Source: Maribacter sp. PR1 (GTDB lineage: Bacteria; Bacteroidota; Bacteroidia; Flavobacteriales; Flavobacteriaceae). From it: 64,000 nucleotides of DNA. Position 1 is the stretch's first letter; every line of letters begins with the position of its first letter. The DNA is taken from assembly GCF_028464145.1 (NCBI RefSeq), contig NZ_JAQPCG010000006.1:186001-250000 (forward strand), written 5' to 3'. The notes beneath the pieces were generated by a model. That model was given only the letters and a program-made list of their open reading frames with translations. It was not told the origin of the DNA and did not search any database. Shown in pieces: positions 1-64,000 of the stretch. The position numbers and the translations under genes are program-made.

Positions 1-331
1 GAACCAGCATCATCTTGCCAGCTATATAATCACAGGACAAGCACAATAGTGAAGTATTACCTGGCAAAAGACCAAAGAATTCCCCTGTTGCTAGTGCACT
101 ATTCCGCATGTGGTTCTTTAAAAGTTTTATAGGTTTGGGCTTTCCTGTAGAACCAGAAGTTTTAACCTCTATCGTTTTTGTGGTATCCACCCATTCCATC
201 AAAAAATCACCTATACTTTTTTTATAAGGTTCACCTTCTTTAATAAAACTATAAGCAATCTCCGTAATATCCTCAGATGAAATGGGTCTACCATTTATCT
301 TAAAGTTGGGATGCACGGCCAAGTCCACCAT
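1..331 (-). CDS. menE: o-succinylbenzoate--CoA ligase MenE (N-terminal part, runs off window)
   Basis: AMP-forming ligase that activates o-succinylbenzoate to its CoA thioester in menaquinone synthesis. I translated the minus strand from the ATG at 329-331; about 110 residues are present and the rest lies beyond base 1. The visible piece carries the adenylate-forming P-loop TSGSTGKPKPIK at about residues 67-78. The ATG lies 7 nt after the stop of the upstream CPBP gene, which fits one transcript menC-CPBP-menE. The P-loop alone identifies only the superfamily; the MenE call rests on menC and other men genes close by and on the short N-terminus usual for flavobacterial MenE. Confidence 0.85.
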   Translation of the reverse strand, partial: MVDLAVHPNFKINGRPISSEDITEIAYSFIKEGEPYKKSIGDFLMEWVDTTKTIEVKTSGSTGKPKPIKLLKNHMRNSALATGEFFGLLPGNTSLLCLSCDYIAGKMMLV

Positions 332-338
332 GTCTCGA

Positions 339-1271
339 TTATTGATTTTCTTTTGCCAAGAACTCCTCTTTGGAAAGCACCTTCCCGGTTAACCTTTCTT
401 TCCAGTTCGTCCATTTGTATTTTTTGGACAAAACAAATAGGATCAATGGAAAGGTTACAAAAACGGATAATAACATTTCTTGTACAATATCCCCAGATGC
501 ACTTTCTGCGGTATTCTTAAAAAGGGAATCTGCTTGGATAGCGGACCAATCCGATGTTACCAACAAGGCAGCCATTAGATTATTACCGAGGTGAAACCCT
601 AGTGCCAATTCAATTCCATCATCCATCAATGTCATTATCCCCATAAGAAGACCAAATCCGATATACAAAACCATAGTGATATAACCCATTTCAGCCACCT
701 CTGGATTTGCAGAATGCATCAACCCAAACATTACTGAAGTGAGTAATAAGGGAAACCATTTATTTTTAACCAATACACCTATCTGTTGCATTAAATAACC
801 TCTGAAAAGATACTCTTCAAAACCTATTTGAAAAGGAAACAGAATAAGACTTGCAAATACTAAAATTAGAAATTTGTAGGGCTTAAAATTCCATTCTACA
901 CCTTCTGGATCAATACCATATCCAATTGCAAAAAATAATACAGTTAATAGTATCGTAAAGCTTGCAGAAAATAATAATCTTGAAAAATCAATTTTTTTTC
1001 TGGCCGTAGTAAGTGAAACAAAGCTTCGTTTGTGTAAAAAGATGACCAGCAATATTAAAACCAAAAGCAAAAAAATAAAAGGTGCCAAATTAGAAACTAG
1101 ATTTACTATAGGTGGCAATTGCTTCATCAATTCATATGTTTTCTCTAAATCTTCTGGTGATATCAAAAGAAAAAAGATAAAGTTTACGATGAAAACCCCA
1201 GTACTGATAAGGGTTGTTAATATTACTTTCCAAGACGCATTATCTCCTTTATATGCCTGTTCTATATACAT
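339..1271 (-). CDS. CPBP family intramembrane glutamic endopeptidase
   Basis: Polytopic inner-membrane protein of 310 residues with about eight hydrophobic segments. It carries the CPBP (CAAX protease and bacteriocin-processing, ABI) motifs: EEYLFRGYL (EExxxR) near residue 153, FGLMHS (FxxxH) near 187, and HLGNN (HxxxN) near 227. These form the predicted intramembrane proteolytic site. It starts inside the end of menC (10 nt overlap) and ends 7 nt before menE, so it is translated with menaquinone genes. Its substrate is unknown and the sequence gives no direct link to quinone chemistry. The family call is solid; a role in the menaquinone pathway is only inferred from position. Confidence 0.9.
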   Translation of the reverse strand: MYIEQAYKGDNASWKVILTTLISTGVFIVNFIFFLLISPEDLEKTYELMKQLPPIVNLVSNLAPFIFLLLVLILLVIFLHKRSFVSLTTARKKIDFSRLLFSASFTILLTVLFFAIGYGIDPEGVEWNFKPYKFLILVFASLILFPFQIGFEEYLFRGYLMQQIGVLVKNKWFPLLLTSVMFGLMHSANPEVAEMGYITMVLYIGFGLLMGIMTLMDDGIELALGFHLGNNLMAALLVTSDWSAIQADSLFKNTAESASGDIVQEMLLSVFVTFPLILFVLSKKYKWTNWKERLTGKVLSKEEFLAKENQ

Positions 1272-2314
1272 AAATCCTTAATTAAATTTCTTTCCCAACT
1301 TTTCGTTCGGTTATAATACAAACTTCCGTTCTTTACTTCTAGCGGACTCTTAAAATTATTGATGAACAAAGACCCGGTTCCTAGTCCCTGCGGCATCGTA
1401 TTTTTCAATGTTGCTGTCCATTGCGCTATGGCATTTAGACCTATGTTGCTTTCCAAAGCACTGGTTATCCACCATCCTATTTGGTGCTTTTCTGCCAAGC
1501 TTATCCATTCACCGCTACCACCAAAACCTCCAACGAGACTTGGCTTTAAGATTATATATTGAGGTTGAATTATAAGTAACAATTCTTCCTTCTTCGTTAC
1601 ATTGTTTACTCCAATTAATTCTTCATCCAAGGCAATCGGCAAGGGTGTTCTCTTACAAAGTTCCTTCATCGCCAGCCAATTTCCCTGTTTTATGGGTTGC
1701 TCAATGGAGTGAAGTTCAAATTGGGCCAGGTCTTTTAGTTTTACCAGGGCATCATTAGGGGAAAAAGCTCCGTTTGCGTCCACCCGTAGTTCTATTTCAT
1801 CCGCTGAAAAGTCCTTTCGTATAGATTCCAATAGACCTAGTTCCTTATTAAAATCAATGGCGCCTATTTTCATTTTAATACATGAAAAGCCCTGTTCCAA
1901 CTTTTCATGGATTTGTCCTCTCATAAATTCTGGGTCACCCATCCAAATAAGACCATTAATGGCGATTGGAGATTCCTTTCTTAAAAAAGGCGAACTAAAC
2001 AATTCAAAAGGACTTTCGTTTTCTATGGAAATAAATGCCTGTTCCAAACCGAATTGAATACTTGGAAAGTCGGTTAAATTCTCTAGCAATTTATGCAAAC
2101 CAATATTAATATGGTCTTTGACCCATTGTAGTTTGTTCTCAAACTCCGGGACATCATCATAACTTAGCCCTCTAAACAGGCCACATTCCCCTACTCCAAA
2201 CTTTCCTTCTACTTGCAATATTAAAAACCAAGTTTCCTTGGTTTGCAAAATACCCCGAGAGGTACCACTGGGTCTTTTAAACTTTAGGAGATACTTTTTG
2301 ATTTCAGCTTTCAT
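1262..2314 (-). CDS. menC: o-succinylbenzoate synthase MenC
   Basis: Enolase-superfamily enzyme that dehydrates SHCHC to o-succinylbenzoate in menaquinone synthesis. At 350 residues it has the expected length. Visible active-site landmarks are the catalytic lysine pair in CIKMKIG (about 145-151), the three metal ligands in LRVDANGAF, SIEQPI and ALDEELIG, and the second catalytic lysine in ILKPSLVGG. The ATG at 2312-2314 is the natural start and the 3' end overlaps the CPBP gene by 10 nt, indicating translational coupling. Nothing looks degraded. Related muconate-lactonizing or dipeptide-epimerase functions are made unlikely by the men neighbours. Confidence 0.93.
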   Translation of the reverse strand: MKAEIKKYLLKFKRPSGTSRGILQTKETWFLILQVEGKFGVGECGLFRGLSYDDVPEFENKLQWVKDHINIGLHKLLENLTDFPSIQFGLEQAFISIENESPFELFSSPFLRKESPIAINGLIWMGDPEFMRGQIHEKLEQGFSCIKMKIGAIDFNKELGLLESIRKDFSADEIELRVDANGAFSPNDALVKLKDLAQFELHSIEQPIKQGNWLAMKELCKRTPLPIALDEELIGVNNVTKKEELLLIIQPQYIILKPSLVGGFGGSGEWISLAEKHQIGWWITSALESNIGLNAIAQWTATLKNTMPQGLGTGSLFINNFKSPLEVKNGSLYYNRTKSWERNLIKDLCI

Positions 2315-2447
2315 CTAATTGCATTAATATTACTAAAATCTCAGATGTAAATCGCCACCTATCATTTCGATTTGTAAGAAGATTTTTTATACTCATTTCA
2401 TTGAATCCTTCAAATTTAGCTATATTTTGACTTTCAATAAACACTAT

Positions 2448-3242
2448 ATGGAAAGCATTAAAAATAAAGTGATTTGGATTACCGGAGCCTCTTCAGGAAT
2501 TGGAGAAGCCCTTTCCTATCAATTAAATAATCTGGGATGTAGACTTATTCTATCAGCAAGGAGAGAAGCTGAACTGGAACGTGTAAAAAGTAACTGTAGT
2601 TTCCCGGAACAGGTTACCGTTTTACCTTTAGATCTAGCCAACTTTAAAGCTTTGGAAAAGATGCCAGAAAAGGCACTTACCTTTCATAACCAAATTGATA
2701 TTCTTATCAACAATGGCGGTATTAGCCAGCGTTCTTTGATACGCGAAACTTCATTTGAAGTGTATCAACAAATGATTAATGTTAATTATCTGGGTACTAT
2801 TCAATTATCCCGTTGTCTTCTCCCATATTTTATTGAAAACAAAAGTGGACATTTCGTTACGGTAACCAGTTTAATGGGCAAATTTTCATCTCCTTACCGT
2901 TCCGGCTACTGCGGTGCCAAACATGCCCTTCATGGTTTCTTTGATTCACTTAGAATGGAACATGAAAAAGACCGAATTTCCGTGACTTTAGCGTGTCCGG
3001 GTTTTGTTCAAACCAATGTATCCAAAAATGCCTTGGTGGGTGATGGTACTACATCAAAACAAGAGGACAGCGCAACAAAAAATGGTATTACAGCTACACG
3101 CTGTGCAAAGGAAATCATTGAAGCTATAATGGAGAAGAAATTTGAAGTATATATTGGCGGGAAGGAAAAATACGGGGTTTATTTAAAACGTTTTTTTCCA
3201 AAATTACTACACAAATTGGTCTTGAAAAGTAAGGTTCGATAG
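2448..3242 (+). CDS. SDR family NAD(P)-dependent oxidoreductase
   Basis: Classical short-chain dehydrogenase of 264 residues with a Rossmann fold. It has the cofactor glycine motif GASSGIGEA (about 13-21), the NNGG variant of the NNAG motif, a catalytic serine in VTSLMGK, and YCGAKHA giving the YxxxK tyrosine and lysine. The frame opens at a TTG at 2427, but the ATG at 2448 starts directly before the family's usual N-terminus, so I use it. The gene stands alone, divergent from menC and convergent with the sensor kinase, whose stop is only 2 nt away. The substrate cannot be told; the DltE/YqjQ-like branch of SDRs is the closest impression. Confidence 0.88.
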   Translation: MESIKNKVIWITGASSGIGEALSYQLNNLGCRLILSARREAELERVKSNCSFPEQVTVLPLDLANFKALEKMPEKALTFHNQIDILINNGGISQRSLIRETSFEVYQQMINVNYLGTIQLSRCLLPYFIENKSGHFVTVTSLMGKFSSPYRSGYCGAKHALHGFFDSLRMEHEKDRISVTLACPGFVQTNVSKNALVGDGTTSKQEDSATKNGITATRCAKEIIEAIMEKKFEVYIGGKEKYGVYLKRFFPKLLHKLVLKSKVR

Positions 3243-3244
3243 GC

Positions 3245-5212
3245 TTATTTGAAGTTAAACCAAAAACGTACGCCTTCGGCCGTCCTATCTGTATTTAAAG
3301 TGGTCTGTAACTGATTTGCAAGCCTATTCATTAACCGAATTCCCATGGAGGAATTGGCTCTTTCATCAGAGTCTTCAGGAAGCCCAACTCCATTGTCCGT
3401 ATACTCAAAAAATCCTTCCTGGTCTTGTATCTTCCTAAGGTGGATGTAAATTTTACCATTTTCTTCATCATGAGGAAAAGCATATTTAAACGAGTTTGAG
3501 ACCAATTCGTTTAATATAAGACCAAAGGGAATCGCTCGATCAATATCCAACTCAACTCCTTCCGCATCTATGGTAATATTGATATTATGCCCTCCTTTTT
3601 TATATACCGACTGAACACTATTAATTAAGCTCTCGATGTACCCCTGCATCTCTATTACGGATAAATCTTCATTTTGATATAGTTTCTGATGAATTAACGC
3701 CATCGCCTTAACCCTACTCTTCCCTTCTTCCAAAGCAACAATGGCTGCCTTGCTTCTGGTATTCTTCGTTTGTAAGCTCAACAAACTGGAAACCATTTGT
3801 AGATTGTTTTTTACGCGATGATGTATTTCCTTCAACAAGGAATCTTTTTCTATTAATGAATTTTCAATGAAATGTTTTTGTTCGGCTATCAATCGCTGGT
3901 TTTTAATACTCTTTAAGTAGGCATACACCAGACCGGAAAAGCCAAGCAAAGTAAAAATCAAGGATATAAAAACCAGGTTTATTCGCTCATCCTTTTCTAA
4001 AATTTCGTTCCTGGATTTCTCTAGATCGGCTTTTTGGACCTCCATCATTTTTCTGGAATATTCCAAATCCTGACTTAATACGGACTCCAACTGTTGACTC
4101 TTTATATTAGTAGCATTAACGTCCAAGGAATCCCTAATTCGAATATTTCGTTTTAAATAAGTCGTAGCACTTTTAAAGTCTCCCGTCCGATCATAATAAG
4201 CAGCATACAGTCTATTTCTTTTAAGTATATTCTCAATTCTAACAGGGGTTAAACCATCGCTAAGATAATCGGTAGCCTTTTCATAATTATTGAGTTGTAG
4301 ATAACACTCGGCTATCTCCAAGGTATTCTCAACCAAATCCGTTGAGAACTTCCCAGTGTTGTACTTTTTAATCATTTCGATACTCTCGTCCAAATAGGGT
4401 ATCGCCTTTTCAAATTCTTTTAACTGTACATGACATTTGCCAATATTCCCGAGAATAACGCCTTTTAGGTAATTAGCTTCATTTATTTGGTTTGTTGTCT
4501 TACTGTTAATAACATCACTAAAATAAACATCGATTAAGGCGTTGGCCTTATTAAAGTAACTTAATGCAGTGGGTGTTGATTTATCTAAACGAAGATAATT
4601 TCCAATATTGTTATTGTAAACGGCCTGAGCGTAGAAATCACCATCTTCCACATTTCTTTTCTCCTCGGTCATATAATCCTCCATCGCCTTGCGATGCTGA
4701 CCTAAACTAGAATAAATATCATAAAAGGAAACATTCTTGGTGAGACCAATTTCTCTTTTGTACCTACGGATTTCAATCTGTTTATCATACAACTCCAATT
4801 TAGAATAATCGGCATCCATTAAATTTAGGATAAGCGTCTTTTTTTCCAACTCAAAGTTATCCATTCGATCAAACAACTCTTTTGCGATTGCCAAACTCTT
4901 CTCATAATCGCCCAAATCAAAATAAATCTGGGACTGTATCAATTGATAATCTATAACGGATATACTATCATTAGTTTTTTTAGAACTATTTAAATAGACA
5001 TTGACGGAATCTAACCAGTCATAGGCTGAGTTTTGGTTATACCGATTAGAATTATTGAAGAAGAAATCAATTCTTGTTTCAGAATCTGGAAGCTCTTTAA
5101 ATTGTTGAAAGTAATTTTCGTCTTGGGGTAGAACCTCTTGTGCCTTTGCCTCTTGGTAGGAGCATAAAAAGCAGATAATCCCAACTATTATTACCGAAAA
5201 GCGTTTTTTCAT
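3245..5212 (-). CDS. TPR-containing sensor histidine kinase (HisKA_2 type)
   Basis: Membrane-anchored sensor kinase of 655 residues. It has an N-terminal secretion signal (about 1-24), then a long periplasmic region rich in TPR-like helical repeats (about 60-360), a short coiled coil, one transmembrane helix near 410-435, and a cytoplasmic kinase module. The phosphoacceptor box HHRVKNNLQM (about 465) is the HisKA_2 form. NELVSNSFKYAF is the N box and DNGVGLPED the G1 box of the HATPase domain. In Bacteroidota such TPR-HisKA_2 kinases commonly work with LytTR regulators, and one is encoded upstream on the same strand, 438 nt away. A TAAGTTTG box 22 nt before the ATG suggests its own promoter. 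The signal sensed is unknown. Confidence 0.9.
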   Translation of the reverse strand: MKKRFSVIIVGIICFLCSYQEAKAQEVLPQDENYFQQFKELPDSETRIDFFFNNSNRYNQNSAYDWLDSVNVYLNSSKKTNDSISVIDYQLIQSQIYFDLGDYEKSLAIAKELFDRMDNFELEKKTLILNLMDADYSKLELYDKQIEIRRYKREIGLTKNVSFYDIYSSLGQHRKAMEDYMTEEKRNVEDGDFYAQAVYNNNIGNYLRLDKSTPTALSYFNKANALIDVYFSDVINSKTTNQINEANYLKGVILGNIGKCHVQLKEFEKAIPYLDESIEMIKKYNTGKFSTDLVENTLEIAECYLQLNNYEKATDYLSDGLTPVRIENILKRNRLYAAYYDRTGDFKSATTYLKRNIRIRDSLDVNATNIKSQQLESVLSQDLEYSRKMMEVQKADLEKSRNEILEKDERINLVFISLIFTLLGFSGLVYAYLKSIKNQRLIAEQKHFIENSLIEKDSLLKEIHHRVKNNLQMVSSLLSLQTKNTRSKAAIVALEEGKSRVKAMALIHQKLYQNEDLSVIEMQGYIESLINSVQSVYKKGGHNINITIDAEGVELDIDRAIPFGLILNELVSNSFKYAFPHDEENGKIYIHLRKIQDQEGFFEYTDNGVGLPEDSDERANSSMGIRLMNRLANQLQTTLNTDRTAEGVRFWFNFK

Positions 5213-5233
5213 ATCATGTCCAAAACAATTCTA

Positions 5234-5241
5234 CAAACTTA
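5234..5241 (-). promoter_or_regulatory. -7 box TAAGTTTG upstream of the sensor kinase
   Basis: Read on the minus strand this is an exact match to the Bacteroidota -7 consensus TAnnTTTG, 22 nt before the kinase ATG. It predicts a leader of roughly 18 nt. I see no TTG at the usual -33 distance. Confidence 0.5.
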
Positions 5242-5265
5242 ATTTAATTGCTTTGAGTAATTAAA

Positions 5266-5278
5266 TTTTTGTTGTGTA
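5266..5278 (+). repeat. 13-bp direct repeat TTTTTGTTGTGTA, copy 1
   Basis: Identical 13-mer to the copy at 5520-5532, in the 438-nt spacer between the kinase and the LytTR regulator. A partial third copy, ATTGTTGTATAA, lies at 5501-5512. LytTR proteins typically bind spaced direct repeats, so these may be operator half-sites. The rest of the 5213-5650 spacer shows only the kinase -7 box. Confidence 0.5.
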
Positions 5279-5519
5279 GCCGTAATGATGTTAAGCTAAA
5301 ATCGATTGAAACCTATACTGTGTCTACAATGATTCTATTGAAGGTTAATGGGAATAAAAACTTGAGGAAATCAACTGAAAAACGTCCGTAAATACTAAAA
5401 ATTGGCCTTTAACCATTTAAGGCCACCTAAATCCTCTCCAAAGATTATTTTCCAAAACCTTCATTACAAAAATATCACTAAGAAAATCCAGTAGATGATT
5501 ATTGTTGTATAATGCCAAT

Positions 5520-5532
5520 TTTTTGTTGTGTA
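5520..5532 (+). repeat. 13-bp direct repeat TTTTTGTTGTGTA, copy 2
   Basis: Second exact copy of the 13-mer found at 5266-5278, 254 bp away and in the same orientation. The related ATTGTTGTATAA at 5501-5512 lies 19 bp upstream, giving a roughly two-turn spacing between these two half-sites. Confidence 0.5.
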
Positions 5533-5650
5533 AGTGTACTTCGACGGAAAATTAATCTTTTCAACGGATTTTTTGTACATTTTATCGAAGCACAATTATA
5601 TCGCCATAGTCACATAAATGATTATGGAAAATTCTTGAATTCTAAACGGA

Positions 5651-6415
5651 CTAAGAATTCATTGCAGAAATGATAAACTCCTTAAAGTCTTTTGAGATTG
5701 GAATGAGGGTATTATTGATCATAATATCCTTGGAGTTAATCGCATCTATATGATCAACATTAACGATATAGGACTTATGGGCCCTATAAAACTTGTTTTG
5801 TGGTAATTTCTCCAAGTAATCCTTTAGCGGTGATCGCACTAGGAACTTTTTGTCTACCGTATTTACTTCTAGGTAAACATTGTCGGCCTTTATGAATTGA
5901 ATATCCCCAAACTGAATTCTATAGTAAAGATGTTGTTTTTTAACAAAAATAGAATCCTTTAATATAGAATTGCTCATTGGAACATCTTCATTGGTATCCG
6001 TTACATTATTTTCGGCGTTTCCAGATGCCTGTTTACCATAAATAAAATTTGAAAGTGCAATTTCAATGGAAGTATATAAATCCTGTTGCTCAAAGGGCTT
6101 AACCAGATATCCATTCGGCTTTACGGTTTTTGCATTTTCAACCGTGGCTCGGTCGGAGTTTGAGGTTACGAAGATAAATGGGATATCGTAGTTCGCTCGT
6201 ATATGTTTCCCTAAATCGATTCCTGTTTTGTCGGAGGCAAGAATGATATCAATAAGCACAAGATCTACCTGCTGTGTTTTCAGTACCTCAACAGCTTGCT
6301 CATAAACGATAACATTATCTACAATTTCATAACCAATTTCCTCTAACATGGACTGCATATCATCCGCAATGATTACATTATCCTCTACAATTAAAATTTT
6401 AATAGGTTGTTCCAA
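5651..6415 (-). CDS. LytTR-family response regulator
   Basis: Two-domain response regulator of 254 residues. The receiver domain (about 1-120) has the acidic pair ED at 11-12, phosphoacceptor D56 in LIDII, T84 and K106 in YLVKPF. A linker with an N-rich stretch follows, then a LytTR DNA-binding domain (about 150-254) with FYRAHKSYIVNVDHI. The start is TTG at 6413-6415: there is no ATG between it and the preceding in-frame stop, and the protein begins in the right place for a receiver domain. It is probably the partner of the sensor kinase downstream on the same strand. A -7 box at 6445-6452 lies across the end of menA. Confidence 0.9.
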   Translation of the reverse strand: MEQPIKILIVEDNVIIADDMQSMLEEIGYEIVDNVIVYEQAVEVLKTQQVDLVLIDIILASDKTGIDLGKHIRANYDIPFIFVTSNSDRATVENAKTVKPNGYLVKPFEQQDLYTSIEIALSNFIYGKQASGNAENNVTDTNEDVPMSNSILKDSIFVKKQHLYYRIQFGDIQFIKADNVYLEVNTVDKKFLVRSPLKDYLEKLPQNKFYRAHKSYIVNVDHIDAINSKDIMINNTLIPISKDFKEFIISAMNS

Positions 6416-6444
6416 AATTGTCAGTGGTTTAGTGGGTTAACGTC

Positions 6445-6452
6445 CAAAACTA
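6445..6452 (-). promoter_or_regulatory. -7 box TAGTTTTG upstream of the LytTR regulator
   Basis: Exact TAnnTTTG match on the minus strand, 29 nt before the TTG start of the regulator. It overlaps the stop codon of menA. No convincing -33 TTG is visible. Confidence 0.45.
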
Positions 6453-7358
6453 CAAAAAATTGTAATAACTAAAGTAAAAGAGTACCGCCATAAAAAAAGT
6501 GCTCAATGCCAATTTCTTGAGTTCTGGGTCTAGCAAAACCGGAGTTTTTATTTTTTTGACCTTTACTAAATGAATAAAAATAGGAATATAAGCAAGCAAA
6601 CTAATATAGCCTGTCCAATCTTTCGCTGTTAAGTATAAAAATATGGATAGGGCAATAAAGGAAACAAAGAGTATTGTGTAATGATAGATTTTACCATTTT
6701 TGTAGCCCATTTTCACAACTAGCGTGTTTTTACCGGATTCCTTATCGGATTTATGATCTCTAAGATTGTTAAGGTTCAATACTCCCACACTTAGTAGACC
6801 GATGGAAATTGCAGGTAAAAAGGAAATTACAGGCAAAGACTTTAAAAAGAGAAACAGACTTCCCAAAACTCCAACCAGACCAAAGAAAAGAAAGACAAAA
6901 AAATCACCCAGGCCGTTGTAGCCATAGGCATTTCTTCCAATGGTATACTTTATCGCGGCCCAAATACTAAATCCCCCCAACAGAAGAAAAAAAACTATCC
7001 AAATAAGCTCATTTTGATTGAATGCAAAATACAGTAGTGCACTAACCAAAAGTAGATCTATTAGTATTAAAACTATAATTCCTCTCTTTAATGACTTTTG
7101 TGTAAGAAGGCCACTCTGTAGTACCCTTTTAGGACCGATTCTATTTCGATTGTCTGTACCTTTGACTCCATCCCCGTAGTCATTGGCAAAATTTGAAGTT
7201 ATTTGAAAGCCCGTGGTGGTTAAAATAGCCAACCAAAAAATTGTCGCATCAAAATTTCCATAAAATTGAGCGAGTCCGGCACCCACCAAAATACAGGAAA
7301 TAGAAAGTGGTAGCGTTCTAAGCCGTGCAGCACTTATCCAGGCCTTTAATTTGGACAC
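6450..7358 (-). CDS. menA: 1,4-dihydroxy-2-naphthoate polyprenyltransferase MenA
   Basis: Integral-membrane UbiA-type prenyltransferase that attaches the polyprenyl tail to DHNA, forming demethylmenaquinone. At 302 residues with about eight to nine hydrophobic helices it has the expected size. The first Asp-rich motif NDYGDGVKGTD is at about 59-69 and the second, NNLRDHKSDKESG, is near 198-210; both bind the Mg-diphosphate. The start is GTG at 7356-7358, since no ATG lies between it and an upstream in-frame stop. It shares one base with the TAG of the SPOR-like gene, so translation is probably coupled. Confidence 0.93.
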   Translation of the reverse strand: MSKLKAWISAARLRTLPLSISCILVGAGLAQFYGNFDATIFWLAILTTTGFQITSNFANDYGDGVKGTDNRNRIGPKRVLQSGLLTQKSLKRGIIVLILIDLLLVSALLYFAFNQNELIWIVFFLLLGGFSIWAAIKYTIGRNAYGYNGLGDFFVFLFFGLVGVLGSLFLFLKSLPVISFLPAISIGLLSVGVLNLNNLRDHKSDKESGKNTLVVKMGYKNGKIYHYTILFVSFIALSIFLYLTAKDWTGYISLLAYIPIFIHLVKVKKIKTPVLLDPELKKLALSTFFMAVLFYFSYYNFL

Positions 7359-7960
7359 TAAAAAGGATCTTCTATTTGCACTCTTTTACCTTCTTTATAC
7401 GAGGCAACGAACGCATCCTCAAAACCAATATCCACCAATTGTTTTCTAAAAGACTGTGCTTCTTCCAAGGTCTCAAAATTACCAAGGGAGTATGAATAAA
7501 AAGGATTTGTTTTAACAAAAAGTGTATTAGTAAGCGCTTCAGAGGCAAGAGTAACGTTGTTGTCAACAAAAGACTTTACCTGAACGGAATAAATTTTTTC
7601 TTTCTCCAAGAATTTTTTGGCCAAGTAAAACTCCTTGACCAAGCTCAATTCATCGTTTTGAGCTTTTAAATTATCAATTCTGGATTTTATCGCATCCAAA
7701 CTATCAATGGACACCAATAGATTATTATTTTGCTTATCCAATGAACTTGATGTATTTAATCCAGCAGTAAAAGAGGTTAAAGCAAGTCCACCAATTAAGA
7801 AAAAGGCAGTGATACCAGCAAAAATATTCCGCTGTATCTTACTTTTTTTAAGTTCCTTGTTCTTGAATTTTATTTGATCTAAAAGGCGTTCATTGATTAT
7901 TTGTGCCTTATCTATGTCTTTATGCAACTCTAATAAATCACTTTCTTCAATAAAGGGCAT
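7358..7960 (-). CDS. Single-pass membrane protein with coiled coil and SPOR-like C-terminus
   Basis: Protein of 200 residues. A charged N-terminal helix (about 10-45) is followed by one transmembrane segment (about 47-68), a coiled-coil region (about 75-120) and a C-terminal domain (about 122-195). That domain resembles SPOR repeats: it opens with YSVQVKSF and has YSLGNFETLEEAQSFR, the aromatic-GNF and AQ pattern of SPOR. SPOR domains bind denuded peptidoglycan, so a periplasmic envelope or division role is plausible. It overlaps menA by one base. The SPOR assignment rests on weak similarity visible by eye. Confidence 0.7.
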   Translation of the reverse strand: MPFIEESDLLELHKDIDKAQIINERLLDQIKFKNKELKKSKIQRNIFAGITAFFLIGGLALTSFTAGLNTSSSLDKQNNNLLVSIDSLDAIKSRIDNLKAQNDELSLVKEFYLAKKFLEKEKIYSVQVKSFVDNNVTLASEALTNTLFVKTNPFYSYSLGNFETLEEAQSFRKQLVDIGFEDAFVASYKEGKRVQIEDPF

Positions 7961-8143
7961 ATGCTATTATTTAGATACGAAATTGTACGTTAAATTTAAT
8001 TAAAAAAAGAGTTGAATTTAAACTTCATCTCGGTCAAAGCAACAAAAATAGGATTAACGGTAAGTTAAACAAAAAATAACTGGACTATATTCTAAATAAT
8101 AAATTGAAATCCAGATATTTAAGCATTTTCTTATAACACCAAA

Positions 8144-8977
8144 TCACTCCGCCAAATTTATTCCATCGTCTTCCAAGGTCACTTTCCTGGCTTTGTACAA
8201 GGCTCCTAAACCCTTTTTAAAAGTCTTTTTGCTCATTTGAAGCATATCCCTAATTTCTTCAGGGTCCGACTTGTCATGTAAAGGCAAATAACCTCCATTC
8301 TCCTTTAAAACCGTAAATATTTTATTTGCTGCAGGTTCCAAAACCCTTTCTCCCAAAGGTTGTAATGAAATATCAATTTTATTGTCCTTCCTTATTTTCT
8401 TTACACATCCCGGAATGACATCCCCAATATTCACAGTTTTAAAAACTTCATTGAAATAGACCAAACCTTTGTGCTTTTCGTTTACAATAACCTCCCATCC
8501 CAAATCTGTTTGTCTAGTGACCACCAAATCTACTTCATCCCACTCTTTAAGATGAAGGTTATCATTGTTTAAAAATTTGTCCAGTTTGTTCGATGCAACC
8601 AATCTACCCGTTTTTTCATCCAGGTAACAATGTACCACATACCACTGTCCCTGTTTCATTTTACTCCGTTGCTCCCTAAACGGCACCAATAAGTGCTTTT
8701 CAAGGCCCCAATCCATAAAAGCGCCGAACTCATTAACTTCAGCGACTTCTAACAACCTGAACTCGCCCAACATGATGTCTGGTTCCAAGGTTGTTGCTAC
8801 TGGCCTTTCATCATAATCCAAATAGCAAAAAACTTCAATTTCTTCACCAATTTCGTAGGATTCGGGCACATATTTGTTCGGCAAAAGAACATCATTCCCC
8901 TCTTCATCCCCAAGAAAGAGACCCACACTGGTATCCCTTAAAATTTTTAAGTTGTTTTTTATACCGATTTCAATCAT
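8144..8977 (-). CDS. CvfB-like S1 RNA-binding protein
   Basis: Protein of 277 residues resembling the CvfB/YitL family. There are tandem S1-like OB folds: an N-terminal one with LFLGDEEGNDVLLPNKYVP, a second with EFGAFMDWGLEKHLLVPF, and a third with NEKHKGLVYFNEVF. A C-terminal winged helix (about 215-275) contains DPEEIRDMLQMSKKTFKKGL. CvfB family members bind RNA and affect expression of virulence or stress genes in Firmicutes; the function here is unknown. Its ATG is 4 nt after a TAATTTTG -7 box, suggesting a leaderless mRNA. The adjacent menD-DUF2853-CvfB order is typical of flavobacteria. The 166-nt spacer downstream (7961-8143) shows nothing definite. Confidence 0.88.
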   Translation of the reverse strand: MIEIGIKNNLKILRDTSVGLFLGDEEGNDVLLPNKYVPESYEIGEEIEVFCYLDYDERPVATTLEPDIMLGEFRLLEVAEVNEFGAFMDWGLEKHLLVPFREQRSKMKQGQWYVVHCYLDEKTGRLVASNKLDKFLNNDNLHLKEWDEVDLVVTRQTDLGWEVIVNEKHKGLVYFNEVFKTVNIGDVIPGCVKKIRKDNKIDISLQPLGERVLEPAANKIFTVLKENGGYLPLHDKSDPEEIRDMLQMSKKTFKKGLGALYKARKVTLEDDGINLAE

Positions 8978-8981
8978 GCTA

Positions 8982-8989
8982 CAAAATTA
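8982..8989 (-). promoter_or_regulatory. -7 box TAATTTTG, leaderless arrangement before CvfB gene
   Basis: Exact TAnnTTTG on the minus strand, with only 4 nt between its G and the ATG at 8975-8977. Transcription would start at or next to the start codon. No -33 TTG is obvious. Confidence 0.55.
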
Positions 8990-9030
8990 CGTCAATTAAG
9001 CGGTAGGCCGTGGTATATATACTAAATAAA

Positions 9031-9056
9031 AAAGCTGTTTCTTAGGAAACAGCTTT
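9031..9056 (-). terminator. Intrinsic terminator after DUF2853 gene
   Basis: Perfect 11-bp stem AAAGCTGTTTC / GAAACAGCTTT with a TTAG loop. It is flanked by an A-run on its left and a T-run on its right, so both strands have the U-tract. It lies 24 nt beyond the stop of the DUF2853 gene and ends the menD-DUF2853 transcript before the separately promoted CvfB gene. Confidence 0.88.
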
Positions 9057-9079
9057 TTGATATGGTTAAAAATGACTTT

Positions 9080-9418
9080 CTAATAGGCCGAAGCTTTGTT
9101 AAAATGCTTGCATAACATGTAGTATACAACAGCTCTATATTTATTTTTGTTCGATGAACCGTACTTATCCATAACACTTTTTATGGCCTCCATAAGTTGT
9201 GGCCCGTCACTAAGACCTAATTTTTTAATTAAATAATTGTTTTTTACGGTTTCCAGTTCTTTCTCATCACCTCCCGACACTTTGGAGGCGTCAAGGTTAT
9301 AAATGGAAGGTCCTAAACCAACAGTTACTTTGGTAAGCAAATCCATGTCTGCACTTTCACCGAATTTATCCTTGATGTCAGCTGCATATTTTTCAATAAG
9401 CTCGTCTCTTTTACTCAT
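9080..9418 (-). CDS. DUF2853 family protein
   Basis: Small soluble, helical protein of 112 residues that matches the DUF2853 family by overall sequence, with MSKRDELIEKYAADIKDKFG at the start and KYRAVVYYMLCKHF near the end. The family has no established biochemical role. It lies 40 nt downstream of menD on the same strand and is followed by a strong terminator, so it is probably the last gene of the menD transcript. Its steady company with menD in flavobacteria is known; a link to menaquinone is not shown. Confidence 0.85.
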   Translation of the reverse strand: MSKRDELIEKYAADIKDKFGESADMDLLTKVTVGLGPSIYNLDASKVSGGDEKELETVKNNYLIKKLGLSDGPQLMEAIKSVMDKYGSSNKNKYRAVVYYMLCKHFNKASAY

Positions 9419-9458
9419 AATTTGTAGTGTCTTAAAAAGTTAATAGTTAATATTTTCC

Positions 9459-11207
9459 CTAAGATATGAAATGAAAATAGTCTGTCAAAATTTTATTGTT
9501 TATTACCCTAGGGGTAAATATTTCTAAAAGTTTAGGTTTATCGGAGGTATTGTAGAAACCCTCCAGAGAATTTCGCAGTGAAATATCATCTGAAGCGGAA
9601 TCATATTTTAAATTGTACATGTCGCATAAAGACGAAGCATTTAATTTATGTTTGGTTTCAAAAAAACGCTCATACGAATCTGAATCCTTACGACCGGGTA
9701 GAATTCTGAAAATACCTCCTCCCCCATTATTTATAAGAATGATTCTGAAATCCTTTCTTATATAATCGTTCCACAAAGCATTACTGTCATAAAAAAAGCT
9801 AAGATCTCCAGTAATTAATAGTGTTGGTGTTGCCTCATTAACAGATGCTCCAATTGCAGTAGATGTACTACCATCAATGCCACTGGCCCCTCTATTACAA
9901 AACACTTTTAATGAGGGACTTAATGGAAATAATTGCGTATATCTTATTGTAGAGCTATTGGCTAAATGTAATTGATACTCCTCTGGTATTGACTTTAAAA
10001 CCCTATCAAAAACCAAGAAGTCGGAATATGGAACCTGACTCAAATATTCCTCCCTTTTAATTTGGTATATTAATCTAACCTTATCCCAAAGTTTAAAATA
10101 ATTGGATGGTGATTCTGACCATTCCGCATAGATGCTTTCGAAGAATTTGTTAACTGAAGTTTTAACATGTTTTTCCAAACAAAAGTAGGTATCATTGGCT
10201 TTGGTATATCCAACATGCCAATGATGTTTTGGTTCATATTCTCGAAGAAAAGCCTTCACTTTTTTGGAAACCACATGACCTCCGAAGGTCAGCAAAATAT
10301 CAGGTTTTAAATCCTTGAATAATTCATCCTTTTTTTCGCTTAATTCGATCGGTGCCAAAATAGAGTCTATACTGGTAAAAAAGTTTGGATGGTGCATATT
10401 TGAGGTGGTCTCCGTAAAAACTATCACAGAAGAATCACTCCCTAATGCCTCTAAAATATCCTCTTCCAATAAATTGGGGTTATTAACTCCTACCAATACC
10501 ATTTTTCGCTTAGCGTTCTTCCACGTTTCCCGAAAACTACTTGGAATTATTTCCGAATCCATTCTTTTAAAATCAACAGCTTTTGGGAGTGCTAAGTCAA
10601 TTTCCACCGTATCATATAAAGGTTCCTCCATGGGAACATTGATATGAATAGGTAATTGTTGTTGAAATGCAACTGTTAATGACGTACTTAATTCTAGATC
10701 ATTGTGGGTCTGAACTTCTATTTGCAGTTGATTAAGATCATCATCCGCTAACCAAGATGGACTATATCGATTGATCCTTTCGGTTGCATGTATCAGGTCT
10801 TGTTTTAAATTGGCAGAATACCCTATGTGTTTTTCATATACATTTTCCTGTCGAATAGTCTGCCCATCACCAATATCAATTTTATAGGAAGGTCTATCCG
10901 CTGAAATAACTATTAATGGAATCTCACTGTAATATGCCTCCGCTATCGCCGGGTAATAGTTTAATAAGGCACTTCCAGAAGTACATAACAAAACAACTGG
11001 CCTATCTAAGTGTTGTGCCATTCCCATTCCATAAAAAGCAGCGCATCGTTCATCTACAATACTAAAACATTTAAAAAAAGGATCGTTTGTAAATGAAAGT
11101 GTCAAAGGAGCATTTCTGGAACCTGGAGAAATGACGATGTTATTTATCCCATTGGCCTTGCAATGCCCAATAATCGATTGGGCTACGGGTATTGTTGAGT
11201 AATTCAT
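9459..11207 (-). CDS. menD: 2-succinyl-5-enolpyruvyl-6-hydroxy-3-cyclohexene-1-carboxylate synthase MenD
   Basis: Thiamine-diphosphate enzyme that adds the succinic semialdehyde unit from 2-oxoglutarate to isochorismate. At 582 residues it is full length. The N-terminal Pyr domain contains VISPGSRNAPLT (about 24-35) and the conserved glutamate in DERCAAFYGMGMA. The C-terminal PP domain holds the ThDP/Mg motif GDLSFFYDSNALW to NNGGGGIF (about 470-500). It lies 49 nt after menF, but a complete promoter (TTG-N21-TATTTTTG) sits in that gap, so menD can also be transcribed on its own with almost no leader. Confidence 0.95.
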   Translation of the reverse strand: MNYSTIPVAQSIIGHCKANGINNIVISPGSRNAPLTLSFTNDPFFKCFSIVDERCAAFYGMGMAQHLDRPVVLLCTSGSALLNYYPAIAEAYYSEIPLIVISADRPSYKIDIGDGQTIRQENVYEKHIGYSANLKQDLIHATERINRYSPSWLADDDLNQLQIEVQTHNDLELSTSLTVAFQQQLPIHINVPMEEPLYDTVEIDLALPKAVDFKRMDSEIIPSSFRETWKNAKRKMVLVGVNNPNLLEEDILEALGSDSSVIVFTETTSNMHHPNFFTSIDSILAPIELSEKKDELFKDLKPDILLTFGGHVVSKKVKAFLREYEPKHHWHVGYTKANDTYFCLEKHVKTSVNKFFESIYAEWSESPSNYFKLWDKVRLIYQIKREEYLSQVPYSDFLVFDRVLKSIPEEYQLHLANSSTIRYTQLFPLSPSLKVFCNRGASGIDGSTSTAIGASVNEATPTLLITGDLSFFYDSNALWNDYIRKDFRIILINNGGGGIFRILPGRKDSDSYERFFETKHKLNASSLCDMYNLKYDSASDDISLRNSLEGFYNTSDKPKLLEIFTPRVINNKILTDYFHFIS

Positions 11208-11213
11208 GGACTA

Positions 11214-11245
11214 CAAAAATAAGACCTCTGAGTGTCTTAAACCAA
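11214..11245 (-). promoter_or_regulatory. Promoter TTG-N21-TATTTTTG before menD
   Basis: On the minus strand a -33 TTG (11245-11243) and a -7 TATTTTTG (11221-11214) are separated by 21 nt, within the flavobacterial range. The G of the box is 6 nt before the menD ATG, so the transcript would have a leader of only a few bases. Confidence 0.6.
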
Positions 11246-11256
11246 TAGCTTTGGGG

Positions 11257-12369
11257 TTAATCCGAAAGAACTTTTAATATCGTTTCACTTTTGTTTTCTG
11301 TTTCCTCCCATTCCTTCTGGGGTTCTGATCCCCAGGTTATTCCACCACCTACATATAACGTGGCCAATCCCTTGTTTAACTGCATGCAACGGAGGTTTAC
11401 ATATAGTTCCGTTCTGGTAAGGACTGATTTATAGGCACTATTTTCTTTATTTTTGAGGTTGATATTTCTGGATTGCTCCTGTTTAAAATTCAGTTCGCCC
11501 AAAAAACCGGTGTAGAACAAACGATTATAGTTTTCATTCTTCAATATAAAATCTTTAGCGTTTTTTTTGGGGATTCCACAAACTGCAGGGGTTGGGTGAA
11601 GCGATCTTATTAATTTACCCAAACCATCTCTTTCGAAATTGCCGGATATCTTAGTTCTAAGATGCCAAAGCTTACCCGCCCTCGTAGATTCTTGATCACC
11701 TATTTTCAAGGCCTTGGTTTTTCCCTGTAAAACTTGTTCAATATAGTCCGTTACTAATTGTTGCTCGTGGAGTTCTTTCTTTCCCCATTCTGGATTTACT
11801 ATATTTTCATCGAAAACTTGAGTACCCGCCAATGACATGGTCGTAAAGGAAGTGCCAACAGTTTTTACTAAAATTTCTGGCGTAGCCCCTAACCAAACTC
11901 CAACTTTTGGATGATACCACACATAGCATAATGCATTGTTATAGGTATACACCAATTTCTTAAATATATGAATAGCGGAAATAGCTACTTGCACTTCCTT
12001 TTTTCTAGAAACCACCACTTTTTCCAATTCTTTTTTTCTGATGACTTCAATAGCTTTTTCAACTAAAGATTCAAACCCTTTCTTCTCTTCTTCGTTATTG
12101 GAAATGCTTGGGTTTTTAGTTACAGCATTCAAATTCCATTCTTCAATGGGTTCCTTTACCATTTCATCAGGCTTGATCAGTGTGGGTTTTTCGGTATCAT
12201 CAAATGGGGCAAGGACAAAGCCCTTTTCTGTAAAATCCCCTACGGTATGCAGCAGGTCGTCACGCTGAAAGATACCCTTTAACAGCTGTTCCTTAGGTTT
12301 CCTGTAAAGAACAAATGGCAGTTGTTGATTAAACTGATTTTGGGCTTTCTCAAAAATGAATGAAACCAT
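11257..12369 (-). CDS. menF: Isochorismate synthase MenF
   Basis: Chorismate-utilising enzyme that converts chorismate to isochorismate, the entry step of menaquinone synthesis. The C-terminal domain has the general-base lysine region KVVVSRKKEV, SLAGTQVFDE, LWHLRTKISG, HPTPAVCGIPK and YTGFLGELN, all diagnostic of the MenF/EntC branch. The frame opens at TTG 12390, but the ATG at 12367-12369 comes one base after the thioesterase stop (TAACATG), so I place the start there, giving 370 residues. It forms one transcript with the thioesterase. Menaquinone rather than siderophore use is inferred from menD next door. Confidence 0.92.
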   Translation of the reverse strand: MVSFIFEKAQNQFNQQLPFVLYRKPKEQLLKGIFQRDDLLHTVGDFTEKGFVLAPFDDTEKPTLIKPDEMVKEPIEEWNLNAVTKNPSISNNEEEKKGFESLVEKAIEVIRKKELEKVVVSRKKEVQVAISAIHIFKKLVYTYNNALCYVWYHPKVGVWLGATPEILVKTVGTSFTTMSLAGTQVFDENIVNPEWGKKELHEQQLVTDYIEQVLQGKTKALKIGDQESTRAGKLWHLRTKISGNFERDGLGKLIRSLHPTPAVCGIPKKNAKDFILKNENYNRLFYTGFLGELNFKQEQSRNINLKNKENSAYKSVLTRTELYVNLRCMQLNKGLATLYVGGGITWGSEPQKEWEETENKSETILKVLSD

Positions 12370-12370
12370 G

Positions 12371-12793
12371 TTATTTTTTTGGCAGGGCAATAGTGGTCAA
12401 CTTACATATGGATATCAACTGATCTTCTTCATTGGTAATTCTAATATCCCATACCTGTGTGGTTCTTCCTTTATGAATAAAAGTAGCCTTGGCATAAACA
12501 AACCCCTCTTTTATACTTCTTACATGATTTGCTGAAATTTCGATTCCGCGTACAAAGAACTCAGAAGCATTCAAAAAAATGTAAGAGGCCATACTCCCTA
12601 CACTTTCGGCCAAAGCAACCATAGCACCTCCGTGAAGTACTCCATCCGGCTGGTGCACCCGAGCGTTAACCGGCATTTGGGCTATTAAAAAATCCTCTCC
12701 GACATCCACATACTTTATGTCCAAGGTCTCCATCATGGTATTTTTGGAAGATGCATTGCACACATCAAGTATCTTATCTTTGTGTTCGCTCAT
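12371..12793 (-). CDS. Hotdog-fold thioesterase, probable DHNA-CoA hydrolase (MenI-like)
   Basis: PaaI/YdiI-type hotdog thioesterase of 140 residues. The signature is HQPDGVLHGGAMVALAES (about 47-64), with the catalytic acid in ALAES and the HGG turn. In E. coli the YdiI member hydrolyses 1,4-dihydroxy-2-naphthoyl-CoA (MenI) and EntH is a close paralogue. Location directly in front of menF, one base apart, favours the MenI role. Substrate choice within this family cannot be read from sequence, so the DHNA-CoA assignment is contextual. Confidence 0.85.
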   Translation of the reverse strand: MSEHKDKILDVCNASSKNTMMETLDIKYVDVGEDFLIAQMPVNARVHQPDGVLHGGAMVALAESVGSMASYIFLNASEFFVRGIEISANHVRSIKEGFVYAKATFIHKGRTTQVWDIRITNEEDQLISICKLTTIALPKK

Positions 12794-12855
12794 TATTTTT
12801 TATTGTAAAATTAATGAATACAATAGCAAGAGCATCAACCTTAGATATTAGATTT

Positions 12856-13503
12856 ATGAATACTACTATAAAACAAGTTACTTATGAACATTCCAACTCC
12901 TACGAAACACTTAATAAACTTGGCCCACAGACCAAGAATGTTTGGTTGGTCTTTCATGGTATAGGATTTTTAAGTAAATACTTTCTCAGATATTTCGATG
13001 AATTGGACAGTAAGGAAAATTATATAATAGCCCCTCAAGCACCTTCAAAGTACTATCTAAACAATCAATATAGACATGTTGGGGCAAGCTGGCTAACTAG
13101 AGTGGATACCCTGCAAGAAACTGAAAATGTTTTGAATTATATTAATAAAGTTTTGGAGAGTGAAAACATTCCCGAAGCATGCAACTTGATAATTTTTGGG
13201 TTTTCCCAAGGGGTATCCATAGCCACGAGACTTATAGCGAAAACAGATTTGAAATGTAAAAAATTGATTTTGTATGCAGGGGGGTTGCCTAATGAATTAA
13301 CAGTAAAAGACTTTGAAAGCTTAATTGCAAATGGAACTGAAATATCGATGATTCTCGGTACAAAAGATGAATACCTTAACAAGAATAGGCTTGAAGAAGA
13401 ATCGAATAAGTTGGATGTCCTTTTTAAAGGACAAGCAAAACGAATTACATTTGATGGCGGACACGAAATAAAAAAAGAAATTATAAACTCTTTTGCAGAC
13501 TGA
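12856..13503 (+). CDS. Alpha/beta hydrolase (carboxylesterase/phospholipase-like)
   Basis: Serine hydrolase of 215 residues in the phospholipase/carboxylesterase family. It has an oxyanion segment VFHGIGF, nucleophile elbow GFSQGVS (GxSxG), acid in GTKDEYL, and histidine in DGGHEI near the C-terminus. The frame is open from 12751, overlapping the divergent thioesterase gene; the ATG at 12856 begins at the usual N-terminus, and 12814 is an alternative. The acetyltransferase ATG begins two bases after this stop, so the two genes probably form a pair. The substrate is unknown. Confidence 0.85.
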   Translation: MNTTIKQVTYEHSNSYETLNKLGPQTKNVWLVFHGIGFLSKYFLRYFDELDSKENYIIAPQAPSKYYLNNQYRHVGASWLTRVDTLQETENVLNYINKVLESENIPEACNLIIFGFSQGVSIATRLIAKTDLKCKKLILYAGGLPNELTVKDFESLIANGTEISMILGTKDEYLNKNRLEEESNKLDVLFKGQAKRITFDGGHEIKKEIINSFAD

Positions 13504-13504
13504 T

Positions 13505-14056
13505 ATGGAAGTAACTCTCGAAAATGAAAGGGTGAGATTATCACCCCTAACCATGGAAAACTATGAACAATTAATTCCAATCGCTTCTGAAGAAAAATTG
13601 GTGCAATATTCTCCTTCTGATATTGAAACACCTGTAGCGCTAAAGAACTACGTAACATTATCACTGAAGCAGAAAGAAGAAAAATCCTCGATTCCCTTTA
13701 TTATTTATGATAAACAGTTGGGCAAGTACGCAGGAAGTACCCGATATATGAATATAGATTGGAGAAATAAAGTCCTACATATCGGCTCCACATGGATAGG
13801 AAAAGAATTTCAAGGGACGGGTCTAAATACCCAAATGAAGGATTTACTTTTACACTATGCTTTTATGGATTTGGGGTTTGAAAAAGTGGAATTCCGGATA
13901 GATGAACGGAACATAAAATCCAGAAAGGCAGTTGAAAAACTAGGGTGCAGTTTAGAAGGTGTCTTAAGAAAAAACGTATATCTGCTTGATGGTTATAAGC
14001 GCAATACATGTTGTTACGGCCTATTAAAAGAAGAATGGATAAAAACACTGAAATAA
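13505..14056 (+). CDS. GNAT N-acetyltransferase (RimJ/RimL type)
   Basis: Acetyl-CoA-dependent N-acyltransferase of 183 residues. The core shows strand VLHIGSTWIG, the acetyl-CoA pyrophosphate loop in EFQGTGLNTQMK (about 104-115) and FRIDERNIKSRKAVEKLG, the standard GNAT C-terminal half. The ATG at 13505 begins two bases after the hydrolase stop; an upstream in-frame TTG (13493) inside the hydrolase is less likely. The stop is two bases from the convergent gene, leaving no room for a terminator. The substrate amine is unknown. Confidence 0.88.
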   Translation: MEVTLENERVRLSPLTMENYEQLIPIASEEKLVQYSPSDIETPVALKNYVTLSLKQKEEKSSIPFIIYDKQLGKYAGSTRYMNIDWRNKVLHIGSTWIGKEFQGTGLNTQMKDLLLHYAFMDLGFEKVEFRIDERNIKSRKAVEKLGCSLEGVLRKNVYLLDGYKRNTCCYGLLKEEWIKTLK

Positions 14057-14057
14057 G

Positions 14058-14984
14058 CTATTCTTTCCCCTTCTTTTCCTTCGATTTATAATAGGTTATC
14101 TTTCTAGTAGTGTAGGCGTTTTCTGGAGTAATAATTTGCTTGATCCAATTCCCCCCTGATTCTTTATCATATTGATAGATATACTCTTTTTTGTCCAATA
14201 CATTTTCACCTCTCTTAGTTTCTTCTACTAGCATTCCATTTTCATCATAGCCATACGTAGTTCTTATTGTGGGTACAAATTTATTTTTATCTTCATTATA
14301 ATCGAACTCTTGTTGTGCCAACAATAATCCTTCTGGATTAAAAACTTCTTCATAGGCCTTATTGGCCTCACCTTTTAAAAATTCCTTTGTGAGCACTACT
14401 TTTTGAGTGTTCCCATTTTTTTTCTGAGTAGAGGTTCTGATCGACTTTAAGGGAACCTCGTTCAATAAATAGGTAATTGTAAACTCTCCCTTATACTTTT
14501 TATATTCTACCAAGGTTTCATCCGTACCTTCATTATTGGTTCTTACCATTTTAGTAAGATCTCCATTTTCATCATAGGTATAGATATATTGGTCTAAAAA
14601 CTCCTTATCATAAGAAATAATTTTCTCTGTAACCTGTCTATTCTCCGTTGTATCCAATTCAAAAAAATGGGCTATAGAAGTACTGGGGTCAAACTTATTG
14701 TCCCTATAGGTTTCTGATCTTTTTTCCAAAAGCATACTATCCTTATACTTATAATAAACCACATCGTAATCCGTATCGCTGTAACGCGTTACCGATTTTA
14801 TCAGAAGTCCTTTTCTATTAAAATCGTACTCTTCCTTGCCGTACTTGGTACTTACAAGGCACGTCTTTACACTATCTTTCAAATCAAAATCCGCCAAGCT
14901 GAATATTTTCACTTCTTGGGCCAGGGAAAATGATGGGAGTGCCAACAATCCCAACAAAAAAGTATAAACGATTTTTTTTATCAT
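14058..14984 (-). CDS. Secreted protein with YD-like repeats, function unknown
   Basis: A 308-residue protein with a clear signal peptide (about 1-22, ending SFSLAQ). The mature part consists of beta-rich units resembling degenerate YD/RHS repeats: YDENGDLTKMVRT, FNPEGLLLAQQEFDY, YGYDENGMLVEETKRG and YIYQYDKESGGNWIKQI. I see no toxin domain, catalytic motif or sorting tag. Its ATG follows a promoter (TTG-N19-TAGTTTTG) by 4 nt, so it is its own transcription unit. Homologues of this kind are common, uncharacterised Bacteroidota envelope or periplasmic proteins. Confidence 0.8.
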   Translation of the reverse strand: MIKKIVYTFLLGLLALPSFSLAQEVKIFSLADFDLKDSVKTCLVSTKYGKEEYDFNRKGLLIKSVTRYSDTDYDVVYYKYKDSMLLEKRSETYRDNKFDPSTSIAHFFELDTTENRQVTEKIISYDKEFLDQYIYTYDENGDLTKMVRTNNEGTDETLVEYKKYKGEFTITYLLNEVPLKSIRTSTQKKNGNTQKVVLTKEFLKGEANKAYEEVFNPEGLLLAQQEFDYNEDKNKFVPTIRTTYGYDENGMLVEETKRGENVLDKKEYIYQYDKESGGNWIKQIITPENAYTTRKITYYKSKEKKGKE

Positions 14985-14988
14985 AGCA

Positions 14989-15018
14989 CAAAACTAAGTC
15001 AATTACCAACCGAAACAA
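14989..15018 (-). promoter_or_regulatory. Promoter TTG-N19-TAGTTTTG, leaderless arrangement
   Basis: On the minus strand the -33 TTG is at 15018-15016 and the -7 TAGTTTTG at 14996-14989, 19 nt apart. Four bases separate the box from the ATG of the YD-like gene. Confidence 0.6.
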
Positions 15019-15036
15019 ATTACATTCCAAAAATAA

Positions 15037-15064
15037 AAAAGGAGCGACTAGTGCCGCTCCTTTT
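15037..15064 (-). terminator. Intrinsic terminator after dnaK
   Basis: Ten-bp stem (AAAAGGAGCG / CGCTCCTTTT) around an 8-nt loop, beginning 21 nt past the dnaK stop, with A- and T-runs on its flanks. It separates dnaK from the downstream secreted-protein gene. Confidence 0.85.
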
Positions 15065-15084
15065 AATATTGAGATACTTAGGAT

Positions 15085-16998
15085 TTATTTCACTTCTTCG
15101 AAGTCAACGTCCTCAACATTGTCTCCTTCAGATGCATCACCACTATCCGCTGTCGGTTCTCCTTGAGCAGGATCTCCCGCACCTTGTTGTGCCTCGGCTT
15201 GAGCCTTATACATCTCTTCGGAAGCTACTTTCCAAGCTTCGTTAATTTTATCCAAAGCTGGGGTAATAACCGCTAAATCTTTGGACTCATAAGCTGTTTT
15301 CAATTCAGCAAGTGCATCCTCAATGGGTTTTTTCTTGTCATCGGACAGTTTATCCCCAAATTCAGAAAGTTGCTTTTCCGTTTGGAAAATCATTCCATCT
15401 GCCTCGTTCAATTTATCAGCTGTTTCCTTCGCTTTTTTATCGCTTTCCGCATTCGCTTCAGCCTCGGCTTTCATCTTTTTGATTTCCTCTTCCGTTAATC
15501 CTGAAGAAGCTTCAATTCTAATATCCTGGGATTTTCCAGTAGCCTTGTCCGTAGCGGAAACTTTTATAATACCATTGGCATCGATATCAAAAGTCACTTC
15601 GATTTGAGGTGTTCCTCTTGGAGCTGGTGGAATACCGTCTAAGTGGAACTTACCAATTGTTTTGTTATCCGCAGCCATTGGTCGCTCTCCCTGAAGTACA
15701 TGTATTTCTACCGAAGGCTGATTGTCTGCCGCCGTTGAGAATACTTGTGACTTCTTCGTAGGTATAGTCGTATTGGCCTCAATTAACTTGGTCATTACAC
15801 TTCCCATAGTTTCAATACCTAATGAAAGCGGTGTTACATCCAATAACAATACATCTTTAACATCGCCGGTCAAAACACCACCTTGTATAGCTGCACCTAT
15901 AGCAACAACCTCATCTGGGTTAACGCCTTTGGAAGGTTTCTTACCAAAAAACTTCTCAACGGCTTCCTGTACGGCAGGGATTCTTGTGGATCCACCTACT
16001 AGAATGATTTCATCGATATCACTTTTAGAAAGTCCTGCAGCTTTCAAAGCTGTTTCACAGGGTTGAATCGTTCTTTTTACTAAATCGGCAATCAATTGCT
16101 CGAACTTAGACCTTGTCAAAGTACGTACTAAGTGTTTAGGTCCAGAAGCTGTTGCCGTAACATATGGCAAGTTGATTTCGGTTTGCGCTGACGATGAAAG
16201 CTCTATTTTAGCCTTTTCAGCTGCTTCACGCAACCTTTGCAATGCCATAGCGTCATCTCGTAGATCCAAACTTTCTTCGGCCTTAAATTCCTCGGCTAAC
16301 CAATCGATAATTTTTTGGTCAACATCATCTCCTCCCAAATGGGTATCACCATCCGTAGCAAGTACCTCAAAAACACCATCACCCAATTCTAATATGGATA
16401 CATCATGTGTACCACCACCAAAGTCAAATACGACAACTTTTTGATCTTTATCCTTTTTATCCAAACCATAGGCCAAGGATGCAGCCGTAGGCTCATTAAT
16501 AATACGTTCTACAGTCAATCCTGCAATTTCTCCCGCTTCTTTGGTTGCCTGACGTTGCGAGTCATTAAAGTATGCTGGTACGGTAATTACCGCACGGGTA
16601 ACATCTTGCCCCAAATAATCCTCTGCGGTCTTCTTCATTTTTTGAAGAATCATGGCAGATAATTCTTGTGGGGTGTACAAACGACCATCAATATCAACAC
16701 GAGGGGTATTGTTATCTCCTTTAGTTACTTTATAAGGTACTCTTTTTGCTTCCTTTTCCGACTCGGAAAATTTATTCCCCATAAATCGCTTTATGGAGTA
16801 TATCGTTTTATGGGGATTGGTAACCGCCTGTCTTTTTGCAGGGTCACCGACCTTTATCTCACCACCCTCCACAAAAGCAATAACGGATGGTGTTGTTCTT
16901 TTACCTTCTGCATTTGGAATTACTACTGGCTCATTACCTTCCATAACGGAAACGCAAGAGTTGGTAGTACCCAAATCTATTCCAATAATCTTACTCAT
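15085..16998 (-). CDS. dnaK: Molecular chaperone DnaK (Hsp70)
   Basis: ATP-dependent cytosolic chaperone, 637 residues, full length. The N-terminal ATPase domain has [12 protein letters not shown] (phosphate-1), [13 protein letters not shown] (phosphate-2) and [13 protein letters not shown] (adenosine). The interdomain linker [15 protein letters not shown] is intact, as are the substrate-binding domain and a C-terminal tail ending in an acidic DVDFEEVK peptide typical of Hsp70. No grpE or dnaJ is adjacent. A palindrome and a near-consensus -7 box lie upstream. Confidence 0.98.
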
Positions 16999-17050
16999 TT
17001 TATATGTTTTAAAATTTAAGTGCTTAATTTTTCAATCACTGTACAAATGA

Positions 17051-17089
17051 CAAACAATATGCCAAGGGACAAAAACTGACAGGATGTCA
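17051..17089 (-). promoter_or_regulatory. Putative dnaK promoter with palindromic operator
   Basis: On the minus strand TGACA-TCC-TGTCA (17089-17077) is a perfect 5-bp inverted repeat. Eighteen bases further lies TATTGTTTG (17059-17051), a -7 box with one extra spacer base. The palindrome sits where the -33 element would be, about 80 nt before the dnaK ATG. A heat-shock operator is an inference; no CIRCE element (TTAGCACTC) is present. Confidence 0.45.
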
Positions 17090-17138
17090 TTTATTCATTT
17101 AATTCGTCTTTCTACTAGTGGTTTTAAATAAATCAAAA

Positions 17139-17170
17139 TTGAAAACGACAACTTCCTCAATCTAACTTTG
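17139..17170 (+). promoter_or_regulatory. Promoter TTG-N21-TAACTTTG for the serine dehydratase gene
   Basis: A -33 TTG at 17139-17141 and a perfect -7 TAACTTTG at 17163-17170 are 21 nt apart. The box lies 29 nt before the ATG at 17200. The same TCTAACTTTG string recurs in the polysaccharide promoter near 28550. Confidence 0.65.
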
Positions 17171-17199
17171 TACATTAGTATTTGACTAGAATAAAGGAT

Positions 17200-18633
17200 A
17201 TGTTGCAAAGAGAAAGCATAAGTATATTTGACATGCTCAAAATCGGCATTGGCCCTTCCAGCTCCCATACATTGGGGCCTTGGCGTGCTGCCGAACGGTG
17301 GATATCCGAATTGAGAAAGGACGGTCTCTTTGATGCTGTGGTAACCATTAGGGCCAATGTATATGGCTCCTTGTCCTTAACGGGAAAAGGGCATGCCACG
17401 GATTATGCCATAATACTAGGGCTTTTGGGAACTGACCCTGAAATTATCCCCATTGAGGATATAAATACGATGGTACAAGAGGTCAAAAACACCCACATTC
17501 TAATTTTTGGAGGAGAAAAAAAACTAAATTTCAATCCGGATGAAGATATCGTTTTCCATAAAAAATTCTTACCCTTTCATGCCAACGGACTAAAGTTTCA
17601 AGCCGTTCTGGAAAGCGGTAAAAAAATATCCAAAACCTATTACTCTATTGGAGGCGGTTTTGTTGTGGTCGAAGAACGTAAAAATGCCAAAAAAAAGGAT
17701 ATTGCTTTTAGTACTTTCCCCTACCCCATCGAAAATGGAAAAGAATTATTGGAAGCTTGTAGTAAAGCCTCAAAAAATATTTCGGAAATAGTATTGGCCA
17801 ACGAAAGATCATTGCGATCGGACCAAGAAATAGATTATCAAATAAAAAGAGTCTGGAATACCATGCTCGAATGTATGTATACCGGATGCCACACGGAAGG
17901 AAAGCTCCCCGGTGGCCTAAACGTTAAGAGAAGGGCATTCGAAATGCATAGCAAGCTTATGGGTGACCTTCCCTATGCTAATCCTGAGGAGTGGCTACAA
18001 TCTATACGACAAACAGAAGTCAAATTCAGGCAAATATTACAATGGGTAAGTTGTTTCGCTTTGAGCGTCAATGAGGTCAATGCCTCCTTGGGAAGGGTCG
18101 TAACCGCTCCGACCAATGGTAGTGCAGGTGTTATTCCTGCTGTACTCATGTATTATATGGTCATTGAAAATCATGCTGGAAATTTTGAGCACATTAAACA
18201 ATTTCTTTTGGTTGCAGGAGAAATTGGAAGTATTTTTAAAAAGGGAGCAACCATTTCTGCAGCCATGGGCGGTTGCCAGGCAGAAATTGGAGTGTCTTCG
18301 GCCATGGCAGCTGGAGCCTTGACCGAACTATTGGGAGGTACGCCCGAACAAGTTTTAATGGCCGCAGAAATAGCGATGGAACATCACTTAGGGCTTACCT
18401 GCGACCCCATTGGCGGGCTGGTTCAAATCCCTTGTATTGAACGTAATTCCATGGGGGCCATCAAGGCCATCAATGCGACGGAGTTAGCTTTGGGTTCCGA
18501 CCCATCCGAAGCAAAAGTACCTTTGGACAAAGTGGTACAAACGATGTGGGAAACAGCCAAGGACATGAGTTCAAAATATAAGGAAACCTCTGAAGGAGGC
18601 TTGGCAGTTGGTGTTTTCTTAAGCGACTGTTAA
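17200..18633 (+). CDS. sdaA: L-serine ammonia-lyase (L-serine dehydratase)
   Basis: Iron-sulfur L-serine dehydratase that deaminates serine to pyruvate. It is of the single-chain type: a beta-like N-terminal domain beginning [18 protein letters not shown], and a C-terminal alpha domain with [18 protein letters not shown]. Conserved cysteines in [15 protein letters not shown] and IPCIERN match the [4Fe-4S] ligands of SdaA. The frame opens at a TTG at 17182, but the ATG at 17200 lies at a sensible distance from the promoter, giving 477 residues. The DUF294 gene follows after 26 nt. Confidence 0.95.
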
Positions 18634-18659
18634 TCGGGAAATTTAATTATCTGACCAGA

Positions 18660-20579
18660 ATGAAAAATCTTATTTCCGAACGCGTTGCGGATTTCTTGAA
18701 GAATTTTCCTCCGTTCAACATAATGGATAAAATCCTACTGGACAAACTTTCCCAAGAAGTATCCATTATCTATAAAGAAAAGGGTAGTAGGGTTTTTTCC
18801 TTGGACGAAAGTCCACATCCCCATTTTTATGTCGTTCACAAGGGAGCAATTGAGCTCAGTAACCCGAATACAAAATCAATCTCGGATTACTGTGATGAAG
18901 GAGATATTTTTGGTTTACGCCCCTTGATAGCCAAAGAGAACTATAAACTAGAAGCGTTGGCCTATGAAGAATCCATTATTTATGCCATCCCAATATCTGC
19001 TTTTCGTCCAATTATTGAGTCAGACTCTAGGGTCTCCAATTTTCTAACGGAAAGTTTCGCTTCAAATACTAGAAACCCCTATAATCAAGCTCCAAAATTT
19101 AATAGAACCGGGGTATCTACAAGTATTAATTCGCAGGGAAACCTAGTTATCGATGATTTTCAACCTGTTAGATATTCTAAAAAGTTAGTGACATGCAGTC
19201 CCAGAACGACCATACAGAAAGCAGCGGAAAAAATGACCAAAAACCGAATCGGCTCCATACTCATTTGCGATAAAGAACTACCAGTCGGTATTGTCACGGA
19301 TAAAGACTTAAGAAACAAAGTAGTAACCGGAAGTGTCCCTATCACTTCAACCGTAAAGGGTATTATGTCATCACCGGTAATCACTTATCCGCCAAAAATT
19401 ACCATAGCGCAAGCCCAAATGGCAATGATGAAAAGCGATATAAGCCATTTAATACTTACCAAGGATGGAACTGCAAACAGCGCACCTGTTGGCATGGTTT
19501 CGAAGAATGATATTATGGTTTCGCTTGGAGACAATCCAGCGGTTATTGTCAAGGCCATAAAACGAGCAGAAAAAATTAAGCAGGTTAAGGAACTGCGAAA
19601 AAGCATCATGATGCTATTAAATGGTTATTTGGAACAGAATCTACCCATGGCACTTACTTCCAAAATAATTTCGGAATTAAATGATACCTGCATAAAACAG
19701 GTTATCCAAATTTCCTTAAAAAAAATGAAGTCTCTACCTCCGGTAAGTTTTGCTTGGCTTGCCTTGGGTAGCCAGGGACGTGGCGAACAGTTGTTACATA
19801 CGGACCAAGACAATGCACTGGTTTTCGAGGATGTTTCCGATGAAGAGCTTCCCAAGACTACAGGGTATTTTCTAAAGCTTTCGCAAAAAGTCACCAAAGG
19901 ACTCCATAAAATTGGCTATGAATATTGCCCTGCCGAAATGATGGCATCCAATCCTAAATGGTGCCTTAGCCTTAAGGAGTGGAAAAACAAACTGTCCTAT
20001 TGGATTATTAACCCCGGCCCAAACGAGGTATTAATGTCATCTATATTTTTCGATTACAGTCTCGCCTACGGAGAACGTGATTTATTGAACCAAATGTCCG
20101 AACATATTTTTTCCAACGTGAAGAAGTATCCCATATTTTTGGTACATATTGCGAATGGCGCTTTGCAAAGTCCGTCTCCTTCTGGATTTTTTAGGTCATT
20201 TCTCGTGGAGCAGGATGGACAGCATAAAGACTTTTTCGATTTGAAGAACAGGGCGTTACGCCCCCTAATCGATGCTGCTCGTGTATTGGTTCTATCCCAT
20301 TCGGTAAAAGGAATCAGTAATACATGGGAACGTTATGAGAAATTAGCAGAACTGGAACCCAATAATAAAGAACTCTATCTTGCCTGTTCTTATGCTACCA
20401 AGGCCCTACTAAAATTTAGAACCAAACAAGGTTTACTACATCACGACTCCGGTCGATTCATCGAATTGGAATCCCTGACAAAAGAGGAAAAAATGAAACT
20501 GAAAAGAACGTTCAAAGCGATCAAAGAAATCCAGGACGTAATTTCTATCCGTTTTAAAGTTGCTAATATATTGGGTTGA
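18660..20579 (+). CDS. cNMP-binding/CBS/DUF294 putative nucleotidyltransferase
   Basis: Cytosolic multidomain protein, 639 residues. It starts with a cyclic-nucleotide-binding-like domain (about 15-135). A pair of CBS domains follows (about 175-300, with IGSILICDKELPVGIVTDKD and ISHLILTKDG). Then come a DUF294 GlnD-like nucleotidyltransferase (about 340-480) with LGSQGRGEQLLHTDQDNALV and a DUF294 C-terminal helical domain. The G-S and D-x-D residues expected for nucleotidyl transfer are intact. In GlnD this fold uridylylates PII; the target here is unknown. Its stop overlaps the ATG of the exonuclease gene (TGATG), so the two are translationally coupled. Confidence 0.9.
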   Translation: MKNLISERVADFLKNFPPFNIMDKILLDKLSQEVSIIYKEKGSRVFSLDESPHPHFYVVHKGAIELSNPNTKSISDYCDEGDIFGLRPLIAKENYKLEALAYEESIIYAIPISAFRPIIESDSRVSNFLTESFASNTRNPYNQAPKFNRTGVSTSINSQGNLVIDDFQPVRYSKKLVTCSPRTTIQKAAEKMTKNRIGSILICDKELPVGIVTDKDLRNKVVTGSVPITSTVKGIMSSPVITYPPKITIAQAQMAMMKSDISHLILTKDGTANSAPVGMVSKNDIMVSLGDNPAVIVKAIKRAEKIKQVKELRKSIMMLLNGYLEQNLPMALTSKIISELNDTCIKQVIQISLKKMKSLPPVSFAWLALGSQGRGEQLLHTDQDNALVFEDVSDEELPKTTGYFLKLSQKVTKGLHKIGYEYCPAEMMASNPKWCLSLKEWKNKLSYWIINPGPNEVLMSSIFFDYSLAYGERDLLNQMSEHIFSNVKKYPIFLVHIANGALQSPSPSGFFRSFLVEQDGQHKDFFDLKNRALRPLIDAARVLVLSHSVKGISNTWERYEKLAELEPNNKELYLACSYATKALLKFRTKQGLLHHDSGRFIELESLTKEEKMKLKRTFKAIKEIQDVISIRFKVANILG

Positions 20580-21229
20580 TGGGTATACTTAATAGGTTTT
20601 CTAATCTTCCAGAGTACTGGAACACTTATGCCAGGATGTTTAAGAACCCCTTACCTAAAAATTTCGATGAACTAACCTTTGTAGTTCTTGACACGGAAAC
20701 CACAGGTTTTGATAAAATTCAGGATAGAATACTATCAATTGGTGCACTTAAATTAAAGAACAACCAAATACATGTTGATGATATTTTCGATGTTTATATC
20801 GAACAGAAAAAGTTTAATGAAAAAAGTGTAGCCATACATGGTATTTTAAATAACAGCAAACACAATTGTACCTCCGAAGAATTTGCAATTCAAAAATTCC
20901 TTGAATATGTTGGGAATAATGTCATAGTGGCTCACCACGCTGGGTTTGATATAGGAATGATCAATAATGCCTTAAAACGCTTGGGACTTCCCAAACTAAA
21001 GAACAAATGCTTGGATACCGGAGTTTTGTATAAAAAAACATTGATTAAGTCCTATCTTGTTCAGCCGCAAGAACACTATTCCTTGGATGATTTAGCTGAA
21101 AAGTATTCGATATCAAAAAAAGATAGACATACGGCCTTGGGAGATGCCTATATCACAGCTTTAGCTTTTGTGAAAATACTTTCCAAAATCAAAGAAAAGA
21201 AAGTGTTGTCCTTGAAAAATTTGAGGTAA
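20579..21229 (+). CDS. 3'-5' exonuclease, DnaQ/epsilon-like
   Basis: DEDDh-type exonuclease of 216 residues. ExoI VVLDTETTGFD (about 37-47) gives the first D and E, ExoII is in VAHHAGFDIGMI with the next D, and ExoIII is in DRHTALGDAY (about 180-189) with H and D. No polymerase domain is attached, so it is a stand-alone nuclease like the PolC/DnaQ-like exonucleases paired with DUF294 proteins. The ATG at 20579 shares a base with the upstream TGA; an in-frame TTG one codon before is unlikely. The gene abuts convergent purC with no gap. Confidence 0.9.
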   Translation: MGILNRFSNLPEYWNTYARMFKNPLPKNFDELTFVVLDTETTGFDKIQDRILSIGALKLKNNQIHVDDIFDVYIEQKKFNEKSVAIHGILNNSKHNCTSEEFAIQKFLEYVGNNVIVAHHAGFDIGMINNALKRLGLPKLKNKCLDTGVLYKKTLIKSYLVQPQEHYSLDDLAEKYSISKKDRHTALGDAYITALAFVKILSKIKEKKVLSLKNLR

Positions 21230-22183
21230 TTAAGCCTTGTTCAAATAGTTTAGGATATTTGTCTCAATACGGTCATTGATATGCTCCGTATCTGCTTTTA
21301 TAAAGGCCTCACCTGTTATATTCTCATACAGCTCTATATATCGTTCCGATACGGATTCAATATATTCATCAGACATTGGCGGTACTTTTTGTCCCTCCAA
21401 TCCTTGAAATCCATTGGAAATGAGCCATTGCCTAACAAACTCCTTGGACAATTGCTTTTGAGGTTCATTTTTATCCTGTCTTTGTTGATAACCATCCGCA
21501 TAAAAATAACGCGATGAATCTGGAGTATGAATTTCGTCTATCAAAACAATTTTACCCTCCTTAGTTTTTCCGAACTCATATTTAGTATCCACCAAAATAA
21601 GCCCTCTTTCTGCGGCAATTTCTGTTCCCCGCTGAAACAGGTCTCTAGTATATTTTTCCAGAATCTCGTAATCGTCCTTGGATACAATTCCTCGTCTTAG
21701 AATATCTTCTTTGGAAATGTCCTCATCATGATCTCCCATTTCCGCCTTGGTTGCCGGAGTGATCATTGGGGTCGGAAATTTATCGTTTTCCTTTAAACCC
21801 TCTGGCATAGGAACACCACAAAGTAGTCTTTTGCCAGCTTTGTATTCCCTTGCTGCATGGCCAGACATATAGCCTCTAATGACCATCTCTACCTTAAAAG
21901 GCTCACAAGCATGTCCTATGGCTACATTAGGGTCGGGAGTGGCCATTAACCAATTGGGAACGATATCGGCTGTTGAAACCATCATTTTAGTCGCAATCTG
22001 ATTTAATATCTGTCCTTTATAAGGTATCCCTTTGGGCATGACCACATCAAAGGCCGAGAGTCTGTCGGTGGCAATCATAATTAGCCTATCGTCCTCGAGG
22101 GCATAAACTTCCCTGACCTTACCTTTATAGACGCTTTTCTGATTGGGAAACGTAAAATTGGTATCAAAAATGGTATTCGACAT
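21230..22183 (-). CDS. purC: Phosphoribosylaminoimidazole-succinocarboxamide synthase PurC
   Basis: SAICAR synthetase of purine biosynthesis, joining CAIR and aspartate with ATP. The protein has 317 residues, the longer eukaryote-like form found in Bacteroidota. Motifs include [11 protein letters not shown] (glycine loop), [12 protein letters not shown], the substrate-binding [27 protein letters not shown] and [14 protein letters not shown]. It lies 5 nt downstream of phoH on the same strand and its stop directly abuts the convergent exonuclease gene. Confidence 0.96.
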
Positions 22184-22188
22184 TAAAT

Positions 22189-23142
22189 CTAATTTTGATG
22201 TTCAATAGTTTTGTAGGCGTCTATTACTTTTTTCACCAGTTTGTGACGGATTACGTCCTTATCATCCAGGTATATCACTTCAATACCTTCCAAATTTTGA
22301 AGTATAAGCAAGGCCTCCTTGAGCCCAGAAATGGTTCTTCTTGGTAAATCTATCTGACCCGGGTCCCCTGTTACCAAAAACTTGGCGTTCTTGCCCATTC
22401 GGGTAAGGAACATCTTCATTTGAGCATGTGTAGTGTTTTGTGCTTCATCTAAAATAACAAAGGCATTGTCCAGGGTTCTTCCTCTCATAAAAGCCATGGG
22501 AGCAATTTGTATGGTACCATTCTCAATATAGTGCGCCAACTTTTCGGCAGGTATCATATCCCTAAGTGCATCATACAAGGGTTGCATGTAAGGGTCTAGC
22601 TTTTCCTTTAAATCACCAGGTAAAAAACCAAGATTCTCTCCGGCTTCAACAGCAGGTCTGGTCAATATAATTCTTCGGACCTGTTTTTCTTTCAAGGCTT
22701 TAACGGCCAAAGCTACACCTGTATAGGTTTTACCTGTACCTGCAGGGCCTATAGCAAAAACCATGTCGCATTTTTTAGCGGCATCCACCAACCTACGTTG
22801 ATTAGCGGTCTGCGCTTTAATGAGTCGTCCACTTACACCATGAACCAAGGTTTCCCCACTCTTTTCCGAACCATGATAGTCCTTTGAATCATCGCTAGTA
22901 AGCACACGTTCAATACTGTTTTCGTCCAGTTTGTTATACTTCACGAAATGCTCCGTAAGCATATCAAAACGTTTGTCAAACTCCTCTAACTGGTCTTCGT
23001 CGCCATAGGCCTTTATTTTATTGCCCCTAGCAACAATTTTTAGTTTTGGAAAATACTTTTTTAGAAGATCTATATTTTCATTTTGTTGCCCAAAAAATTC
23101 TCTGGGATTGACTTCGGTGAGTTCTAATACGATTTCGTTCAA
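22189..23142 (-). CDS. phoH: PhoH-family ATPase
   Basis: P-loop ATPase of the PhoH/YbeZ family, linked in other bacteria to RNA metabolism and ribosome maturation with YbeY. It has Walker [14 protein letters not shown] and Walker B VILDEAQN, with an N-terminal KH-like region. The open frame extends to 23316, past the divergent gene's ATG, and those extra residues look non-coding. The conserved family N-terminus corresponds to [17 protein letters not shown], preceded by a TTG at 23140-23142, so I use that (317 residues). A -7 box lies at 23218-23225. purC follows 5 nt later. Function is certain; the start is fairly likely. Confidence 0.9.
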
Positions 23143-23209
23143 ATAGTGGGATTTTGAAGATTTTAATTCCACCAAGTTTAATTTCGCTTGGCTGTTTTTT
23201 TGTTTAATT

Positions 23210-23242
23210 TTGTATATCAAATTTAAGTAAAAATTAAGTTTG
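23210..23242 (+). promoter_or_regulatory. Promoter TTG-N22-TAAGTTTG for the SAM hydroxide adenosyltransferase gene
   Basis: A -33 TTG at 23210-23212 and a perfect -7 TAAGTTTG at 23235-23242 are 22 nt apart, with the ATG 29 nt downstream. A further TAATTTTG at 23205-23212 overlaps the -33 element. Confidence 0.6.
23218..23225 (-). promoter_or_regulatory. -7 box TAAATTTG for phoH
   Basis: Exact TAnnTTTG on the minus strand, 75 nt before the TTG start proposed for phoH. It lies inside the divergent promoter, so the two transcripts would start from overlapping regions. Confidence 0.45.
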
Positions 23243-23271
23243 CCTAACCAAAAACATATCAACATTGCTGC

Positions 23272-24102
23272 ATGGCAATAATTACCCTTACTACAGACTT
23301 TGGATTGAAAGACCACTTTGTTGGGGTGCTGAAAGGTTCTATTTATAGCGAATTACCGGACGCCAAAATTGTTGATATTTCCCATGACATTGCTCCGTTC
23401 AACATACAGGAGTGTGCTTATATCTTAAAAAACTCGTACCACAGTTTCCCTAAGGGTTCTATACATATTGTAGGCATTGATTCGGAAGCTACGGAGGAAA
23501 ACCAACACATTGCGGTGCTTATCGATGGACATTACTTTATAGGTGCAAATACCGGCGTCATTGGATTAATAACCTCTGAAATAAAACCAGAGAAAATTTT
23601 CGAGATAAAAATTCCAGATCCCTTTCACGGTTCTTTCCCCGTATTAAGCGTTTTTGTTCAAGTGGCCTGTCATATTGCCCGTGGCGGCACGCTGGAAGTA
23701 GTGGGAAAACCCTTTTCCGAACTCAAGGAACTCAAAGAATTTATTCCAAGAATAGTGGACGATGGCAAAAAAATAATTGGTAGCGTCATCTATATTGATA
23801 ATTATGGTAATGTGGTAACCAATATTCAGAAACACCTTTTTGAAGCTTACAAAAAAGGGCGTGACTTCGAATTATTGGTGCGAAATCATAAAATAAAAAT
23901 AATACATAAGGCCTACACGGATATTGTGGACTATTCTGTCGAAAAAAGTAGGCGCAAGGGTGACGGTGACTTGCTCGCATTATTTAATTCCTCCAACTAT
24001 ATAGAATTGGCCATTTTCAGAAGTAATCTAAAAACAGTGGGTGGTGCGGCAACGCTTTTAGGCCTAGATTATAGGGATACCATAATTATAGATTTTCTCT
24101 AG
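23272..24102 (+). CDS. SAM hydroxide adenosyltransferase (DUF62 family)
   Basis: Protein of 276 residues in the SAM-dependent chlorinase/fluorinase superfamily. It belongs to the DUF62 branch, which uses water or hydroxide to split SAM into adenosine and methionine. The N-terminus ITLTTDFGLKDHFVGVLKG is characteristic, followed by VDISHDIAPFNIQE and the conserved D/N region YIDNYGNVVTNI. There is nothing to suggest halogenase activity. It is transcribed divergently from phoH. Downstream 24103-24415 is non-coding and holds the dnaN promoter. Confidence 0.9.
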   Translation: MAIITLTTDFGLKDHFVGVLKGSIYSELPDAKIVDISHDIAPFNIQECAYILKNSYHSFPKGSIHIVGIDSEATEENQHIAVLIDGHYFIGANTGVIGLITSEIKPEKIFEIKIPDPFHGSFPVLSVFVQVACHIARGGTLEVVGKPFSELKELKEFIPRIVDDGKKIIGSVIYIDNYGNVVTNIQKHLFEAYKKGRDFELLVRNHKIKIIHKAYTDIVDYSVEKSRRKGDGDLLALFNSSNYIELAIFRSNLKTVGGAATLLGLDYRDTIIIDFL

Positions 24103-24296
24103 GCAATAACTAAATTCAAGGCTACACCTACATAATTAGGTCATGGTCTTTTGTTGAACGATAAGAGAAATATATAGTCTGGATATTAATAGAAATAGTT
24201 AATAACTCTAAAAGCAAACACTTAAGTTTACCCCAGCCAACCTTGATATAAAGGCGGTTTTGTAGGTAAATTTATGAGGTAAGACTGTTAATAAGT

Positions 24297-24331
24297 TTGT
24301 TTCCTATAAATAACCATTTAAAATATCTTTG
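24297..24331 (+). promoter_or_regulatory. Probable dnaN promoter in the 24103-24415 spacer
   Basis: A perfect -7 TATCTTTG at 24324-24331 has a TTTG at 24296-24299 as possible -33, with a spacing of 24 nt that is slightly long. The dnaN ATG is 84 nt downstream. I saw no other feature in this 313-nt gap. Confidence 0.5.
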
Positions 24332-24415
24332 TTTGATGGCAAAAGAGTTTGTGATAAGCCATTTAAATAAGGATAAAGCAGCCTTTACAGATTGAAATAA
24401 CACAAAGAACGACCG

Positions 24416-25534
24416 ATGAAATTTATTGTTTCCAGTACTTATTTATTAAAACAACTTCAAATCTTGGGAGGTGTAATTAATAACAGTAATACCCTACCCA
24501 TCTTAGATAACTTTTTGTTTTATTTGAATAAGGACAAATTAACGGTATCCGCTTCTGATTTGGAAACCACTATGAGTTCTGTTTTAAATGTTGACTCGGA
24601 CAATGAGGGAACCATAGCGGTCCCTGCAAGGTTACTTTTAGATACGTTAAAAACTTTTCCGGAACAACCCTTAACTTTTATTGTTGCGGATAACCATACC
24701 GTGGAGATTAGCTCAAATCATGGTAAATATGCCTTGGCATACGCTGATGGTGCGGAGTTTCCAAAAGCCGTTGAGCTCTCCAGTCCCAGCTCCACAACAT
24801 TATTAGGTGATATTTTGGCTACGGCCATAAACAAAACCATATTCGCGGCAGGTAACGACGATTTAAGACCTGTCATGAGCGGTGTGTTTTTTCAATTCTC
24901 TCCGGAGCATCTAACTTTCGTTGCTACCGATGCACACAAATTGGTAAAATATCAAAGGGAAGATGTTAGTGCTTCCGAGGTTGCAGAATTTATTATGCCC
25001 AAAAAGCCATTAACGCTCCTAAAGGGAATTTTGGCCGGTAGTGAATCGGATGTACTTATTGAATATAACGACAGCAACGCAAAGTTTACATTTGACGATA
25101 CTGAACTTATTTGTCGGTTGATTGATGGTAAATATCCAAATTACGAAGCTGTTATACCCAAGGAAAACCCGAATAAACTTACGATTGCCAGAAATCAATT
25201 TTTGAGTTCGGTAAAAAGGGTCTCCATTTTTTCCAATAAAACTACCCACCAGATTCGATTAAAGATTGCCGGTGCCGAGTTAAACATATCCGCAGAGGAT
25301 ATCGACTATTCCAATAAAGCTGAAGAACGGTTAACATGTTCCTATCAAGGAGACGACATGCAAATAGGTTTTAACTCCAGATTCCTTACAGAAATGCTGA
25401 ATAATCTGGGTTCTGATGAAGTTTCACTGGAAATGAGTTTACCTAACAGAGCGGGCATACTAACACCTATAGATGGATTGGACGAAGGTGAAAATGTGAC
25501 CATGCTGGTAATGCCGGTAATGCTCAATAATTAA
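24416..25534 (+). CDS. dnaN: DNA polymerase III beta subunit (sliding clamp)
   Basis: Ring-shaped processivity clamp, 372 residues, with the three repeated clamp domains (about 1-120, 130-250, 252-372). Landmarks are LPILDNFLFYL, SDLETTM, FAAGNDDLRPVMSG at the start of domain 2, FVATDAHKLVKY, LICRLIDGKYPNYEAVIP, and the conserved C-terminal VTMLVMPVML. It is not near dnaA or gyrB here, as expected in Bacteroidota. It is monocistronic and ends in a bidirectional terminator. Confidence 0.97.
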   Translation: MKFIVSSTYLLKQLQILGGVINNSNTLPILDNFLFYLNKDKLTVSASDLETTMSSVLNVDSDNEGTIAVPARLLLDTLKTFPEQPLTFIVADNHTVEISSNHGKYALAYADGAEFPKAVELSSPSSTTLLGDILATAINKTIFAAGNDDLRPVMSGVFFQFSPEHLTFVATDAHKLVKYQREDVSASEVAEFIMPKKPLTLLKGILAGSESDVLIEYNDSNAKFTFDDTELICRLIDGKYPNYEAVIPKENPNKLTIARNQFLSSVKRVSIFSNKTTHQIRLKIAGAELNISAEDIDYSNKAEERLTCSYQGDDMQIGFNSRFLTEMLNNLGSDEVSLEMSLPNRAGILTPIDGLDEGENVTMLVMPVMLNN

Positions 25535-25557
25535 TATAACCATCCTAAAATAAAAAA

Positions 25558-25583
25558 GGGGAACTATTATGGTTCCCCTTTTT
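25558..25583. terminator. Bidirectional terminator between dnaN and the DUF4870 gene
   Basis: Perfect 7-bp stem GGGGAAC / GTTCCCC with a TATTATG loop, preceded by a run of six A and followed by five T. It serves both converging genes. Confidence 0.88.
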
Positions 25584-25599
25584 GTTGTTATATATAAGA

Positions 25600-25965
25600 T
25601 TATGAAATAAACCGTATTGTACCAAAGTAACTTGGAGATTCTCCATTACCTGCCCTTACGGCATTTACAATAGGCATGACAAAGGATAATACTCCTGCGA
25701 AAACCAAAAGAACAATCCCTGCGCCTAAAAGCAAAATAGCCGGTATTCCAATAATCACATACAAGATTAAACTTAATTGAAAATTAATAATGGCCTTGCC
25801 ATGCTCATCCATTCCAATTACCGAATCTTTTGTTGTGAGCCAGAGCACTAGTGGAACTATTAAACCTCCAAATCCGGTTATATAATCCAGATACTGGGTT
25901 AGATGTGCCACCACTAATAATTTTCTATCCTCCCTAAGCGCTATATTTTGATTTACAACTTCCAT
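25600..25965 (-). CDS. DUF4870 domain-containing membrane protein
   Basis: Small membrane protein of 121 residues with three hydrophobic helices, near 33-45, 70-100 and 98-108. The family-typical pattern LDYITGFGGLIVPLVLWL is followed by GMDEHGKAIINFQLSLILY, the conserved H..NFQ segment of DUF4870/Tic20-like proteins. The function is unknown. It is alone between the terminator and a region of about 190 nt before mnmE in which I see only the mnmE box. Confidence 0.85.
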   Translation of the reverse strand: MEVVNQNIALREDRKLLVVAHLTQYLDYITGFGGLIVPLVLWLTTKDSVIGMDEHGKAIINFQLSLILYVIIGIPAILLLGAGIVLLVFAGVLSFVMPIVNAVRAGNGESPSYFGTIRFIS

Positions 25966-26143
25966 TTTTGATTGATTTATGATGAATATCCATTAATAGG
26001 ACGCAATTGATTGGAATTTGTTACAAAAATCAACATCCATTATATAATTATTTCTTTCCTATTAAAGCCCTATAAGATAACCTGTGTAATTAAAAATACA
26101 AATGTTCGTTTTAAAATGAATCAAAGACTACTCCCTAATTGAT

Positions 26144-26151
26144 TATTTTTG
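26144..26151 (+). promoter_or_regulatory. -7 box TATTTTTG, leaderless arrangement before mnmE
   Basis: Exact TAnnTTTG ending 4 nt before the mnmE ATG (TATTTTTGCGGTATG). The transcript would begin at or next to the start codon. I see no TTG at the -33 distance. Confidence 0.55.
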
Positions 26152-26155
26152 CGGT

Positions 26156-27562
26156 ATGAATAGAAATGAAACCATTATAGCTTTGGCAACAGCTTCAGGA
26201 GCGGGAGCAATAGCCGTTATTAGGATTTCAGGAGCGCGTGCTATTACTATTGGCTCGGCATTGTTCAAGTCGGTCAGCGGGAAAAACCTAGCGAATCAGA
26301 AAACACATACCATTCATCTAGGTCATATAGTAGATGGCGAAAAAATATTGGACCAAGTTCTTGTTTCCCTATTTAAAGGACCTAATTCATATACCGGAGA
26401 AAACGTGCTTGAAATCTCCTGTCATGGCTCACCCTTTATTCAACAGGAAATTATACAATTGTTTTTGAGAAATGGCTGTAGAATGGCAGAGGCCGGCGAG
26501 TTTACCTTACAGGCTTTTCTCAACGGTAAAATGGACTTAAGCCAAGCAGAAGCCGTTGCGGATTTGATCGCTTCGGACAATGCCGCGAATCATCAAATTG
26601 CTATGCAACAAATGCGTGGTGGGTTTAGCAACGAAATACAAAAGCTTAGGCAGGAATTGCTAAACTTTGCTTCATTAATAGAGTTGGAGTTGGATTTCGC
26701 CGAAGAGGATGTAGAATTTGCGGATAGGACACAGTTCAAAACGCTGGTTAATAAAATTCAGGAAGTCCTAAAAAGGTTGATTAATTCCTTTGCCATAGGA
26801 AATGTAATAAAAAACGGGATTCCGGTTGCTATAGTAGGAGAGCCCAATGTGGGAAAATCGACCTTGTTAAATGCATTGTTAAATGAAGAGCGGGCCATCG
26901 TTTCGGACATTGCCGGAACGACCAGGGACAGTATTGAAGATGAAATTAACATCGGTGGAATTGGTTTTCGGTTTATAGATACAGCGGGTATTCGAGAAAC
27001 CCAAGATGTAGTAGAAAGTATAGGTATCAAAAAAACTTTTGAGAAAATAGCGCAATCCCAAGTCGTCATATTATTGGTGGATGGCGCAACTTTACAAAAG
27101 GAAGCTTTGTTAGGTGACAGGTTAAAGCTAATTGCCTCTGAAGCTGAAAAAATTAGAAATAAGCAACCCGGAAAACCGTTTATTCTGTTGGTGAATAAAG
27201 CAGATGTACTGACGGAAAATCAAGAAAAGGAAATAAAAAATGTTCTGACCGACTCTCAATTTATTTCGGCAAAAACTGGAATGGGCATTGAAGCGTTACA
27301 AAGTCAGTTGTTGGAATTTGTGAACACAGGAGCTCTTAGGAATAATGAGACCATAGTAACCAATAGTCGACATTATGATTCCTTAATACGCGCGCTTGAA
27401 GCCATTGAGAAAGTTCAAGCAGGGATGGATGAAGAACTTCCCAGCGATTTAATGGCCATTGATGTTAAAGAAACCTTGTATCACCTTGGAGAAATAACTG
27501 GGGAAGTTACTAACGATGAACTATTAGGCAACATATTTGCCAATTTCTGTATCGGGAAGTAA
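26156..27562 (+). CDS. mnmE: tRNA uridine-5-carboxymethylaminomethyl modification GTPase MnmE
   Basis: GTPase acting with MnmG to modify U34 of certain tRNAs. It has 468 residues. The N-terminal tetrahydrofolate-binding domain contains IALATASGAGAIAVIRISG and GEFTLQAFLNGKMDL. The helical domain is split by the G domain, which has G1 GEPNVGKSTLLN, G2 DIAGTTRDS, G3 DTAGI and G4 NKAD. The C-terminal catalytic cysteine is in FCIGK, the last residues of the protein. The CpsB-type phosphatase gene follows after 18 nt. Confidence 0.97.
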   Translation: MNRNETIIALATASGAGAIAVIRISGARAITIGSALFKSVSGKNLANQKTHTIHLGHIVDGEKILDQVLVSLFKGPNSYTGENVLEISCHGSPFIQQEIIQLFLRNGCRMAEAGEFTLQAFLNGKMDLSQAEAVADLIASDNAANHQIAMQQMRGGFSNEIQKLRQELLNFASLIELELDFAEEDVEFADRTQFKTLVNKIQEVLKRLINSFAIGNVIKNGIPVAIVGEPNVGKSTLLNALLNEERAIVSDIAGTTRDSIEDEINIGGIGFRFIDTAGIRETQDVVESIGIKKTFEKIAQSQVVILLVDGATLQKEALLGDRLKLIASEAEKIRNKQPGKPFILLVNKADVLTENQEKEIKNVLTDSQFISAKTGMGIEALQSQLLEFVNTGALRNNETIVTNSRHYDSLIRALEAIEKVQAGMDEELPSDLMAIDVKETLYHLGEITGEVTNDELLGNIFANFCIGK

Positions 27563-27580
27563 AACCCAAAAAAAATTAAA

Positions 27581-28324
27581 ATGTTCAATTTTTTTACGAA
27601 GAAAAATTATTTGGTCGATTACTTGGAAGGCTTTGTGGATATCCACAATCATATACTTCCGGGAATTGATGACGGGGCTAAAACCGTGGAGGATTCGTTA
27701 GCCCTTATAAAAGGTTTTGGTGAATTTGGTGTAAATGATTTTGTATGTACTCCTCACATTATGGAAAATTATTATCCTAATACACCTACAACGATTTCTA
27801 AATCCCTGTCACTTTTAAAAAATGAATTAAAAATGCAAGGTATGAACGAAATAAATATTTCTGCTGCTGCCGAACATATGATAGACGCCAATTTTGAAAC
27901 TAAACTAAAAGAGAGTCTTATCATGCCCCTTGCTAATAAATATCTTTTAATCGAAATGTCTTTTCTACAAGCATCAATTAATTTTGATACCTCCATTGGT
28001 AAAATAAAAAGTGTGGGATTGTTTCCAACCCTTGCACATCCAGAAAGATATCTTTTTATGCATCGTAAAATGAGTTCATATGAAAAACTTAAAAAAGATG
28101 GGATATTGCTACAACTAAATTTACTTTCACTTGGAAGTTACTATGGGAAAGATGTTCAAAAAATTGCCCATTATTTAATCGGAAAAAATTATATCAATTT
28201 ATTGGGGTCAGACATTCATAATTTAGAGCAGTTAATGGAACTAAAAAAAGTAACGTTGAACCGGAAAAATATCCAAAAAATAAAGGAAATTTTAAATGAA
28301 AATAAAAAATTTAAAAACTCATAA
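27581..28324 (+). CDS. CpsB/CapC-family tyrosine-protein phosphatase (PHP domain)
   Basis: Manganese-dependent PHP-fold phosphatase of 247 residues. Metal-binding motifs are DIHNHILPGIDDG (about 20-32), TPHI, LAHPERY and GSDIHN near the C-terminus. In capsule systems (CpsB, YwqE) it removes phosphate from the tyrosine-kinase tail of the Wzc-like protein and thereby controls chain length or export. Here Wzc is encoded 22 kb away at the far side of the polysaccharide locus. The gene is 18 nt after mnmE, so it may share that transcript, and is the first polysaccharide-related gene. Confidence 0.92.
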   Translation: MFNFFTKKNYLVDYLEGFVDIHNHILPGIDDGAKTVEDSLALIKGFGEFGVNDFVCTPHIMENYYPNTPTTISKSLSLLKNELKMQGMNEINISAAAEHMIDANFETKLKESLIMPLANKYLLIEMSFLQASINFDTSIGKIKSVGLFPTLAHPERYLFMHRKMSSYEKLKKDGILLQLNLLSLGSYYGKDVQKIAHYLIGKNYINLLGSDIHNLEQLMELKKVTLNRKNIQKIKEILNENKKFKNS

Positions 28325-28524
28325 ACCATTTTGATTTGCATTACTAAAGTACAGAAAACTGAACATAAAAAATTCTCCAAATTTTAAAAAAATCATTACG
28401 TGGTAACGAATTGTCAAACCCTTTTATTTCAATATCTTAATTATTGTTGAATTTAGAGTTGTCATAAAAAGAGTGTAGTTACATTTTTCGGGAAGCCTCA
28501 ATTCCATTGCAACAAGGGAGGCAC

Positions 28525-28557
28525 TTGAAAACAAATTTACTCAATCATCTAACTTTG
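28525..28557 (+). promoter_or_regulatory. Predicted promoter of the polysaccharide operon, TTG-N22-TAACTTTG
   Basis: A -33 TTG at 28525-28527 and a perfect -7 TAACTTTG at 28550-28557 are 22 nt apart. The first gene begins at 28855, so the leader is about 290 nt. The region 28325-28524 upstream shows a GCCTC/GAGGC pair (near 28496-28523) and nothing else clear. Confidence 0.6.
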
Positions 28558-28794
28558 CCGTTTTGAGAGGTTTCATGTTATTTTTTTTGTTGATTAAGTT
28601 AATCTTTGTTTCTAAATAAACAAATCTTTGAATTTGTTATAAACTTTCAATCCTTATGATGAAGGTAAAATCGCCTTTGTAAATATGGAACATGTTAAAA
28701 ATGGTTAATCATATTGTTTTTTGGTATTTAATCGATAATTAACATTTATTTAGATAATGCTTTCTACCTTAGTTGCCAGTTCCCTAGAAAAACA

Positions 28795-28818
28795 AGTAAG
28801 TCTATATATTCACTTACT
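28795..28818 (+). other. Hairpin in the polysaccharide operon leader
   Basis: Perfect 7-bp inverted repeat AGTAAGT / ACTTACT around a 10-nt AT-rich loop, ending 36 nt before the ATG of the first gene. It lacks a following U-run suited to termination and may influence translation or be chance. Confidence 0.35.
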
Positions 28819-28854
28819 ATAAGTATAAAAAAAGTAAACAATCGTAAATTATTT

Positions 28855-30195
28855 ATGTCCTACTTAACCAATTTGTTTTCTAGCCCTTATGTCTATTCAG
28901 CCCTTTCCTTTTTATTGGCATTTATAATTGCCATTAGAGTATTTCCTGTGATTATTTACACGGTAAGAACAAAAAATATAATGGATGAGCCAGGAGGAAG
29001 AAAAATTCATTCAATGAATATTCCAACTCTCGGCGGAGTGGGTTTATTTGCATCATTCTCTATCCCTTTAATATTATTTGGATTATCGACTGGTTTGGTT
29101 AGACCAGATTTAATTAAATTATTGTCAATAATTGGCTCAACTCTAATTTTATTATTCTTGGGAATTAAGGATGATTTAATAGCAATACCTCCAAGAAAAA
29201 AATTAGCAGCACAGATTATAGCAGCAGGCATTGTTGTTTTTTCAACTGACCTAAGGGTAGATAGTTTCTTTACTCTTTTCGGTATTCAAAACCTTCCATA
29301 TTTTGCATCTCTATTAATTACTTTTTTCGTCTTTATTTTAGTTATCAATGCTTTTAATTTAATTGATGGTATTGATGGACTTGCTGGCTCAGTTGCGGTT
29401 ATGGGTTGCTGTACATTTGGTATTTTTTTCTTACAAAATGGACAAACATTAATGGCACTAGTGTCCTTTACTCTTATTGGGGCTACCTTAGGGTTTTTGA
29501 TGTTTAATTTATCTAAATCATTGAACAAAAAGCTTTTTATGGGCGATTCTGGTTCAATGTTTGTAGGCTTTCTTTTGGCTTATCAAGGAATTTCATTTCT
29601 TTCAGTGAATTCTAATGAGGAAATAACAACTACCATAGCAAATGCCCCCATTATGCTTTTAGCTATTCTGTCATTTCCCTTAGTGGATACTTTAAGAGTT
29701 TTTATTTTTAGGGCGAAACAAAAAAGAAGCCCTTTTAGTCCAGACAAGAATCATATACATCATAGACTTTTAACTTTAGGTCTTTCGCATAGACAGTCGA
29801 CCTCTGTGATAATGATGCTGAACTGGGCCGTAATTGGAGTAGTTTTTGCCACAGATAGTCTAAATATTAATGTTCAACTAGTCGTATTTATACTTACAAG
29901 TTTAACCATGTATCTTTTCCCGTTTACAAAATCAGGTGCAAGTTTAATTAGTAAACTATCCAATCCCTCGAGAGTTAAAGAAAAAACTTTGGCCCATTCT
30001 AAATATAATAATTCTAAGATAGTTTTGAATAAACCAGTTGTTGCTGAAGATAATTCAAAATCGATTTATTTTTATGACAAAAAAAATAATGACGAAATTT
30101 CTAATACCTCAAATCAAAATAAAGATGATTCTGAGATAAAGAAAATCCTTCAGAAGAGAATGGAAGCTTTTAAAAAAGCCTCTTACATAAAATAA
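28855..30195 (+). CDS. WecA/MraY-family undecaprenyl-phosphate glycosyl-1-phosphate transferase
   Basis: Polytopic membrane transferase of 446 residues that moves a sugar-1-phosphate from a nucleotide sugar (HexNAc class) to undecaprenyl phosphate, starting repeat-unit assembly. About ten or eleven membrane helices fill residues 10-370. Motifs are the DDL region in FLGIKDDLIAIPPRKK, the substrate loop NLIDGIDGLAGS, GDSGSMFVGF and the carbohydrate-recognition loop NHIHHRLL. A hydrophilic C-terminal tail (about 375-446, rich in N, K, S and E) goes beyond the usual family end. It is the first gene after the predicted operon promoter. Confidence 0.92.
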   Translation: MSYLTNLFSSPYVYSALSFLLAFIIAIRVFPVIIYTVRTKNIMDEPGGRKIHSMNIPTLGGVGLFASFSIPLILFGLSTGLVRPDLIKLLSIIGSTLILLFLGIKDDLIAIPPRKKLAAQIIAAGIVVFSTDLRVDSFFTLFGIQNLPYFASLLITFFVFILVINAFNLIDGIDGLAGSVAVMGCCTFGIFFLQNGQTLMALVSFTLIGATLGFLMFNLSKSLNKKLFMGDSGSMFVGFLLAYQGISFLSVNSNEEITTTIANAPIMLLAILSFPLVDTLRVFIFRAKQKRSPFSPDKNHIHHRLLTLGLSHRQSTSVIMMLNWAVIGVVFATDSLNINVQLVVFILTSLTMYLFPFTKSGASLISKLSNPSRVKEKTLAHSKYNNSKIVLNKPVVAEDNSKSIYFYDKKNNDEISNTSNQNKDDSEIKKILQKRMEAFKKASYIK

Positions 30196-30337
30196 TAGTT
30201 ACCTCTCTTCGTTCCTTAACCAATGGTATACGTAAAACAATTTTCGATAATCAGATAAAGATTGTGTTGGCAATTAATATTTTAATTGTAAAGCGCCGCC
30301 TATCATTTAACAAAAAAGATATTTCAAAAATACGCTA

Positions 30338-31405
30338 ATGAAAAATCTAGAATTAAAAAAACGAAAAATATTAATCACAGGAGGTGCTGGTTTTATTGGT
30401 TCCCATGTTGTAAGACGATTTGTTGAAAAATACCCGAATTATCATATTTACAATTTAGATTCACTTACCTATGCTGGAAATTTAGAAAACTTAATTGACA
30501 TTGAAGAAAAGGATAATTACACTTTTCTTCATGGAGATATTTCTGACGAAAAGTATGTGTCAAGAATCTTCAACGAATATCAATTTGATGGAGTTATACA
30601 TTTGGCCGCAGAATCCCATGTAGACAGATCAATTTCTAATCCTTTATCCTTTGCCAGAACGAATATTTTGGGTACTATGATTTTACTTAATAATTTTCGG
30701 AATTTGTGGGGAGATAAGTGGGGTGGAAAACGCTTCTATCATATAAGTACGGACGAGGTATATGGAACTTTAGGAAAAACTGGTTTATTTACAGAAGAAA
30801 CTTCTTACGAACCCAACTCACCATATTCCGCATCTAAAGCTAGTTCCGATCATTTTGTAAGAGCTTATGGAGAAACATACAGCTTGCCTTATGTCATCAC
30901 TAATTGTTCCAACAATTATGGGGCAAATCAATTCCCCGAAAAGTTGATTCCATTGTTCATACATAATATTATAAACAAAAAACCTTTGCCGGTCTATGGT
31001 GATGGCAATTATACCAGAGACTGGCTTTATGTTATAGATCATGCCATTGCAATAGATTTAGTATATCATAGAGGATTAGACAAACAGACCTATAATATTG
31101 GCGGTTTCAATGAATGGAAAAATCTCGATTTAGTTAAGTTGCTTTGTAAGCTTATGGATGAAAAGTTAGGCCGTCAAACAAACAGTAGTGAAAAATTAAT
31201 AAATTTTGTCAAAGATAGGCCTGGTCATGATTTAAGGTATGCAATCGATGCTTCCAAAATCCAAAAAGAACTGGGTTGGAGTCCATCAGTAACATTTGAA
31301 GAAGGACTTTCTAAAACAATTGATTGGTATCTCAACAATGAAGAATGGTTAAAAAATGTAACCAGTGGTGCGTACCAACAATATTATAAAGAGCAATATA
31401 CATAA
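30338..31405 (+). CDS. rfbB: dTDP-glucose 4,6-dehydratase RmlB
   Basis: Extended SDR enzyme converting dTDP-glucose to dTDP-4-keto-6-deoxyglucose, the common precursor for rhamnose and the 3-amino sugar predicted here. It has 355 residues. Visible motifs are [14 protein letters not shown] (NAD), [12 protein letters not shown], catalytic [10 protein letters not shown] with the D-E pair, and [10 protein letters not shown] supplying Y and K. The preceding 142 nt (30196-30337) have no clear promoter, so it likely continues the operon. It leads the rmlB-A-C-D run. Confidence 0.96.
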
Positions 31406-31409
31406 TTTT

Positions 31410-32288
31410 ATGAAAGGAATAATTTTAGCAGGAGGTTCAGGTACTAGATTATACCCATTAACCAAAGGAACTTCTAAGCAATTGTTACCAATCAACGATA
31501 AGCCAATGATCTATTACCCTTTATCAGTTCTGATGCTGGCAGGGATTAAGGATATTTTGATTATCTCTACACCTTTGGATTTACCCCGATTCAAGCAATT
31601 GCTTGGTGATGGTTCAGATTTTGGAATGCGATTTGAATATAAAGAGCAACCCTCACCAGATGGTTTAGCACAGGCTTTTATAATTGGAGAAGAATTCATT
31701 GGAAAGGATGATGTATGTTTGGTTTTAGGAGATAATATTTTCTATGGGCATGGATTCACCGAATTACTAAAAAAATCCGTTTCAAATGTCACTAATGAAA
31801 GAAAAGCTACAGTGTTTGGGTACTACGTTCAAGACCCTGAACGCTATGGAGTAGTTGATTTTGACAAAAATGGAACCGCACTAAGTATTGAAGAAAAACC
31901 GAAAAATCCTAAAAGTCATTATGCCGTAGTCGGACTTTATTTTTATCCAAACAGTGTTGTTGATATTGCGAAAAATGTAACACCAAGCCATCGAGGAGAA
32001 TTGGAGATAACATCTGTGAACAAGGAATATTTGGATAGGGATTGCTTAAAAGTTGAGCTTATGGGTAGAGGCTATGCATGGCTAGATACCGGAACTCATG
32101 AATCCCTTTTGGAAGCTTCAAATTACATACAGACTATAGAAAATAGGCAAGGACTCAAAGTAGCATGTCTGGAGGAAATTGCATATGAAAAAGGGTATAT
32201 TACAAAAGAACAATTATTAAAACTAGCCGACCCTCTTAAGAAGAATAACTATGGTCAATATTTAATACAAAGAGCAGAAGAATTATAG
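31410..32288 (+). CDS. rfbA: Glucose-1-phosphate thymidylyltransferase RmlA
   Basis: Nucleotidyltransferase that makes dTDP-glucose, 292 residues. It begins [18 protein letters not shown], the nucleotide-binding signature, and has [26 protein letters not shown] and [18 protein letters not shown]. The frame is open from a GTG inside rmlB, but the family N-terminus fixes the start at the ATG 31410, 4 nt after the rmlB stop. The long RmlA1-type form is expected to be feedback-regulated by dTDP-rhamnose. Confidence 0.96.
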
Positions 32289-32289
32289 T

Positions 32290-32841
32290 ATGAATTTTAC
32301 AAGATTGGAAATACCTGATTTAATTTTATGTGAACCAAACATTTTTGGAGATCAACGCGGCTATTTTGCCGAAACTTTTAGAGAAGATAAGTTAAGTGAT
32401 TTTTTAGGATATAAGATAGATTTTTGCCAAGATAACGAATCAAAATCTACCTTAGGGGTAATTAGAGGTTTACACTATCAAATGAATCCATCCGCTCAGA
32501 CCAAACTTGTGAGGGTTATGAAAGGTAAGGTTTTGGATGTAGCTCTGGACATTAGAAAAAACTCACCAACTTTTGGGAAACACCTCGCAGTTGAGCTTTC
32601 GGGTGAAAACAAAAAACAGTTGTTGATTCCAAAAGGCTTTGCCCACGGTTTTATTGTACTTAGTCAAGAAGTGCTTTTTGCATATAAGGTAGATAATTAT
32701 TATAATAGAGAGAGCGAAAGAGGTATTTCATTTGATGACCCTACGTTGGGAATCGACTGGAAAATGGATAAAGGAAAAATGGAGTTTTCCTTAAAAGATG
32801 CTGACTTACCATTGTTTAAAAATGCCGATTATTTCGAATAA
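32290..32841 (+). CDS. rfbC: dTDP-4-dehydrorhamnose 3,5-epimerase RmlC
   Basis: Cupin-fold epimerase of 183 residues. It has the FGDQRGYFAETFRED start, the catalytic His in IRGLHYQMNP and the aspartate in VLDVALDIRKNSPTFGKH. The tyrosine lies further on, in AYKVDNYYNRESERGI. It acts after RmlB and before RmlD in dTDP-L-rhamnose synthesis. It begins one base after rmlA and is followed after 6 nt by rmlD. RmlC is what separates the rhamnose route from the 3-amino sugar route that also starts from the RmlB product. Confidence 0.96.
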   Translation: MNFTRLEIPDLILCEPNIFGDQRGYFAETFREDKLSDFLGYKIDFCQDNESKSTLGVIRGLHYQMNPSAQTKLVRVMKGKVLDVALDIRKNSPTFGKHLAVELSGENKKQLLIPKGFAHGFIVLSQEVLFAYKVDNYYNRESERGISFDDPTLGIDWKMDKGKMEFSLKDADLPLFKNADYFE

Positions 32842-32847
32842 ATATTT

Positions 32848-33732
32848 ATGTTGAATATATTAGTTACCGGATCAAAAGGACAGTTAGGTTCAGAAATACG
32901 GGCTCTAAAAGTGCAGTACCAAAATTTTAAATTCTATTGCACGAATTATGAGCAATTAGACATTTCTAATTTCACCGCCGTAAATGAATTTGTTAAATCT
33001 TTTGGTATAAATGTGATAATAAACTGTGCGGCCTATACCGCTGTGGATAAAGCCGAGAATGAGAGCACTAAAGCCAATGAGGTAAATAACTTGGCAGTAT
33101 TCAATCTGGCAAGGATAGCAAACGATAGCGGTATTAGTCTTATCCATATCTCTACAGATTATGTATATGACGGAATGGCATATAGACCATATACCGAAGA
33201 TGACGATACCAACCCCAAATGTGAATATGGTAAAAGCAAACTAGCTGGTGAAAAATCAATGTTAGAACTAAATCCCCCTAATTCAATAATAATTAGAACC
33301 TCTTGGGTTTTTTCAAGTTATGGATCCAATTTTGTAAAGACTATGTTGCGTTTGGGAAGAGAGCGTAACCAATTGAGCATTATTTTTGACCAAGTCGGCA
33401 CACCCACTTACGCCGGAGATTTGGCCAGAACAATTTTGGATATTCTGCCAAAAATAAAAAACGATACTGTGGAAGTTTATCATTATAGCAATGAAGGTGT
33501 TTGTAGTTGGTTTGATTTTGCAAAGACTATTTTTTCTATCGAAAATATCACAATAGATGTGTCTCCTATTGAAACCAAAGAATATCCAACACCAGCAAAA
33601 AGACCACATTATAGTGTATTGAATAAACAAAAAATAAAAAAAGCTTACCAGGTAGAAATTCCATATTGGAAGGATTCATTGGCGGTTTGCTTAATGAAAA
33701 TAAATAATCCAAGCACACCCATATTGATTTAA
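32848..33732 (+). CDS. rfbD: dTDP-4-dehydrorhamnose reductase RmlD
   Basis: NADPH-dependent reductase of 294 residues producing dTDP-L-rhamnose. The N-terminus ILVTGSKGQLGSEIR binds the cofactor. It has INCAAYTAVDKAENE, the catalytic threonine in HISTDYVYDG and YGKSKLAGE giving Y and K. It completes a contiguous rmlB-A-C-D set. A second RmlD-like reductase is encoded at 45913-46812, which by divergence is likely to act on another sugar. Confidence 0.95.
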   Translation: MLNILVTGSKGQLGSEIRALKVQYQNFKFYCTNYEQLDISNFTAVNEFVKSFGINVIINCAAYTAVDKAENESTKANEVNNLAVFNLARIANDSGISLIHISTDYVYDGMAYRPYTEDDDTNPKCEYGKSKLAGEKSMLELNPPNSIIIRTSWVFSSYGSNFVKTMLRLGRERNQLSIIFDQVGTPTYAGDLARTILDILPKIKNDTVEVYHYSNEGVCSWFDFAKTIFSIENITIDVSPIETKEYPTPAKRPHYSVLNKQKIKKAYQVEIPYWKDSLAVCLMKINNPSTPILI

Positions 33733-33765
33733 AATGTTTGATTCTTTCAATATATATTGTCCAAA

Positions 33766-34173
33766 ATGATGATCCATAAACCAAAAATTATTGAGCTTCC
33801 AAAAATTTTGGATGACCGTGGAAATTTAAGTCTCTTTGAAAATGACGGTCATATCCCTTTTAGCATCAAACGAACCTATTGGATATATGATGTTCCCGGT
33901 GGTGCCATTAGGGGAAGTCATGCTTTTAAAAAATCTAACGAATTTATAATCGCTCTATCGGGAAGTTTTGATGTCATTTTAAATGATGGGCAAAGTGAAA
34001 TTACCCATAATTTGAATCGATCATATTATGGCCTTTTTGTTCCCAAGGGAATTTGGCGTTACATGGAAAATTTTGCAACCAATAGCGTAGCCTTACTCGT
34101 TTCGGATACCGTTTTTGATGAAGACGATTATATAAGAGATAAAGATGAATTTCTAAGATTAAAGTCTAAATGA
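33766..34173 (+). CDS. FdtA/QdtA-family cupin (sugar 3,4-ketoisomerase homologue), copy A
   Basis: Small cupin of 135 residues matching the WxcM-like/FdtA family, which isomerises dTDP-4-keto-6-deoxyglucose to the 3-keto sugar. It has KRTYWIYDVPGGAIRGSHAF and the ALSGSFDVILNDG strand. In characterised FdtA/QdtA an H-x-H pair lies in the active site; here it reads H52-A-F54, so the second histidine is replaced. It may therefore be inactive or act as a partner of copy B. The frame opens at TTG 33757; I chose the ATG at 33766, with 33769 also possible. Its end overlaps copy B by 4 nt (ATGA). Confidence 0.85.
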   Translation: MMIHKPKIIELPKILDDRGNLSLFENDGHIPFSIKRTYWIYDVPGGAIRGSHAFKKSNEFIIALSGSFDVILNDGQSEITHNLNRSYYGLFVPKGIWRYMENFATNSVALLVSDTVFDEDDYIRDKDEFLRLKSK

Positions 34174-34583
34174 AGAAAAAAACTGTATTTGAATGCTCCT
34201 TAATAGAACTTCCAAAAATTAAAAATAGAGCAGGAAATATAACTCCAGTAGAAAATAACATTGAAATACCATTTGAGACCAAAAGAATATTTTATCTCTA
34301 TGATATTCCAGGTGGAATAAGCAGAGGAGCTCACGCACATATAAACTGCCACCAATTTTTAATTGCCGCTTCAGGTAGTTTTGAGGTTGAATTAGACGAC
34401 GGAAAAGTAAAAAAAACCGTGATGCTAAATCAACCATATAGAGGTTTACATATACCTCCGGGTATTTGGGCGTCTGAAATTAATTTCTCATCAGGAGCAA
34501 TTTGCTTGGTCTTAGCCTCTCACAAATATGACCCAACGGATTACATTAGGGATTATGATTCCTTCTTAGAATATGCAAGATAA
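34170..34583 (+). CDS. FdtA/QdtA-family dTDP-4-keto-6-deoxyglucose 3,4-ketoisomerase, copy B
   Basis: Second cupin, 137 residues, clearly homologous to copy A. It keeps the catalytic pair as H55-A-H57 in GGISRGAHAHINCHQF, followed by AASGSFEVELDDGK and GLHIPPGIWASE. It is the best candidate for the working ketoisomerase feeding the aminotransferase at 37646. Whether the product is the galacto (Fuc3N) or gluco (Qui3N) isomer cannot be told. Start and stop overlap both neighbours (4 and 11 nt), a tightly coupled unit with copy A and the formyltransferase. Confidence 0.88.
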   Translation: MKKKTVFECSLIELPKIKNRAGNITPVENNIEIPFETKRIFYLYDIPGGISRGAHAHINCHQFLIAASGSFEVELDDGKVKKTVMLNQPYRGLHIPPGIWASEINFSSGAICLVLASHKYDPTDYIRDYDSFLEYAR

Positions 34584-35415
34584 TAAAATTGGATTTGCCG
34601 GAAAAGGATGGGGAGCTGTAGCTGCTGTAAAAAGTCTAAAACAATTTTATAATTTAGAGTGCCTTTCCACTGATGGTAATGTTATTGATTTACTATCAGA
34701 TCAAAGTAATTTAGTTAACTCCTTTGACGAATTTACCTGTAATCTTATCATATGTGCCGGATATGAGCCTTTGATCGAGGAAAAACTGTTGTCCAGGTAT
34801 AAAATAATCAATATTCATTATTCGTTATTGCCTAAATATCGGGGATGGCATTCCACTGCTTGGGCAATTATGAATGGGGAAAATAAACTAGGGCTATCAA
34901 TTTTTGAAATGAATCAATTTATGGACGATGGACCCATAATTCACCAAAAGAAGTTTGTAAACGATAATACCTCCTCGGCTACACATTACATGGGACTTAT
35001 GAATACCTATATTGAGGAAAATTTGGGTCAGATAATTAATAAATACAGTATCGGAGAAATAACTTCCAAACCACAAGATAAGAGCAAAGCAAGTTGGGTA
35101 GGCAAAAGGAGCCAAACACACAACCTTATTAATTTTAATAATGGTTTTGAACACTGCAAGCGATTGTTTAGGGTTTTACAATTTCCTTATCCACTTCCTC
35201 AAATTAGATATCGGAAAGAATACTATACCGTTGGAAAAGTAGTTTTTCATAAATCTGATGTCCAGACAGATATCGGTAGAATTTTGAACGTAGATAGCGA
35301 TGGTGTTTGGGTAAAATCTCTGGATGGCTATATTATCATGAATGATATCGAAGATGTTATGGGTAATTGCATAAATAATAATACTTTTAAATTAGGAAGT
35401 TTTATAAATGATTGA
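34573..35415 (+). CDS. Sugar N-formyltransferase-like protein
   Basis: Formyltransferase-fold protein of 280 residues, related to methionyl-tRNA formyltransferase and the dTDP-3-amino sugar N-formyltransferases such as QdtF. The catalytic triad is visible: N80 and H82 in INIHYSLLPKYRG and D118 or D119 in FMDDGPI. The N-terminal half is shortened, lacking an obvious Rossmann GxGxxG. The C-terminal part (about 180-280) has an OB-like segment. The ankyrin domain of QdtF is absent. Position directly after the ketoisomerase genes suggests it formylates a dTDP-3-amino-3,6-dideoxyhexose with N10-formyl-THF. The substrate is inferred. Confidence 0.82.
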   Translation: MQDNKIGFAGKGWGAVAAVKSLKQFYNLECLSTDGNVIDLLSDQSNLVNSFDEFTCNLIICAGYEPLIEEKLLSRYKIINIHYSLLPKYRGWHSTAWAIMNGENKLGLSIFEMNQFMDDGPIIHQKKFVNDNTSSATHYMGLMNTYIEENLGQIINKYSIGEITSKPQDKSKASWVGKRSQTHNLINFNNGFEHCKRLFRVLQFPYPLPQIRYRKEYYTVGKVVFHKSDVQTDIGRILNVDSDGVWVKSLDGYIIMNDIEDVMGNCINNNTFKLGSFIND

Positions 35416-36400
35416 AGTAAGAAAATATTTAGCCAGCGATAAAGATGCTTGGGATACATTCATTGATTGTTCAAAAAATTCTACTTTTTTGTTCAAAAGA
35501 GATTTTATGGACTATCACAAACATAAGTTTGATGATTTTTCCGTGGTGGTTTTTGACCAACATAAACTAATAGCAGCACTACCAGCACATTCAATTGATA
35601 GTCAGACTATTGCCTCTCATCTAGGGCTGAGTTATGGTAGCCTTATTTTACAAAAAGACGAAAAATTACAAAGGATACTTTTAATTATTTTTGAATTATT
35701 GAAATTTTTAAGATCTCTTGAAATTCATAAAATTATATTCCAAGAATTCCATCAATTTTATAACACTATTCCTTCGGATGAAGTTGTTTATGGTCTTCAT
35801 TTACTAAAGGCGGAGCTCAATTTGAGACAAATAGTATCCGTTATTAATTTGCAGGATAGAATTAGCTATACCAAGAACAGAAGGAGAAATCGTAATAAGG
35901 CCTTACAATTGGGAATTATGGTAAAGGAAGTTTCTGAGTTTGATGAGTATTGGAATGAAATTTTAATTCCAAATCTGAAAGAACGATACAATGCATATCC
36001 TACCCATACTCTTCAAGAAATAACACAATTACATGATTCGTTCCCAGAAAATATTCGCCAATTTAATGCTTATTTAAATGGCAAAATCATCGCCGGTACC
36101 ACTATTTTTGAATCACGAAATGTTGCTAGGGTACAGTATAACTCAGCCAATCAACTTGGAAAACAATCTGGCGCCTCAGATTTACTATATTCGGAACTTA
36201 TTGAATCAGTTTTTAAGCATAAAAACTATTTTGATTTTGGAACGTCCTTTGATTCTGACTGTATGAACTTTGAATTGTTGAATTGGAAAGAAACATTTGG
36301 AGCAAGGGCGTTTTCTGTAGATACTTACGAAATTAAAACTGAAAATTACCAATTATTAATGAATTATTTACCAACCGAAAGCGTAATGGAAAGTCTATAA
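35408..36400 (+). CDS. FemAB-like GNAT acyltransferase
   Basis: A 330-residue protein resembling the duplicated-GNAT FemAB/lipid-II Gly type. The first half has ALPAHSIDSQTIASHLGLSYG and the second has YTKNRRRNRNKALQLGI, LIPNLKERYNAYPTHTLQEI and the acyl-CoA-like strand AYLNGKIIAGTTIFE. It ends with DFGTSFDSD..NFELLNWKETFGA, typical of FemAB relatives in exopolysaccharide clusters. It overlaps the formyltransferase by 8 nt. It probably transfers an acyl or aminoacyl group to an amino sugar, but the substrate cannot be deduced. Confidence 0.75.
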   Translation: MIEVRKYLASDKDAWDTFIDCSKNSTFLFKRDFMDYHKHKFDDFSVVVFDQHKLIAALPAHSIDSQTIASHLGLSYGSLILQKDEKLQRILLIIFELLKFLRSLEIHKIIFQEFHQFYNTIPSDEVVYGLHLLKAELNLRQIVSVINLQDRISYTKNRRRNRNKALQLGIMVKEVSEFDEYWNEILIPNLKERYNAYPTHTLQEITQLHDSFPENIRQFNAYLNGKIIAGTTIFESRNVARVQYNSANQLGKQSGASDLLYSELIESVFKHKNYFDFGTSFDSDCMNFELLNWKETFGARAFSVDTYEIKTENYQLLMNYLPTESVMESL

Positions 36401-36466
36401 AAACTTAATTATTTTTGAATTCATATTAAGTATTACAAAAATAAAAAGCCACTCAAAACAATAATA

Positions 36467-37033
36467 ATGAAAAATAGAAAAGAGATTATTGATGGAATTT
36501 TGCCCACAGAGGCGTACAATAGCTATTTCCGTCTGGTAGAAATGGAGGATGCGGAATTCATACTTTCTCTAAGGAACAATGAAAAACTTGCGAAACATAT
36601 CAATCCTACAAGTACCGATATGGAGGAGCAGATTAACTGGTTGAAAGAATATAAAAACAGGGAAAAGAATGGTAAGGATTTCTACATAATTAATTTAAAG
36701 AAGGATGGGAAAACCCGATTGGGCTTAAATAGAATTTACAATGTGGAAGGCGACACCTTTGAGTTCGGAAGCTGGTTGTATAGTCCCGAAGCTGGGCCCA
36801 ATGATGCCGTTTTGGGCGAATTGTTTACAAAAGGTTTAGCATTTGAGGAATTAGGCTTTAACTTATGTAAAATGGAAACTAAGAAAAAAAATACACGAGT
36901 TTTGTGGTATGCTAAATCTTACAAGCCTAAATTTACTGGGGAAGATGAATTTAATCATTATTTTGAATCGGACTACGAGAATTTTAAGGCACATCGTGAA
37001 AAATATTTAAAATTATTTAATGTAAAACCATAA
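36467..37033 (+). CDS. GNAT N-acetyltransferase (amino-sugar type)
   Basis: GNAT-fold protein of 188 residues, similar in layout to RimJ-like PseH and related nucleotide-sugar acetyltransferases. It has FRLVEMEDAEFILSLRNNE at the start, a central FEFGSWLYSPEAGPNDAVLG and FNLCKMETKKKNTRVLWYAK. The normal acetyl-CoA loop Q/RxxGxG/A is not obvious; the region AGPNDAVLGELF takes its place. This suggests it may accept another acyl donor such as the carrier protein encoded next. It is separated by 66 nt from the FemAB-like gene and by 257 nt (37034-37290, no clear feature) from the carrier protein. Confidence 0.75.
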   Translation: MKNRKEIIDGILPTEAYNSYFRLVEMEDAEFILSLRNNEKLAKHINPTSTDMEEQINWLKEYKNREKNGKDFYIINLKKDGKTRLGLNRIYNVEGDTFEFGSWLYSPEAGPNDAVLGELFTKGLAFEELGFNLCKMETKKKNTRVLWYAKSYKPKFTGEDEFNHYFESDYENFKAHREKYLKLFNVKP

Positions 37034-37290
37034 GTTATCGAACGCTAAATTCTCGCCTAATTAGTATTTACTAATTATTTTATCCAGACAATTCTTGGTT
37101 TTTTATATAAAATTATTGAAAAAAATAAATTGGTTAGAACATAATTCAAAAACTTGCGTTATTAAAATGTTGATGAATTATTTTAGCCAAGTAAATTAAT
37201 CAATAAAGTTATTAATTGACAATAACTATCGAACCCCCTAAATTTTTAATAGTTACAAATAAAACAAATTGTAGTAAAAAATATTAATAA

Positions 37291-37512
37291 ATGCTTATGG
37301 AAAATTACCTACCAACCATGAAGGAGTTTTTGGAAGTGGATAGTATAGAACTAGAAAATGAGCTTTCATCATTTGACAATTGGGATTCAATGACTGTTCT
37401 TATGATAATCGATTTTAGTTCAACTGAATATGGAATTATACTATCTGCTGATGAAATTGAAAACTCACATACTGTTCTAGGGCTTAAAAAGTTAATTGAA
37501 TCCAAGTTATAA
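37291..37512 (+). CDS. Acyl carrier protein
   Basis: A 73-residue phosphopantetheine carrier with the four-helix ACP pattern. The pantetheinylation serine is S33 in FDNWDSMTVLMII, the D-S-M/L motif. The ATG at 37291 gives MLMENYL; the ATG at 37297 (MENYL) is equally possible. It lies in the sugar-modification block with no ketosynthase or ligase beside it, so its loading enzymes must be elsewhere, for instance the ligase at 61233-62693. It could donate an acyl group to one of the upstream acyltransferases. Confidence 0.85.
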   Translation: MLMENYLPTMKEFLEVDSIELENELSSFDNWDSMTVLMIIDFSSTEYGIILSADEIENSHTVLGLKKLIESKL

Positions 37513-37645
37513 TTGCACATTCAACTTTGATATAGTTCTTTCAGACCTTTTTTGAAATTCATAATATTTTTTGAATATCTCAAATATAGCAGACCCGTAA
37601 ACAATAAAACATCTAACATTTCCCTTAAACCTTAAGAAAACTAAC

Positions 37646-38749
37646 GTGATAAAATTTTTAGATCTTCAAAAAATTAACGCCCATTACGCAAAAGGGCTTA
37701 AAGAGGCTGCAAATAGAGTCATTGATTCCGGATGGTACTTAATGGGTAAAGAATTGGAGACTTTCGAAAGCAACTATAATAATTTTTGTGGAAGCGGACA
37801 TACTTTAGGTGTGGCAAATGGATTGGACGCCTTGCGCTTAATCTTTAAAGGGTATATGGAGCTTGGAATTATGCAAGAAGGAGATGAGGTCATAGTTCCA
37901 GCGAATACCTATATCGCTTCAGTCTTGGCCATTACGGACAACAATCTAATTCCTGTTTTTGTGGAGCCAAATATCAAAACCTATAATTTAGATGCTACCA
38001 AAATAGAGGCTGTAATTACGAAAAAAACAAAAGCGGTATTAACCGTTCATTTATACGGTCAGATTTCTATTGATCAACAAATGTTGGATATATGTGCAAA
38101 GCATAATTTGAAACTGATAGAGGATGGAGCGCAATCTCACGGCGCGAAATGGAACAATAAAATTTCAGGAGCTATTGGTGATGCGGCAGGACATAGTTTC
38201 TATCCAGGCAAGAACTTGGGTGCATTGGGAGATGCGGGAGCATTAACTACGAAGGACGAACAATTATTTCAAACCACAAAGGCACTTGCCAATTATGGGT
38301 CGCATAAAAAATATGAGAATCTATATCAAGGGTTAAATTCCAGACTAGATGAAATTCAAGCGGCTTTTTTGAACGTAAAATTAAAGCATATACAAGCGGA
38401 TATTGAAGGTAGAAGAAAAGTAGCCAATCGCTATCTGAAAAAAATTAATAACCCGTTGATTATGCTACCAGAAGTAGTAGATGAAGAAGGGCATGTTTGG
38501 CATTTATTTGTGGTTCGAACAGAGAATAGGGATAAACTCCAGAGTTATCTACAAAAGAATGATATTCAAATTATAATTCATTACCCAATCCCTCCGCACA
38601 AGCAAGAAGCTTACAAGGAATTTAATTCCTTATCCTTCCCTATTACTGAGCAAATACACAAACAAGTGCTGAGTTTACCAATTAGTGCTTTCATGACCGA
38701 TGAGGAAATCAACATGGTTATTGAATCACTTAATAGTTACAATGGCTAA
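37646..38749 (+). CDS. DegT/DnrJ/EryC1/StrS-family sugar aminotransferase (FdtB/QdtB-like)
   Basis: PLP-dependent aminotransferase of 367 residues that converts a keto-sugar nucleotide to an amino sugar. It has [18 protein letters not shown], the family start, [36 protein letters not shown] and the PLP lysine in [15 protein letters not shown]. The start is GTG at 37646-37648, as the ATGs lie well inside the fold. With the cupin ketoisomerase it is expected to make dTDP-3-amino-3,6-dideoxyhexose. The flippase ATG overlaps its stop by 8 nt. Confidence 0.92.
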
Positions 38750-40241
38750 GGAAGAAGTCTCGAACGAAAATAATAGTTATAGACAAATTATGAAGGCCAC
38801 CTCCATTTTTGGAGGGGTCCAGGTATTTAATATTGTTATTTCCATTCTGCGTTCTAAAATTATTGCCCTTTTACTTGGTCCCTCAGGGATGGGAATAGCG
38901 GGCTTGCTCACCTCCACAACAACTTTTATTGGTTCTCTTACTAATTTCGGTTTAGGAATATCATCGGTAAAGGATATTGCAGCAGCCTATGGCAGTGGTG
39001 ATGAATTGGAAATTGCGAAGGTTATTACCGTGGTTAGACGTTTAGTGTGGTTTACCGGACTTTTGGGTTCCATTGTTACATTTTTTCTTGCACCTTGGCT
39101 TAGTGATTTATCGTTTGGAAATGCAGAATACTCGTTCGCGTTTAGGTGGCTCTCTATCACACTTTTATTTACCCAGTTAACTAGTGGTCAATATGTTTTA
39201 TTGCAGGGCTTACGCAGGCTAAATTATTTGGCAAAAGCAAATATGTTAGGTTCTGCTTTTGGCCTACTAGTTTCCGCACCGTTATATTATTATTATCAAA
39301 TAGATGGCATTGTTCCGGCCATTATACTAACAACTATAATAACTCTTGTTGTAACAAAGTACTTTTCTGGCAAAATTAAAATAGCTAAAGTTGATGTGTC
39401 TATAGAAGATACAAAGTTACGTGGCAAAGGGATGATGATTATGGGGTTTATGCTAAGCCTAAGCGGGATTATGGTAGTTGGAGCATCATATGTTATTAGG
39501 ATTTTCATTAGTAATACAGGAGGTATAGAGGATGTTGGTTTATTCAGTGCTGGTTTTGCCATTATAAATACGTATGTAGGCTTGGTCTTTACAGCCATGT
39601 CCACAGATTATTATCCCCGTCTTTCAGGCGTAGCCCATAATAATGCCAAGGCAAGGATAATGATTAATCAACAAGCGGATATTGCCATTTTAATACTTTC
39701 CCCGGTACTTGTGGTGTTCCTGATATTTATTAATTGGATCGTTATTTTACTTTATTCTACCAAATTCGCGCCAATAGACACCATGTTGCATTGGATGGCC
39801 TTGGGAATGTACTTTAAAGCAGCAAGTTGGTCCATTGCCTTTATTTTATTGGCCAAAGGAGCTTCAAAATTATTCTTTTGGAATGAATTAGCTTCTAATA
39901 TCTACGGACTAGGATTAAATTTATTGGGATACCATTTAATGGGGCTAGAGGGTTTGGGTATTTCATTTTTGATTAACTATGTTCTTTATTTTATTCAGGT
40001 TTTACTTTTATCCAAGTATAAATATAAGTTCGAGTTTAGTCCTGAGTTTTATAAAATATTTATACTCCAATTTTCGTTAGCCTTAATATGTTTTGGCATT
40101 ATTAAATTTGTGGTTACCCCATGGGCTTATCTATGTGGGCTTCCATTTATAATTGTCTCTTCATGGTATTCTTTTAAAGAATTGGATAAAAGAATTGATA
40201 TCAAGAGTATCATCTCAAAATTTATTAAAAAAGGAAAATGA
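38742..40241 (+). CDS. Wzx-type O-antigen/exopolysaccharide flippase
   Basis: MATE/MOP-superfamily lipid-linked oligosaccharide translocase of 499 residues with about twelve to fourteen hydrophobic helices. The N-terminal [20 protein letters not shown] and [13 protein letters not shown] resemble the flavobacterial O-antigen translocase group. The frame is open from 38700, but the ATG at 38742 overlaps the aminotransferase stop by 8 nt and gives the usual start. It flips undecaprenyl-linked repeat units, as Wzx/Wzy systems require. Confidence 0.9.
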
Positions 40242-40287
40242 GCCATTACTCAGTTTGTCACCTGCCAAACAATTAATAAGAAAAAAA

Positions 40288-41541
40288 ATGAGATACTTAC
40301 TAGTTTATGAGCACTTGGACCGTGGCGGAATTGAAACGTTAATTGTTCGCATGGGCAACTGGTTGGTCAACAATGATCATGAGGTCCTCTTATATGTTGA
40401 AAAAGATGGTGATATGTCCGCTCTTTTGGATTCACGTGTTCAACTGGTCATACCTAAAAATAAGTATTCTATTATTTTCAATCCGAAACAGGTGTTGGCC
40501 CTAGTCGGTAACCCACAGATAGATTGTGTCTACACATTTGGCCCAAAATCTTGTTTAATTGGTGGGATTCTATATTCAAAACTTGAAAACAGGGAAAATA
40601 TAAATTTCTTTTCCGGTATTTACCATTCTAGGGAATTTAATACAGGGGGGGATATAAATTCAAAGGGGCGGCTCTATTTAAATTATTTTAAAAACTATCT
40701 CAAAAAAGGTACCCGTGTTTTCATGTCAAAGGAAACGGTTGAGGGAATTGAGAGTACCGCGCAAAAAACTTTTAATGACCCTATAATATGGCCTTTAGCC
40801 ATCAATTTACCTGAGAAATCGTATAACGGAAAACCGAAAAGTTTAAAGATTGTATCCATTGGAAGGTACGTACCGTTTAAAAGCTATAATTTGTATATGT
40901 TTGAGGTAGTGAAAGAGCTTATCGGTAAAGGGTTGGATGTAACTTGGGAGGTTTATGGGCATGGTGGCCTAAAAGACAGAATGTTAGCGTTGGCCGCACA
41001 AAAAGAATATGAGGGTAGTATTAAGGTACATGGTGGTATTGCATATGATAAAATTCCAGAAGTCCTCAAAGATACCTTTGTATTTCATGGAATGGGAACG
41101 GCTTTGCTAGAGGCTGGTTCCTATGGGGTACCCTGTATTCCTGCCATTGCCTATAATGATAAGCCAAATTCATATGGTTATCTGTATGACATCCCCTATT
41201 ACACATGCGGGGATCATTTAGGATATGATCCTGGCCAACCTATTGTTGGTTTGATTGAAAAATTATATCATCTAAACGAAAATGACTTTAATGAACACCG
41301 TCAAAAAACAAAAGAATATGTTGCAGAGTATGGTATGGACGCCTTAATGGCAAAGTTCATAACATTTACGGAAAGAACAGATATAGGTATTAAAATTAAG
41401 GAATACCCTAAACACTTGGCTTATTTATATGTGTTGCTAAATTCCTATTATAATTTTCGAAAAAAAATGGCCATACGCAGTAGATTCAAACACTTCAAAA
41501 ATCTATTCTCAAAACAATCAAAGGGATTATCCAACTCATAA
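40288..41541 (+). CDS. Family 4 glycosyltransferase
   Basis: GT-B fold glycosyltransferase of 417 residues. It starts MRYLLVYEHLDRGGIETLIV, the N-terminal GGxE donor/acceptor cleft, and has SIGRYVPFKSYNLYMFE at the second domain and the glutamate motif in GTALLEAGSYGVPCI. The frame is open from 40153 inside the flippase gene; the ATG at 40288, 46 nt after the flippase stop, fits the family. It transfers one sugar of the repeat unit at the cytoplasmic side of the membrane. Donor and acceptor are unknown. Confidence 0.88.
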   Translation: MRYLLVYEHLDRGGIETLIVRMGNWLVNNDHEVLLYVEKDGDMSALLDSRVQLVIPKNKYSIIFNPKQVLALVGNPQIDCVYTFGPKSCLIGGILYSKLENRENINFFSGIYHSREFNTGGDINSKGRLYLNYFKNYLKKGTRVFMSKETVEGIESTAQKTFNDPIIWPLAINLPEKSYNGKPKSLKIVSIGRYVPFKSYNLYMFEVVKELIGKGLDVTWEVYGHGGLKDRMLALAAQKEYEGSIKVHGGIAYDKIPEVLKDTFVFHGMGTALLEAGSYGVPCIPAIAYNDKPNSYGYLYDIPYYTCGDHLGYDPGQPIVGLIEKLYHLNENDFNEHRQKTKEYVAEYGMDALMAKFITFTERTDIGIKIKEYPKHLAYLYVLLNSYYNFRKKMAIRSRFKHFKNLFSKQSKGLSNS

Positions 41542-41553
41542 TATTCTATAAAA

Positions 41554-42579
41554 ATGCCAAAAGTTAGCGTTATTGTTCCCATTTATAATGTTGAAAAATA
41601 TCTGGATAGATGTTTAAATTCACTTTTGAACCAAACGTTACAGGATATAGAGATTATTTTGGTAGATGACGGATCACCTGATAACTGTCCATCACTCTGT
41701 GATGCCTATGCCCTAAAAGATTCAAGAATAAAAGTAATCCATAAAGAAAATGCAGGATTAGGATTTGCAAGAAATTCCGGATTGGAAATTGCAACTGGGG
41801 ATTTTGTAGCATTTGTTGATTCTGACGATTATGTGGACGTAAACATGTACCAAAAACTTTACAAAACGGCATTGGATAATTCTTTGGATACTGTTTATTG
41901 TGGCCTTAATAATGTAGATGCGGAGTTGAACATAATACCTATTAGCGAGGTATCGGAATTTACTCTTTTTGATACCCCTGAAAAAATTCAACAGGTCCTA
42001 TTGGATATGATTGCCACAGAACCCTCCAGTAAGGTAGAACGAAAATATAGGATGTCCGTATGGCATGCTATTTATTCCAGAAAAATAATTGTAAAGAACA
42101 ATATTAAATTCTGGTCCGAGCGTGAGTATTTGTCGGAGGATATAATTTTTGATATCGATTATTTATCCAATGCAACGAGAATTGCCATTATTCCAGATTC
42201 CTTTTACTACTATTGCTTTAATGAAGATTCCTTGACCAAGAGCTTTAGGGCGGATCGTCTTGAAAAGCAAAAAAAATTATATGAGGCCATTCTAGTTAGG
42301 CTAAATGAATTGGGGTATGATAGTAGTATTTATAAAGATAGAATTGATAAATTTTTTATTGGCTATATAAAATTTAATTTGGGGAATATTGCGAGATCTA
42401 ATATTGGATATCCAAAGAAATATAAGCTGGTCAAAGAAATTTGTAGTGACCCGATTTGGGAACGTCTTGCAAGCTATCCAATAAAGGAAGTGCCTTTAAA
42501 GCAGCAACTGATCCTTCTATTAATAAGAACCAAACAAGCAAGATCAATATTAGCACTCTATAAGCTATTTAGAGGATAA
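41554..42579 (+). CDS. Family 2 glycosyltransferase
   Basis: GT-A fold enzyme of 341 residues. It starts MPKVSVIVPIYNVEKYLDRC with VDDGSPDNC, NAGLGFARNSGLE and FVDSDDYVD, the DxD-type nucleotide-sugar and metal site. The C-terminal half (about 210-341) is the variable helical region with YYCFNEDSLTKSFR. No transmembrane segment is evident. It lies 12 nt after the preceding glycosyltransferase and adds one residue of the repeat unit; specificity is unknown. Confidence 0.92.
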   Translation: MPKVSVIVPIYNVEKYLDRCLNSLLNQTLQDIEIILVDDGSPDNCPSLCDAYALKDSRIKVIHKENAGLGFARNSGLEIATGDFVAFVDSDDYVDVNMYQKLYKTALDNSLDTVYCGLNNVDAELNIIPISEVSEFTLFDTPEKIQQVLLDMIATEPSSKVERKYRMSVWHAIYSRKIIVKNNIKFWSEREYLSEDIIFDIDYLSNATRIAIIPDSFYYYCFNEDSLTKSFRADRLEKQKKLYEAILVRLNELGYDSSIYKDRIDKFFIGYIKFNLGNIARSNIGYPKKYKLVKEICSDPIWERLASYPIKEVPLKQQLILLLIRTKQARSILALYKLFRG

Positions 42580-42612
42580 AGCAGAAAATTAGATAATAAT
42601 TTAACTAATAAA

Positions 42613-43752
42613 ATGTTACAAAGCTTCGTTGTTTATGGGGGGTTAATGTTAATCATGATTTTCTTAGGTGCAAGATATACATACACCTATAATAACGGCA
42701 TGACCCAAAAAGAACCTTTCTGGCAATTAGAAATAATGACCACCATTTTGGTATTTGCATTTATCTGTGGTATAAGATATGATGTTGGTGTAGACTATCC
42801 TACTTATTTAAAAACCATAAAATATGTGAATAATCATCCATTTGTAAGCTCTCTAACTGATTACGAAATCGGCTTTGTATGGATTCTTAAGTTTTTTGCA
42901 AATCTAAATGCTCATTTCGCATGGGTATTTGGCTTCTTTGCTTTTTTACAGCTGTTTTTTATCTATTATGCATTTAAAAAGGAGCGCTATTTATATCCTT
43001 TTTTGGCATTTATTATCATGACCGGGGGTTTGTATTTCACCATGATGAATGAAATACGCCAAAGCGTAGTCTGGTGTATTTTAATATTGGCTGTTCAATT
43101 TGCCAATAGAAAGAATATTTTAATTTATTTCTCCTTAATGCTTGTAGGGCTAATATTTCATAAGTCCGCAATAATGTTTATTCCATTGTATTTCATCCTA
43201 AATTCAGATAAAGATTTCTTTAAAAGTATTAAACTTCAGATACTATTATTGTTTTCCGTAATGGCTTTAGCTGAAGTAAATGTTTGGGACGCTCTTATGG
43301 ATCAAATCACCTTTTTAATTGAAATTTTCAATTATGGAGACAGGTATGGAGATTTGGCTTCCCGAATGGAGATTTGGCAAATGGATTATAGTAAGGGAAT
43401 AAGATATTATGGCCCATTTGTAATCTACTTTTTGATAATTATTCATAGCAAGAAACTTAAAACATACTTCAAAAAGACTACGTTTATAAAATATTATAAT
43501 CTATTTTTTATTGGAGTCCTATTGTTCTTTATCACCTATACAAATACTTTAATGCAAAGACCTGCAAGGTATTTTATAGTAATGCAGTTGGTGATTTCAG
43601 CATATTTCCTTTATTATTTTTGGTATAAACACCAAAAAACTATAATGAATATTTTGCTTTTAATAATGTTTATCTTGCTTCACCTTGCAATATTATTTGC
43701 GTTTCTAAAATCTGACCATGCAACAAACTATTTATTTTTCTGGGAAAACTAA
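42613..43752 (+). CDS. EpsG/Wzy-like polysaccharide polymerase
   Basis: Polytopic membrane protein of 379 residues with about ten hydrophobic helices, matching EpsG-family polymerases. Typical features are GIRYDVGVDYPTYLK after the second helix, DYEIGFVWILKFFANL, and MMNEIRQSVVWCILILAVQF preceding FHKSAIMFIPLYFIL. It probably joins repeat units outside the inner membrane, the Wzy role that complements the flippase and Wzc. The sequence alone cannot separate a polymerase from an O-acyl ligase, but the arginine/histidine pattern favours EpsG. Confidence 0.88.
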   Translation: MLQSFVVYGGLMLIMIFLGARYTYTYNNGMTQKEPFWQLEIMTTILVFAFICGIRYDVGVDYPTYLKTIKYVNNHPFVSSLTDYEIGFVWILKFFANLNAHFAWVFGFFAFLQLFFIYYAFKKERYLYPFLAFIIMTGGLYFTMMNEIRQSVVWCILILAVQFANRKNILIYFSLMLVGLIFHKSAIMFIPLYFILNSDKDFFKSIKLQILLLFSVMALAEVNVWDALMDQITFLIEIFNYGDRYGDLASRMEIWQMDYSKGIRYYGPFVIYFLIIIHSKKLKTYFKKTTFIKYYNLFFIGVLLFFITYTNTLMQRPARYFIVMQLVISAYFLYYFWYKHQKTIMNILLLIMFILLHLAILFAFLKSDHATNYLFFWEN

Positions 43753-43921
43753 ACTAATAGAATCCACTAGGTTAAATGGAAAAATCAGCTTTATAAAAAA
43801 TTAATTTGTCATTGTTTAAAGCAATGAATTTCTATGAAACGTTATTTGAAAGTAAAATCCATTAATTCAAGATTTATTTTGTGATTCTAAATTTTCTCCA
43901 GAATTTGTAAAATTAGTAAAC

Positions 43922-45217
43922 ATGAAAATTGTAATTGTTCATTATAGGTATTATCATGGTAGCGGTCCAGAAACTTATTTATTCAATGTAAAGCGTCTCT
44001 TTGAAAATAATGGACATACTGTCATTCCATTTTCAGCCTCTTATCCAAATAATGAACCAAGTCCATATTCTGAATACTTTTATAAACCTATTGTTGACAA
44101 ATTTCATTTAAATGAAAACAAAAATAGTATTTCGGTAACTGACCAAATAAAAATTGTAAAAAATAGCTTTTATAATAAGGACGTTTTTAAAAAATTAACT
44201 GGATTATTAAATGATGAAAGGCCCGATGTGGTATACGTCCTTCAATATGGGACAAAATTGTCTACTTCCATTTTTGATGCGGCTTATTCACTAAACATAC
44301 CAGTCGTCTTAAGGTTAAGTGATTTTAATCTCGTATGTGCCAAAAATACTTTTTTTAATAAGGGACAAATTTGTACTAAATGTATTGACAATAGATTCAA
44401 CTCCGTAATGGACAAGTGTGTTCATGACAGTTTAACTCAATCATTCGTATATTTTCTCATTCAAAAGTTCAATCATATACGTCATTTTCAAAATAAAATA
44501 GATGCTTTTATAGTACCTTCTGTTAATACTATGAACTTAATAAAGAAAACCGATCAATTTAAACACGGTAATTTTTATCATGTTCCTACTTTTATTAGCA
44601 AAGAAGAAGACCAACGTTTTCTCAATAAAAAAAAATCAAGCTTGAATGCTGGCATTAGACTATGCTATTTAGGTAGAGTGAGCGAAGATAAAGGTTTGGA
44701 TATACTTATAAATGCAATGATAAATTGCATAAAGAAAGGCATTAAAGTTGAATTAGATATAATTGGTGATTTTAATTCTGATTTTGGATTTAACCTGAAA
44801 AAGGAGGTAGATAGATTTGGTTCCAAACAGATTAAATTTTTAGGTGTTATAGACTCTAATGAAGTTAATATCACATTAAGAAACTATCATTTTTCCGTAG
44901 TTCCATCAAAATGGTATGATAATATGCCAAATTCTTTGATTGAAAGCTCCTTGGAAGGAGTACCCGTAATAGTTTCCAAGATAGGAAGTTTAGAAGAACT
45001 TATACAGAATGGCTATAATGGCTTTACTTTTGAGCATTTAAGTTCTAAAAGTTTAGAAGCTACAATTATTTCACTAGTTGACTTAGGGGAAAAAGAATAC
45101 TATAAGGTTTCGGAAAACTGCATAAAGTGGATACGGGAATACTGTGACAAAGAAAAGCACTTAAAAAGATTACTAAAAATCTTTAAAAGAGTTATCAATG
45201 AAAAAACTAGTAAATAA
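43922..45217 (+). CDS. Family 4 glycosyltransferase with cysteine cluster
   Basis: GT-B enzyme of 431 residues beginning MKIVIVHYRYYHGSGPETYL. The donor domain has CYLGRVSEDKGLDILINAM and the E-x7-E motif in SLIESSLEGVPVIVSKIGSL. Between the domains lies C-x14-C-x2-C-x11-C (about 140-170), seen in a subset of GT4 enzymes and probably binding zinc. The preceding gap of 169 nt has no consensus promoter. The gene and its neighbour at 45198 are noticeably more AT-rich than the next two, suggesting a separate origin. The acetyltransferase gene starts within its last 20 bases. Confidence 0.88.
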   Translation: MKIVIVHYRYYHGSGPETYLFNVKRLFENNGHTVIPFSASYPNNEPSPYSEYFYKPIVDKFHLNENKNSISVTDQIKIVKNSFYNKDVFKKLTGLLNDERPDVVYVLQYGTKLSTSIFDAAYSLNIPVVLRLSDFNLVCAKNTFFNKGQICTKCIDNRFNSVMDKCVHDSLTQSFVYFLIQKFNHIRHFQNKIDAFIVPSVNTMNLIKKTDQFKHGNFYHVPTFISKEEDQRFLNKKKSSLNAGIRLCYLGRVSEDKGLDILINAMINCIKKGIKVELDIIGDFNSDFGFNLKKEVDRFGSKQIKFLGVIDSNEVNITLRNYHFSVVPSKWYDNMPNSLIESSLEGVPVIVSKIGSLEELIQNGYNGFTFEHLSSKSLEATIISLVDLGEKEYYKVSENCIKWIREYCDKEKHLKRLLKIFKRVINEKTSK

Positions 45218-45893
45218 GGTAATCACTTCGCTTGGCAGAGATGGCTACCAACTTGATAAATCAATAAGTTCCTATCATCTTATTGGTATTCTTTTTTCAA
45301 AAGGTATTCAGGCGGTTAGGGGAGTATTTTTAAAACCATTTTTAAAGGAGTCTAAGGGATTAATTTTTTTAGGGAAAAATGTAAAAATTACCGCAAAATC
45401 AAAAATTTCATTTGGACGAACCATAATTATTGGCAATAATGTTTTTATTAACGCGTTGTGCAAAGAAGGTTTAATGTTTGGAAATAATGTGTCGGTCGGC
45501 GATAACACGATTATCGAATGCACGGGTGTAATAAGTCATTTAGGCCAAGGCATTAAAGTAGGTAATAATGTTGGTTTTGCTCAAAATTGTTTTATTCAAG
45601 TAAGAGGCAAGGTTGTGATAGGAAATAATGTGATTTTTGGTCCAAATAGTTCAGTATTTTCTGAAAATCATAATTTTTCAAGTTTAGATGTGCCAATTAA
45701 CATGCAGGGTGTAAATAGAAAAGGTGTGGTTATAGAAGATGGGGTTTGGATTGCGAGTGGCGCTAAAATTTTAGACGGAGTAATTGTCGGCAAAAACAGT
45801 ATAGTAGCTGCCGGAGCTGTAATCAATAAGGACGTCCCCCCCAATTCTATAGTGGGTGGAATTCCTGGGAAAATATTGAAGTATAGAAATTAA
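45198..45893 (+). CDS. Hexapeptide-repeat acyltransferase (left-handed beta-helix)
   Basis: Protein of 231 residues with an N-terminal helical part (about 1-55) and at least eight hexapeptide turns (about 60-225), such as IIIGNNVFINALC, VSVGDNTIIECTG, VVIGNNVIFGPNS and IVGKNSIVAAGAVINKDVPP. It resembles the WbbJ/CysE-type O-acetyltransferases with the catalytic histidine in FSENHNFSS. It probably acetylates a sugar of the polysaccharide. Its ATG lies 20 nt before the end of the upstream glycosyltransferase. Confidence 0.88.
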   Translation: MKKLVNKVITSLGRDGYQLDKSISSYHLIGILFSKGIQAVRGVFLKPFLKESKGLIFLGKNVKITAKSKISFGRTIIIGNNVFINALCKEGLMFGNNVSVGDNTIIECTGVISHLGQGIKVGNNVGFAQNCFIQVRGKVVIGNNVIFGPNSSVFSENHNFSSLDVPINMQGVNRKGVVIEDGVWIASGAKILDGVIVGKNSIVAAGAVINKDVPPNSIVGGIPGKILKYRN

Positions 45894-45912
45894 TAAATAT
45901 TTAAATATAAAC

Positions 45913-46812
45913 ATGAAAAAAAGAATTTACATCGCTGGAAGTGGCGGTATGTTAGGAGAAGCCTTTTATACCCAATTTAAGGATCAGTACGACATTAAGT
46001 GTTCCGATAAGGACGTAAACGAAACCTGGCTTTCCTATTTGGATTTTCGTGATTTTAATGCCTATAAAAAAGAGGTGGAAGAATTTAAACCTGATTATTT
46101 ATTTCATTTAGGCGCCTATACCGATTTGGAATTTTGTGAGGAACATGTAGATGATACCTATGCTACCAATACCATGGCCGTTGAAAACGCTGTGTATTTG
46201 GCCAATGCCATGGATATTCCGTTGTTATATATAAGCACGGCGGGTATTTTTGATGGAAAACAAGATCTCTACGATGATTGGGATTTACCAAACCCGTTAG
46301 GCGTTTACGCGCGTTCTAAATATATGGGAGAACGCTTTGTTTGCGAAAATGCAAAGCGCTTTGTGATTTGCCGTGCCGGCTGGATGATGGGCTCCGGTCC
46401 CAAAAAGGACAAGAAGTTTATTCAAAAGTTAATGAAGCAATTGAAAGACGGTAAAAAAGAGCTATTCATTGTAAACGATAAGGACGGTACACCTACCTAT
46501 ACCCACGATTTCGCAAAAACCGTAAAAAACTTGATTGAAAAAGAGTATTGGGGGCTTTACAATTGTGTATGCGGAGGTGAAACAAGTAGATTGGAAGTAG
46601 CAGAAGAGTTGGTTAAATTATTAAAATTGGAAGATGAAATTAAAATTACCTCTGTAAGTTCGGACCACTTTAAGGACGTCTATTATGCGGAACGCCCCCC
46701 CTCCGAGCGTTTGATAACCAAAAAACTAGACCTTAGAGGAGTCAATGAAATGCGCGATTGGCGTATTGCCCTTAAGGAATACATTGAGAATTATTATCAA
46801 GATTACATATAA
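45913..46812 (+). CDS. RmlD-like NAD(P)-dependent sugar-nucleotide reductase
   Basis: Extended SDR of 299 residues in the RmlD_sub_bind group, with IYIAGSGGMLGEAF, FHLGAYTDLEFCEEH, catalytic-type YISTAGIFDG and YARSKYMGERF. The insert NVCGG(C)ETSRLEVAEELVKLL near 225 is typical of the family. It differs widely from the RmlD at 32848 and is paired with a DUF1972 glycosyltransferase, so it may make or reduce a separate deoxysugar nucleotide. Its codons are less AT-rich than the two preceding genes. Confidence 0.85.
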   Translation: MKKRIYIAGSGGMLGEAFYTQFKDQYDIKCSDKDVNETWLSYLDFRDFNAYKKEVEEFKPDYLFHLGAYTDLEFCEEHVDDTYATNTMAVENAVYLANAMDIPLLYISTAGIFDGKQDLYDDWDLPNPLGVYARSKYMGERFVCENAKRFVICRAGWMMGSGPKKDKKFIQKLMKQLKDGKKELFIVNDKDGTPTYTHDFAKTVKNLIEKEYWGLYNCVCGGETSRLEVAEELVKLLKLEDEIKITSVSSDHFKDVYYAERPPSERLITKKLDLRGVNEMRDWRIALKEYIENYYQDYI

Positions 46813-46815
46813 TCA

Positions 46816-47898
46816 ATGACAAAAAAAAAGAAGGTTGCTATAATAGGGTCCGTAGGTTTGCCCGCCAATTATGGCGGGTTCGAGACCATGGTTTTCTATT
46901 TGACCAAAGAAAAGGGTGATGAATTTGATATTACCGTTTTCTGTGAAAACGTACCTAAAGAGCAACGTATTCAAAAATATCATGGATGCACCCTACGGTA
47001 TTTACCTTTTAAGGCAAATGGGGCCCAAAGCATCGTTTATGACGTAAGCGCCATTTTTTTAAGTTGGTTCAAGTATGATACATTATTGATTCTTGGAACT
47101 CCGGGTTGCCTTGTTCTGCCTTTTCTAAATATTTTTAGAAAAACAAAAACGGTCATCAATTTTGGTGGCTTGGAATGGAAACGGGACAAATGGGGGGCAT
47201 TTGGGAAGTGGTACCTAAAACTAACCGAAAAAATTGCTGTTAATCAGGCAACCGTTATGGTTGCCGATAATCAACATTTCATTGATTATGTCCATCAGGA
47301 ATACAGTAAACCAAGTCTTTTAATAGAGTATGGAGGGGACCATACATCAGCAAAAGAAAAAAATACTTCGCTTATTGCAAAATATCCATTTTTAACTGTT
47401 GATTATGACGTAAGTGTTTCTAGGGCGCAAGTAGATAATAATTTGCATCTGGTACTGGAGGCTTACACCCAGTTACCACAAAGAAATCTAGTATTGGTTT
47501 CCAACTATGACAAGTTTGAATACGGTAGGGAACTAAAAATAAAATATGCGGGTTATCCAAACATTTACATGCAAGATGCGGTTTATGACCTTCATGAATT
47601 GGATGTCATACGGAGCAACGCACAACTTTATATCCATAGCCATACGTTTTGTGGCACGGCACCTTCTTTGGTGGAGGCTATGAACTTAAATTTGCCTATT
47701 ATGGCTTTTAACGTACCTACCAATCATTTTACTACGGAGGAGAAAGCATTTTATTTTTCAGATGCTAAGGACTTAGTAGAAATCCTTAAAAACATTTCCC
47801 AAAATGGACTGAATAAAAATGCCGAAAGTATGAAAGCAATTGCTGAAGGAAGATATACCTGGGCCTTAATTGCAAATAAATATGCAAAACTTTTTTAG
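46816..47898 (+). CDS. DUF1972-family glycosyltransferase (rhamnosyltransferase-like)
   Basis: Glycosyltransferase of 360 residues with the DUF1972 N-terminal domain: KVAIIGSVGLPANYGGFETM, INFGGLEWKRDKWGAFGKWY and VADNQHFIDYVHQEY. A GT1-like C-terminal domain follows, with CGTAPSLVEAMNLNLPIMAF. Members of this family include rhamnosyltransferases (RfbT/WsaD type), and this locus makes dTDP-rhamnose, which fits. It starts 3 nt after the RmlD-like gene and ends the plus-strand operon before a long inverted repeat. Confidence 0.9.
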   Translation: MTKKKKVAIIGSVGLPANYGGFETMVFYLTKEKGDEFDITVFCENVPKEQRIQKYHGCTLRYLPFKANGAQSIVYDVSAIFLSWFKYDTLLILGTPGCLVLPFLNIFRKTKTVINFGGLEWKRDKWGAFGKWYLKLTEKIAVNQATVMVADNQHFIDYVHQEYSKPSLLIEYGGDHTSAKEKNTSLIAKYPFLTVDYDVSVSRAQVDNNLHLVLEAYTQLPQRNLVLVSNYDKFEYGRELKIKYAGYPNIYMQDAVYDLHELDVIRSNAQLYIHSHTFCGTAPSLVEAMNLNLPIMAFNVPTNHFTTEEKAFYFSDAKDLVEILKNISQNGLNKNAESMKAIAEGRYTWALIANKYAKLF

Positions 47899-47930
47899 GA
47901 AAAGGTGATTTTCTTCTGCATTCCATACTA

Positions 47931-47979
47931 TTTAGCCTTTTAAGGAGATAATTTAATATTACTTCCTTAAAAGGCTAAA
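47931..47979. terminator. Long perfect hairpin between converging genes, probable terminator
   Basis: Sixteen-bp perfect stem TTTAGCCTTTTAAGGA / TCCTTAAAAGGCTAAA with a 17-nt AT-rich loop, 32 nt after the glycosyltransferase stop and 82 nt from the opposing lipoprotein gene. There is no T-run directly after the right arm, so the terminator role is probable rather than certain. Confidence 0.6.
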
Positions 47980-48061
47980 GTTTATTTACCTATTCCAAAA
48001 TTGAAGAATCGCCTCGCTTTTTCATTGTCACCAGTTGACAATTTTAGCATAATTGCAGATA

Positions 48062-49588
48062 TTAATCAGGACAAGAATTATTGTTTTGGCTTACGTTTGT
48101 AGAGCCTTTTATATCTATACACATATAACCGTACCACGTAATAATGTTATTGCTTATTACAGTTCCACTATTATTGGTTATGGCAATAGCATCTTGACCT
48201 CCTCCTTCTGCATCTTCCTCACCAGTCCAAGTTTTACCTTGAGAAACACTTGGTACTCCACCCCATTTGGTACTTATGGTATTTTTATCAACAACACAAT
48301 TAGTACAATTGACCAAACCAATACCTTCATTTTCAACATAAAGACTATTTCCACGAACAGTTACATTTTTATTTATACCGTAATTCACTCCAATACCATT
48401 GTTTATTTTATACAAAACATTATCCTCTATTAGAATATTCTGATGAATAGCTGCTGGTTCATCAGGTTTACCTATTAATATGCCGTGCGAATATCCTTTG
48501 TTTTTTATTGTATTTCTACGGATATTCAAATGGTTATGACTGCCTCTATAAAAGGCTATAGGCTCCGACCAATGATGGCCATCCATAAAATTATCATCAA
48601 TATTGATATACTCAGTGTTACCGTAAGTCTGTATTTGACAATCTGAATTGGTTAGTTTGTTATTAGTAAAATCTCCGTGAGTGGCATTTTTAATCTGAAT
48701 ATTATTGTACCAAGAATTTCTGCCTGTAAAATTGTCTACAGTAAAGTAGTTGCAGTTATCAATGAGTAAATTAGCAACACCCTTCTCTGCTGTACCTACT
48801 ACATTATTCCAGTTACCGTCAATTACCAAATTTCTTATTTCCCAGTTATCGGCATCTTTAACCAACAAGATTGTACCCCAACTTAAAACTGGATCAGGAG
48901 GAATGGTAATAACGGAGTTTTCCCCTTCACCGATTAAAATGGTGTTTCCATACATTTTTAACCTGTTCTCGCTTTGCTTTCTAACAAGATACGTGCCAGA
49001 AGGAACAAAAATAACTGAGGGGTCGGAAGGGGTTCCAGAATTTTTTGCGGCGTCAAAAGCAGCTTGTAAAGCAACTCTATCGTCCGAAACTCCATCACCT
49101 TTTGCTCCAAAATCCCTAACATTCAAATCAAAGGTAATATCATTGGTAATAACCTTTACATTACCCGTATCCGTGGTTACTGACTCATCTTCATTTACAA
49201 CTTCTGTGGTGTAGTCAAAAGTATCGGTTACAGGTCCGGTTTCTTCATTATTAGTACTTCCCTCGTCAACATTGGTGGTAGTTGGGGTGTACGTTAAGGT
49301 GTTGTCATCATTTATTTGGATAGTACCATTTTCAGGTTCAGAGGTGTTAGTTATCGTTACCTGAGCCTGATCATCAATGATATCGTTGGTTAAAACATCC
49401 AATACCACACTGGATCCTGGACGAACATAATAATTATCATCAACAATATATTGAGCGTATAACACCTGCTCGTCATCCGTAATTACATATTCAGAAAGAA
49501 GATCCGCATCTTTAGAACAGGAAAAGCAAAAAACTAAAAGGGTTCCCAAAAGTAATTGGGCTGGTGGGGACAAAAAGAATCTTTTCAT
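48062..49588 (-). CDS. Right-handed beta-helix lipoprotein, pectate-lyase-3-like
   Basis: Outer-membrane or surface lipoprotein of 508 residues. A signal peptide ends at a lipobox near residue 24 (CFSC-SKD). Residues 45-155 form a cadherin/Big-like Ig domain (VLTNDIIDDQAQVTI, NGTIQINDDNTLTYTP). The remainder is a parallel beta-helix starting NVRDFGAKGDGVSDDRVALQ, the pectate-lyase-3/GH55 entry motif, with many N-rich coils (NNIQIKNATHGDFTNNKL). Enzymes of this kind cleave uronate polysaccharides. Lying inside the polysaccharide locus, it may cut the locus product, but no catalytic residue can be named. Confidence 0.85.
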   Translation of the reverse strand: MKRFFLSPPAQLLLGTLLVFCFSCSKDADLLSEYVITDDEQVLYAQYIVDDNYYVRPGSSVVLDVLTNDIIDDQAQVTITNTSEPENGTIQINDDNTLTYTPTTTNVDEGSTNNEETGPVTDTFDYTTEVVNEDESVTTDTGNVKVITNDITFDLNVRDFGAKGDGVSDDRVALQAAFDAAKNSGTPSDPSVIFVPSGTYLVRKQSENRLKMYGNTILIGEGENSVITIPPDPVLSWGTILLVKDADNWEIRNLVIDGNWNNVVGTAEKGVANLLIDNCNYFTVDNFTGRNSWYNNIQIKNATHGDFTNNKLTNSDCQIQTYGNTEYINIDDNFMDGHHWSEPIAFYRGSHNHLNIRRNTIKNKGYSHGILIGKPDEPAAIHQNILIEDNVLYKINNGIGVNYGINKNVTVRGNSLYVENEGIGLVNCTNCVVDKNTISTKWGGVPSVSQGKTWTGEEDAEGGGQDAIAITNNSGTVISNNIITWYGYMCIDIKGSTNVSQNNNSCPD

Positions 49589-50172
49589 AAGTGGGATTGT
49601 AGGTTAAGATTTAATATTCAAAATGTAAAATAGACATATGGGTTTGTCAAAAATATTTCGAAATTTTATAAAATCGATAGGATTAATGATTTATTCGATG
49701 AACTACATAATTGGTAACGTAGCTTATACGAAAGTTATGGTCTAGACGGATGTCTAAATATTTTTTTTTCGACAAACTACCTATTTCTTTAACATTCTTT
49801 TAATATTATGGTAGATAGTTATACTTCTAGAACAAAAGTTGTAATTCTCTATAGGATAGGATTAATTTTAAATTTCCCAACTATTGTGTAGATGATTAAA
49901 ACGAGGTATGGCTTTTTATATTATATGACAGAATAACAAGATTACGAGAGGTAGTTAAGGGGGTTGTGCTCCAATTAATTTAATAACAATAGTTTGTTAC
50001 TTTTTAGATTAAGCAAGAAACTCACTTTTCATTTTAGAAAAAGCATATGATTTTTAAAATAAAACCTATAGGTTAGTTTCCTATATTTAAATTTTATCAA
50101 TAAGATAATACTTTCGGGTAAAAAAATTAAAAATGATGTTGTGAATATCTCTTTTTCAGTTAAAGAAATAAA
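49589..50172. other. 584-nt intergenic region upstream of the beta-helix lipoprotein gene
   Basis: AT-rich with no credible reading frame. Reading towards the lipoprotein, a TATTTTTG -7 box lies on the minus strand at 49655-49648, 60 nt before the ATG, without a -33 TTG. A 12-bp palindrome AACCTATAGGTT is at 50063-50074. Nothing else clear. Confidence 0.4.
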
Positions 50173-52563
50173 TTAAATACGCCACCACTTTTTGGTTGTC
50201 TTAGCGTAACCATAGCCATATTTACCGCCATATCCCAAATTAGAATCTTTTACACCATTCACAACGAAAGACAACCCTTTTAACTTACCCTCATTTGATA
50301 GTTTTAAAGGATAGTTCAACACTTTTAATTCCGTCATTCCTGCCCTAGTAACATATAGCGTTTGATGGGCAAACTCACTTATCAATAAGGTATCAGCAAC
50401 TACTAGTAAAGGTGCTGTATCCACAATAATATAATCGTATATACCTTTTATTTCATCAAATAGTTCCTTCATCCTGCCATTCATTAAAATTTCTGCGGGA
50501 TTAGGAGGTATTTTCCCCGAATAGATGACGTCTATGGTCTGCTCATAAGCCAACATTGTGGAAATAATATTTTCAGACTTTAATGTATTATCCACTAAAT
50601 ACTCGGTGAGGCCTTTATCCCTTGAACTTCTGGATGATTTACCCAATTTATCCACATTCTTCCCTGAATAAAATTGGTAAAGTTTTGGATTTCTAATATC
50701 CGCACCAATAAGTAAAACCTTCTTGTTGGTATTTGCAAAAATCATCGCCAAATTGGACGATACCAAAGTTTTACCTTCCCCGGATACACTTGAAGTGACA
50801 AAAATAATATTCCCGTTAGTTCCTAGATTTTTTTTAGATTTAAGAATGTAGTCTAGATTGGCCCTTAAAATTCGAAGAGACTCTGCCATAACCGTCCGTT
50901 CTCCCTGTCTGATCAAGATATTGTCCTTTTTTGAAATCTTTGGTAACTCAGCAAGTACAGGGGTGGAACCCACCAATTTTTCCAAACTTAATTTATTATG
51001 GACTTTATTATCCAGTAAATCTATAACATATATGTATGAAAAAGGAAGCAACATACCCAATAAAAAGGCGGCTGCCAAAACAATTGATTTTTTTGGAAAT
51101 ACCGGATATTTGCTTACTAAATATGCGTTATCGACAATTTTGGATTTTGGTGACGAGGACGCAAAAGCAATTTGTGCTTCCTCGCGTCTCTGTAATAAGT
51201 ACAAATATAAAGACTCTGTGGTCTCCTGTTTTCTACCTATATCTCTAAGGGCCTGCTCATTTTTGGGCGCGGAATAGATTCGGGAATTTATTTTTGATAG
51301 GCGGCTACTAAGGCTATTTACTTGTAATCCTAGATTATTAGTCATGCTGCTAAGACTGGAACGCATACTTCTCTTGAGACCGTCCAACTGTTGGTCCAAG
51401 TTTACAATAGTTGGATTCTTCTCATTAGAACTTTCCAATAACCGTTTACGCTCCAATGCAAGCTCATTATATCGCTCCGTTGCACTGGCTATAGAGGCAT
51501 CCTGTAATCCGATATTTGATGGGAGTAATTCATACCCATCTTCATTTTCAATGATATCCTTCATAGAAGAGGCAATATCCAATTGAATAGATGCATTCTG
51601 CAATTGTTCCTGATTTTCTGCCCCAATACTGAGGTTGAGACTATTTTGTGTGGCAATATCAGCTATACCCCTGTCTGATTTAAATTCCACAGCGGACTGA
51701 TCAGCAGAGGATAAATTGGATGAAATACTTGCAATTCTATCGTCTATGAAATTTGAGGTTCTATCTGCTAAAGCTTTTTTATCATCGATAGCATTTTGGT
51801 TATAGTCCGCAATTAAAGTATTAATAATATCTTGTCCCCTTGCCGGAATAGCGTCCTGTAGGAGAATTGAAATTATCTTAGATTTTTCATCCGCTACGGT
51901 AACCTGGATTTCTTTTTGGTATTGTTCTGCTACCAGCGAAACCGGCGAAATTGAAACCATATATTTTTTGTAATTTACACCACCGGTATTTTTTACGTTT
52001 GGTGTGATAATAATGTCTCCAACAGGAGAGGATATGGTTTTCCCATAGGAATGTAATTTATAAGGACCGTCACTACTTTCAGCATATTCGTAAGTGTTCT
52101 CATCATTAAGGTTAATATAGAAATCGACCATCGAATTATAAATCAATGAATCGGCCGCAATAAAATTTACTTTGAATGGAAGGTTTTGACTACCATAAAT
52201 TTCTGAATCTTTAATGTTTCCAAGCGCGATAATTTCCACATTTAGACCAAGCTTCTTTACGAGATTAACAAGGTTAGACCTAGAAGTTAAAATCTCCATT
52301 TCATCCTCTATTTGATTACCCACTCCCCCAAAAACATCTAAATCCTGGAAAACGTCTAATTGGGAAGAGCCACTTTCGTCTTCTATTATTTGTATTTTTG
52401 CCTGTAACTCATAAAGAGGTACAGAATAGCGAACAAACAACAATCCAAGTAAAATTGTTATAATAACAAAAACAACAAATAATTTCCATCGTTTCGTGTA
52501 GGGGTATAGCATTTGCCTATAATCAAAGTTACGTTCCGAAATATTGTTAAAATCTGAATTCAT
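50173..52563 (-). CDS. wzc: Wzc-like polysaccharide tyrosine autokinase / chain-length regulator
   Basis: Inner-membrane protein of 796 residues. The N-terminal Wzz domain has a transmembrane helix near 30-50, the long periplasmic coiled coil is at about 230-480 and the second helix is near 510. The cytoplasmic BY-kinase has Walker A TSSVSGEGKT (about 590), Walker A' IGADIRNPK (about 619) and Walker B YIIVDTAPLL (about 712). The C-terminal tail GYGGKYGYGYAK has four tyrosines as autophosphorylation sites. With Wza and the CpsB-type phosphatase it controls polymer length and export. It lies 30 nt after wza. Confidence 0.93.
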   Translation of the reverse strand: MNSDFNNISERNFDYRQMLYPYTKRWKLFVVFVIITILLGLLFVRYSVPLYELQAKIQIIEDESGSSQLDVFQDLDVFGGVGNQIEDEMEILTSRSNLVNLVKKLGLNVEIIALGNIKDSEIYGSQNLPFKVNFIAADSLIYNSMVDFYINLNDENTYEYAESSDGPYKLHSYGKTISSPVGDIIITPNVKNTGGVNYKKYMVSISPVSLVAEQYQKEIQVTVADEKSKIISILLQDAIPARGQDIINTLIADYNQNAIDDKKALADRTSNFIDDRIASISSNLSSADQSAVEFKSDRGIADIATQNSLNLSIGAENQEQLQNASIQLDIASSMKDIIENEDGYELLPSNIGLQDASIASATERYNELALERKRLLESSNEKNPTIVNLDQQLDGLKRSMRSSLSSMTNNLGLQVNSLSSRLSKINSRIYSAPKNEQALRDIGRKQETTESLYLYLLQRREEAQIAFASSSPKSKIVDNAYLVSKYPVFPKKSIVLAAAFLLGMLLPFSYIYVIDLLDNKVHNKLSLEKLVGSTPVLAELPKISKKDNILIRQGERTVMAESLRILRANLDYILKSKKNLGTNGNIIFVTSSVSGEGKTLVSSNLAMIFANTNKKVLLIGADIRNPKLYQFYSGKNVDKLGKSSRSSRDKGLTEYLVDNTLKSENIISTMLAYEQTIDVIYSGKIPPNPAEILMNGRMKELFDEIKGIYDYIIVDTAPLLVVADTLLISEFAHQTLYVTRAGMTELKVLNYPLKLSNEGKLKGLSFVVNGVKDSNLGYGGKYGYGYAKTTKKWWRI

Positions 52564-52593
52564 TGTTGGGCGGTACCTTAAATATTTAGTTTT

Positions 52594-53361
52594 CTATTGT
52601 CTTGTAAGTATTAATACCGATGAGGTTATTAATAGTGAAGCTATGGAAATGGCAATTTGTGCTCTAGTATCCAATGATGATGCCGTTATACCGGATTTAT
52701 TTGGCTCTACATAAACCACATCGTTCTGAGTGAGATAATATACAGGGGACTTGACCATGTTCTTCGTTGTCAAATCTATACGGGTATATACTTTGGTGCC
52801 ATTAAAATCCCGAATAACCAATACATTTTTACGAACACCACGAATGGTTAAATCCCCCGCCAAACCCAGCGCTTCTAATATGGTAATCTGCTCCCCGTTA
52901 ACAGGATACGTTCCTGGCGTTCTTACTTCTCCAAGTACAGTAACCGTAAAATTACGAAGCCTTATATTTATTATGGGGTCCTTTAAATAATCGGAAAGAC
53001 GATTTCTTAACAAAAGCCTTAATTCATCAGGCGAAAGACCCTCAATCTTTAACTTACCAATAACAGGAAAATCTATTTCACCGGCCTGGTCAACCAAATA
53101 ATCAACTTGTTGGGGAACCATTCCATTTTCCCCTGCGGCACTAACTAAATTGAAAGGGGCGCTGGCTTCGGGATTTAAAGAAGAAACGTGAATAGACACC
53201 AAGTCATCTACCTTAAATTTAGAAACGAAAGTAGTTGTATTCACTAAGGTTTCAAAATTACTTGAATCCTGAAAATACACTACCTCCTTCCTGGAAGCAC
53301 AGGACATTATCATTGTATATACAATAAAGAGGAAAACGAATCGCTTTATTAATTTTATCAT
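52594..53361 (-). CDS. wza: Wza-type polysaccharide export lipoprotein
   Basis: Outer-membrane export protein of 255 residues, of the short Bacteroidota type. The lipoprotein signal ends at the cysteine of IMSC-ASRKE (about 21). It contains the Poly_export/PES domain (about 45-135) with FKVDDLVSIHVSS and VDQAGEIDFPVIGKLKIEG, then a SLBB domain (about 137-215) with VTVLGEVRTPGTYPV. It ends in a C-terminal hydrophobic helix (about 230-250) that may span the outer membrane. The frame opens at TTG 53367; the ATG at 53361 is the better start. It heads a wza-wzc operon. Confidence 0.92.
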   Translation of the reverse strand: MIKLIKRFVFLFIVYTMIMSCASRKEVVYFQDSSNFETLVNTTTFVSKFKVDDLVSIHVSSLNPEASAPFNLVSAAGENGMVPQQVDYLVDQAGEIDFPVIGKLKIEGLSPDELRLLLRNRLSDYLKDPIINIRLRNFTVTVLGEVRTPGTYPVNGEQITILEALGLAGDLTIRGVRKNVLVIRDFNGTKVYTRIDLTTKNMVKSPVYYLTQNDVVYVEPNKSGITASSLDTRAQIAISIASLLITSSVLILTRQ

Positions 53362-53367
53362 GTTCAA

Positions 53368-53723
53368 ATTGTTTATTTTGCAATTATATGCAATCTTTAA
53401 AAGAAATTAAAAAACCCTAAGGTGCAAACCAATTGTTAATAATTACAACTATCATAATTGAATAACAATTGAGTCCCTTGCTAATTTAGCCATAATGAAT
53501 TATCAATGCCTTGAAGTAATGATTTATTTCGGTAAAAATATACATATTATCGGTTTATAACCAACATGTTTATCAAAGAAGTTTAAAGCAAGAATGATTA
53601 ACATTTTTTAAACAAAAGTATCTTACTTTTAAACCAAAAAAATGGTCAATTTGCAGAAAAGTAATACTGAGTCACCATATTATTTAGTTAATTTGCCATC
53701 TAAATAAATACTCAAACTATTTA
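53368..53723. other. Divergent regulatory region between wza and the epimerase gene
   Basis: A 356-nt AT-rich spacer. It holds a 9-bp inverted repeat CAATTGTTA (53430-53438) / TAACAATTG (53463-53471) with a 24-nt spacer, which could be an operator. I find no perfect TAnnTTTG box for either gene and no reading frame. Confidence 0.4.
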
Positions 53724-54752
53724 ATGAAGGTTTTAATTACTGGTGCGGCGGGCTTTATCGGTTTTCATACATGTAAAAGTTTAATTGCCAATGGACACCA
53801 AGTTATCGGACTTGATAACATCAATGATTACTATGATGTAAACCTGAAGTTTGGAAGACTTGAAGAACTTGGTATTTCCAGACAAGATTCGGAAGATTTT
53901 AATCGGTTAACAAGCAGTTCAAAATATCCTAATAATTTTAACTTTACGCGAACCAATTTAGAGGATGGCAAGTTTCTAGCTGCTCTATTTGAGTCGGAAA
54001 AATTTAATGCTGTTTGTAATCTAGCAGCTCAAGCAGGTGTTCGATATAGCATTGAAAATCCTCGGGCATATATAGATAGTAATATTATCGGCTTTTTTAA
54101 TATTTTGGAATGTTGCCGGAATTATCAGGTAGAACATTTAATATATGCCAGTAGTTCCAGCGTTTATGGTTTAAACAAAAAAATCCCGTTCGAAACTTCG
54201 GATAACGTAGACCACCCTATTAGCCTCTACGCTGCCACAAAGAAAAGTAATGAGTTAATGGCCCATACTTATAGCCACTTATACGGTTTCTCGACAACCG
54301 GACTTCGATTCTTTACAGTTTATGGACCCTGGGGAAGACCCGATATGGCATACTTCCTCTTCACTGATGCCATTATAAAAAACAAGTCAATTAAAGTATT
54401 TAATAACGGCCATATGGAGCGTGATTTCACCTATATTGACGATATAGTGAAAGGTATTGTGAAAATCATTGAAAAAGGATTAGACAACTGTCCACAAAGT
54501 TCTGATTTATACAAGGTTTACAACATTGGCAATAATGATTCCGTGAAATTAATGAGTTTTATTGAATCAATTGAAGACAACTTAGGAATGAAGGCAAAAA
54601 AAGAAATGCTTCCTATGCAACCCGGGGATGTAATACGAACCTGGGCTAATGTTGATGCATTAATTGAAGACTATAATTATAAGCCTAGCACCCCAGTAAA
54701 ATTAGGTGTCAAAAATTTTATAACATGGTATAAAAACTATTATAAAATATAA
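53724..54752 (+). CDS. NAD-dependent epimerase, probable UDP-glucuronate 4-epimerase
   Basis: Extended SDR of 342 residues with ITGAAGFIGFHTCKSL, the GLDNINDYYDVNLKFGRLE segment characteristic of UDP-GlcA 4-epimerases (CapI/Gae type), NLAAQAGVRYSIENP, catalytic S in ASSSSVYG and YAATKKSNE with Y and K. It converts UDP-GlcA to UDP-GalA, providing an acidic sugar for the polysaccharide. The UDP-glucose dehydrogenase encoded 210 nt downstream makes its substrate, supporting the assignment. Confidence 0.9.
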   Translation: MKVLITGAAGFIGFHTCKSLIANGHQVIGLDNINDYYDVNLKFGRLEELGISRQDSEDFNRLTSSSKYPNNFNFTRTNLEDGKFLAALFESEKFNAVCNLAAQAGVRYSIENPRAYIDSNIIGFFNILECCRNYQVEHLIYASSSSVYGLNKKIPFETSDNVDHPISLYAATKKSNELMAHTYSHLYGFSTTGLRFFTVYGPWGRPDMAYFLFTDAIIKNKSIKVFNNGHMERDFTYIDDIVKGIVKIIEKGLDNCPQSSDLYKVYNIGNNDSVKLMSFIESIEDNLGMKAKKEMLPMQPGDVIRTWANVDALIEDYNYKPSTPVKLGVKNFITWYKNYYKI

Positions 54753-54962
54753 TGAAGGTTTTATTACATTGTTTTCCTATTTTAAATCCCACCTTTAAGC
54801 TCTTAACTTTTATAAATAAATGTTTGCCCAAAGAGCAACACAATGGATAATAAGTCGTTATTTTACTTATTTATGACATTTACAAAGGAAGATAAAATCA
54901 TAAAAAGTAGTTATTTGAAATTAAATTAAGCCCAAATATTTACGCAATAAAGAAAAGAAATT

Positions 54963-56291
54963 ATGAATTTAACTGTGATAGGTACAGGATATGTTGGTTT
55001 GGTAAGTGGTACATGTTTTGCTGAAATGGGCAATAATGTAACCTGTATTGATGTAGATAAAAAGAAAATAGACGCCCTTAAAAATGGCACTATTCCAATT
55101 TATGAGCCTGGTCTTGAACCCATGGTCAAGCGTAATATTGAGAGTGACACATTGCACTTTAGTACAAAACTCTCGAAACACTTGGAAAACTGTGACATTG
55201 CATTCATTGCCGTGGGTACTCCAATGGGTGATGATGGTTCTGCAGATTTACAATATGTTTTGCAAGTTGCCAAAGAGATTGGAAAAAATATGGTGCAACC
55301 ACTCATCGTCGTTGATAAATCAACAGTTCCTGTCGGAACAGCCGATAAAGTAAAGGAAACTATACAAAAAGAATTAGATTTAAGAAATCTTGACATTGAA
55401 TTTCACGTGGTGTCAAACCCTGAATTCCTTAAGGAGGGAGATGCCATTAATGATTTTATGAAACCAGATAGAGTGGTTATTGGTTCGAATGATAATAAAT
55501 CGACCCAAAAAATGAGAACACTTTATAGTCCGTTTTTTAGAAGTAGTATGGATCGATTGATAACAATGGATGTTAGATCTGCTGAGATGACAAAGTATGT
55601 TGCCAATGCCATGCTAGCAACAAAGATTTCATTCATGAACGAAGTAGCCAATATTTGTGAGTTGGTAGGCGCTGATGTAAATAAAGTACGAATAGGAATT
55701 GGCTCAGATAGTAGAATAGGCTATAGTTTTATTTACCCCGGTAGTGGTTACGGGGGGTCATGTTTTCCCAAAGATGTAAAAGCCTTAAAAAAAACAGCCC
55801 AAGATCATGGTTATAAAGCTGACTTAATTACCGCGGTGGAAGATGTAAATGATAAGCAGAAAATGGTTATTGCGAAAAAGGTAGTTAATAGATTTGGTAA
55901 TGATTTAAAAGGGAAAAAAATTGCCATTTGGGGCCTCGCATTTAAACCACAAACGGATGATATGAGAGAGGCCCCTGCGATTTATATCATAAAGGATTTA
56001 GTAAAACGCGGAGCAGAAATTCAGGCATATGATCCAAAGGCTATGCAAGAAGCACAGCACTTTTATCTTAAGGATGTACCTAATATCACTTATTTTAATT
56101 CCAAATATGAAACCCTCAATGGAGCTGACGCTATGATTCTCCTTACAGAATGGAAGGAGTTTAGGTCTCCAGATTTTGGAGAACTTAAAAAACAGTTAAA
56201 TTATCCCATTATCTTTGACGGAAGGAACCAATATAATGACCAAATGATGGAAGATTTAGGATTTGAATATTTCCAAATAGGGAAAAAATAA
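54963..56291 (+). CDS. ugd: UDP-glucose 6-dehydrogenase
   Basis: NAD-dependent enzyme that oxidises UDP-glucose to UDP-glucuronate, 442 residues. The N-terminal Rossmann motif is LTVIGTGYVGLVSGTCFAE, followed by IYEPGLEPMV and SNPEFLKEGDAI. The catalytic cysteine is in GSGYGGSCFPKD (about 258-269). A C-terminal NAD-dependent domain has IAIWGLAFKPQTDDMREAP. A 210-nt gap (54753-54962) precedes it, with no perfect promoter visible. With the epimerase it supplies uronic acids. Confidence 0.96.
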   Translation: MNLTVIGTGYVGLVSGTCFAEMGNNVTCIDVDKKKIDALKNGTIPIYEPGLEPMVKRNIESDTLHFSTKLSKHLENCDIAFIAVGTPMGDDGSADLQYVLQVAKEIGKNMVQPLIVVDKSTVPVGTADKVKETIQKELDLRNLDIEFHVVSNPEFLKEGDAINDFMKPDRVVIGSNDNKSTQKMRTLYSPFFRSSMDRLITMDVRSAEMTKYVANAMLATKISFMNEVANICELVGADVNKVRIGIGSDSRIGYSFIYPGSGYGGSCFPKDVKALKKTAQDHGYKADLITAVEDVNDKQKMVIAKKVVNRFGNDLKGKKIAIWGLAFKPQTDDMREAPAIYIIKDLVKRGAEIQAYDPKAMQEAQHFYLKDVPNITYFNSKYETLNGADAMILLTEWKEFRSPDFGELKKQLNYPIIFDGRNQYNDQMMEDLGFEYFQIGKK

Positions 56292-56312
56292 AAATCTTAA
56301 AAGTATGTGTAA

Positions 56313-56329
56313 GTCAAATTGCATTTGAC
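56313..56329. terminator. Short hairpin after ugd
   Basis: Perfect 7-bp inverted repeat GTCAAAT / ATTTGAC with a TGC loop, 22 nt past the ugd stop. No T-run follows, so its role as terminator is weakly supported. Confidence 0.35.
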
Positions 56330-56447
56330 CATTCTCGATTTAATGATTTAAGCCTAATGATATTCAATAAATCTGTGTCTATTTAAAGAGATGGATTTAT
56401 AATTTAACCATCATAGTTCGTGATTCAACTGAAAAATAAAAAGTTTA

Positions 56448-56466
56448 AAATAAGCTGACCTTATTT
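56448..56466 (-). terminator. AT-rich hairpin at the end of the ketosynthase gene
   Basis: Minus-strand stem AAATAAG / CTTATTT (7 bp) with a 5-nt loop, overlapping the last bases of the ketosynthase stop and followed by a T-rich run. It may terminate the right-hand cluster. Confidence 0.4.
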
Positions 56467-57544
56467 AATCATCATAATCAACCATTTCACAAAACTCTAA
56501 ATTACCCATTTCCAAAAGTAGGGAAGACCAACTAAGACCAGCTCCAAAACCTGCCAAACATATTTTTAAAGAATCTTCTTTAAGTTTTTCTCCAAGGTTA
56601 AACGTTATATTGGTAGGTGTTGAAACACTGTTAGCATTACCAAAATTTTCAACCACGTTATGGGGCATTTTTTCGTATGGAACCTCCATTTTATCAGCTA
56701 ATTTCTTAAGCATAAACTTGTTAGGCTGATGAAACATAAAATAGTCAACATCATTTTTGGTGCAATTAGCTCTTTCCAATAGCTTGTCGATCATAGGAGG
56801 CACTTCCTTTTGTACAAAATTAAATACATCATCACCTTTCATTACCAAATGGTCCAATGATCTTGCATTTCCTTTACTATCAGTTTTCAATTCCCTCGTT
56901 TCCGGACTGGATGGCATTTTAAAACCTCCCGCCGGAATTATCAATGCTTCTGCTCCAGTACCATCGGTATTAATAGAGCCATATATTAATGTATCCGAAA
57001 TAGAAGAGCTATCATTTTCGACAATGGTAATAGAAGCGGCATCACCGGTCAAAGGGCGACTACCTCTATCTTTTTCAGATACTTTACGGCTAAAAATATC
57101 CGCATTTAAAACTACAACCTTTTTTATTTCCTCTTGTTCCAGTAGCATAAATGCTTGAATAATTCCAATAGGATATCCAGAACAGGCCTGGCTGGTATCA
57201 AGACATACCATATCGGTTTTTAAGCCTAATCTACCTTGAATAATATGGCTGGTAGAAGGTATAAAGACATCTGGTGACTGGGACACTAAAACTATAGCAT
57301 CTATATCCTCCTTTTTAAGTAGGTTATTATCGAATAGATGGTTTAAACCATGAACGCATAAATCTGAAATAGTGGTACCCGCTTTGACAACCCTTCTTTT
57401 GTTGTAACCCATGATCAGTTTAAGTTTCATAGATTGACTTCTAGAAAAGGCATAGTTCTCTATTTCATCTTCAAATTTAACCTCGTTTTTTGGTAGAACG
57501 GTTAGAATTCCTGTTATCTTTTTATTTTTAAATTTTAAATTCAT
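56465..57544 (-). CDS. 3-oxoacyl-ACP synthase III (FabH-like ketosynthase)
   Basis: Thiolase-fold enzyme of 359 residues with the KASIII triad: cysteine in DTSQACSGYPIG (about 120-131), histidine in MFHQPNKFML (about 265) and asparagine in ENFGNANSVSTP. KASIII enzymes condense an acyl-CoA starter with malonyl-ACP, but related ones also make or transfer esters. It is the last gene of the minus-strand cluster, 68 nt after the LuxE-LuxC fusion. It is unlikely to be the housekeeping fabH, because it lies far from other fab genes and next to specialised acyl genes. Its starter unit is unknown. Confidence 0.88.
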   Translation of the reverse strand: MNLKFKNKKITGILTVLPKNEVKFEDEIENYAFSRSQSMKLKLIMGYNKRRVVKAGTTISDLCVHGLNHLFDNNLLKKEDIDAIVLVSQSPDVFIPSTSHIIQGRLGLKTDMVCLDTSQACSGYPIGIIQAFMLLEQEEIKKVVVLNADIFSRKVSEKDRGSRPLTGDAASITIVENDSSSISDTLIYGSINTDGTGAEALIIPAGGFKMPSSPETRELKTDSKGNARSLDHLVMKGDDVFNFVQKEVPPMIDKLLERANCTKNDVDYFMFHQPNKFMLKKLADKMEVPYEKMPHNVVENFGNANSVSTPTNITFNLGEKLKEDSLKICLAGFGAGLSWSSLLLEMGNLEFCEMVDYDD

Positions 57545-57612
57545 TTTGTTCTATTTTAAATTAAACACTGATTAACTCTGAAAAAGTAAATTTTAATTGG
57601 ATTTATAAAACA

Positions 57613-60096
57613 CTATATAAGTGGCCCGCCAAAAGTACTCCATCTTACCATTCTTTCCATTAGAAAAATTCCGTCCCATGGAGATTCAAAATTCAGCATT
57701 CTACCCATTTCAGGACAACGCATCACCCCTTTTTCCACAGCTTCCTCTGCAAATTTCAAAGCTTTTTCGCCACTAGAAGCAAGGCCAATCGTTTGCATAT
57801 TGTCATCAATATATTGTAAAGTTTCATTGATATGATCAACAGGATGTACCATTATAACCCTGGAATATACAGGTGCGGCCAAATTTGAGTCTTCAGAATA
57901 CACCACTGTCCAGGTAGTATCGTCACTTGCCCAAACCTCTCCTTTAAAATCATATAGTCCCCTAATAGAGTGAATAGCGGATATTTGTTCTACCGAGGTC
58001 TCCCCCTTAGGTATCTGAACAGAAGCTTTTACCATGCCTTCTGCCAAGAATTGGCAAAATTCCTTTGGTGAAACCTCTCCTCCTCTTTCAATATATAGAT
58101 TATGCGGGGAAGCACAACCCGTTTGATCAAAAACACTGGAATCAACGGCTACCTTTCTAGCAAGTTTCTTTGCTTTTCTTTCAGTACCAAGAACTTCTTT
58201 GGATATGGCAGAAAAGGATATCTTAGGTCCAAAAATAATATCTTCCGTATCATACATTGCCGGATAATTAGCTACGGTTTCTACAGCTTCACGTCCACCC
58301 CATGCTATTCTTACATTGGCAGATTTGGACATAAGCTCACCAAGGTCTCTATCCTTACTGGAAAAATATACAACGGCAATGGTTTGTAATAAATCTTCTC
58401 CATCAATTTTGTATCCTCCAGGGGTGGTATAACTTACCCCTTCAAACGTTCGTAATAGATTGGCAAAAACACCTCCGTCCTTAGAAGATATTTTTAATAG
58501 GTTCACATTCTTTGTGAGTATGGCCTGTAATAGAGCAAACATACCTAACACCTGAACATTACCAGCTAACCAATGGCATACCAAACCTTTTTGATTTGCT
58601 TTTAAAAATTGTTTTCTAGATTCATTTAAGGGTAAAAAACCATCGATATACTGGCGATTATTTCTAAGGCCAATTGTGGAAATTCTATTCAGGTGAATCG
58701 GCTTGGCCCAATTGGCAAGAAAAGCTAAGCCCTTTTCCTTCATGGATTCTAAATCTCCCTCTGCCTTCAGCCAAACTTTTGACGCTTCACCAATTAGCCC
58801 TATCAAAGCATCTATTGGTTGGTCCTTTAACCATTGCTTTTTTGCATTAAGTTTAGTGATAAGTTCTGTTAACTGAGCCTCTGCTGCCAATGTTTGGTCC
58901 AACTTTTCTCCCTTCCAGAAATGGAGCTCTAAATTCGATTTTTCCGATATATCTAGTGTCAAATCATCATTTGAAAATTTAAGCTTACTACCTAATATAT
59001 CACCACAACCTCTAATTTCAGCCTTTTTTAATCTTCCTAAAATTTTAAACCTGGTCCCATTTCTTCCATACGGACAGGGTTCGGGGTTTACAATTCCCAT
59101 ATCATCCGTTAGCACCACGTTTCCAGGGTAAGAGTGGGGAATAGGAGACAAAAATTCTAAAACACCTTCTTCACCATCTTGGACCTGCTCCCGAGTTGCT
59201 GGGTTTCTTACAATAATTTCAGAATAAATTGGTGTGTGTTTCCACCCACATTCACAATCGGGATAATTCAATCCCATTTGTTCCGTAAAGCCATAAATAT
59301 CTATTACGTGTTCCTCTTCTACAGAGAACAATTGTGACATGGCTGCATTGAATTGCGGTTTACTGATTTTTTCGTTTTCTAATTTTTTCCATCCACCGAT
59401 ATGAATGATTTTAGATCCCTTAGGCAGCTCAAACTTTACACCTTTGTCCAATAATGGTTTTACAACCTGTGCATATAGCATATAGGTAAAACCGAAAACG
59501 ACCATAGGCACATTCTTATCCATGGAACTTATGAATTCCTTGGTCTTTTCAATATTGAAAGAAACGTTATCACCCGCTTCTATATCCAGAGCATAATTTA
59601 CTTCGCTCGCAAAATTAAGGTAGCCCCCAATAGCTGCATATCTTGCGCCTAAAAACCTTATATTTTCAGGATTTGGGGTTACGTCAACTATAATAAACGG
59701 TTTTCTTTCAGCTCCAATAAAATCCTTTACCACCTTCACCATAACCTTAGCCTGGCGTTTGGCAGTTATTTTATCCAGGACCACGGTACTAGGAATCCCT
59801 GATGTTGCCGAAGACTGTAGCGATAACTTAACCTCATTGTCAGGAACGGATTTTAAATCCTTGCCCAAGTCTTTAAAAACACTTACCGCAATTGGTGGAA
59901 TCTGTTCTAGATTTCCATTAAAATCATGCGGATTAAAGTCTTTATTTTTACAAAAATTTCTGTACTGTTCATTATTGTCATAATGAAACTTTATTTCTTC
60001 AAATAAAGCTTCAGAAAAAAGCTGTTCTTTTTGTTCAGAGCCTATTTCATATGGGTTGTTACCAATTAGGCTATCGGTCATCGTACTATTTTTCAT
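57613..60096 (-). CDS. LuxE-LuxC fusion: acyl-protein synthetase plus acyl-CoA/ACP reductase
   Basis: Two-domain protein of 827 residues. The first (about 1-370) matches LuxE acyl-protein synthetases: DIYGFTEQMGLNYPDCECGW, HSYPGNVVLTDDMG and YGRNGTRFKILGR, with a cysteine in EIRGCGDIL near the expected acylation site. The second (about 370-827) matches LuxC reductases: HWLAGNVQVLGMFALLQAIL, WGGREAVETV, catalytic-type cysteine in FDQTGCASPHNLY and SSGEKALKFAEEAV. In lux systems these are separate subunits that activate a fatty acid and reduce it to aldehyde. The frame opens at TTG 60102; the ATG at 60096 overlaps the upstream stop as ATGA. Confidence 0.88.
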   Translation of the reverse strand: MKNSTMTDSLIGNNPYEIGSEQKEQLFSEALFEEIKFHYDNNEQYRNFCKNKDFNPHDFNGNLEQIPPIAVSVFKDLGKDLKSVPDNEVKLSLQSSATSGIPSTVVLDKITAKRQAKVMVKVVKDFIGAERKPFIIVDVTPNPENIRFLGARYAAIGGYLNFASEVNYALDIEAGDNVSFNIEKTKEFISSMDKNVPMVVFGFTYMLYAQVVKPLLDKGVKFELPKGSKIIHIGGWKKLENEKISKPQFNAAMSQLFSVEEEHVIDIYGFTEQMGLNYPDCECGWKHTPIYSEIIVRNPATREQVQDGEEGVLEFLSPIPHSYPGNVVLTDDMGIVNPEPCPYGRNGTRFKILGRLKKAEIRGCGDILGSKLKFSNDDLTLDISEKSNLELHFWKGEKLDQTLAAEAQLTELITKLNAKKQWLKDQPIDALIGLIGEASKVWLKAEGDLESMKEKGLAFLANWAKPIHLNRISTIGLRNNRQYIDGFLPLNESRKQFLKANQKGLVCHWLAGNVQVLGMFALLQAILTKNVNLLKISSKDGGVFANLLRTFEGVSYTTPGGYKIDGEDLLQTIAVVYFSSKDRDLGELMSKSANVRIAWGGREAVETVANYPAMYDTEDIIFGPKISFSAISKEVLGTERKAKKLARKVAVDSSVFDQTGCASPHNLYIERGGEVSPKEFCQFLAEGMVKASVQIPKGETSVEQISAIHSIRGLYDFKGEVWASDDTTWTVVYSEDSNLAAPVYSRVIMVHPVDHINETLQYIDDNMQTIGLASSGEKALKFAEEAVEKGVMRCPEMGRMLNFESPWDGIFLMERMVRWSTFGGPLI

Positions 60097-61229
60097 GAGC
60101 AAGCTTCTTTAAAAATTTCAAGTAAAAATCCCTTGTCCATAGGTACTGGGTTTCCTTGTCCGCCTTTATCATCTAATGCTTGAATAAAAAAGTCATTATC
60201 CGAAAGGATATGCTGTTCATTTTCCTTGACTATTTTTCTTTCCTTGGTCAGGTCAACACCTGCTATAAAATCTTCTACGAAAGTCAATAAATCTTCACCA
60301 TTGTTAAATCCTGAATGTTTTGCCAACTGACCAAATCTTTCTTTTGAAGCTTGGTCGTTATTATTTTTTCTGATTACTGCAGGTAAAAAAATTGCGATTG
60401 CAGCTGAATGTGATAATCCATATGCAGACATTTGATGTGCCAATGCGTGTGTGGCCCCCACGATACAGTGATTTTGTACTAAGCCAGCAAACAAAGATGC
60501 CAATTGTAATTTATTGATATTTTCAGGGGAAGTGCCTTCACTGATTACTTGGTGGAATTGCGATATTATTTGAATGGCCTTTTCCGCATAACTATCCACC
60601 AACATATTATCAATATTGGACATATACCCTTCTATGGCATGGCTTAATGCATCTACCATTGAAGCCAATAACATGTTCTTTGGCGCATTTACTATAAGGC
60701 TTGCGTCCAAAACAATTATTTCCGGAATGAATTGATGGCTTACCACAAATTCCTTTGTCCTATGACTATCATTGTACATTACGGAAGCTGAGGAAATTTC
60801 AGCTCCACTACCAATCGTCGTAGGTATTGCCACGAATGTCGTTTTCCAATTTAACATTGAAAAACTTGTCTCGTTAATATTGAAAAATGGAAATTCGTAA
60901 TAGGTCCTAACCATTTTAGCACCATCAATAACACTACCTCCACCTACAGCGATAATCAAATCAGGATTAAACTCCTCAATTTTTTTTATTGTTGCATGAA
61001 GTGTTTTCAATGTTGGTTCGCCTATCCAGGTCTTTTTAACAAAAGAAATTTCAAAAGCCGATAAGGCATTTGAAATTTTATCCTTGTAGTCCTCATCTAA
61101 ACCAGAACCATAAATTACAGATACCCTAGAAGTAGCATAGGTTTTAAGACCCATAATAGCGTTATCCCCAAATAGTATGGTTGGTTGTTTTAATAAGAAC
61201 TTTGAATACATTCCTTGTGGTTCCCACAT
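60093..61229 (-). CDS. Iron-containing alcohol dehydrogenase
   Basis: Group III, metal-dependent alcohol dehydrogenase of 378 residues. The NAD-binding GGGSVIDGAKMV (about 97-108) and PTTIGSGAEISSASV are followed by metal ligands in VDALSHAIEGYMS, HALAHQMSAYGLSHSAA and a preceding aspartate in VLDASLI. It interconverts aldehydes and alcohols, fitting the reductase encoded directly downstream (4-nt overlap). It starts 3 nt after the AMP-ligase gene. The substrate chain length is unknown, and reversal (oxidation) cannot be excluded. Confidence 0.9.
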   Translation of the reverse strand: MWEPQGMYSKFLLKQPTILFGDNAIMGLKTYATSRVSVIYGSGLDEDYKDKISNALSAFEISFVKKTWIGEPTLKTLHATIKKIEEFNPDLIIAVGGGSVIDGAKMVRTYYEFPFFNINETSFSMLNWKTTFVAIPTTIGSGAEISSASVMYNDSHRTKEFVVSHQFIPEIIVLDASLIVNAPKNMLLASMVDALSHAIEGYMSNIDNMLVDSYAEKAIQIISQFHQVISEGTSPENINKLQLASLFAGLVQNHCIVGATHALAHQMSAYGLSHSAAIAIFLPAVIRKNNNDQASKERFGQLAKHSGFNNGEDLLTFVEDFIAGVDLTKERKIVKENEQHILSDNDFFIQALDDKGGQGNPVPMDKGFLLEIFKEACS

Positions 61230-61232
61230 ATG

Positions 61233-62693
61233 CTATAATAATTTTTGTCTTTGTATTTTACCTGATTTTGTCTTGGGAATTTCATCTATCCATTCAAAAA
61301 AAACAGGCACCTTATACGATTCAAGATTTGATTTTAAAAACCTCTTGATATCGTTGAAATTATGATGGGCGTCCGTTTTGACAATAAACAGCTTAACCAC
61401 TTCACCTAAAACACCCTCTGGGTCTTCAACACCTATACAGGCCGTTTCTAAGGAAGCATCAAATTCAGTGATTTTGGATTCAACTTCAATTGGCGATAAC
61501 TTCTTACCGCCCACATTTATAATTTCTTTGTATCGTCCCTTGAGAGAGATATAACCATTAGCATCTATACTACCAATATCTCCTGTTCTGAAATAATCGC
61601 CATGGAAAAAATCATCTTTTGACATGTTTAGATATCCATCAAAAACATGATCCCCTTTTACACAGATTTCTCCTTCATTGCCTAAATTTGTGGTTTTACC
61701 TAACTGGTCCAATATTGCTATCTCTACATTGGGACTTGCCTTTCCTACTGTATCCAAATAAATTGAATCTGTCGAGAACTCCATAAAAGCCGATCTAGAG
61801 GCTTCGGTAAGTCCGTAATGCATACATATCCTTGTATTCGGAAAAAGCGCTTTTATATGCTTCTTATCCTTTGGGGACATATAGGCACTACCCAATTCAA
61901 TATAATTTAACTGTTCTGAAAAATCCGATAACCTATTCCCACTCATCTTTTGAATATATTCCCAACTTGCAGGTACCATTCCAAAACCGGTGATTTTATG
62001 TTCTTCAAAACTTCTGAACATTCTTTTCATATTTACGATACTACCCAATAAAACCAAAGTTCCCCCTGCCGACAAAACACATTTAATACGACCAAGACCA
62101 AAAGAGTGGCTTATGGGCAAGGCCAAAAGTTCAATATCACTGTTCGTATTACGAACAAAAGTATTTATATTTTCTGCACTTGCCGCTATATTGCCATGGG
62201 TTAATAAAACTCCTTTTGGATTTCCCGTGGTACCTGTTGTAAATAGAACGTCAGCGTGTTGCTTAACTTTAGGGTAATCAATATCGACCGGTATATTGGT
62301 TGACTCAATATTTTTAAAAATATCAAAATCATAACACCTGTTGTCATTTTTTAAAGCAAGCCCAACAATTAGTTTTGGTTTGGTCTGATCAACTACGTGA
62401 TCAAGTTTGTCAACTTGTATTTGTTCATCCAAAGGAGCTACTTTTGCCCCAATAAGATGGAGTGCAAAATATGAATAAATAAAATTGACATTTTTGTTGG
62501 CTGCCAATAAAACAACATCATCCTTTTCTATGAAAAAATCCTTTTCAAGTTTTGCTTTTACAGACCAAATATTGTCAACAAGCTCTTTATAGGTAATAGA
62601 AACTTTCTTATCTACAAGTGCTGTTTTTTCCGGGGTTCTTCTTGCCCATTCAAATATTTTTTCCTCTATTGAAACAAAAGGCATAGCCAACAT
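61233..62693 (-). CDS. AMP-dependent acyl ligase (acyl-ACP/CoA synthetase)
   Basis: ANL-superfamily adenylating enzyme of 486 residues. The P-loop is FTTGTTGNPKGVLLTHGN (about 152-169), followed by the hinge/aromatic motif MHYGLTEAS, YFRTGDIG with the ribose-binding aspartate, GRYKEIINVGGKK and the C-terminal catalytic lysine in KTKSGKIQ. It activates a carboxylic acid and probably loads it onto the ACP encoded 3 nt upstream. The start is the ATG at 62693; the ATG at 62684 is also possible. The acid is unknown. Confidence 0.88.
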   Translation of the reverse strand: MLAMPFVSIEEKIFEWARRTPEKTALVDKKVSITYKELVDNIWSVKAKLEKDFFIEKDDVVLLAANKNVNFIYSYFALHLIGAKVAPLDEQIQVDKLDHVVDQTKPKLIVGLALKNDNRCYDFDIFKNIESTNIPVDIDYPKVKQHADVLFTTGTTGNPKGVLLTHGNIAASAENINTFVRNTNSDIELLALPISHSFGLGRIKCVLSAGGTLVLLGSIVNMKRMFRSFEEHKITGFGMVPASWEYIQKMSGNRLSDFSEQLNYIELGSAYMSPKDKKHIKALFPNTRICMHYGLTEASRSAFMEFSTDSIYLDTVGKASPNVEIAILDQLGKTTNLGNEGEICVKGDHVFDGYLNMSKDDFFHGDYFRTGDIGSIDANGYISLKGRYKEIINVGGKKLSPIEVESKITEFDASLETACIGVEDPEGVLGEVVKLFIVKTDAHHNFNDIKRFLKSNLESYKVPVFFEWIDEIPKTKSGKIQRQKLL

Positions 62694-62696
62694 TTA

Positions 62697-62930
62697 TTAA
62701 GAAATGCGTTCTTCCACAGCTTCTATCATATCACCTACATCCTCTAAATCCATTATTACCTCAGGATCAAACTTAATATCAAATTCTTTTTCAAGTGCCG
62801 AGATAATAATTACTTGCCCCATAGAGTCCCATTTAGGAAAGTCACCTATTGCCGTATCCTCTTCTATTTTAGAAACTTCAACTTCTATAGCTTCTGCTAT
62901 TATATTTTTCACCTTTTCTTCTGTATTCAT
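62697..62930 (-). CDS. Acyl carrier protein
   Basis: A 77-residue ACP-like protein with the phosphopantetheine serine S36 in FPKWDSMGQVIIISALEK. Helix I is MNTEEKVKNIIAEAIEVE. It differs from the housekeeping AcpP by the KWDSMG motif and so belongs to specialised carrier proteins. It precedes the AMP-ligase by 3 nt, which strongly suggests that the two form a loading pair. The 197-nt gap before it (62931-63127) has no promoter match that I can see. Confidence 0.92.
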   Translation of the reverse strand: MNTEEKVKNIIAEAIEVEVSKIEEDTAIGDFPKWDSMGQVIIISALEKEFDIKFDPEVIMDLEDVGDMIEAVEERIS

Positions 62931-63127
62931 CTTAAATAATTGTAATTGTTTGATTGTCTTTTGATTTTCACCTTTTCTCTTCTTAAAAACTTAAAACAAT
63001 TCATTTTAGTGTGCAAAAGAAAACATTTTCATTTTTAAATCATCATAATTTTGATAAAACCCACAAAGCATCGATGAGGATCAATCTTTTCAAGATTTAA
63101 AGCTTTATTTTTCTATATTTTATACCC

Positions 63128-63811
63128 CTAGGAAATATGAAATCCCGCGTAAAATCTATCATTTTTTTTCAAAGAACTATAGTTCGAATCATTGAAACCT
63201 GCCATTTTCATTAGTTCGTTCACCTTGTCTATATCATAAGCTACCCTATGTAAAGATATTTCACCTTGATCATAAATGGCAAATGCCGATTTTGGGTTTT
63301 TATCTCGAGGTTGGCCAACTGAACCTGGGTTACAGTAAACCTTTTCTTTATATATTTCTAATTTTTGGATATGCGTATGACCAGAGATAAAAGTTTTACC
63401 TTCTATTGTTGAAAAATATTCTTGTGATGGGTTAAAGAGGTACTCATCGATGGGGTCTGACCATCCGCCATGTACCATATGAAGATCATTTAATACAAAT
63501 TGAAGCTGATTTGAACCTAGCCATTTTAAATTTTCTTTTGTGATTACCCGTCGTTGATATTCTAAACATTTGTTCACATGTTCTGACCTTGTACAAAATC
63601 CTCCACTGACCATATACCAATCATGATTGCCCATTAATGTTGGTATATTTCTTTCAATCAAGGCATTACAACATTCGTTTACTTGAGAGTAATATCCCAC
63701 AACGTCACCCAAACAATAAACTTTAGAGATATTTAATTGATCTAAATGTGCCAAAACCATCTTTAGAGCTTCATAGTTTCCATGTATATCCGATATTATA
63801 CCTATTTTCAT
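63128..63811 (-). CDS. Calcineurin-like metallophosphoesterase
   Basis: Metal-dependent phosphoesterase of 227 residues with all the motifs of the fold: SDIHGNYEAL, GDVVGYYSQV, LMGNHDWYM and ISGHTHIQKLE. It belongs to the YfcE/PrpE-like branch, whose members cleave phosphodiesters or phosphomonoesters. Its ATG overlaps the stop of the ATP-grasp gene (ATGA), so the two are coupled. It lies 197 nt upstream of the ACP gene on the same strand and probably joins the cluster, though its part there is unknown. Confidence 0.88.
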   Translation of the reverse strand: MKIGIISDIHGNYEALKMVLAHLDQLNISKVYCLGDVVGYYSQVNECCNALIERNIPTLMGNHDWYMVSGGFCTRSEHVNKCLEYQRRVITKENLKWLGSNQLQFVLNDLHMVHGGWSDPIDEYLFNPSQEYFSTIEGKTFISGHTHIQKLEIYKEKVYCNPGSVGQPRDKNPKSAFAIYDQGEISLHRVAYDIDKVNELMKMAGFNDSNYSSLKKNDRFYAGFHIS

Positions 63812-64000
63812 GAATAATATATATGTTCTTCAATATATCTAATTGCTTTTCCCTTTCTTATAATTGGTTGTTCAGGGGCTTCGCTTTCTAAAAAATAATC
63901 AACTGCCATAACAGCATCATTATAACCAAAAGCACTCCTCATTGAAGTAGAGGCAGAAAAACGTGGATTAATTTCTAGCAATTGAAACTGATTATTATGC
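63808..64000 (-). CDS. ATP-grasp domain protein (C-terminal part, runs off window)
   Basis: I translated the last 193 bases of the minus strand; 64 codons to a TGA at 63810-63808. The piece reads LLEINPRFSASTSMRSAFGY, the E-x-N-P-R metal-binding motif at the end of an ATP-grasp domain, then a hydrophilic tail. ATP-grasp enzymes join a carboxylate to an amine, thiol or phosphate through an acyl phosphate. The 5' part lies beyond base 64000. It overlaps the metallophosphoesterase by 4 nt. Confidence 0.75.
   Translation of the reverse strand, partial: HNNQFQLLEINPRFSASTSMRSAFGYNDAVMAVDYFLESEAPEQPIIRKGKAIRYIEEHIYYS

What the first reader, a model, noticed from the sequence alone, without database searches (positions are those of the whole stretch)
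56465..64000. Candidate undescribed acyl-reduction cluster beside the polysaccharide locus
Seven same-strand genes combine an ATP-grasp protein, a phosphoesterase, a dedicated ACP, an AMP-ligase, an iron-type alcohol dehydrogenase, a LuxE-LuxC fusion and a FabH-like ketosynthase. Five of them are spaced by 68 nt or less, several by overlaps or 3 nt. Established family roles predict loading of an acid on ACP, possible extension, activation and reduction to aldehyde, then to alcohol. No luciferase, FabG or FabZ is in view. The product (a polysaccharide substituent, lipid or signal) is inference.
Basis: partly seen in the sequence, partly recalled or inferred. Interest (0 to 1): 0.8.

Follow-up and report, generated by a model that had tools for sequence, protein, structure and literature searches.

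The report
Polysaccharide acyl-decoration gene module
A bacterium carries, inside its variable surface-polysaccharide gene region, a set of genes that most likely builds an unusual hydroxy-acid and hangs it on a surface sugar; the core of the set resembles one proposed in 1995 for the cholera O1 antigen, and the new part is an added chain-building enzyme with its own carrier protein.

Summary
In detail: seven same-strand genes of the named families, the last finishing at 64776 once the contig is extended. The reading 'undescribed acyl-reduction cluster beside the polysaccharide locus' needs two corrections. (1) The cluster lies inside the locus: mnmE- and ompA-like genes flank a variable interval, convergent in 18 of the 19 genus genomes with both on one contig (37-127 kb). 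(2) The core ACP / AMP-ligase / iron-ADH / LuxE-LuxC fusion resembles rfbKLMN, the proposed 3-deoxy-L-glycero-tetronate (2,4-dihydroxybutanoate) module of Vibrio cholerae O1; published O1 rfb PCR primers translate to the fusion's own peptides at the same 192-nt spacing. ACP and AMP-ligase sit upstream of the fusion in 13 of 13 other fusion loci; 8 have iron-ADH, 4 others a split transketolase (one cut by the contig end). The FabH-like gene is extra. Best reading: a hydroxyacyl substituent, possibly lengthened by two carbons, amide-linked to a dTDP-amino-dideoxyhexose. ATP-grasp and phosphoesterase are not part of the conserved module. A new variant of a known kind.

The parts
62697..62930 (-). 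ACP1, RfbK-like carrier protein (77 aa, DSM attachment motif)
   Evidence: Pfam PP-binding 9e-9; homologue upstream of the ligase in 13 of 13 other fusion loci
61233..62693 (-). AMP-forming acyl ligase, RfbL-like; would load the hydroxy acid on ACP1
   Evidence: Pfam AMP-binding 1e-60; window copy keeps the adenylation motifs; relative in 13 of 13 other fusion loci, the copy in L014 being divergent (28%, altered A5 motif)
60093..61229 (-). Iron-type alcohol dehydrogenase, RfbM-like; would reduce the aldehyde to the alcohol
   Evidence: Pfam Fe-ADH 2e-29; D193, H197, H261, H274 invariant in 9 of 9 aligned; homologue between ligase and fusion in 8 of 13 other fusion loci
57613..60096 (-). LuxE-LuxC fusion, RfbN-like carboxylate reductase (ORF listing starts it at a TTG, 60102)
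   Evidence: Pfam LuxE and LuxC; PDB 7xc6 matches to both halves; adenylation motifs, C366 and C663 invariant in 14 of 14; V. cholerae O1 rfb primer peptides FTEQM and VVLTDD at 272 and 329 of the 829-aa frame
56465..57544 (-). FabH-like ketosynthase III with Cys121-His272-Asn303
   Evidence: Pfam ACP_syn_III; triad invariant in 10 of 10 aligned, one copy per locus; also directly after the fusion in L005-L007
37291..37512 (+).
   Evidence: ORF; 51% identity over 71 aa to the ACP directly after the FabH-like gene in Winogradskyella L005; no Pfam or NCBIfam hit of its own
33757..34173 (+). FdtA-like dTDP-keto-sugar isomerase 1
   Evidence: Pfam FdtA 1e-47
34170..34583 (+). FdtA-like dTDP-keto-sugar isomerase 2
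   Evidence: Pfam FdtA 6e-53
36467..37033 (+). GNAT acyltransferase, candidate for the transfer step
   Evidence: Pfam Acetyltransf_3 2e-7; PseH match below its cut-off
35408..36400 (+). FemAB/GNAT-type transferase, second candidate for the transfer step
   Evidence: Pfam Acetyltransf_6 1e-5
37646..38749 (+). DegT-type sugar aminotransferase that would make the acceptor amine
   Evidence: Pfam DegT_DnrJ_EryC1 6e-96
63128..63811 (-). YfcE-type phosphoesterase; same strand, not part of the conserved module
   Evidence: Pfam Metallophos_2; in 0 of 13 other fusion loci
63808..64000 (-). ATP-grasp protein (PRK12767 type), runs on to 64776 outside the window; not part of the conserved module
   Evidence: among 13 other fusion loci only one weak match, 23% in L015

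Best explanation
An rfbKLMN-type module inside the organism's variable surface-polysaccharide locus, with an added FabH/ACP2 arm. The LuxE half adenylates a carboxylate (malate is my inference) and takes it on a cysteine; the LuxC half reduces it to an aldehyde; the iron-ADH reduces that to the alcohol, giving a 2,4-dihydroxybutanoate (3-deoxytetronate) type acid; the AMP-ligase loads it on ACP1. The FabH-like enzyme may then add two carbons, with the product on ACP2, before a GNAT transferase puts the acyl group on the amine of a dTDP-3-amino-3,6-dideoxyhexose made by the Rml/FdtA/DegT genes. Shown here: gene families, catalytic motifs, conserved order, position in the locus, an ACP2 in the sugar operon, a peptide-level resemblance to the O1 rfb product. 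Inferred: every substrate and product, the extension step, which transferase acts.
For: Order ACP1 / ligase / (ADH) / fusion kept in Bacteroidetes, Lachnospiraceae and a Nitrospirae MAG; motifs intact; LuxE/LuxC structural relatives; 8 of 13 other fusion loci have iron-ADH, and 4 that lack it carry a split transketolase pair just upstream of ACP1 (L012, L015, L017; in L013 only the end of the second half, at the contig edge), i.e. two kinds of aldehyde-using enzyme; Rhizobium plasmid with transketolase halves, acyltransferase, AMP-binding protein, aminotransferase, a LuxE match and acyl-CoA reductase; published links of RfbL, RfbK, RfbN and VC0248-VC0252 to O1 tetronate, and loss of O1-substituted LPS when WbeL (RfbL) is truncated; O1 rfb primer peptides and their 192-nt spacing found in the fusion; ACP2 among FdtA, GNAT and DegT genes; mnmE-ompA variable interval; no luciferase family in the genome.
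Against: No full RfbKLMN sequence could be fetched, so homology to the Vibrio proteins rests on two short peptides plus paper statements; that RfbM is an iron-ADH, RfbN a LuxE-LuxC fusion and the order K-L-M-N is recalled. The Vibrio pathway is called putative in its own title. PMC12208996 says RfbL puts the acid on CoA or on RfbK, so ACP loading is not settled there. No PglD-like transferase matches the window or L002, and no FabG-type SDR lies in the locus: the only match is at 2427-3026, outside it, so an extended product would stay a ketone or use a housekeeping enzyme. None of the candidate transferases is tied to the cluster by conservation. The 5-gene cluster and ACP2 are about 19 kb apart on opposite strands. 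L009 has the core without ADH or transketolase.
Confidence: 0.7

Rival explanations
1. The module makes a plain ACP1-borne 2,4-dihydroxybutanoyl group as proposed for Vibrio; the FabH-like enzyme and ACP2 make a separate short hydroxyacyl (acetoacetyl or 3-hydroxybutyryl type) substituent for another amino sugar. (This shares the core with the best explanation, so the odds are not exclusive.)
For: FabH-like genes occur in loci with and without iron-ADH, and in several with SDR genes and a second ACP; F. psychrophilum 3,5-dihydroxyhexanoyl is ascribed to ketosynthase, ACP, reductase and PglD-like genes, with no LuxE/LuxC in the passages read.
Against: In the window and in three Winogradskyella loci the FabH-like gene is directly downstream of the fusion on the same strand, and the L014 relative at 48% is in the same gene run.
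Confidence: 0.35
2. The cluster reduces fatty acids to fatty alcohols for a lipid, wax or signal, as LuxE/LuxC do for luciferase.
For: LuxE and LuxC of PDB 7xc6 are the only two PDB sequence matches at E 0.01; Aeromonas authors suggested a liposugar for islands with luxE/luxC, ACP and AMP-synthetase; the own genome has one LuxD-family match over the curated cut-off (28.5 bits, part of the profile, on another contig).
Against: The genome has no Bac_luciferase match; the cluster sits in a polysaccharide locus; the fusion carries the FTEQM and LTDD peptides of the O1 rfb amplicon, and neither of the two unfused LuxE relatives checked has FTEQM.
Confidence: 0.1
3. The ATP-grasp and phosphoesterase belong to the same pathway, for example amino-acid amidation of a uronic acid that carries the acyl group.
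For: Same strand and adjacency; UDP-glucose dehydrogenase and an epimerase lie nearby; ATP-grasp (E 1e-30) and the fusion (E 1e-20) are both absent from the 35 other genus genomes.
Against: 197-nt gap; phosphoesterase in 0 and ATP-grasp in 1 (weak) of 13 other fusion loci; the whole interval looks variable, so shared absence is expected.
Confidence: 0.15

Closest known systems
Vibrio cholerae O1 tetronate genes rfbKLMNO / wbeKLMNO (VC0248-VC0252)
   Same: Carrier protein, acid-activating ligase and LuxE-domain protein in an O-antigen locus; iron-ADH as RfbM, LuxE-LuxC fusion as RfbN and the order K-L-M-N are recalled; primer peptides and spacing agree.
   Different: Here a FabH-like gene and a second ACP are added, no hexapeptide transferase follows the fusion, and the acceptor is probably a dTDP-3-amino-dideoxyhexose rather than perosamine.
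Flavobacterium psychrophilum wfpC-wfpG R-group genes (3,5-dihydroxyhexanoyl on Qui2NAc4N)
   Same: Ketosynthase plus dedicated ACP in an O-polysaccharide locus, proposed to feed an amino-sugar N-acyl group (passages).
   Different: Two ketosynthases, a reductase and a PglD homologue there; one FabH-like gene and GNAT candidates here, plus the LuxE-LuxC arm.
Aeromonas and enterobacterial flagellin glycosylation islands with ACP, FabG, AMP-synthetase or CaiC ligase, LuxE, LuxC
   Same: ACP / AMP-ligase / LuxE / LuxC combination in glycan loci (passages).
   Different: LuxE and LuxC are named as separate genes in the passages read, and FabG (FabZ too in the enterobacteria) is present; flagellar context.
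lux operon fatty-acid reductase (LuxC/LuxE, PDB 7xc6)
   Same: Same two enzyme families; acid-to-aldehyde chemistry (recalled).
   Different: Fused here, no luciferase family in the genome, separate iron-ADH, ACP and ligase.

Membership tests
V. cholerae O1 rfbKLMNO tetronate module | ACP, AMP-ligase, iron-ADH and LuxE-LuxC fusion as consecutive genes | tested here: met
   the Vibrio order and the ADH and fusion identities are recalled, since the Vibrio locus itself was not fetched
V. cholerae O1 rfbKLMNO tetronate module | Sequence relatedness to RfbN | tested here: inconclusive
   Published O1 rfb primers translate to FTEQM and VVLTDD, present at 192-nt spacing; that the pair lies in rfbN is recalled (papers read call rfbN O1-specific, without these primers); full sequence not available
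V. cholerae O1 rfbKLMNO tetronate module | Location in an O-antigen or capsule locus | tested here: met
   mnmE-ompA interval with FdtA, DegT, GNAT (Pfam) and Rml-, Wzx- and glycosyltransferase-like ORFs named by eye
V. cholerae O1 rfbKLMNO tetronate module | RfbO-like hexapeptide acyltransferase adjacent | tested here: not met
   FabH-like gene, then UGD on the other strand, follow the fusion; a hexapeptide protein lies at 45198-45893, best NCBIfam match WbbJ O-acetyltransferase, below cut-off; RfbO as hexapeptide protein is recalled
V. cholerae O1 rfbKLMNO tetronate module | 3-deoxy-L-glycero-tetronyl product on an amino sugar | not testable with these tools
   Needs polysaccharide NMR or MS
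F. psychrophilum-type polyketide R-group pathway | Ketosynthase with Cys-His-Asn triad and an ACP in the same locus | tested here: met
   Triad; ACP2 at 37291-37512, 19 kb away
F. psychrophilum-type polyketide R-group pathway | Ketoacyl-ACP reductase and PglD-type transferase in the locus | tested here: not met
   tblastn with four FabG-like and three PglD-like proteins of other fusion loci against the window and L002: FabG only at 2427-3026, outside the interval; PglD none at E 1e-3
Bioluminescence lux system | Bacterial luciferase in the genome | tested here: not met
   PF00296: no match in the own genome; the same search rings in 10 of 14 control genomes

The most novel reading that the evidence does not exclude
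The FabH-like enzyme uses the ACP1-borne dihydroxybutanoyl group as a starter, so the cell decorates its amino sugar with a C6 polyhydroxy (or 3-oxo-4,6-dihydroxy) acyl group, a carboxylate-reductase-primed mini-polyketide that to my knowledge (recalled, no dedicated search) is not known in any polysaccharide. More widely, LuxE/LuxC modules that pair with either an ADH or a split transketolase form an unrecognised combinatorial platform for building sugar N-acyl groups.
Probability: 0.3. Interest if true: 0.55.

Novelty: new variant of a known kind. Interest (0 to 1): 0.36.

Why it matters
It carries a pathway proposed for one pathogen's O-antigen into Bacteroidetes and Lachnospiraceae, with genes intact enough to assay outside any pathogen, and the choice between ADH and transketolase in otherwise similar loci gives a genetic handle on the aldehyde intermediate. 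If the FabH arm extends the tetronyl starter, it would predict a new class of polysaccharide substituent that NMR can check.

Tried and rejected
Rejected: light-type chemistry (no luciferase family); a phage or plasmid origin is not supported (viral-contig scan: 4 stretches matched a pattern, none a relative; phage tblastn gave one LuxE-like record at 24%; all 43 plasmid records match under 60% identity); ATP-grasp and phosphoesterase as part of the module. Led nowhere: promoter and terminator scan (36 promoter-like sites against 32.6 expected, 4 terminator-like against 5.5); NCBIfam (no listed match above cut-off for the five core genes; for the ligase 25 of 105 families were listed); paper searches for rfbK-rfbO, wbeN/wbeM or tetronate with rfbN by name (none; one unrelated S. 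aureus paper). Searches behind 'not described in this form': (20 of 102 papers listed), open-licence papers only. Structure prediction and fold search were not run.

Results against or limiting my reading: the fusion is rare. It is in 1 of 100 relatives (E 1e-20), 1 of 397 of the family (E 1e-100) and 2 of 395 of the phylum (E 1e-80), each count including the own genome; the second phylum hit is partial (model positions 6-401 of 825) with two stops inside. It is in 3 of 68 of the genus of L005, the same three genomes as L005-L007. So conservation is shown only across patchy loci. Two of 15 fetched loci (L018, L019) have unfused LuxE and were left out of the 13. L009 lacks both ADH and transketolase. 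L016 lacks FTEQM (it reads FTEQL). Eight same-genus stretches beside the OmpA-like gene (7-18 kb each) held none of the five core genes except a 23% ligase match in L040.
Full report
Observation. The seven genes are present as described, on the minus strand, with Pfam matches above the curated cut-offs. The window is bases 186001-250000 of contig C20 of its assembly. Extending it shows that the ATP-grasp gene ends at 64776 and is followed by an OmpA-like gene and unrelated genes (named by eye), so nothing of the cluster is missing. Gaps from ACP to FabH-like gene are 3, 3, -10 and 68 nt; the phosphoesterase is 197 nt from the ACP.

Conserved core. A scan of GTDB contigs with the fusion gave 15 loci: 13 encode a fusion and two (L018, L019) an unfused LuxE. 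In the 13, an ACP1 and an AMP-ligase relative lie upstream in 13 of 13; iron-ADH sits between ligase and fusion in 8; a FabH-like relative is somewhere in the locus in 9, directly downstream of the fusion in the three Winogradskyella loci; phosphoesterase in none; ATP-grasp in one at 23%. In three loci without ADH (L012, L015, L017) two genes just upstream of ACP1 form a family that Pfam identifies, in L017, as the two halves of a transketolase; a fourth, L013, shows the end of the second half at its contig edge (49% over 107 residues). L018, with unfused LuxE and LuxC, has the same pair. L009 has neither. A Rhizobium plasmid has transketolase halves, an acyltransferase, an AMP-binding protein, a DegT aminotransferase, a LuxE match and an acyl-CoA reductase in one stretch. 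The shared logic, that an aldehyde made by LuxE/LuxC is handed to either a dehydrogenase or a transketolase, is my inference.

Enzyme integrity. Across 14 fusions the motifs SSATSG, YGFTEQ and LTDD and the cysteines C366 and C663 are invariant; across 9 ADHs D193, H197, H261 and H274; across 10 FabH-like proteins (one per locus) C121, H272 and N303. Their catalytic roles are recalled from the families. The ligase motifs are intact in the window copy but altered in L014 and L018. The PDB relatives of the fusion are two chains of entry 7xc6; of the ADH, aldehyde-alcohol dehydrogenases, 1,3-propanediol and lactaldehyde reductases; of the FabH-like protein, bacterial 3-oxoacyl-ACP synthases.

Known relative. 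A passage of PMC4772473 says that a LuxE domain is found in V. [quoted passage not shown] PMC3441752 (passages) lists VC0248-VC0252 as tetronate genes, the O1 antigen as perosamine acylated with tetronate, and a strain with truncated WbeL as lacking O1-substituted LPS. [quoted passage not shown] That RfbM is an iron-type ADH, RfbN a LuxE-LuxC fusion and the order K-L-M-N is recalled. I could not fetch the Vibrio proteins. As a partial test, the published O1 rfb primers, given with a 192-bp product in passages of PMC3702338 and PMC10617385, translate to FTEQM and VVLTDD; both occur in the window fusion at residues 272 and 329, which gives 192 nt between the outer primer ends. FTEQM or VVLTD occurred in 1 of 2000 shuffles. 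FTEQM is in 13 of 14 fusions and in neither of the two unfused LuxE proteins.

Place in the genome. In the genus, the mnmE-like and OmpA-like genes (named by eye) were each found in 33 of 36 genomes, both in 31; they are on one contig in 19, convergent in 18 of these, with 37-127 kb between them; the exception, G012, has 15 kb and another orientation. In the window the interval holds two FdtA genes, a formyltransferase, GNAT genes, a DegT aminotransferase, a WecA-type transferase, a hexapeptide transferase, UGD and an epimerase by Pfam, and Rml-, Wza/Wzc-, Wzx- and glycosyltransferase-like ORFs by eye. Eight relatives' stretches beside the OmpA-like gene lack the cluster; in two that I read (L035, L041, the latter from G012) some polysaccharide genes are recognisable by eye. 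So the seven genes lie inside a variable polysaccharide locus.

The missing carrier. It is 51% identical over 71 residues to the ACP that directly follows the FabH-like gene in Winogradskyella L005, 52% and 49% in L007 and L006, and hardly alignable to ACP1. A small tree groups it with those (support 0.94 for the group, 0.31 inside it). L014 also has two ACPs and a FabH-like gene at 48%. This ties the FabH-like enzyme to the amino-sugar part of the locus.

Mechanism. Most likely the cluster makes an ACP-borne hydroxyacyl group by acid reduction, possibly lengthens it on ACP2, and N-acylates a dTDP-3-amino-3,6-dideoxyhexose. The F. psychrophilum O-polysaccharide gives a precedent in which ketosynthase/ACP genes are predicted to build a dihydroxyhexanoyl N-acyl group (PMC6519341, passages). 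There a reductase and a PglD homologue are included; here no FabG-like gene lies in the interval and no PglD-like gene was found in the window or L002. Substrates and products here are inferred.

Distribution. The fusion is rare and patchy: 1 of 397 family genomes, 3 of 68 in the genus of L005, yet 83-84% identical between this genome and Winogradskyella, while the DnaK-like protein is 89% and the MnmE-like protein within the own genus is 66-85%. That fits exchange of locus pieces between genera but is not a formal test.

Verdict. A real, complete cluster; not an undescribed system at its core; a new variant through its FabH/ACP2 arm.

Noticed in passing
window 33757-34583: Two FdtA-like genes in tandem, overlapping by 4 nt, next to a sugar formyltransferase-like gene (34573-35415): either two keto-sugar isomerase specificities or a duplicated one.
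   Followed up: partly
L012:6478-8314, L015:6515-8297, L017:6419-8282, L018:6830-8598, L013:2-322: A split transketolase pair stands just upstream of the ACP or ligase of LuxE/LuxC loci that lack the iron-ADH (Pfam run only on L017; the others by similarity; L013 cut by the contig end).
   Followed up: partly
L048 (Rhizobium anhuiense plasmid NZ_CP098804.1, 185517-194556): Transketolase halves, acyltransferase, small hypothetical protein, AMP-binding protein, DegT aminotransferase, LuxE match and acyl-CoA reductase in one stretch of a plasmid: another form of the module.
   Followed up: no
G000:C12:503699-504622: A second protein over the LuxE family cut-off (56.6 bits) elsewhere in the own genome, unexamined.
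   Followed up: no
window 26156-27562 to L002:10819-12000: mnmE- and ompA-like genes frame a 37-127 kb interval, convergent in 18 of 19 genus genomes with both on one contig; usable as anchors for locus typing.
   Followed up: partly
L014:12800-14329: A second AMP-ligase gene after the fusion in a Lachnospiraceae locus, besides a divergent first one (28% to the window ligase).
   Followed up: no
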